IMG/VR virus record: IMGVR_UViG_3300027290_000006
Coordinates: 1 to 21,059 of that record
Direction: 5' to 3' (one strand)
Source: a virus
Length of the DNA: 21,059 nucleotides
Made by a program: the position numbers and the translations under genes
The notes under the pieces: generated by a model
What the model was told of the DNA's origin: nothing
Database searches by the model: none
The model's input: the letters and a program-made list of their open reading frames with translations, nothing else
Shown: positions 1 to 21,059 of the stretch, in pieces
How the letters are laid out: each line of letters starts with the position of its first letter
Position numbering within the stretch: the first letter of the stretch is position 1

Positions 1-2
1 GA

Positions 3-2669
3 GAGTACATCCCCGTGTTTGAGGTGGTCAACCACCTGGAGCGCGAGGGCAGAATCTCTGAAGCGTTTGACGTGCGCGGCGACCTCGAGGGCCTGTACGA
101 GCGCCGCACTGGAGCCAAGCTCGAGAAGTACCGCAAGCAGTACGAGAAGCCGCTGATGAAGCTGGTTGAGCAGCTCGGCAAAGAGGGTGGCAACACGACT
201 CTGGCCGAGGCGTTCCCAAGCCTTGCGGCATCGTTCAAGGACAGCCGCCTGGGCAACCTCAACGTGATCGACGCCTACCTCGGCGCACGCCACGCAGCAG
301 AGCGGAACAAGCAGATCGCCAAGATCAACCCGAATCAGCCTGATGGCGGCTCGGGCATCTTCACGGCTGATGCCGATCTGATCCTGAACACGCTGTCGCG
401 CCAGTCGTATGGCAACACCCTGTCTGAGATGACGCACATCCTGCAAGAGATCTCGCAACTCAAGCTCTCTGAGATGTACGACTCGGGCATGATCGGCCGC
501 GACGAGCTCAAGGCCCGCAGCCAGTACAAGTACTACGTCAACTTGTCCGGCATCAACGAGAACATCGACCAGTTCGACAACCCGGTGATCCTGGCTGGCG
601 GTCCCAAGTTCGGCACCCGCAAGGACCGCCGCGCAATGGGCCGTGGCGACGCAGCTTCCGACATCTTGATCCGCACCCTCCAGTCATTCGAGGCATCGGT
701 CATCCACGCCGAGAAGAACAAGGTCAAGCAGAAGGTGCTGGCCATGCTCGAGATCAACTACGACCCTGACTTCGTGGTGATCAACAAGCAGGCAACCGTG
801 CGCAAGCTCGATGAGAACGGTCAGGTCACCGAAGCGACAGATGACCGCTACATCCAGAACCGCGACGTGATGGTCGTCCATGTGAAGGGCAAGCCCATCA
901 CGATGGAGTTCAAGCAGAAAGGCCCTGGCACTTTCGGAGAGGCCATCAACGGGATGATCTGGCCACCGGAGGCGACCAACTGGTTCCAGCGATTCTCTGG
1001 CCGAGCCAACCAGCTCATGGGTCAGATGCTGACCACTTGGAACCCGGCCTGGACAGCAGTCAACTACATCCGCGACTTGCAGAGTCTGTACTTCAACGCC
1101 GTCACCGAGGGTCGCATCACCCGTGAGATGGCCAAGGAGATGGTCAAGCTGCAACCGCAGGCCATCAAGGCGGCTTTCCACGTTGCCACCGATGGCAAGC
1201 GCGGCCACTCGGCCAGCCAGGACATGCTCGATGCCTACATCGAGATGCGTGACTCCGGCGGCGCAACCAGCTTCCTGAACCTGCGCGGCCTGGAGAACCA
1301 GGTGCAGGAGCTCGAGAAGCTGATGAACCCTGCCAAGAAGGGTTCGGCCAAAGACGTTCTCCTGAAGGCGGCTGACCTGATCGAGTCCATCAACATTCCG
1401 ATGGAAATGGCTCCGCGTATCGCCGCCTTCAAGGTCATGCGCGACAACGGTTACAGCGCCGAAGAGGCAGCACGGTTCGCTGGCGACATCACTGTGAACT
1501 TCAATATGCGCGGCAGCTCGAAGTTCATGCGCAACATGTTCCTGTTCTTCAACCCTGCCGTGCAGGGTACGAACAAGATGTACCGCCTGGCCAAGGAGAA
1601 CCCGAAGACCATGACCAAGATCGCTCTTGGCATGGCGGCAGCAGGCTTCATCACCAACATCATCGCCCGCGCTCTTGGCGGTGAGGATGATGACGGCATC
1701 GACAAGCTCGACAAGGTGCCAGTGTTCAAGCGTGCAACCTCGATCGTGATCTGGCCTGACATGCCTGGCGCAGCGATCCCGATCCCGTACGGCTGGAACG
1801 CCTTCTACGCTGCCGGTCACTTCATGGCCGACACCCTCTGGGCTGGCTCGCAGTCTGCGTCCACCACCGCCAAGCGGATTGTTGGCGCTGCCTTCGAGTC
1901 GTTCTCGCCCTTGGGTGGCGCAATGTTGGATGCGTCGTCTACCGGCGTCGGCGCTCTCAAGACGGTGACACCGACGGTGCTCTCGCCGCTGGTGGATCTG
2001 ATCCTCAACGAGAACCGCTTCGGCGCACCCATCTCCAAGGAGGCGTCCATGTTCGGCGGCGGCAAGCGTGCCGACTCGCACATGAACTTCGACTCAGCGA
2101 GCCCGATCTCGACTGCCGCATTCCGTGGCTTGAACAAGCTGACCGGCGGCGACAAGGTCAACGCTGGCGTGATCGACATCAACTCCGGCGCGTTCGACTA
2201 CCTGGTCAGCGGCTACTTGCCAGGCCTTGCTGCGGAGACCTACAAATTCGCCTCGTGGACGGTGCGCAAGGCTCAGGGCTACGACACCAAGGACGCCGCT
2301 CTGCCGATCATCGACCGCCTGACCGCCAAGATTCCCGAGGGCTACAACTTCGGGATGCTGCGCAGGGCTGAGACGTTCATCAAGACCAAGGTGGACGACT
2401 ACGAGGTCAACCCCGGCAACCGTGAAGCGATCCTCAAGGAGTACCCGAACCTGGGCGCTGCCAAGTCGATCATCGGCGCGGTGGACTATCAGGTCGGCCA
2501 GCTCCGTCAGGCGCGCAATCAGCTCGAAGCGGCCGATATGCCTGAAGAGAAGAAGGTGGAGATGTACAACCTGAGCCGCCAGCGCGAGAAGGAGATCGTG
2601 GCCAAGGCTGTGCAGCTCGTTCTTCAGACCAATCCGCAGATGCGCAAGGTCCTGCTGGCCAACGATTGA
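3..2669 (+). CDS. Large phage polyvalent protein, LPD38-type, C-terminal 888 residues (5' end outside window)
   Basis: The reading frame is open to the left edge; the GTG at 15 is internal, so the true start lies outside the window and 888 codons are seen. The middle part (about residues 320-570) matches what I know of Large Polyvalent protein-associated Domain 38: a NWFQRF...NPAWTAVNYIRD segment, a VNFNMRG motif, then FFNPAVQGTNKMYR. A hydrophobic stretch follows (IALGMAAAGFITNIIARAL), probably one membrane-inserting helix, and the C-terminal 100 residues are helical and charged. Such proteins occur as giant multidomain phage proteins late in the structural module and are thought to travel in the virion and enter the host with the DNA; that role is inference here. 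The next gene follows after 12 nt on the same strand. No catalytic motif is visible in the part seen, and the N-terminal enzymatic domains typical of the class would be upstream. Confidence 0.75.
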   Translation, partial: EYIPVFEVVNHLEREGRISEAFDVRGDLEGLYERRTGAKLEKYRKQYEKPLMKLVEQLGKEGGNTTLAEAFPSLAASFKDSRLGNLNVIDAYLGARHAAERNKQIAKINPNQPDGGSGIFTADADLILNTLSRQSYGNTLSEMTHILQEISQLKLSEMYDSGMIGRDELKARSQYKYYVNLSGINENIDQFDNPVILAGGPKFGTRKDRRAMGRGDAASDILIRTLQSFEASVIHAEKNKVKQKVLAMLEINYDPDFVVINKQATVRKLDENGQVTEATDDRYIQNRDVMVVHVKGKPITMEFKQKGPGTFGEAINGMIWPPEATNWFQRFSGRANQLMGQMLTTWNPAWTAVNYIRDLQSLYFNAVTEGRITREMAKEMVKLQPQAIKAAFHVATDGKRGHSASQDMLDAYIEMRDSGGATSFLNLRGLENQVQELEKLMNPAKKGSAKDVLLKAADLIESINIPMEMAPRIAAFKVMRDNGYSAEEAARFAGDITVNFNMRGSSKFMRNMFLFFNPAVQGTNKMYRLAKENPKTMTKIALGMAAAGFITNIIARALGGEDDDGIDKLDKVPVFKRATSIVIWPDMPGAAIPIPYGWNAFYAAGHFMADTLWAGSQSASTTAKRIVGAAFESFSPLGGAMLDASSTGVGALKTVTPTVLSPLVDLILNENRFGAPISKEASMFGGGKRADSHMNFDSASPISTAAFRGLNKLTGGDKVNAGVIDINSGAFDYLVSGYLPGLAAETYKFASWTVRKAQGYDTKDAALPIIDRLTAKIPEGYNFGMLRRAETFIKTKVDDYEVNPGNREAILKEYPNLGAAKSIIGAVDYQVGQLRQARNQLEAADMPEEKKVEMYNLSRQREKEIVAKAVQLVLQTNPQMRKVLLAND

Positions 2670-2681
2670 TGGAGTGACGAC

Positions 2682-3062
2682 ATGGCATACACCAAGCCTG
2701 CGCTGCGAGAGCGCCTGAAGGACAAGATCATGGCCGGAGGCAAGGGTGGCGACCCTGGCGAATGGTCAGCCCGCAAGGCGCAGCTCCTGGCTGCCGAGTA
2801 CGAGAAGTCCGGGGGTGGCTACAAGGGCGGCAAGACCGGCTCCCAGCAGTCCCTGACCAAGTGGACCGGCGAGAAGTGGCGCACCAGCGACGGCAAGCCC
2901 AGCGAGGGCAAGAAGCGCTACCTGCCAGACGCCGCATGGAAGTCGCTCAGCTCGTCCGAGAAGGCGGCGACCAACCGGGCCAAGGCCGAGGGCAACGCGA
3001 AGGGCAGGCAGTTCGTCAAGCAGCCTGAAGGCGTGGCCAAGAAGGCTGCCAAGCACCGCTGA
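2682..3062 (+). CDS. DUF5872 family phage protein, 126 aa
   Basis: This is a small, very basic protein rich in Lys, Gly and Ser. The core (about residues 22-90) reads DPGEWSARKAQL..YEKSGGGYKGGK..SQQSLTKW..EKWRTSDGK, which I recognise as DUF5872, a family common in phages, giant viruses and environmental bacteria. No enzymatic motif is visible. The high Lys content and the lysine-rich tail (KKAAKHR) suggest nucleic-acid binding, but the function is unknown. ATG at 2682 is preceded by GGAG at 8 nt spacing. It lies 12 nt after the LPD38 gene and is the last gene before the tRNA-Asn fragment, so it appears to close the late transcription unit. Confidence 0.75.
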   Translation: MAYTKPALRERLKDKIMAGGKGGDPGEWSARKAQLLAAEYEKSGGGYKGGKTGSQQSLTKWTGEKWRTSDGKPSEGKKRYLPDAAWKSLSSSEKAATNRAKAEGNAKGRQFVKQPEGVAKKAAKHR

Positions 3063-3190
3063 CTGTGTCATTTTCAGACAGTTGCAGTGCGTATCTGGGC
3101 GTACAAGGAGAGCGGCCTTCGTACGGTAGGTTGTTGATTCCACTACACCCGGCTACACACTGCTACCTGCCTGCGCACCCCCGAGACCGG

Positions 3191-3235
3191 CTGTTAATCC
3201 GCAGGTCCCTGGTTCGAGCCCAGGTCGGGGAGCCA
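3191..3235 (+). other. tRNA-Asn(GUU) 3'-half fragment: presumed phage attP core
   Basis: The 45 bp run from the anticodon loop (CTGTTAATCCG, anticodon GTT) through the variable region, a perfect T-arm (CCTGG 3208-3212, loop TTCGAGC, CCAGG 3220-3224), the 3' acceptor strand TCGGGGA (3225-3231), discriminator G and CCA (3233-3235). The bases upstream do not form a D-arm or 5' acceptor strand, so this is not a working tRNA. Tyrosine-recombinase elements commonly carry exactly such a 3' half, which restores the host tRNA after insertion. The integrase gene ends 81 bp away and points towards it. Phage genes on both sides indicate attP (free or circularly permuted phage, or a tandem junction) rather than attL or attR. 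Confidence 0.85.
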
Positions 3236-3275
3236 AGAAAACGCGGGTCTTGTTGAGAGTGCCCGCTAACCCGAG

Positions 3276-3311
3276 AAGGCCACTGTGCTGAAAACGTACA
3301 GTGGCCTTTTC
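3276..3311 (+). terminator. Intrinsic terminator after tRNA fragment
   Basis: A perfect 11-bp stem AAGGCCACTGT (3276-3286) pairs with ACAGTGGCCTT (3298-3308) around an 11-nt loop and continues into a short T run and pyrimidine-rich DNA on the + strand. It would stop rightward transcription from the late genes before it runs antisense into the integrase. On the opposite strand the stem is followed by CTCGGG, so it is a poor terminator for the integrase message. Confidence 0.65.
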
Positions 3312-3315
3312 CCTT

Positions 3316-4407
3316 TCACGCCACCGCCTCGAGGAAGGGTTTGGCCAACCCCATTCCAAGATTCGGCTGCGCGGCACCCGCAACCAGCATCTGCTCGATC
3401 ACGAACGCATGCTGCGCCAGGTGCGACACGTTCAGATGGGCGTACCGCTGCACCATCTCCACCGACTTCCACCCACCCAGCTCCTGCAACCGATCCAGGC
3501 TCACCCCGGACTGACGCAGCCACGACGCCCAGGTGTGCCGCAGGTCATGCCAGCGCAAATCCTCGAGCTTCGCTTCGGTGAGCGCCTTCTTCCACATTCC
3601 AGGCGGGATGTCGCTGATCAAGCCACCATCGGGCCGAGGAAAGACGAGCTCGCGGTGCTTGCCCATCTGCCCCTTCACCACCGCCTGCGCGGTCGGTGAC
3701 AGCGGGATGGCGAACGGCAGGCCGTTCTTCATCACTTGCTGCGGGAACGTCGCCACCGTGAGACCGCCCTGCACCGAGAGGTTGCCCCAGCGCAGACCGA
3801 ACACGTTGGCGCGGCGCAGACCCGTGGTCACCGCAAACCTCGACGCCGAACCGTAAGGCTCGGGCAAGGCTGCGGCCAGCCGCTCGTACTCGGGAGGGGT
3901 CAAGAACCTCATGCGCCAGTCGCCCTCTTCCAGCAGGACAAACTTCGGTGACTGAGGAATCCAGAGCCACTCCCTTGCCGCCGCCAACATCACCGAGCGC
4001 AAGAACGCAATGTGCCGGTTGACGGTGGCAGGCTGGACCACGCCGTCGCCCCGCAGCTTGGGGCGCCCTACCTCCTCGTCCCGGATGTCGGCGACCACAT
4101 CGGGCGTCACCTCGTCCAGGTACTTCACGCCAGCCTCGGCGAACTCGCGCAACCAGAACGCGTGATACCGCTCGTCGTCCCGGATGCTGCGCTTGTGCGC
4201 GTGCTCGGCCAGCCACTTCTTTGCCGCCTCCTCCCAGGTGCGGCGCACTGCCTTCTTCAAGACTCGCTCACTCCAGGCCTCGTGCTTCAGCCTGTCGTGC
4301 AGCTCCTGGGCGGCTTGCTCATCCTCGGTCCTGCATGAGTTGCGGTACAGCTTCCCGCGCACAGAGAACGAGTACCACCACACTTTCCCACGGCGATGAA
4401 TCGACAT
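3316..4407 (-). CDS. int: Tyrosine recombinase, phage integrase, 363 aa
   Basis: Site-specific recombinase expected to join attP (tRNA-Asn core, 81 bp beyond its stop) to the host attB. The N-terminus starts MSIHRRGKVWWYSFSVRGK, like the arm-binding domain of many phage integrases; a SAM-like core-binding domain spans about residues 55-150 and the catalytic domain about 165-330. Visible catalytic residues are R198 (TTGLRR), K227 (QQVMKNG), H287 and R290 (WHDLRHTW), W313 in place of the second histidine (LGGWKS, a known variant) and the nucleophile Y322 (VQRYAHL). I chose ATG 4407 over an in-frame TTG at 4440 because GGAG sits 6 nt upstream of it and the protein then begins with the usual family N-terminus. 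The full length is normal for the family. It probably has its own promoter at 4440-4469. Confidence 0.95.
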   Translation of the reverse strand: MSIHRRGKVWWYSFSVRGKLYRNSCRTEDEQAAQELHDRLKHEAWSERVLKKAVRRTWEEAAKKWLAEHAHKRSIRDDERYHAFWLREFAEAGVKYLDEVTPDVVADIRDEEVGRPKLRGDGVVQPATVNRHIAFLRSVMLAAAREWLWIPQSPKFVLLEEGDWRMRFLTPPEYERLAAALPEPYGSASRFAVTTGLRRANVFGLRWGNLSVQGGLTVATFPQQVMKNGLPFAIPLSPTAQAVVKGQMGKHRELVFPRPDGGLISDIPPGMWKKALTEAKLEDLRWHDLRHTWASWLRQSGVSLDRLQELGGWKSVEMVQRYAHLNVSHLAQHAFVIEQMLVAGAAQPNLGMGLAKPFLEAVA

Positions 4408-4439
4408 GACTTCTCCGATCCGCCGAAGGCCGCGTTGCA

Positions 4440-4469
4440 AGAATACAACGGCCTGCGGATTCCTGTAAA
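4440..4469 (-). promoter_or_regulatory. Candidate sigma70 promoter for the integrase
   Basis: On the minus strand, TTTACA (4469-4464) and TATTCT (4445-4440) are separated by 18 bp, which is 5/6 and 4/6 match to the -35 and -10 consensus. Transcription would begin about 25 nt before the integrase ATG at 4407. The rest of the 210-bp gap (4408-4617) holds no gene. It contains short inverted repeats (AGCTCC 4552-4557 and GGAGCT 4568-4573, 10-nt loop) that could be integrase or excisionase binding sites, but nothing in the sequence proves this. Confidence 0.4.
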
Positions 4470-4617
4470 GCTGTGTGTTGCTGTGGGTGGCTTGGCGAGA
4501 AAAAGGTGGGGGTACTCACGTCCTGCCGGTCGACTGGAGGGGTGGCCACTTAGCTCCTAGTTACGACGGAGCTCCCTCACTTGACCGGTGCTAGCGTCGG
4601 ACGCTTTCCCCCCGTAG

Positions 4618-4902
4618 TCAGCACAGCCCGGCTTCGTGCCGACGCTGCTGGAGCAGGTAGCCCTCGAGCTCCCACACCTTCTCGAGCGCATTATCCCAGG
4701 CCACCTTCTCGCCAACGGTCTTGTTGAACTCGAGCGGGTCGATGCAGGCGCTGGTGCCCACGACCGTGAACCCGTTCTTGAGCGTGAGCTGGCAGACCGT
4801 GGTGGTCGTATCGCCCAGTCGCCAGTAGTCGGTGCGCAGCACGGCCTCGAGGATGTTGCCCATCGACAGCTTGTTGGGTAGTTTCTCCTGATGATCTTTC
4901 AT
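4618..4902 (-). CDS. N4 gp49 / Sf6 gene 66 family phage protein, 94 aa
   Basis: Recognised from the family core LTLKNGFTVVGTSACIDP (residues 40-57), followed by FNKTVGEKVAWDNALEKVWELEGYLLQQ, where an invariant W-x-L-E-G-Y ends the domain. The family (Phage_gp49_66) is widespread in podoviruses and other phages of proteobacteria. Its function is unknown, and it usually lies among early genes. ATG 4902 follows an AAAGGA Shine-Dalgarno sequence. The length is typical of the family. It is the last gene of the leftward early block before the integrase and lies 10 nt downstream of its neighbour. Confidence 0.8.
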   Translation of the reverse strand: MKDHQEKLPNKLSMGNILEAVLRTDYWRLGDTTTTVCQLTLKNGFTVVGTSACIDPLEFNKTVGEKVAWDNALEKVWELEGYLLQQRRHEAGLC

Positions 4903-4912
4903 GTGTTTCCTT

Positions 4913-5110
4913 TCACTTGATCGAATCGAACGCGGACATCAACTGCGTGACGGTCGCGCCGGGTTTCTTGAGTAGCTTCGAGGCGTGGTCGCGCTGACGC
5001 ATCCAGTCTCTTGTTGCTTGAACGGAGCCGTTCTGAACGCGAAGCGGCACCTTGTTGATCTGCTCTTCCAGCTTGCGGCGAAAGAGCTCGCGTTGTGTCT
5101 TGTCGTCCAT
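4913..5110 (-). CDS. Small hypothetical phage protein, 65 aa
   Basis: A basic, mostly helical small protein (MDDKTQRELFRRKLEEQ..., ending QLMSAFDSIK); I do not recognise the family. An upstream in-frame ATG at 5176 exists, but ATG 5110 is preferred because it lies one base after the stop codon of the 46-aa membrane gene (TGACATG), fitting the tight coupling across this operon. The Shine-Dalgarno signal is weak (GGGTG), consistent with translational coupling. No catalytic motif, cysteines or membrane segment are seen. Confidence 0.6.
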   Translation of the reverse strand: MDDKTQRELFRRKLEEQINKVPLRVQNGSVQATRDWMRQRDHASKLLKKPGATVTQLMSAFDSIK

Positions 5111-5111
5111 G

Positions 5112-5252
5112 TCAGCACCCGAATCCAATACAGAAGAGTTCCTTGGCGGTACGGGCCATGAGCCCCAGGAACACAAAGAACATCACCCACATGGCGACCA
5201 CCAGGAAGATCGTCGTCAGCCACTCGAACGGTGTGTGGAAACTGCGCTTCAT
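5112..5252 (-). CDS. Tiny single-pass membrane protein, 46 aa
   Basis: It begins MKRSFHTPFEWLTTIF and contains one continuous hydrophobic helix of about 22 residues (roughly 12-33), followed by a short, slightly basic tail ending CIGFGC. ATG 5252 has AAAGGA upstream and overlaps the stop of the preceding gene (TGATG), and its own stop is one base before the next ATG, so position and spacing support a real gene. A positively charged N-terminus before the helix suggests N-in topology. Function is unknown; small phage membrane proteins in early operons include superinfection-exclusion and host-interference proteins, but nothing here identifies which. Confidence 0.6.
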   Translation of the reverse strand: MKRSFHTPFEWLTTIFLVVAMWVMFFVFLGLMARTAKELFCIGFGC

Positions 5253-5488
5253 CACACCATCCTTTCCAGGTCATAGAGCTTGCGCCGTCCTCCCACCACA
5301 GCCTCTGAGAACTTGGCGGATTCACGCGCAGCGTTATCACCGATCTGTGTGCGCCACTGCTGGTAGAGCGTCATGCGCCGGGTGGGCGAGGACATCGAGG
5401 ACGCCTCACGCACCCGTGCAATCAGACGCAGGCGCGACTCACGCAGCTCCTGCGCCCAGCGCTGCTCCTGCTCCATCGAGAAGCTCAT
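5252..5488 (-). CDS. Small hypothetical phage protein, 78 aa
   Basis: An arginine- and glutamate-rich, probably all-helical protein (MSFSMEQEQRWAQELRESR at the N-terminus, GGRRKLYDLERMV at the C-terminus). I do not recognise a family. Its ATG overlaps the stop of the MazG-like gene in an ATGA arrangement, and its own stop overlaps the ATG of the 46-aa membrane protein, so the three genes are translationally coupled. No cysteines, catalytic motif or membrane segment are seen. Confidence 0.6.
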   Translation of the reverse strand: MSFSMEQEQRWAQELRESRLRLIARVREASSMSSPTRRMTLYQQWRTQIGDNAARESAKFSEAVVGGRRKLYDLERMV

Positions 5489-5937
5489 ACGAACCCCGTC
5501 AGGTTGGGAGCACTCCAGCCCTCGGGCTTGCCGATCTTCCCGCCGGGAAGGATCACGGGCTTGCCGTCGACCAGCTTGGCGTCGTTGCTTGCCAGCACTG
5601 CCTCGTCTGCGCCTTCCTTGTCGAAGTCAGCCAGGTAGGCGATGCCGTTGCCGGTCACCTCACGGTCGCACAGAGCGTCGAGTGCTTCGATACGCCTGTC
5701 GGCCGGGATGCGAGCCATGATCACACCCTTCTTGAGCAGGGTGCCGATGCGCTCCAGGTCCTCGGAGAGGGCCTCGAGCTGCTCCTGATCAAACTCTGAG
5801 TCGAGCTCGACGTTGGTCAGGAACTCGGCGTACTCCTCCATGTCGCAGCCGATCTGAACCGACAGGTTCGCCACCGTCTGGCCCTTGCCGCAGGCTTGCA
5901 GCCACACGGCCGTGCGCTGGAAGTTCGAGTGCGGCAT
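5485..5937 (-). CDS. MazG-like nucleoside triphosphate pyrophosphohydrolase, 150 aa
   Basis: The protein resembles phage all-alpha NTP pyrophosphatases of the MazG / phosphoribosyl-ATP pyrophosphohydrolase superfamily. It has an EEYAE metal-binding helix (E34, E35, E38) and a second acidic helix, DALCDREVTGNGIAYL (D87, D91), which together match the ExxE...ExxD-type metal site with some degeneration. The ending ILPGGKIGKPEGWSAPNLTGFV resembles the C-terminal motif of the phage subgroup. Such enzymes hydrolyse (d)NTPs or related nucleotides to monophosphate and pyrophosphate, and in phages may clean nucleotide pools or lower alarmone levels. The substrate cannot be read from the sequence. It is coupled on both sides (TGATG with the upstream gene, ATGA with the downstream one). 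Confidence 0.65.
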   Translation of the reverse strand: MPHSNFQRTAVWLQACGKGQTVANLSVQIGCDMEEYAEFLTNVELDSEFDQEQLEALSEDLERIGTLLKKGVIMARIPADRRIEALDALCDREVTGNGIAYLADFDKEGADEAVLASNDAKLVDGKPVILPGGKIGKPEGWSAPNLTGFV

Positions 5938-6137
5938 CAGTCCGTGCCCCCGACCTCGGTGGAGGCAGCGCCAGCGCCCTGCTCCTGCGCCTGCTGGACA
6001 GCGAGCTGCTGCTCAGCCTGGTTCTTGACCTTGAACCAGGTGTCTGCGACCTGCTCGAAGGGCAGCTTGGCCAGCGCTTGCAGGATGCTCTGAGTCTCGT
6101 TGACGGACAGGGAGAGGTTGATTTGGTTGGTGCTCAT
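5937..6137 (-). CDS. Small hypothetical phage protein, 66 aa
   Basis: A short acidic protein, INLSLSVNETQSILQALAKLPFEQVADTW at the N-terminal half, then a Gln/Ala-rich helix (NQAEQQLAVQQAQEQGAGAA). It resembles a recurring family of small phage proteins with an LSVNE..LQAL..LP..QVA pattern and no assigned function. The upstream extension to 6263 was rejected because ATG 6137 overlaps the stop of the preceding gene (ATGA) and the extension is low-complexity and arginine-rich. The stop overlaps the ATG of the MazG-like gene. Confidence 0.6.
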   Translation of the reverse strand: MSTNQINLSLSVNETQSILQALAKLPFEQVADTWFKVKNQAEQQLAVQQAQEQGAGAASTEVGGTD

Positions 6138-6487
6138 TGCGTTTCTTTCTTCAGTTTCCAAAGGGTCTTGGGCGACCCGTGACAGGTCGCGCTCTTCTGC
6201 TTGCTGTAGCCGGCCGCAACGATGTGGCCATCGCGTGCCACCTTCTTTGCGACGTAGCCCCATGCTCGGTTGTCAGGCGGCGCATCGAATCCGAGCTTGC
6301 CTGCCCATACCCTGACGTCCTCAGTCATGAAGCCGTCCGGGTGTTGAATGGCGTAGAGGATGAACAGTTCCTCGGCGTAGTGCGTCCAGTCCATCGACTC
6401 GCTGTCAGCGTGCGATGCGGCGACCATCATCCCGGCGTCAGCGCCGAGCTCAGCCAGCCTCTCGTTCAGTACGGGGTATGCGTTCAT
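6134..6487 (-). CDS. Phage protein of unknown function, winged-helix-like, 117 aa
   Basis: The C-terminal two thirds follow a pattern seen in many phage proteins: DGFMTEDVRVWAGKLGFDAPPDNRAWGYVAKKVARDGHIVAAGY followed by SPKTLWKLKK. The spacing of helices and the final hairpin suggest a winged-helix fold that could bind DNA, as in replication-initiation or loading proteins, but this is inference from the secondary-structure pattern. The ATG overlaps the stop of the upstream gene (ATGA) and its stop overlaps the downstream ATG. It belongs to the leftward recombination operon. Confidence 0.6.
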   Translation of the reverse strand: MNAYPVLNERLAELGADAGMMVAASHADSESMDWTHYAEELFILYAIQHPDGFMTEDVRVWAGKLGFDAPPDNRAWGYVAKKVARDGHIVAAGYSKQKSATCHGSPKTLWKLKKETQ

Positions 6488-6801
6488 GCCTTGCCCCTCT
6501 CGAACAAAACGGACATGCCGCAGTAGACGATCGAGCCAAGGACCTCGAGCTCAAAAGCATCGCCATTGCGCGTGGATGCCGCCTCTTCCAGCTTCTTTGC
6601 CGCCTGGCCAGTCAGGAACCCACGGCCATGCAGCTTCGAGTAGTGAACCCAGGGCTGATCAAGGAACGGCGTGACGTTGCCGCCATGACGCTCACCCTTG
6701 CCGTACATCGCCTGCTGAATCGCCGCGACGAACACCGGGAACAGCGGGTGGTTCTGCACGTCCAGCGGGACGGGTACTGAATCAGGCCGCTGCTGCATCT
6801 G
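6484..6801 (-). CDS. Hypothetical phage protein, 105 aa
   Basis: I do not recognise a named domain. The sequence contains a strongly patterned region, NHPLFPVFVAAIQQAMYGKG (residues 17-36), then WVHYSKLHGRGFLTGQAAKK, that looks like a conserved phage family. ATG 6801 is chosen over an in-frame start at 6894 because GGAG lies 6 nt upstream and it overlaps the end of the excisionase gene by 20 nt, whereas the longer form would overlap most of that gene. Its stop overlaps the next ATG (ATGA). Confidence 0.6.
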   Translation of the reverse strand, partial: QMQQRPDSVPVPLDVQNHPLFPVFVAAIQQAMYGKGERHGGNVTPFLDQPWVHYSKLHGRGFLTGQAAKKLEEAASTRNGDAFELEVLGSIVYCGMSVLFERGKA

Positions 6802-6961
6802 GCGCTCCGTACTGACTGCGCAAGAACTCGTCGAGGTCTTCCTTGCGAAAGCGCCACTGACGACCGACCTTGCCGGATGGGATACGCCTGTCACGCGCCA
6901 GCTTGCGCAGCGAGAACACGCTCAGACCGAGGTACTCGGCAGCTTCAAAAATCGACATCAT
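6782..6961 (-). CDS. Excisionase / AlpA-type helix-turn-helix protein, 59 aa
   Basis: A MerR-like winged HTH of the HTH_17 (excisionase-family) type: SIFEAAEYLGLSVFSLRKLA (residues 3-22), then RDRRIPSGKVGRQWRFRKEDLDEFL, ending with a short Ala-rich tail. The whole domain is present and nothing else is fused. Such proteins are recombination directionality factors (Xis) or small transcription regulators. With an integrase in the same leftward direction, Xis is the first candidate, but integrase and this gene are about 2.4 kb apart and are probably not expressed from the same start. ATG 6961 follows AGAGGA and overlaps the nuclease gene by 17 nt. Confidence 0.8.
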   Translation of the reverse strand: MMSIFEAAEYLGLSVFSLRKLARDRRIPSGKVGRQWRFRKEDLDEFLRSQYGAPDAAAA

Positions 6962-7808
6962 TTGTTGTTTCCTCTTGTGGTTGACTGGCTTTGATCTGCT
7001 GCCACTGCGAACAGAAGGGCGCGACCTCGCAGTACTCCTCGCACCTGCGGTTACGTCCGGGACGCTCTTGCACGTAATGACCGGGCGGGATATCGCCCAG
7101 CTCAGACAGGATCGGGACAACGCGTTTTGCGCGCTTGCCACCCTCTTTCATGAGGGCATAGGTAGTCCCGCTGTACCAGCGCTCCTCCGGGGAGCACTCG
7201 ATCTCTTCACCAGAGTCACTGCGCTGGTGGAAAGAAACCCTCTCTCTCACGTAACTCTCACAGTCTCCCAACGGCCAAGCTGGCACGTCAATGACTTGTA
7301 TTGCCTGCTTTGGGTAATCGTCGCGCCGTTGCGACTCTGCGCGTTTCCAATCCCGGAAAATGGCAACGACTTGCAGGCGGTCGACCTGATAGCCGTTCTT
7401 GTGAGCAAGCCAACGCAGCACGTTGAGCTGACGAGTCCACGACTCGTCGCCTAAGTACTTGTACGTAGAGCAGACCTTCCAGTCTTGCAGCGTCCTGTCG
7501 GCCAGGTGCATGCGGTCGAACTGACCGCTCACCTTCCAGCCATCGACCTCGGCGTACAGGCGCTCCTCAACAAGGGCGCTTGTCTCAGCCCTCTCGAGGA
7601 CTGTGTGGACGGCCTGACCCATCACGGACCAGACGCGCTCTGACACGTCCTCGACCACGCTCTCCTTGTGCGCCCTGTAAAGGGTGCGACGACGTGGCGA
7701 ATCAATCAGCTTGGTCGCGGAAATATCGCCGCCGCCCTGATACGGGTCGTTCAGGACGGCCGCGACGAACGCGTCAGGCAAGCCGTGTACGTTGGTGTAG
7801 AGGGACAT
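6945..7808 (-). CDS. PD-(D/E)XK nuclease, Cas4/RecB-like, 287 aa
   Basis: The fold is recognised from the ordered motifs H68 (VMGQAVHTVLE), D98 (SGQFDRM), D109-W-K111 (LQDWKV) and Q127 (RQLNVLRWL), the RecB/Cas4 family active site (H, D, D-x-K, QxxxY-like). Near the C-terminus C256, C260 and C266 resemble the three-cysteine part of a 4Fe-4S cluster. The partner cysteine that Cas4/AddB proteins have near the N-terminus is not seen (the corresponding region reads DSPRRRTLYRAH), so a cluster is uncertain; C183 or C205 could substitute. Expected role: 5'-3' or end-resecting exonuclease feeding single strands to the ERF annealase two genes upstream. GAGG lies before ATG 7808. Confidence 0.8.
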   Translation of the reverse strand: MSLYTNVHGLPDAFVAAVLNDPYQGGGDISATKLIDSPRRRTLYRAHKESVVEDVSERVWSVMGQAVHTVLERAETSALVEERLYAEVDGWKVSGQFDRMHLADRTLQDWKVCSTYKYLGDESWTRQLNVLRWLAHKNGYQVDRLQVVAIFRDWKRAESQRRDDYPKQAIQVIDVPAWPLGDCESYVRERVSFHQRSDSGEEIECSPEERWYSGTTYALMKEGGKRAKRVVPILSELGDIPPGHYVQERPGRNRRCEEYCEVAPFCSQWQQIKASQPQEETTNDVDF

Positions 7809-7815
7809 CGCGGCC

Positions 7816-8085
7816 TCAGAAAGGAATGTCCTGGTCCTGACGTGCAGGAGCTGCGCGATAGCCGCCGTTGCCGCCGTCGTTCTTTGTGTACTTGGGGTCG
7901 GGCAGCTTCAGGACGCCGGACTCGAAGGGCGTGCCGTTCTTGCTGACCTTGCTCCAGATGGCAACGTCGTACTTAGTCCCATCAGGGAAGGTGACGGTGC
8001 CGGTCTTGGTCGGGGCCTTGGCGCTGGTGGCTCGTGTGTTCTCGAAGAGAACGATCTCGATCTGGTTGTTGTACGTAGCGGACAT
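7816..8085 (-). CDS. Putative single-stranded DNA-binding protein with SSB-type DIPF tail, 89 aa
   Basis: A short beta-rich body (IEIVLFEN, KTGTVTFPDG, KYDVAIWSKVSKNG, FESGVLKLPD) is consistent with a minimal OB fold. A flexible Gly/Asn/Arg-rich linker follows, and the protein ends DQDIPF. The acidic tip ending in D-I-P-F is the hallmark of bacterial SSB proteins, where it docks partner proteins of replication and repair. It lies between the ERF annealase and the Cas4-like nuclease. It is much shorter than E. coli SSB and I cannot match it to a named family, so the function is inferred from tail and context. Its ATG is 6 nt after AGGAG, which overlaps the ERF stop. Confidence 0.6.
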   Translation of the reverse strand: MSATYNNQIEIVLFENTRATSAKAPTKTGTVTFPDGTKYDVAIWSKVSKNGTPFESGVLKLPDPKYTKNDGGNGGYRAAPARQDQDIPF

Positions 8086-8088
8086 GAA

Positions 8089-8691
8089 TTACTCCTGAGT
8101 TGCGGTTGCTTCTTTGGCTTGCAGACGAGCGACGACTTCTTGCACCTTGGTTGCGGGAAGGTCGCTCAACGAATTGATCTTGTAGGCGGCGCAGATGGCG
8201 GTCGTGTCGACGCCTTTGGCTGCTGCCAGCTTCGAGATCGTGTCCACGTCCAAAGCTGAGGCCTTGGCCGGGGTGGGTGCTGCGGGTGCAGCGGTCGGGG
8301 CGCGACGCACGGGTGGTGCAGCAGTCGCTGCGTTGCCGTCGTCGTCCTCGGGGGCGATGCCGCATGCAGCCATAAGGCTGTAGCGACGCGCATAGGTGAG
8401 CGCCGAGCCGTACCCCTGGGCGTCGTGCTTAGACGAAGGGACGTGCAGCTTTCCGGCGCTGAAGGTCTCGCCGCTTTCGTGGATGAACGTGGTCTCCACG
8501 ATCACGCCGTTGTCGCACTCATGGGTCTGCTGGATCAGGGCCAGGCCGTTGTCGTTGAGCGCGTCGATGACGGCCTCAACACATGTGGCGAGGTCCGCAT
8601 AGCGGCTCTTGAAGTGCGGGTTGGCGCTCTGTTTGAGGGCTGGACCGAACGCTTTTTGCGCACGAACCAACGCCGAGGCGATTTCTTTCAT
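8089..8691 (-). CDS. erf: ERF family single-strand annealing protein, 200 aa
   Basis: This belongs to the ERF superfamily of phage recombinases, recognised by KSRYADLATCVEAV near the N-terminus and the signature GYGSALTYARRYSLMAACGI (residues 93-112) followed by an acidic EDDDGNAA. ERF proteins anneal complementary single strands and promote genome circularisation and homologous recombination, like P22 Erf or lambda Beta. An Ala/Pro-rich linker (about 122-146) leads to a C-terminal helical domain of about 50 residues, possibly an oligomerisation or DNA-contact module. It is the first gene of the leftward operon. ATG 8691 has ACGGAG 5-6 nt upstream, in a leader identical to that of the divergent primase gene. 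Confidence 0.9.
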   Translation of the reverse strand: MKEIASALVRAQKAFGPALKQSANPHFKSRYADLATCVEAVIDALNDNGLALIQQTHECDNGVIVETTFIHESGETFSAGKLHVPSSKHDAQGYGSALTYARRYSLMAACGIAPEDDDGNAATAAPPVRRAPTAAPAAPTPAKASALDVDTISKLAAAKGVDTTAICAAYKINSLSDLPATKVQEVVARLQAKEATATQE

Positions 8692-8693
8692 GG

Positions 8694-8705
8694 GTTCTCC
8701 GTGAG
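8694..8705 (-). repeat. 12-bp leader box, left copy (CTCACGGAGAAC on minus strand)
   Basis: CTCACGGAGAAC precedes the ERF start codon by 2 nt and includes its Shine-Dalgarno GGAG. The identical 12 bp occurs at 9006-9017 in the opposite orientation before the primase ATG. The pair is therefore a 300-bp-spaced inverted repeat that gives the two divergent operons the same translation-initiation leader. Confidence 0.6.
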
Positions 8706-8798
8706 ACTGGTTGAAAATTGGCGATAGCCAAATTGAATTGGACAGTCGCCGCGTTTTGTGGGTTGTAGTGTAGCTGTAAATGCAACGCTGTTGCTTTA

Positions 8799-8808
8799 GG
8801 GTATACCC
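8799..8808. promoter_or_regulatory. GGGTATACCC palindrome, candidate operator
   Basis: A perfect 10-bp palindrome in the divergent region, with further partial symmetry outside it (TTGC 8791-8794 and GCAA 8814-8817). Dyads of this size in a phage early control region are often repressor or Cro-like sites. No assigned DNA-binding partner in this window supports that directly. Confidence 0.3.
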
Positions 8809-8905
8809 CTATGGCAAAGTAAATTTCGTCGCAGATAATTCAACCCACTGATTCGTCTACGTTTTTTTGAGCGCCGAGGTGTTTGCTTAGATTGTTCTAA
8901 GTCAC

Positions 8906-8955
8906 GCAGCGAAGCGTAACAAATAGGTCGGCGGTACGCAGACAAGCGGCGAAGC
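8906..8955 (+). repeat. Direct near-repeat GC(A/G)GCGAAGC, 40-bp period
   Basis: GCAGCGAAGC at 8906-8915 recurs as GCGGCGAAGC at 8946-8955, one mismatch, exactly 40 bp apart (close to four helical turns). Only two copies are evident, so this falls short of a real iteron array, but both lie on the primase side of the control region. Confidence 0.35.
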
Positions 8956-9005
8956 ACACACAGCTCTATAGCTGCTCGCTATCGCTACATACAGCAACGC
9001 TTTTA

Positions 9006-9017
9006 CTCACGGAGAAC
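9006..9017 (+). repeat. 12-bp leader box, right copy (CTCACGGAGAAC)
   Basis: This box carries the GGAG Shine-Dalgarno of the primase-helicase gene and is identical to the box before the ERF gene on the other strand (8694-8705). It fixes ATG 9019 as the primase start. Confidence 0.6.
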
Positions 9018-9018
9018 A

Positions 9019-10725
9019 ATGAAAACTTTTCAGGATTTCGGAATTGACCTGAAGGGTCGGACTGGCGAGGAGGTCAAGACGACCTGCCCGCAGTGCTCGC
9101 ACACCCGAAAGAAGCAGAGCTACCCCTGCTTGAACGTCAACACGCTCAAGGGCATCTGGCACTGCCATCACTGCGGCTGGTCCGGTGGTCTGGGCAGCGG
9201 CGTCATCAACCGCTCTGCCCCACCCTCACGTCGCGTCTACCCCAAGCCCGAGTTCCGTCCGGCCAGCCTGAGCGAGAAGGCTCACGAGTGGTTCACCAAG
9301 CGCGGCGTCACCACTGAGGTGCTGGTCCGCAACCGCGTGAGCATGGAGCGGGTCTGGATGCCTCAGATCGAGGACGAGGTCACGGCGATTGCCTTCCCCT
9401 ACTACAAGGGCGGCGAGGTCGTGAACATCAAGTACCGGGACGCGCAGAAGAACTTCCGCCAGGTCGCTGGCGCAGAGAAGATCCTCTACAAGTACGACGA
9501 CATCTCGACCCAGCAGACCATCATCTGCGAGGGTGAGATGGACGCCCTGTCCCTCGAGGTCGCGGGGTTCCAGCACTGCATCAGCGTGCCTGATGGGGCG
9601 CCCGAGGTAAGGGCCACCAACTTCGACAAGAAGTTCGAGTTCCTTGACGACGAGCGACTCGACGCCGTCAAGCAATGGGTGCTCGCAGTTGACTCTGACG
9701 AGCCTGGTCGCAAGCTCGAGGACGAGCTCTCTCGCCGCCTGGGCAGGGAGAAGTGCCTTCGGGTGATCTGGCCCGAAGACTGCAAAGACGCCAACGAGGT
9801 GCTGGTCAAGCACGGCGCTCAACGTCTGCGCGAGTGCATCGAGGATGCCAAGCCCTTCCCTGTCGAAGGCGTGTTCTCGATCGACGACATTGCTGACGAC
9901 ATCGACCAGATGCTCGAGTTCGGCATGGTCCAGGGCGAGCCGACCGGATGGGAGTCGGTCAACGGCCTGTACAAACCAGCGCCTGGTCAGTGGACCCTGG
10001 TCACAGGCATCCCCTCGATGGGCAAGTCCGAGTGGCTGGACGCGATGGCGGTGAACATCGCAGAGAACGCTGGCTGGACCTTCGGCATCTGCTCACCTGA
10101 GAACCAGCCGATCTCGTGGCACGCCGCAAAGCTGATCGAGAAGCGCATGGGCTCTCGCCTCGTGGCTGGTCAGGTGGATCGCGTGAGGTTCGCCGACGCC
10201 AAGGAGTGGATGAACCAGCACTTCCACTTCATCATGCCCGAGGAGCCAAGCCTTGATTCCGTGCTGGCTAAGGCTAAGGTCCTGATCCGCAGGCAGGGCA
10301 TGAAGGGTCTGATCATCGACCCGTACAACGAGCTCGATCACACCAAGCGCAAGGACGGGGTGAGTGAGACCGAGTACGTCTCGCTGTTCCTCACGCAGAT
10401 GCGCAAGTTCGCCCGTGACAACCAGATCCACATCTGGCTGGTGGCGCACCCCTCGAAGCTGATGAAGGATAAGGACGGCACGTACCCCGTGCCCGATGGC
10501 TACGCCGTCTCAGGCTCGGCGCACTTCTACAACAAGGCCGACAACATCATTGCCGTCCACCGGGACACCAGCAACCCGCGTGCGGCCACCGAGGTCCACG
10601 TCCAGAAGGTTCGTAGCCGCTGGCTTGGCAAGCGCGGCACAGCGTACCTGCAATGGCAGTCGCACTCCGGCCGCTTCACTGAGTTCAACGGGGCGTACTC
10701 CCCACCAACAGGGGGTGACGCATGA
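9019..10725 (+). CDS. Bifunctional primase-helicase, T7 gp4/Twinkle type, 568 aa
   Basis: A replicative enzyme that lays primers and unwinds the fork. In order: an N-terminal zinc finger (C23, C26, C49, C52: CPQC...CHHC), a Toprim primase core (ICEGEMDALS with E171; AVDSDEPG with D225/D227), a linker, then a RecA-like DnaB-family helicase with Walker A GIPSMGKS (330-337), Walker B LIIDP (D434), an H-motif LVAHPSK (H477) and a GSAHFYNKADN segment near 499-509. All key residues are intact and the length is typical of phage T7 gp4-type proteins. ATG 9019 follows GGAG. It heads the rightward early operon, and its stop overlaps the next ATG (ATGA). The phage thus supplies its own fork engine rather than relying on host DnaB and DnaG. 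Confidence 0.93.
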   Translation: MKTFQDFGIDLKGRTGEEVKTTCPQCSHTRKKQSYPCLNVNTLKGIWHCHHCGWSGGLGSGVINRSAPPSRRVYPKPEFRPASLSEKAHEWFTKRGVTTEVLVRNRVSMERVWMPQIEDEVTAIAFPYYKGGEVVNIKYRDAQKNFRQVAGAEKILYKYDDISTQQTIICEGEMDALSLEVAGFQHCISVPDGAPEVRATNFDKKFEFLDDERLDAVKQWVLAVDSDEPGRKLEDELSRRLGREKCLRVIWPEDCKDANEVLVKHGAQRLRECIEDAKPFPVEGVFSIDDIADDIDQMLEFGMVQGEPTGWESVNGLYKPAPGQWTLVTGIPSMGKSEWLDAMAVNIAENAGWTFGICSPENQPISWHAAKLIEKRMGSRLVAGQVDRVRFADAKEWMNQHFHFIMPEEPSLDSVLAKAKVLIRRQGMKGLIIDPYNELDHTKRKDGVSETEYVSLFLTQMRKFARDNQIHIWLVAHPSKLMKDKDGTYPVPDGYAVSGSAHFYNKADNIIAVHRDTSNPRAATEVHVQKVRSRWLGKRGTAYLQWQSHSGRFTEFNGAYSPPTGGDA

Positions 10726-10967
10726 CACTCGAAGAGCTGCGCAGCATTCCGCTGCAATACACGTTTGGCTACAGCGCCGACACCCACGCCGTACGTCAGT
10801 ACATGAGCAAGGACAAGCTGATCTGCAAGCAGGTCAGCACACCTCGCAACAAGAAGACCGGGATGTGGGGCAACGGCAAAGTGACCTACATGCTCGTGCC
10901 CACCAAGCAGGAGTTCGAGACAGTCGAGGAGCTGCTCGAGGCCATCAATGCTCGGGAGGCCTCATGA
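10722..10967 (+). CDS. Small hypothetical phage protein, 81 aa
   Basis: Not recognised. The sequence starts MTLEELRSIPLQYTFGYSAD, has a basic middle (CKQVSTPRNKKTGMWGNGK) and ends in a helix (FETVEELLEAINAREAS). The ATG overlaps the primase-helicase stop (ATGA) with AGGGGGTG a few bases upstream, so it is translationally coupled to it. That coupling hints at a role alongside replication, but no motif supports a specific one. Confidence 0.6.
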   Translation: MTLEELRSIPLQYTFGYSADTHAVRQYMSKDKLICKQVSTPRNKKTGMWGNGKVTYMLVPTKQEFETVEELLEAINAREAS

Positions 10968-11194
10968 CCCGCGAAGACATCATCCGCATGGCGCGGGCTT
11001 CAGGCTGGTCAGACAAGGACATCGACAGCCTGATGTACATCGTCGAGACAGCCGCCGCAGCAGAGCGTGAGGCGTGTGCAAAGGTGTGTGAAGGGCTTAC
11101 ACCTGAGTGGCCAGACCAGCTAGGCATCGCCCAGGCTGAGCGGACGACCATGCTTGACTGCGCCGCAGCCATCCGAGCAAGGGGGCGAGCATGA
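10964..11194 (+). CDS. Small phage protein, 76 aa, EREACAKVCE type
   Basis: The pattern MTREDIIRMARASGW at the N-terminus, then an AAEREACAKVCEGL helix, ending MLDCAAAIRARGRA, recurs in many phages of beta- and gammaproteobacteria with no assigned function. It is probably all-helical. The start overlaps the preceding stop (ATGA at 10964-10967), and its own stop overlaps the next ATG in the same way. A much longer in-frame upstream extension (start 10496) was rejected, as it runs antiphase across the primase gene. Confidence 0.65.
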   Translation: MTREDIIRMARASGWSDKDIDSLMYIVETAAAAEREACAKVCEGLTPEWPDQLGIAQAERTTMLDCAAAIRARGRA

Positions 11195-11484
11195 CTTATC
11201 GCAACCGCAAGCTTCTTGACCTGGCTAAGGACCAGCGATGCGTGATGTGTGGCGCTGATGACGGCACGGTCGTGGCGGCGCACAGCAATCTTGGCGAGCA
11301 CGGCAAGGGCTTTGCGCAGAAGGCGCATGACGGCATGGCCGCATGGCTCTGCTATCGGTGTCACGCCGAGTACGACCAGGGCAACAAGATGAACAAGGTG
11401 GACAAGCGTGACTACATCCTCACGGCTATCTGCAAGACGTACCAAGAGATGTGGATCAAAGGACTTATCGGGGTGAACAAATGA
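11191..11484 (+). CDS. Putative HNH-like nuclease domain protein (DUF1364-like), 97 aa
   Basis: It has paired cysteines C17/C20 (CVMC), a VVAAHSN segment with H31, and CYRCHAEYD (C54, C57, H58). This arrangement (CxxC, H, CxxCH) is typical of zinc-stabilised HNH-type nucleases and of the DUF1364 phage proteins, which start RNRKLLDLA and carry VxAH. Such proteins are recombination or junction-processing nuclease candidates (compare the phage Ref/NinG group). The family call rests on pattern, and catalysis is not proven. ATGA overlaps at both ends couple it to its neighbours. Confidence 0.65.
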   Translation: MTYRNRKLLDLAKDQRCVMCGADDGTVVAAHSNLGEHGKGFAQKAHDGMAAWLCYRCHAEYDQGNKMNKVDKRDYILTAICKTYQEMWIKGLIGVNK

Positions 11485-11858
11485 CAGAAGAGTTTTTCAA
11501 GAGCACTCAAGCGATTCGTGAAGAGTCGATCGGAATGATCAAGACACTGCGCGCAGTGCGTGGCGAGAACTACGCACGGCTGGTTCACTCGATCATCCTT
11601 GCCGATCAGATCGAGAACGTCACCAACATCTTTGTCGAGAGCACCACGCCTGAGACGAGAGAGCTGGCGCAGGGCATCTCCAAAGCGCAGATGAGCATGG
11701 TTGCGCAGATCATGACCTACTACACCCGCTGCACTCAGTTCAGCAAGGAGCAGATCGCAGAGGCGATTGCGGACGCCGATCGGATTCAGCGCAGCACGTA
11801 CGACCTGATCTCCAAAGCCGACGATCTGAGCAAGGCGGGAAAGGTGATGGGCGAATGA
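11481..11858 (+). CDS. Hypothetical helical phage protein, 125 aa
   Basis: An all-helical, charged protein (TEEFFKSTQAIREESIGMIK...). I do not recognise a family. ATG 11481 overlaps the previous stop (ATGA), which makes the 10-residue longer reading from 11451 unlikely. No zinc-binding cysteines, catalytic motif or membrane segment. Heptad-like spacing in the middle could allow oligomerisation. Confidence 0.6.
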   Translation: MTEEFFKSTQAIREESIGMIKTLRAVRGENYARLVHSIILADQIENVTNIFVESTTPETRELAQGISKAQMSMVAQIMTYYTRCTQFSKEQIAEAIADADRIQRSTYDLISKADDLSKAGKVMGE

Positions 11859-12067
11859 TCGAGAACGACATCACCATGCCTGGCATGCGAGACATCAGTG
11901 GCTACTCAGCTAACTGCTCGCGTTGCGAAGAGCGCAGGCCAATCGACGACGGCGTACAGATCAGCCGAAGCAAATGGGTATGCGGCAAGTGCTGGCGTCT
12001 GAAGGCAACCCGCCCTACTGGCGCGATGGCCGCGCTTTCTGCCGAGGGAAGGCGAGGCAAGTCATGA
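11855..12067 (+). CDS. Small zinc-ribbon protein, 70 aa
   Basis: Two CxxC knuckles, C21-x2-C24 (CSRC) and C43-x2-C46 (CGKC), about 20 residues apart define a small zinc ribbon; the rest is a basic tail ending EGRRGKS. The TRPTGAMAALSAEGRRGKS end suits nucleic-acid or ribosome/RNAP contact, but the function is unknown. Coupled by ATGA to both neighbours. Confidence 0.65.
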   Translation: MIENDITMPGMRDISGYSANCSRCEERRPIDDGVQISRSKWVCGKCWRLKATRPTGAMAALSAEGRRGKS

Positions 12068-12483
12068 GCATCGGCAAAGTCGTACGTAACGCAGGGTCGC
12101 ATCGCATCCTGTACGCGCTGTCCTTCGGCGAGAAGAGCAGCAAGGAACTCAAGCTAGTCGTCGGCGCGATCAACAGCATCAGCCGATTCGATGGCGAGTA
12201 CATGTCCCGCCTCGTGGCCAGTGGCTACGTGCGCAGCGTTCAAAGCGCATGGGCAATCACCAAGTCAGGCAAGGCAAAGCTCGAAGAGCTCGGCCCTGTC
12301 TCTGGCTTCAATCCTGAATCAAAGAGTCTCAAGAACACCAAGATGCTGCTCCCTAACTACGTCCCCGAGCGGGACAACAAACAGCGCCCATTGCGCCCAG
12401 GATCGCAGGACTTCCTTGCGTACCCGAGCCGCATCGGCAACTGGCACTACTACCGTGATGGCCGCATAGAAAGGATCGAATGA
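12064..12483 (+). CDS. Winged-helix-like DNA-binding protein, 139 aa
   Basis: The region SHRILYALSFGEKSSKELKL...YMSRLVASGYVRSV..AWAITKSGKAKLEELG (about residues 11-76) has the helix-helix-helix-hairpin rhythm of winged HTH proteins, with the usual closing I-T-x-x-G-x-x-x-L-x-E-L. The C-terminal half contains KMLLPNYVPERDNKQRPLRPGS and is likely extended. The start at 12064 overlaps the preceding stop; the longer form from 11923 would cover the zinc-ribbon gene. It could regulate early or middle transcription, though that is an inference from fold alone. Confidence 0.55.
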   Translation: MSIGKVVRNAGSHRILYALSFGEKSSKELKLVVGAINSISRFDGEYMSRLVASGYVRSVQSAWAITKSGKAKLEELGPVSGFNPESKSLKNTKMLLPNYVPERDNKQRPLRPGSQDFLAYPSRIGNWHYYRDGRIERIE

Positions 12484-12818
12484 TGGACATCGAAGAAATG
12501 CTGGAGTTGTACCGCCAGCTTGCAGACAGGTACGCACCCGCCCGCGCTGCGCGTGGCCACCTCGAGGACTACAAGAAGTCCTGCCTGGCCATGCTCATGA
12601 AGGACGCCGAGCGCGAGAAGAAGATCACGACCACGTCCGGTCAAGAGCGTGAGGCCTATGCCCACCCCACGTACATCAAGCTGCTCGATGACCTCAAGCA
12701 GGCGGTGTATGAGGAGGAGAAGGTTCGCTACCACCTCAAGGCAGTCGAACTTCAGATCGAGTTGTACCGCACCAAGAGTGCGAACGAGCGTGCGGAGCGC
12801 CGCGCATACGGAGCCTGA
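12480..12818 (+). CDS. Helical phage protein of unknown function, 112 aa
   Basis: A long-helix protein with alternating charge (IEEMLELYRQLADRY..., LLDDLKQAVYEEEKVRYHLK), consistent with a helical hairpin or coiled coil; the middle, REKKITTTSGQEREAYAHP, appears to be a turn. It resembles a recurrent phage family located near recombination genes, but no function is known. ATG 12480 overlaps the preceding stop (ATGA). A second ATG at 12483 is equally plausible as start. Confidence 0.6.
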   Translation: MMDIEEMLELYRQLADRYAPARAARGHLEDYKKSCLAMLMKDAEREKKITTTSGQEREAYAHPTYIKLLDDLKQAVYEEEKVRYHLKAVELQIELYRTKSANERAERRAYGA

Positions 12819-12820
12819 CC

Positions 12821-13057
12821 ATGAGCATCACATTGAAGTACACAGCAGTGGCTCCATTGGTCGAGGCCAACCTCAGGCAAGTCATCAAGGCCGACCTGCG
12901 CAAGCGCCTGAACGAGGTGGTGAATCAGGAGATCGACGCTGTCATCGAGGAGGCCTGCAACGACATCGTTGCCAGGGTCTATGAGGTGCGCGACATCGGA
13001 CTCGATGGCATCACTCTGCAAATCGCGATCAACGGCGTGAGGAAGGACGTGTCATGA
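12821..13057 (+). CDS. Small hypothetical phage protein, 78 aa
   Basis: Starts SITLKYTAVAPLVEANLRQV; two acidic-basic helices are followed by a beta strand (DGITLQIAINGVRKDVS). No recognised domain. It starts 2 nt after the preceding stop (TGACCATG), and its stop overlaps the next ATG (ATGA at 13054). Confidence 0.55.
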   Translation: MSITLKYTAVAPLVEANLRQVIKADLRKRLNEVVNQEIDAVIEEACNDIVARVYEVRDIGLDGITLQIAINGVRKDVS

Positions 13058-13359
13058 ACGAGCAGTGGAAGTTCTCGGCACAGCGGGAAATCTGGAGCGA
13101 TGCCATCTCGCTGCGCATTGGCGTCAAGCAAGACGATGGCGGCTTCTCTGTCGCCGAGCCACTGACCATGCGTGTCATCGAGTCTGGCCAGACGGTCTCG
13201 CCTTGTATGAGCATCCCGTTCGGTGCAGCGCAGTCTTTGATGGATGAGCTGTGGCAGGCGGGGTGCAGGCCATCGCAGTCGATCGGCACAGCAGGCCAGA
13301 TCGAATCAATGAAACATCACCTGGAAGACATGCGTCGACTGGTATTTGAAAGCAAGTAA
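13054..13359 (+). CDS. Small phage protein of unknown function, 101 aa
   Basis: Begins MNEQWKFSAQREIWSDAISL; a central beta-rich part with VAEPLTMRVIESG resembles a family that recurs in phages just before HExxH-type genes, with no known function. The closing helix (MKHHLEDMRRLVFESK) resembles the same family. ATGA overlap at the start, and the stop TAA overlaps the ATG of the next gene (TAATG), which supports a functional link with it. Confidence 0.6.
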   Translation: MNEQWKFSAQREIWSDAISLRIGVKQDDGGFSVAEPLTMRVIESGQTVSPCMSIPFGAAQSLMDELWQAGCRPSQSIGTAGQIESMKHHLEDMRRLVFESK

Positions 13360-13760
13360 TGAAGTGGTTGGACCGAAGAATCTCTGCGCCTGGGCCACAC
13401 CTGACCTTGTGCTTGAGTGACCGCGAATACAAGCAGGCGATGAAGCACATGAACTGTGAGCCGATCTCGCCTTGGATTAAGACCAGCCAGGCGGATGCAA
13501 CAGCGCACCACCTGGTCTCCGCCAAGGGATTGGCTTGCATCGTCTGTTTGAGTGGATGGGAAGAGCGAAACCCCATCGAGATAGCTGGCCTGCTGGTACA
13601 CGAGGCGGTTCACATCTGGCAGGAATACTGCGATTACTACGGCGAGTCATCACCCGGCCGAGAGCAAGAGGCGTACGCCATTCAGGCAGTGGCGCAAGAG
13701 TTGATGGCGGAGTTCTCGTCTCGACTCAGCAAGAGCAGCAAAGCAAAGAAGGGTAAGTAA
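13359..13760 (+). CDS. HExxH zincin-like phage protein, 133 aa
   Basis: A zinc-metallopeptidase-like motif is clear: LLVHEAVHIWQEY (H81, E82, H85) and, 19 residues later, REQEAYAIQAVAQEL with E104, a possible third ligand, as in gluzincins. Related small phage proteins keep the same HEAVHxWQ and ExEAYAIQ blocks, so the site seems constrained. The protein is far shorter than classic zincins and may have another role (structural zinc or a minimal fold). A K-rich tail ends the sequence. TAATG overlaps at both ends. Confidence 0.65.
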   Translation: MKWLDRRISAPGPHLTLCLSDREYKQAMKHMNCEPISPWIKTSQADATAHHLVSAKGLACIVCLSGWEERNPIEIAGLLVHEAVHIWQEYCDYYGESSPGREQEAYAIQAVAQELMAEFSSRLSKSSKAKKGK

Positions 13761-14212
13761 TGGGAAAGATCAACAGCAGGGCGAAAGGCGCCCAGGCCGA
13801 AAGAAGCTTCATCAAGGAGTTGAGCGAGTTCCTGGGGGATGCGCTACTCGAGCCGATGAAGCGCAACCTGGAGCAGACCCGCAAGGGTGGTCACGACATC
13901 GTTGGGCTGGATGGCTTTGCCATCGAGATCAAACGGTACAAGGTAATCAAGGAGGGGGACATCGTCAGGTTTTGGGCGCAGGCCGTGGATCAAGCGAGGC
14001 GTGTCGACGCCGAGCCAGTGCTGGCGTACCGGGAAGACTTCTGCTCGTGGCGTGTGCGAATCCCGTGGGGATTCATGATGGAAGAGGACTGGGATGAGGA
14101 TGTGGACTTCACCATTGAGCTGTCGCTCAAGGCATTTGCCACCCTGGTGCGGGAGCGGCTTGTCCTCGCCGCTTTACAAAGCAACGCAACACCACATAAG
14201 ATCGCGGCATGA
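13760..14212 (+). CDS. PD-(D/E)XK endonuclease, putative Holliday-junction resolvase-like, 150 aa
   Basis: Motifs: RAKGAQAERSFIKEL with E14, then GGHDIVGLDGFAIEIKRY with D46, E56-x-K58, and WAQAVDQA with Q74. This is the order expected in a resolvase-type PD-(D/E)XK active site, and the block NLEQTRKGGHDIVG matches what I know of phage PDDEXK proteins. It would process branched recombination intermediates, giving the phage a resolvase alongside the ERF annealase. The C-terminal part is helical. Last gene of the rightward early operon, followed by an intrinsic terminator. Confidence 0.75.
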   Translation: MGKINSRAKGAQAERSFIKELSEFLGDALLEPMKRNLEQTRKGGHDIVGLDGFAIEIKRYKVIKEGDIVRFWAQAVDQARRVDAEPVLAYREDFCSWRVRIPWGFMMEEDWDEDVDFTIELSLKAFATLVRERLVLAALQSNATPHKIAA

Positions 14213-14260
14213 AGCGTTGAGGCATGAGCCTCCACCCAAATGCGGTGAGCTGCAACATAG

Positions 14261-14288
14261 GCCCCTGGCATTGCGTCCAGGGGCTTTT
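14261..14288 (+). terminator. Intrinsic terminator of the rightward early operon
   Basis: Perfect 8-bp stem GCCCCTGG (14261-14268) / CCAGGGGC (14277-14284), 8-nt loop, followed by TTTT. It lies 48 bp after the last early gene and faces the terminator of the opposing operon. Confidence 0.8.
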
Positions 14289-14330
14289 CATTTGGGCGGT
14301 CGTGTAAATATCGACTTGGCCCCCGAGGTT

Positions 14331-14359
14331 AAAAAAAAGAAATGGGGGCATAGCCCCCA
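14331..14359 (-). terminator. Intrinsic terminator of the leftward accessory block
   Basis: On the minus strand a GC-rich stem (14353-14358 / 14344-14349, extended by one A-T pair, 3-nt loop) is followed by a U-rich tract coming from the A run at 14331-14338. It sits directly after the stop of the HTH gene at 14364. Confidence 0.8.
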
Positions 14360-14363
14360 CTCT

Positions 14364-14774
14364 TTACTGGAAGAAGTCCTTGATGCGCTGCCACAGGCTG
14401 CGCTTCGGACCACGAATCATGGTGATGGTTCCGGCCTCGACCGGGGTCGGCTCGGGCATCACTATCTTCGGCGGCTTGTCCTTGACGATCTTGATCACTG
14501 GCTTGGGCTGCTTTCTGGCCAGACCGGGCGTGTCCTTGTTCCGGTCTGGAGTCGTGCCAGCCTTAGCGTAGTCATCGTACCCAGGCCAGAGACCGGCGCT
14601 CATGAGCACGTTGTAGATGGTCGAGGTTGGACGACGCATTGCATCGGCGATCTCTTGCACCTTGCCCTGGCCTGACGTCCAGAGCTGGATGATGGTCATG
14701 CGTTCTTGCGGCGATACCTTGCGGCGCGGCGAGGACTTGCGTTTTCTTGGCTTGGTTGGTTCTGTGGAGCTCAT
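14364..14774 (-). CDS. HTH DNA-binding protein, 136 aa
   Basis: A basic N-terminal arm (PRKRKSSPRRKVSPQ) is followed by a homeodomain-like HTH, SPQERMTIIQLWTSGQGKVQEIADAMRRPTSTIYNVL (about 21-57). A Pro/Lys-rich linker (KPVIKIVKDKPPKIVMPEPTP) and a short amphipathic C-terminal helix (SLWQRIKDFFQ) close it. It could be a regulator. Its ATG overlaps the preceding stop (ATGA), and the 88-residue longer reading was rejected since it is arginine-rich noise. Last gene of the leftward accessory block. Confidence 0.7.
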   Translation of the reverse strand: MSSTEPTKPRKRKSSPRRKVSPQERMTIIQLWTSGQGKVQEIADAMRRPTSTIYNVLMSAGLWPGYDDYAKAGTTPDRNKDTPGLARKQPKPVIKIVKDKPPKIVMPEPTPVEAGTITMIRGPKRSLWQRIKDFFQ

Positions 14775-14974
14775 AACTGAAAAGTCTTTCTGAGATACGA
14801 CATCATGTTTTTCTTCCACCTCTGGTCGCTCGGCGACACCGGGAAGATGACTTTGTGAATCACGTCGTCCTTTCGGATGACGCACTTGATGTGTCCGCCT
14901 GATTGATCGGTGGACTCGAGCCTGAGCCCGAGTCCCTTGATCAACCGCCGAACTTCTAGTTGATGGCGGTCCAC
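14771..14974 (-). CDS. HicA-like small phage protein, 67 aa (GTG start)
   Basis: Residues 11-63 read LIKGLGLRLESTDQSGGHIKCVIR...HKVIFPVSPSDQRWKKNMMSYLRK, a pattern I recognise from phage proteins with a HicA-like (double-stranded RNA-binding) fold: a Gly-His in the first half and a P-x-S-P-S-D-x-R element. No HicB-type antitoxin is next to it, so an mRNA-interferase role is doubtful. GTG 14974 was chosen because AAAGGAAAGGA directly precedes it and it overlaps the preceding gene only slightly; a TTG further in (14944) is possible. Codon overlap with the HTH gene is ATGA. Confidence 0.55.
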   Translation of the reverse strand: MDRHQLEVRRLIKGLGLRLESTDQSGGHIKCVIRKDDVIHKVIFPVSPSDQRWKKNMMSYLRKTFQL

Positions 14975-15219
14975 TCCTTTCCTTTCCTGATTCCCACTTC
15001 CTCGGGTGGGTAGCCGTCCGGGTACTGGATGTATCCATTGCTGGTGATGGTTGTCTCTGGGTGAATCCTGAGAGACATCATCACGGGCGAGTGAGTGACG
15101 CGCTGGATGCGCTGACGTGCAACTTCGATGGAAGGCCCACGCGAGCGTGAGCCGTCCTTGCACACCAGCATGTACTCCAGCTCTACCTCATTGCGAGGTA
15201 TCGCCTTGATTGCTGGCAT
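14956..15219 (-). CDS. Hypothetical phage protein, 87 aa
   Basis: The core IPRNEVELEYMLVCKDGSRSRGPSIEVARQRI resembles a family of small phage proteins in which a strand pair (VEYMLVCKDG, RSRGPS) precedes a helix. The C-terminal half (SNGYIQYPDGYPPEEVG) is extended. Function unknown. The start at 15219 has a poor Shine-Dalgarno and overlaps the preceding gene by 32 nt; ATG 15171 with GGAG is an alternative. Confidence 0.55.
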   Translation of the reverse strand: MPAIKAIPRNEVELEYMLVCKDGSRSRGPSIEVARQRIQRVTHSPVMMSLRIHPETTITSNGYIQYPDGYPPEEVGIRKGKEWTAIN

Positions 15220-15382
15220 CGTTGACTGTTTGAATGAGGGTTGTGAGTTCGGTGTGTATCGTGTTTGGGATGAGGTCGATCTCCTTCATGTCTGAGATGG
15301 CTACCTGAATCTGGAGAAGGCGGAACGTGTCTGTCGACGCGTCCGTGATCTCCAGCTTGACGTGCTCTTTCCAATCGTCCAT
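15188..15382 (-). CDS. Small hypothetical protein, 64 aa
   Basis: An acidic, helical protein (MDDWKEHVKLEITDAS..., DLIPNTIHTELTTLIQTVND), not recognised. ATG 15382 has GGGAGG three bases upstream and lies 13 nt after the glutamine amidotransferase stop, so it is probably on the same transcript. The longer frame to 15568 is a shadow of the amidotransferase gene. Confidence 0.55.
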   Translation of the reverse strand: MDDWKEHVKLEITDASTDTFRLLQIQVAISDMKEIDLIPNTIHTELTTLIQTVNDASNQGDTSQ

Positions 15383-15395
15383 CTGCCTCCCGTGC

Positions 15396-16385
15396 TTAGT
15401 TGATGAGGCTGGGGGCGATGGAGTCGGAAGCGAACAAGTCGGCGATCCACTCGGCTGCGGTCTCGGGGAAGTCCTCGACCAGGTCCTCGACGTCATCGAC
15501 GTCGTCGTACCAGTACGACAGCAGAGCTGCCGCCTTGTGCGGTGCGTCGAACACCCACTGCTCGACACCCTCTACGCCGCGACGCGACCATTGGTTGTGT
15601 GCTGCGCGAACGTACGGGCTGATCTGTGATGCGGTGAACGTCTGCTTCGGCAGGCCCCTGTGCGAGGACTTGGTGTCCTTGCTATCCGGGATGTACGAAC
15701 CCTTGGCCTCGGTCGTGCCGGTGCGCCAGGTGCTGTAGTAGTCCTCGTAGTCGTCGTCCTGGAAGCGGCTGCGGTATCCGCCGTAGCCTGAGTACATGTT
15801 GGTGTAGCCGCCGCCTTGCGTGCCGGTGAACTTGTGGTACGACCAGGCGTAGGTGTTGGACAGCCAGGCGTTCTGGTAGTTGACGCCAGCTTGCGCGTTG
15901 ATCACCACGACGGCTCCGTCTGCACGCACCAGTGCGAACTTGTTGCTGCGGCCGATGAGCTCGCCCACGAACTTCTGCCAGTCGACGTCGGTCAGCAGCT
16001 CGGGGTTGCCGATGAGCGCCGGACGGATGAAGTTCTGGATGAAGTGCCAGGTGTCGGACTTGGCTTTGTCTGCGGCGTTGCCGGTGGACAGGATGCCGTT
16101 GTGCGCCAGCCAGACGTCGTCCGTCACCTTGTAGGGATGGCAGTTGTCGAAGTCGATGTCGCCGTGCGTCTGCATGCGTGCGTGCCACACGCAGTTCTTG
16201 CCTTCGGCGTGCTTGCGGTAGAAGTCGACGAACTCCTGCGCGTTGGCGGGCAGGCACTTGAAGATGTGCATCTTGTCGCCGTCGGCATACATGACGCCCA
16301 GGCCGTCCTGGTTCTTGTTGTAGACGTCGGCGAGAAACTCATCGCTGAATGTGGATTGGGTGGTTTGTTGTACGAGAAGACACAT
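15396..16385 (-). CDS. Class II glutamine amidotransferase-like protein, 329 aa
   Basis: The complete Ntn-hydrolase glutaminase set is present: Cys2 after the initiator Met (MCLLVQ), expected to become the N-terminal nucleophile; H68-A-R70 (VWHARMQTHG); H95-N-G97 (LAHNGIL); and S110-D111-T (KSDTW). GAT-II domains hydrolyse glutamine and pass ammonia to a partner synthase domain. Here no synthase is fused: about 110 residues follow the domain as a Tyr/Gly/Asp-rich linker (GGGYTNMYSGYGGYRSR, DDDYEDYYS), and a helical C-terminal part is rich in acidic residues. The natural partner is the adjacent amidoligase, whose stop is 28 bp upstream of this ATG (AAGGA precedes it). Confidence 0.8.
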   Translation of the reverse strand: MCLLVQQTTQSTFSDEFLADVYNKNQDGLGVMYADGDKMHIFKCLPANAQEFVDFYRKHAEGKNCVWHARMQTHGDIDFDNCHPYKVTDDVWLAHNGILSTGNAADKAKSDTWHFIQNFIRPALIGNPELLTDVDWQKFVGELIGRSNKFALVRADGAVVVINAQAGVNYQNAWLSNTYAWSYHKFTGTQGGGYTNMYSGYGGYRSRFQDDDYEDYYSTWRTGTTEAKGSYIPDSKDTKSSHRGLPKQTFTASQISPYVRAAHNQWSRRGVEGVEQWVFDAPHKAAALLSYWYDDVDDVEDLVEDFPETAAEWIADLFASDSIAPSLIN

Positions 16386-16413
16386 GTTGATATTTCCTTG
16401 GTTGAATGTTTGA

Positions 16414-17751
16414 TCAGGCGGTTTCGAGACGGTTCTCGAGATACGGGACGAGCATGTCGGTGTCGCCGGACTCGTCGGAGCGGATGAACTCGAGAAACTT
16501 GTCGGCCTTGAGTTCGCGGATCGACGTGGTTGAGCGACCGCAGAACTCGACGAGAGCGTTCGAGAACTGGATCGCAGCCATGACCGATTCGTACTTGAGG
16601 CTGCCCTTGAAGATGCGGAACTCGATGGTCTTGCGCGGCGTGATGTTCACTGCCTCGTACCGGTCATCGGACTGTGCTGATCGGCCGATCTTCTTGCTCT
16701 TGATGCGGCAATAGCCCTCGGCGTACCGACGTGCGACAGCGCGGACCAGGTCCTCGTTGTCCGGGTCGTTGATGAACGACACGATCTTGGCGATCTGCAA
16801 CTTGGACAACCCATCCTTGCTGACGTGAACGTGCAGTCCGCATGTCGTGGTGTTGTGCGAGCGCAGGCTGCGGACGGCGTTCTTGTCCTTGAGCCAGGCC
16901 CAAAGATCACGGTGCTTGTCCAGGCCCATCGGCTGGCTGATGATCTCGAAGCCGTTGCTCAGAGAGCCGTCGTTCTCGAAGAACACCTTGGCTCCGAACT
17001 GCTCGTCGTTGATCAGCTTGTGTAGCGCCAGAGCCTTCTCGCCACGCTCGTTATCCCGCACCTCCACCTCGAGCTCGACGCCGAGGTAGCGCTTCTTCAT
17101 CTTGGTCCAGTCGCTGATCTGCGGACGCTGCGATCCCTTGCTGCTGTGGTAGTTGCCGATGACACGAGCTGACGGGCTGTAGTCGACGTGGTGGTACTCG
17201 TCGTCGTCGTCGTCGAACTGGAAGTCGTCGTCGTCCTCGTGGATCACGCAGCGGTTGCCGTATTGGTCGAGCGCGTCGCGTGAGCTGTCCGAGTAGACGT
17301 ACATGTCGTAGTAATCGGACCAGCGGTAGCTGTCGTCGATGCAGCTGCGGCAGATCTGCGCGTCCTCGTTGTTGTAGTAGGACCGCACCTCACGCACCAG
17401 CTCCCACTCACCGCAGTCATCGCAGCGGGTGATGATGTCCCTGTCTTTCAGGAGGTCGATGCAATCGTCTGAGTCGTCGGCGCTGTCGTACCGGCTGATC
17501 CAGTCGCTGAAGTCGCCGACTTCCCAGGCGGAGTAGCGATCAAGCCAGAGCTTGAGGTGCAGCATCATGCAGCCCTCTTCCTCCCCCATGATGGTGAGAA
17601 CAATGGACTTGATGCCGACGAACTTGCAGATGTCGAAGAGCTGGTCGACGTCACCTCCTTCGAGTGCTCGCTTGGCAACTTGATGTGCGAACTTTGACTT
17701 GGCCGTGTAGGTTTGTGTGGCCAGGCGTTCAAGGTATGGATAGTTCTTCAT
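16414..17751 (-). CDS. Putative amidoligase (Amidoligase_2 / COOH-NH2 ligase family), 445 aa
   Basis: An ATP-dependent carboxylate-amine ligase of the glutamine-synthetase-like superfamily by motif: GVELEVE (224-230, metal-binding glutamates), ENDGSL (259-264), GFEI (267-270), CGLHVHVS (304-311), RYEAVN (364-369) and TIEFRIFKG (375-383), in family order. Ahead of it lie about 105 unassigned residues, a zinc ribbon (C110, C113, C134, C137) and an Asp-rich stretch (172-185, HEDDDDFQFD) before the catalytic domain. The family makes amide bonds in small molecules or on proteins; the substrate here is unknown. ATG 17751 has GGAAGG 3 nt upstream. A start at 17868 would read through a terminator hairpin and is rejected. 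Next gene: a glutamine amidotransferase, likely its ammonia source. Confidence 0.8.
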   Translation of the reverse strand: MKNYPYLERLATQTYTAKSKFAHQVAKRALEGGDVDQLFDICKFVGIKSIVLTIMGEEEGCMMLHLKLWLDRYSAWEVGDFSDWISRYDSADDSDDCIDLLKDRDIITRCDDCGEWELVREVRSYYNNEDAQICRSCIDDSYRWSDYYDMYVYSDSSRDALDQYGNRCVIHEDDDDFQFDDDDDEYHHVDYSPSARVIGNYHSSKGSQRPQISDWTKMKKRYLGVELEVEVRDNERGEKALALHKLINDEQFGAKVFFENDGSLSNGFEIISQPMGLDKHRDLWAWLKDKNAVRSLRSHNTTTCGLHVHVSKDGLSKLQIAKIVSFINDPDNEDLVRAVARRYAEGYCRIKSKKIGRSAQSDDRYEAVNITPRKTIEFRIFKGSLKYESVMAAIQFSNALVEFCGRSTTSIRELKADKFLEFIRSDESGDTDMLVPYLENRLETA

Positions 17752-17773
17752 AAACCTTCCGTGTTTGGACAAT

Positions 17774-17796
17774 AAAAAACCCGCCGATTGGCGGGT
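17774..17796 (-). terminator. Intrinsic terminator just upstream of the amidoligase gene
   Basis: On the minus strand, ACCCGCC (17796-17790) pairs with GGCGGGT (17785-17779) around a 4-nt loop and is followed by a run of six T residues. It ends leftward transcripts coming from the small-gene cluster only 23 nt before the amidoligase ATG (17751), leaving no room for a promoter between them. Confidence 0.7.
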
Positions 17797-17839
17797 CACG
17801 AAATGTGCAAACAGTTCTACATACAAACAGCAAGAGGGG

Positions 17840-17864
17840 CTTCCCTCCTCCAACAGGAGGGAAG
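17840..17864 (-). promoter_or_regulatory. 10-bp perfect hairpin between gene cluster and terminator
   Basis: CTTCCCTCCT (17840-17849) is the exact complement of AGGAGGGAAG (17855-17864), 5-nt loop. It lies 44 bp ahead of the terminator in the leftward transcript, has no T tract of its own and lies in a gene-free gap (17752-17877). Possibly a processing site, antiterminator or promoter-proximal leader. Confidence 0.45.
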
Positions 17865-17877
17865 ACACTCAGTTGAT

Positions 17878-18354
17878 TCAAGCAGGCACTGGAATCCTCC
17901 GGGCCTTCTTCATCCTGATCTGACTCCACACGTAGTCGAGTGCCGACTCAAGTTGATTGATCGTGCAGATGTCGAGCTGGGCGTCGTGAATTTCCATCGT
18001 CTGGTTGATTGCTGTCAGCTCAGGTCCTGACAGAACAAACTTGCCAACCTTGGACGAGCGCACGCCGACGCTGTACAGAGCGTCTTGGCCCGCCTTGATC
18101 TCGCTTCTGTAGTCCTCGCCCAGGCCTTTGATGGCTAGCGCTTCGGTGACGTTGAACGCATTGATGATGGCGTCCATGTCGTCCTTGTTGGCCTCGCCCT
18201 TGCGCAGAGAGTCAATGGCGATGTGGTTTCTGATCCTGGTGCGGGTGATGATTGATCCGTTCTCGACGTCGGCAGCCTTCTGCATTCCCGACTTGATCCA
18301 GCTCATGTTGTCCAGGCGCACGCCTTTTGGTTTGTACTTACTGCGTTTGCGCAC
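17878..18354 (-). CDS. Conserved phage protein of unknown function, 158 aa (GTG start)
   Basis: The blocks KYKPKGVRLDNMSWIKSG, LGEDYRSEIKAGQDALYSVG and LTAINQTMEIHDAQLDI recur together in a family of phage proteins from beta- and gammaproteobacterial phages. Function unknown. It is helical with a basic N-terminal tail. Of two tandem GTG codons, 18354 lies 7 nt after GGAG and is preferred over 18357 (4 nt). It overlaps the preceding gene by 17 nt. The frame is open to 18411, but that part has no start signal. Confidence 0.65.
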   Translation of the reverse strand: MRKRSKYKPKGVRLDNMSWIKSGMQKAADVENGSIITRTRIRNHIAIDSLRKGEANKDDMDAIINAFNVTEALAIKGLGEDYRSEIKAGQDALYSVGVRSSKVGKFVLSGPELTAINQTMEIHDAQLDICTINQLESALDYVWSQIRMKKARRIPVPA

Positions 18355-18505
18355 CACGGTTCTCCAGCACAATTTTCTCCAGCTTCTCCACTGCAACGCA
18401 CAGGTCCTCATGCAGGTAGTCGGGCAGCGGTGTCTTGGTGCTGAATGCCCACGACTCCAGCGCGGACAGCAGCTTGATCAGTTTGATCGCGTCTTCTTTG
18501 CTCAT
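18338..18505 (-). CDS. Small helical phage protein, 55 aa
   Basis: MSKEDAIKLIKLLSALESWAFSTKTPLPDYLHEDLC, then a helix (VEKLEKIVLENRG). This is a recurring small phage protein, probably two helices, with no known function. ATG 18505 has GGAGAAG at the right distance and overlaps the stop of the 25-aa membrane gene (ATGA). Confidence 0.6.
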   Translation of the reverse strand: MSKEDAIKLIKLLSALESWAFSTKTPLPDYLHEDLCVAVEKLEKIVLENRGAQTQ

Positions 18506-18579
18506 TTGTTTCTTCTCCAGAAAGCCCACACGTAGACAAGCGTGTGAGCGGTGCCGATGAGGTACATCCACCAAGTCAT
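18502..18579 (-). CDS. Tiny membrane protein, 25 aa
   Basis: MTWWMYLIGTAHTLVYVWAF then WRRNK: a single hydrophobic, Trp/Tyr-rich helix with a basic C-terminus, so probably one membrane span. It is preceded by GAGGAG 6 nt upstream of the ATG and is coupled at both ends by ATGA overlaps, which makes it more than a chance frame. Function unknown. Confidence 0.5.
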   Translation of the reverse strand: MTWWMYLIGTAHTLVYVWAFWRRNK

Positions 18580-18743
18580 AAGCAACTCCTCAACGTCATC
18601 AGGCCAAGCATCAGGACAATGAATCCCAACAGAGCCCACACCAATTGCCCGTCAGCAGGGGTTGGCTTTTCTTCCTCCAGTTGCTTTCGCACCGGGCATT
18701 CCCTGCCTTGTCGGCAGTTGCCGTATTCGTCACAGCAGTTCAT
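18576..18743 (-). CDS. Cys-rich single-pass membrane protein, 55 aa
   Basis: MNCCDEYGNCRQGRECPVRK is a cysteine-rich head with the CRQGRxCPVR pattern common in small phage proteins; a charged stretch and a single hydrophobic helix follow (LVWALLGFIVLMLGLMTL, about 36-53). GAGGA precedes ATG 18743. It overlaps its neighbours by ATGA at both ends. Function unknown; membrane topology and the cysteines (metal or redox) are inference. Confidence 0.6.
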   Translation of the reverse strand: MNCCDEYGNCRQGRECPVRKQLEEEKPTPADGQLVWALLGFIVLMLGLMTLRSCL

Positions 18744-18832
18744 TTGATGATCCTCATAAACGCGCCGCACCGAGAGCACTTGTAAAGTGGCTGACCCTCC
18801 ACGGGTTCCCAGCGGTGTTGGCATTGACTCAT
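18740..18832 (-). CDS. Tiny zinc-finger-like protein, 30 aa
   Basis: MSQCQHRWEPVEGQPLYKCS, then RCGAFMRIIK: C4-x-H6 and C19-x2-C22 could bind one zinc. The CxHxW...Y+CxxCG pattern is a recurrent mini-protein in tailed phages. CGGAG lies 7 nt before ATG 18832, and ATGA overlaps couple it to both neighbours. Function unknown. Confidence 0.55.
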   Translation of the reverse strand: MSQCQHRWEPVEGQPLYKCSRCGAFMRIIK

Positions 18833-19221
18833 GGTGTTACTCCGAAAAGCGCGGACGTCAGCGCGTCGCGTCTTGGTTTTTTGTTTGCGTGATACGCCGC
18901 TCTGCGTCTTGCCTTGATGTCTTCCCATTCACCCGACGCACGAGCGTTGCGCCTGTACCTTCGAGTGCGGCCGATGTCGTTTAGCAGCTTGGGAATCTTT
19001 GGCTTGAAGCCAGCTGGCGCAGGTCCAGGGTGGAAGACAGAAACCATCGGTCCACCGTTTGGATGCACTTCCTTGTGGTGAAGATGAATCTCGTCTGCGG
19101 TACGCAGGTCTGTGAACCATCGAGAGACAGTGGCCAGACTGAGACCTGTCCTGGCCCTGACATCAGCGTTGCTGCCTGGCAGTGCGGCCAGGACGATCGC
19201 CCTGTACGCACGCTTGCTCAC
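18829..19221 (-). CDS. Winged-helix/HTH protein, 130 aa (GTG start)
   Basis: N-terminal KRAYRAIVLAALPGSNADVRARTGLSLATVSRWFTDLR is a clear helix-turn-helix of MarR/ArsR-like rhythm, followed by a wing-like EIHLHHKEVHPNGGPMVSVF. A proline-bearing linker and a very basic C-terminal half (RRYRRNARAS, ARRRAAYHANKKPRR) follow. DNA binding is likely, and it may regulate this block. GTG 19221 overlaps the preceding stop (GTGA); a longer reading to 19281 lacks a start signal. Confidence 0.65.
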   Translation of the reverse strand: MSKRAYRAIVLAALPGSNADVRARTGLSLATVSRWFTDLRTADEIHLHHKEVHPNGGPMVSVFHPGPAPAGFKPKIPKLLNDIGRTRRYRRNARASGEWEDIKARRRAAYHANKKPRRDALTSALFGVTP

Positions 19222-19400
19222 TTGCCGTCCTCCCGGTCGATCGGGATGTATTGGCAGTTCTCGTCGAGCGAGTTGACGCACTCATGCTGCGGCGTGCGCT
19301 CACCCCAGGTCTGATCTGGGTGCTTGGCCCAGCGCTGGCATCGCTTGCAGTTCTGATCAGGCAGCGATGCGTGGCATCTGGCGTAGTCATAAGGAAGCAT
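19218..19400 (-). CDS. Small cysteine-rich phage protein, 60 aa
   Basis: Starts MLPYDYARCHASLPDQNCKR and has six cysteines in all, including CKRC and a C-terminal ENCQYIPIDR. A small metal-binding protein is plausible. AAGGGG before ATG 19400 and a 14-nt overlap with the 56-aa gene support the start. Function unknown. Confidence 0.55.
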   Translation of the reverse strand: MLPYDYARCHASLPDQNCKRCQRWAKHPDQTWGERTPQHECVNSLDENCQYIPIDREDGK

Positions 19401-19557
19401 TGCCTGTTCCCCTTTCGATTGGTTTGGCGAGCAACCACCTGTCACCGAGCAAGCGAATCTGACGCACCCATTGACGCTGGTATGAGCGGTTGTGATTCGC
19501 CGGGATGTGAGGGTTGTTGAATAGTTGGCGCACATGGCGCAAAGCGTTTGTCTTCAT
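19387..19557 (-). CDS. Small phage protein, 56 aa
   Basis: The sequence starts MKTNALRHVRQLFNNPHIPA and continues NRSYQRQWVRQIRLLGDRWL; the R-x-W-V-R-x-I/V-R-x-L-G-x-R-W-L-L-A block recurs in many phage mini-proteins. It is basic and probably helical. The Shine-Dalgarno is modest (AAGAGA), and it is the first gene after the terminator at 19611-19626, so a promoter should lie in the 50-bp AT-rich stretch between them. Function unknown. Confidence 0.55.
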   Translation of the reverse strand: MKTNALRHVRQLFNNPHIPANHNRSYQRQWVRQIRLLGDRWLLAKPIERGTGNASL

Positions 19558-19606
19558 TCGATTATCTCTTGCGTAAATATTGAAATGGGAGTGCTTCGCT
19601 TAAATG

Positions 19607-19626
19607 AAAACGCCCCCGAAGGGGCG
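19607..19626 (-). terminator. Intrinsic terminator between two leftward units
   Basis: On the minus strand, CGCCCC (19626-19621) pairs with GGGGCG (19616-19611) around the stable tetraloop TTCG, followed by TTTTC. It separates the distal leftward unit (genes 19647-21059) from the small-gene cluster below it. Confidence 0.75.
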
Positions 19627-19646
19627 CTGTCATGGATTGTGTATGG

Positions 19647-19796
19647 TCATGTGAACCATAAGTAGACGCCGTGGATGATGCCGATCGGGAAGAAGATCGC
19701 CCCGGCCAACAGCAGCAGCCATGAGGCTGTGCTGAAGCAGAAGAAGATGTGCGTGAACCAGGCGCAGATCGCCGAGATGCCGATGACCCAGCCCAT
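19647..19796 (-). CDS. Small two-helix membrane protein, 49 aa
   Basis: MGWVIGISAICAWFTHIFFC, then a second hydrophobic part (WLLLLAGAIFFPIGIIHGVYLWF). Nearly the whole chain is hydrophobic with two putative spans around a short FSTAS turn. This type recurs in phages. It starts 2 nt after the preceding stop and is the last gene before the terminator. Function unknown. Confidence 0.6.
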   Translation of the reverse strand: MGWVIGISAICAWFTHIFFCFSTASWLLLLAGAIFFPIGIIHGVYLWFT

Positions 19797-19798
19797 GA

Positions 19799-20203
19799 TC
19801 ACCACCAAGAGTCGTACACGACTGCCTTGCCTTCGGCGATGGCTGCTCGTGCTTTGGTAACGAAGTCCCGGACCTCTTGGGTGGACTCTGGAGTCATCTC
19901 ATCCTCGTCACCCCAGAAGAATCCAGACCTGGGCTTCAGGTTTCCCGCCTCATCCCATAGTCTGTCCAGGTCGGCTGGCATGAGCCTGAGCGTGGTGCAG
20001 TTGAACGACTCAGAGCCGCCGCCCTTCTTGTAGTACAGGTCGGCCATCCACTGGTGCAGGTTGTTGAACTTGCGCCAGTAGGCGAAGTCTGTGTCGACGC
20101 CTTCTCTTGCCTTGCCATCCTCGAATACCTGGTCGTTAAGATCGACCTGCTTGTCACCGAGCCGATTGGCTGGGATCGTGTAAGCGTACATATCAAGACC
20201 CAT
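19799..20203 (-). CDS. Conserved phage protein of the MGLDMY type, 134 aa
   Basis: Starts MGLDMYAYTIPANRLGDKQV, then FAYWRKFNNLHQWMADLYY and later PRSGFFWGDEDEM, closing with AIAEGKAVVYDSWW. The MGLDMY start, YWRKxNxLHxW and GFFxG blocks occur together in a phage family with no known function. ATG 20203 is preferred over 20224 because GAGGAG lies before it and the family starts there. It overlaps the preceding gene by 11 nt. Confidence 0.7.
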   Translation of the reverse strand: MGLDMYAYTIPANRLGDKQVDLNDQVFEDGKAREGVDTDFAYWRKFNNLHQWMADLYYKKGGGSESFNCTTLRLMPADLDRLWDEAGNLKPRSGFFWGDEDEMTPESTQEVRDFVTKARAAIAEGKAVVYDSWW

Positions 20204-20441
20204 GTGTTTCTCCTCGTTGTTCAATGTGGCGTTGTGCAGCCTTTAGCTTGAAGCCCAGGCTGCGATTCTCTTTGGTGAGCTGCTTGACCTCTTCCTCCAG
20301 GGAGATCAGACGCAGTCGCATGTACTCGAGCTGCATGGCCTGAGCGTGGATCGTCTCAGTCTTCATGCGCTCGGTAGTCTTGGCCGCTTTCTCGGCCGCT
20401 GTTGCTGGCGCTGGGGCCAGGCCTCTGGCGAGCTCGTTCAT
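20193..20441 (-). CDS. Coiled-coil phage protein, 82 aa
   Basis: MNELARGLAPAPATAAEKAA, then a continuous charged helix with heptad character (LRLISLEEEVKQLTKENRSL). Probably oligomeric through a coiled coil. ATG 20441 overlaps the preceding stop (ATGA); the 30-residue longer reading is arginine-rich shadow. Function unknown. Confidence 0.6.
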   Translation of the reverse strand: MNELARGLAPAPATAAEKAAKTTERMKTETIHAQAMQLEYMRLRLISLEEEVKQLTKENRSLGFKLKAAQRHIEQRGETHGS

Positions 20442-20656
20442 CCGCCCACCTCGCAGACGCCGCACCAGAACCAGGTGTTGTGGTTGCGTTCGGTGATCAT
20501 CTGGTTGGCATCGGCGCCGCAGTCGCTGCACGGCGGATGGGTTCGGCCCTTGTACTCAGGGCTGGTTGACCTGGTAACCGGCGTGCTGATCAACGGTCGG
20601 CCAAACATGTTGCTGGGCGTCGGCGTTCCCAGCCTAAAGTCCAGTCGGACGAGCAT
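20438..20656 (-). CDS. Zinc-ribbon phage protein, 72 aa
   Basis: Starts MLVRLDFRLGTPTPSNMFGR. A C-terminal PPCSDCGADANQMITERNHN...WFWCGVCEVGG carries two CxxC pairs (CSDC, CGVC) and can form a zinc ribbon. Start ATG 20656 has GGAGG 6 nt upstream and overlaps the previous gene by 23 nt; the alternative at 20725 would cover that gene. Function unknown. Confidence 0.6.
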   Translation of the reverse strand: MLVRLDFRLGTPTPSNMFGRPLISTPVTRSTSPEYKGRTHPPCSDCGADANQMITERNHNTWFWCGVCEVGG

Positions 20657-20897
20657 TCGGTCCCTCCAGTAGTTCGATTGCTTCGTTGAGGAATTGGCGA
20701 GCAGCCTCGATGTCCTCGCCTTCATACGGCGTGAACTCGGCGTTGGCCAGGAAGTCGCCGAGCAGGAACTCGGCTTGACGAATCTTGTCGAGCGCCTTCT
20801 CGCACGCGGCGGTTAGGTCAGTCGTGCGCTGCATGAAGTACAGGAACGGCTTGTCCTGTTCGGCGGTCAGCTCGTAGAGCTTCTTCATTCGACCCAT
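20634..20897 (-). CDS. Helical phage protein of unknown function, 87 aa
   Basis: MGRMKKLYELTAEQDKPFLY, then helices (AACEKALDKIRQAEFLLG, DIEAARQFLNEAIELLEG). Not recognised. AAAGGA lies before ATG 20897; ATG 20888 is an alternative. Its start lies inside the 3' end of the partial gene at the window edge. Confidence 0.55.
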   Translation of the reverse strand: MGRMKKLYELTAEQDKPFLYFMQRTTDLTAACEKALDKIRQAEFLLGDFLANAEFTPYEGEDIEAARQFLNEAIELLEGPNARPTGL

Positions 20898-21059
20898 TGG
20901 TTTTTCCTTTCTGCTTCTCCATGTACTTGGCCAAGGCCTTTCTCCCCTTGTCGGTGAGCCTGTCCTTGGCGATGAGGTTGGTTGATGTTTTGACTGTCTT
21001 GCCTGCGCTGAGCAGTCCGCGCCGACGCAGAGACCAGTAGGTGTTCCAAGACCCCGGCT
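20818..21059 (-). CDS. Partial winged-helix-like phage gene, C-terminal 79 residues visible
   Basis: This frame is open to the right edge of the window. It reads NTYWSLRRRGLLSAGKTVKT, then LIAKDRLTDKGRKALAKYMEK, a pattern like the end of a winged-helix domain (hairpin, then T-x-K-G-x-x-A-L-x-K). The last 26 residues overlap the next gene by 80 nt, and a second frame is also open here, so the call is tentative. Confidence 0.4.
   Translation of the reverse strand, partial: PGSWNTYWSLRRRGLLSAGKTVKTSTNLIAKDRLTDKGRKALAKYMEKQKGKTNGSNEEALRADRRTGQAVPVLHAAHD

Follow-up and report, generated by a model that had tools for sequence, protein, structure and literature searches.

A tRNA-Asn(GUU) half beside a tyrosine integrase as the attP common core of a temperate phage with a giant LPD38 protein

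In our analysis of the window (the whole stretch of DNA examined, 21,059 bases), positions 3191-3235 are almost certainly the attP common core of a temperate phage (genome about 56 kb) that carries a giant LPD38 protein and would integrate at the host tRNA-Asn(GUU) gene. The attP reading of the site is confirmed and is an ordinary one, and the mechanism is textbook; for this uncultured phage group it provides a predicted integration site and a predicted host range, namely betaproteobacteria with the matching tRNA-Asn variant. The features concerned are the following.

3..2669, + strand: C-terminal 888 aa of the giant LPD38 phage protein, left flank (PF18857, 1.4e-22; phrog_14770, 2.5e-98)
2682..3062, + strand: 126-aa phage protein of unassigned function, left flank (phrog_14910/phrog_17747)
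3081..3166, no strand: left-arm inverted repeat with 23-nt arms (3081-3103 and 3144-3166), 78% complementary (repeat search)
3127..3139, - strand: IHF-like site in the P arm (left), differing at one position from WATCAANNNNTTR (consensus match)
3191..3235, + strand: attP common core, the 3' 45 bases of tRNA-Asn(GUU) (exact single copy; tRNA-Asn gene ends in bacteria)
3191..3197, + strand: predicted 7-base strand-exchange (overlap) region CTGTTAA in the anticodon loop (placed from the start of phage/host similarity and the att pair of genome G073)
3273..3311, no strand: inverted repeat between core and integrase with 14-nt arms, 93% complementary, then a short T run (repeat search)
3316..4404, - strand: tyrosine integrase, frame open to 4440, likely ATG at 4404 (PF00589, 2.3e-27; phrog_1, 1.7e-59)
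6782..7141, - strand: excisionase-like HTH_17 protein, candidate Xis (profile matches)

The initial annotation had described a 45-bp copy of tRNA-Asn running from the anticodon loop to CCA, with phage-like DNA on both sides, and had taken it for attP in a free, circular or permuted genome whose integration site would be the 3' end of a tRNA-Asn(GUU) gene; these claims stand. The 45-mer is an exact match to the tRNA 3' end and occurs once on the + strand of the window and not at all on the - strand. All 45 of its 45 bases, through CCA, are identical to the 3' part of the tRNA that would restore the gene, as befits a tRNA-targeting attP, and such agreement is far beyond chance. No complete tRNA was found in the window by ARAGORN and none above threshold by Rfam, so no intact tRNA gene ends with 3191-3235. 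Scanning genome contigs for the 45-mer returned at least 120 stretches, mostly betaproteobacterial going by record title, a strain of Cupriavidus necator (L118) among them. The suggestion that it should lie at the end of complete tRNA-Asn genes was borne out in 125 of 163 occurrences, which ARAGORN placed inside complete tRNA-Asn(GUU) genes (this count leaves out L001 and takes in a few viral records twice). Among the 38 occurrences outside complete genes are attP sites of phages, copies resembling attR, and genes truncated at the edge of a locus.

The DNA to the left of the core is phage and not host, comprising the LPD38 protein and the 126-aa protein; the giant DarB-like protein family was also matched in the window (phrog_10089 at 1.9e-16). 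To the right, the 3' end of the integrase gene faces the core with 80 bp between them, which supplies the adjacent tyrosine integrase (PF00589/phrog_1) expected at a tRNA-targeting attP. The integrase residues R197, H286, R289, and Y321, which we take to be the catalytic residues, are invariant across 7 aligned relatives. In the proposed mechanism, the integrase would recombine attP with the host tRNA-Asn(GUU) gene by exchanging strands within CTGTTAA in the anticodon loop. On integration, the phage copy would complete the interrupted tRNA gene next to the integrase, forming attL, and the host 3' half that it displaces would mark the opposite end of the prophage (attR). We place the crossover at the anticodon loop because the shared block starts there whatever tRNA is used: its left edge is the anticodon loop in phages targeting Asn, Lys-type, and CAU-type tRNAs and in the attL/attR pair of G073. 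We infer the position of the crossover, a role for IHF and the arm sites, and lysogeny by the window phage.

The arms of the predicted attP carry further candidate elements. A left-arm IHF-like site with at most 1 mismatch occurs in 11 of 15 phages, which are related and do not amount to 15 independent cases, against 8.4% of shuffles. A right-arm IHF-like site adjoining the core is likewise found with at most 1 mismatch in 11 of 15 Asn-type phage rows; in the lineage of the window (3236-3265) it is degraded, with 4 mismatches, a point against the proposed mechanism, and most relatives keep it. The control for this right-arm site, a set of 102 bacterial tRNA-Asn genes, has it in 17, some of which could perhaps belong to other prophages. 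The left-arm inverted repeat may provide the arm-type sites of the integrase and is a candidate for that function. The repeat at 3273..3311 is a possible terminator; a terminator scan over 2601-4650, this repeat included, found zero.

The site was compared across 24 viral loci whose integrases are related (42-100% identity in the aligned parts; some records appear twice, e.g., L125/L217). In 20 of the 24, a tRNA-Asn half within 6 mismatches lies beside the integrase, and in L221 the half has more than 6 mismatches. At the equivalent place beside the integrase, L211 carries a Lys-type tRNA half (L211:5055-5099) and L222 a CAU-type half (L222:5082-5126), these names being our assignment from the anticodon. 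No tRNA half was found in the region examined of L218. Over 11 distinct cores, the T-stem pairs are standard in 55/55 cells, 4 of the 5 pairs have changed on both sides, and none of 500 shuffles reaches the observed percentage paired or the covariation score; related sequences can beat shuffles without any structure, and slid controls drop to 20-60% paired. Since the T stems stay paired, the cores resemble halves of functional tRNA genes belonging to different hosts. The core variant of L212 occurs among the Burkholderiales matches listed (some match was present in 142 of the 200 genomes), and a single pattern covering the variants of L210, L214, L216, L219, and L220 as host genes matched 0 of 274 class-level genomes. 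In L219 and L220, 9 of the 45 core positions differ, against about 4 in each 45-bp flank, counted by eye. It is possible, and we put it forward tentatively, that the attP core of this phage group is an exchangeable cassette that tracks the host tRNA gene, so that a phage could be re-targeted by swapping its tRNA half; the suggestion comes from the paired T-stem changes between cores, the greater divergence of core than flank in L219/L220, and the Lys-type and CAU-type halves. The tRNA half at one attP has changed across these phages, which makes them a natural series and the part of the analysis that most deserves a closer look.

Distant relatives show the integrated form at the same kind of site. 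L216 has the layout expected of attL, with 53 bp separating a complete tRNA-Asn from an integrase of 51% identity. In genomes G017 and G073, the integrase has a complete tRNA-Asn on one side and, on the other, a second 45-bp copy at a distance of 3,030 bp, and the repeated block in G073 is exactly 45 bp and equal to the window core. Together with the complete bacterial genes, L216 and these duplications support the predicted integration site. Among 30 Burkholderiales loci whose integrases are 36-43% identical, 29 have a tRNA adjoining the match at its 3' end and 1 has none; the distance is within 181 bp in 28 of them and 401 bp in one, and L195 and L196 are at tRNA-Asn. Records with two core copies whose integrases were only 22-31% identical, or in which none matched, were set aside as evidence. 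The expectation that prophages with a related integrase would be found at this gene thus held for relatives (G017, G073, L216) but not for the window phage itself, of which no lysogen (attL and attR in a host chromosome) appeared in two sampled draws of 399 genomes. In 399 Burkholderiales genomes drawn at order level, with at most 4 candidates scored per genome, integrase matches with an E value no higher than 1e-50 turned up in 50, the best being 44% identical; a search of 399 family-level genomes, run without a positive control, gave 0 at E 1e-75. The LPD38 protein had 3 matches in 399 genomes (best 31% identical) and 2 weak matches in 22 core-holding genomes. As a separate observation, a 3-kb element with 45-bp repeats at its ends lies at tRNA-Asn in two genomes (L356:1896-4970 and L360:1674-4748) and contains an integrase and an HTH protein, together with a 436-aa frame resembling, by eye, a replication initiation factor.

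The window record is classed by IMG/VR as linear, and a linear fragment could be an integrated prophage in which the site is attL or attR and one flank is host DNA. We consider this very improbable, as phage genes occupy both flanks, a complete tRNA is absent, and the junction is internal to records of 55.8-56.4 kb, two of them with overlapping ends. The whole window is covered by record G001 (IMGVR_UViG_3300027336_000040, 55,831 bp), at 99.99% identity over 3-14440 and 100% over 13401-21059. Records G002 (56,038 bp) and G003 (56,402 bp) are about 80-84% identical to the window around the site; the first 284 bases of G002 recur at its end at 98.2%, the first 136 bases of G003 recur at its end at 99.3%, and the two break points lie at unequal distances from the core. 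The two ends of G001, moreover, map about 219 bp apart within G004, which also argues against an attL or attR. The overlapping ends and unlike break points place the phage-core-phage junction in circular or permuted, non-integrated genomes. The permuted records G001-G003 carry the core and the integrase internally, with phage DNA on both sides, which agrees with the attP reading.

Unexpectedly, G001 also encodes an array of six tRNAs (Pro, Tyr, Asn, Trp, Thr, and Ser; L357:10310-10868, about 34309-34867 in G001) outside the window, and its own complete tRNA-Asn(GUU) has the anticodon loop of the core but different stems. The presence of this gene in a 55.8-kb record identical to the window could speak for tRNA-dependent lysogeny, in which the phage tRNA-Asn stands in for a host tRNA-Asn disrupted on integration. 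This too has very little probability, for a core of 45 bp restores the gene through CCA, where a short core leaving the tRNA unrestored would be expected; in the published examples the shared stretch is only about 10 bp (PMC10865867). Nor do the encoded isotypes follow the target. Arrays resembling that of G001 occur in G002, G003, G005, and G1083, and tRNA-Asn is found in G001, G002, G003, and G005, yet none was found in G004, G1082, G1084, G1085, and G1089 despite their Asn cores, and G1083 combines a Lys-type core with an array that has tRNA-Asn and lacks tRNA-Lys. As a tie between isotype and target is absent among the relatives, we do not read the array as a sign of tRNA-dependent lysogeny. 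Least probable of all is that the tRNA fragment is carried by chance, with no role in integration: it keeps its place beside the integrase in diverged phages, its T stems stay paired, and the exact 45-bp block is used by integrated relatives. We therefore retain the reading of 3191-3235 as an attP core that rebuilds the host gene.

Comparison with known systems places this attP in familiar company. According to the Islander report (PMC4383910), anticodon-centred sites are a main class of tRNA sites and such attP fragments restore the gene. The class A sites described there share with the window the 3' tRNA fragment in attP that restores the gene, and the tyrosine integrase; their crossover is placed at the anticodon loop, where it is predicted here too. 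There is no difference of principle; the phage, the branch of the integrase, and the host range are new members. The attP of Smp131 and of related prophages (PMC3931495) similarly has 45-46 bp of a tRNA 3' end beside the integrase, so that an intact tRNA is regained, and in two Xanthomonas cases the tRNA is tRNA-Asn. That group consists of P2-like prophages, whereas the phage here has the giant LPD38 protein. The Bcep22-like podovirus JC1 (PMC9144972) resembles our phage in the mention of LPD38, a circularly permuted genome, a reverse-strand recombinase, a phage tRNA gene, and a DarB-like giant protein, but its integration site is rimO, its recombinase is predicted to be of the serine type, and the overlap is 18 bp. 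Among named phages, the integrase was below 60% identity in all 467 matching records, the best among the matches listed being 39%, and a DNA search with the LPD38 gene returned 1 record, covering 3% of the query.

Farther right of the integrase, the window encodes an N4 gp49/Sf6 gp66-type protein, a MazG-like protein, and the excisionase-like HTH_17 protein, as well as a primase/helicase, an exonuclease, and an Erf annealing protein. Of the window proteins that were scanned, none was recognised as a repressor, which counts against the reading proposed here. The same DNA holds two adjoining genes on the - strand, at 15396-16385 and 16414-17868, whose products are a protein resembling class-II glutamine amidotransferases (GATase_4) and a putative amidoligase (Amidoligase_2); the pair may possibly modify peptide or cell wall.
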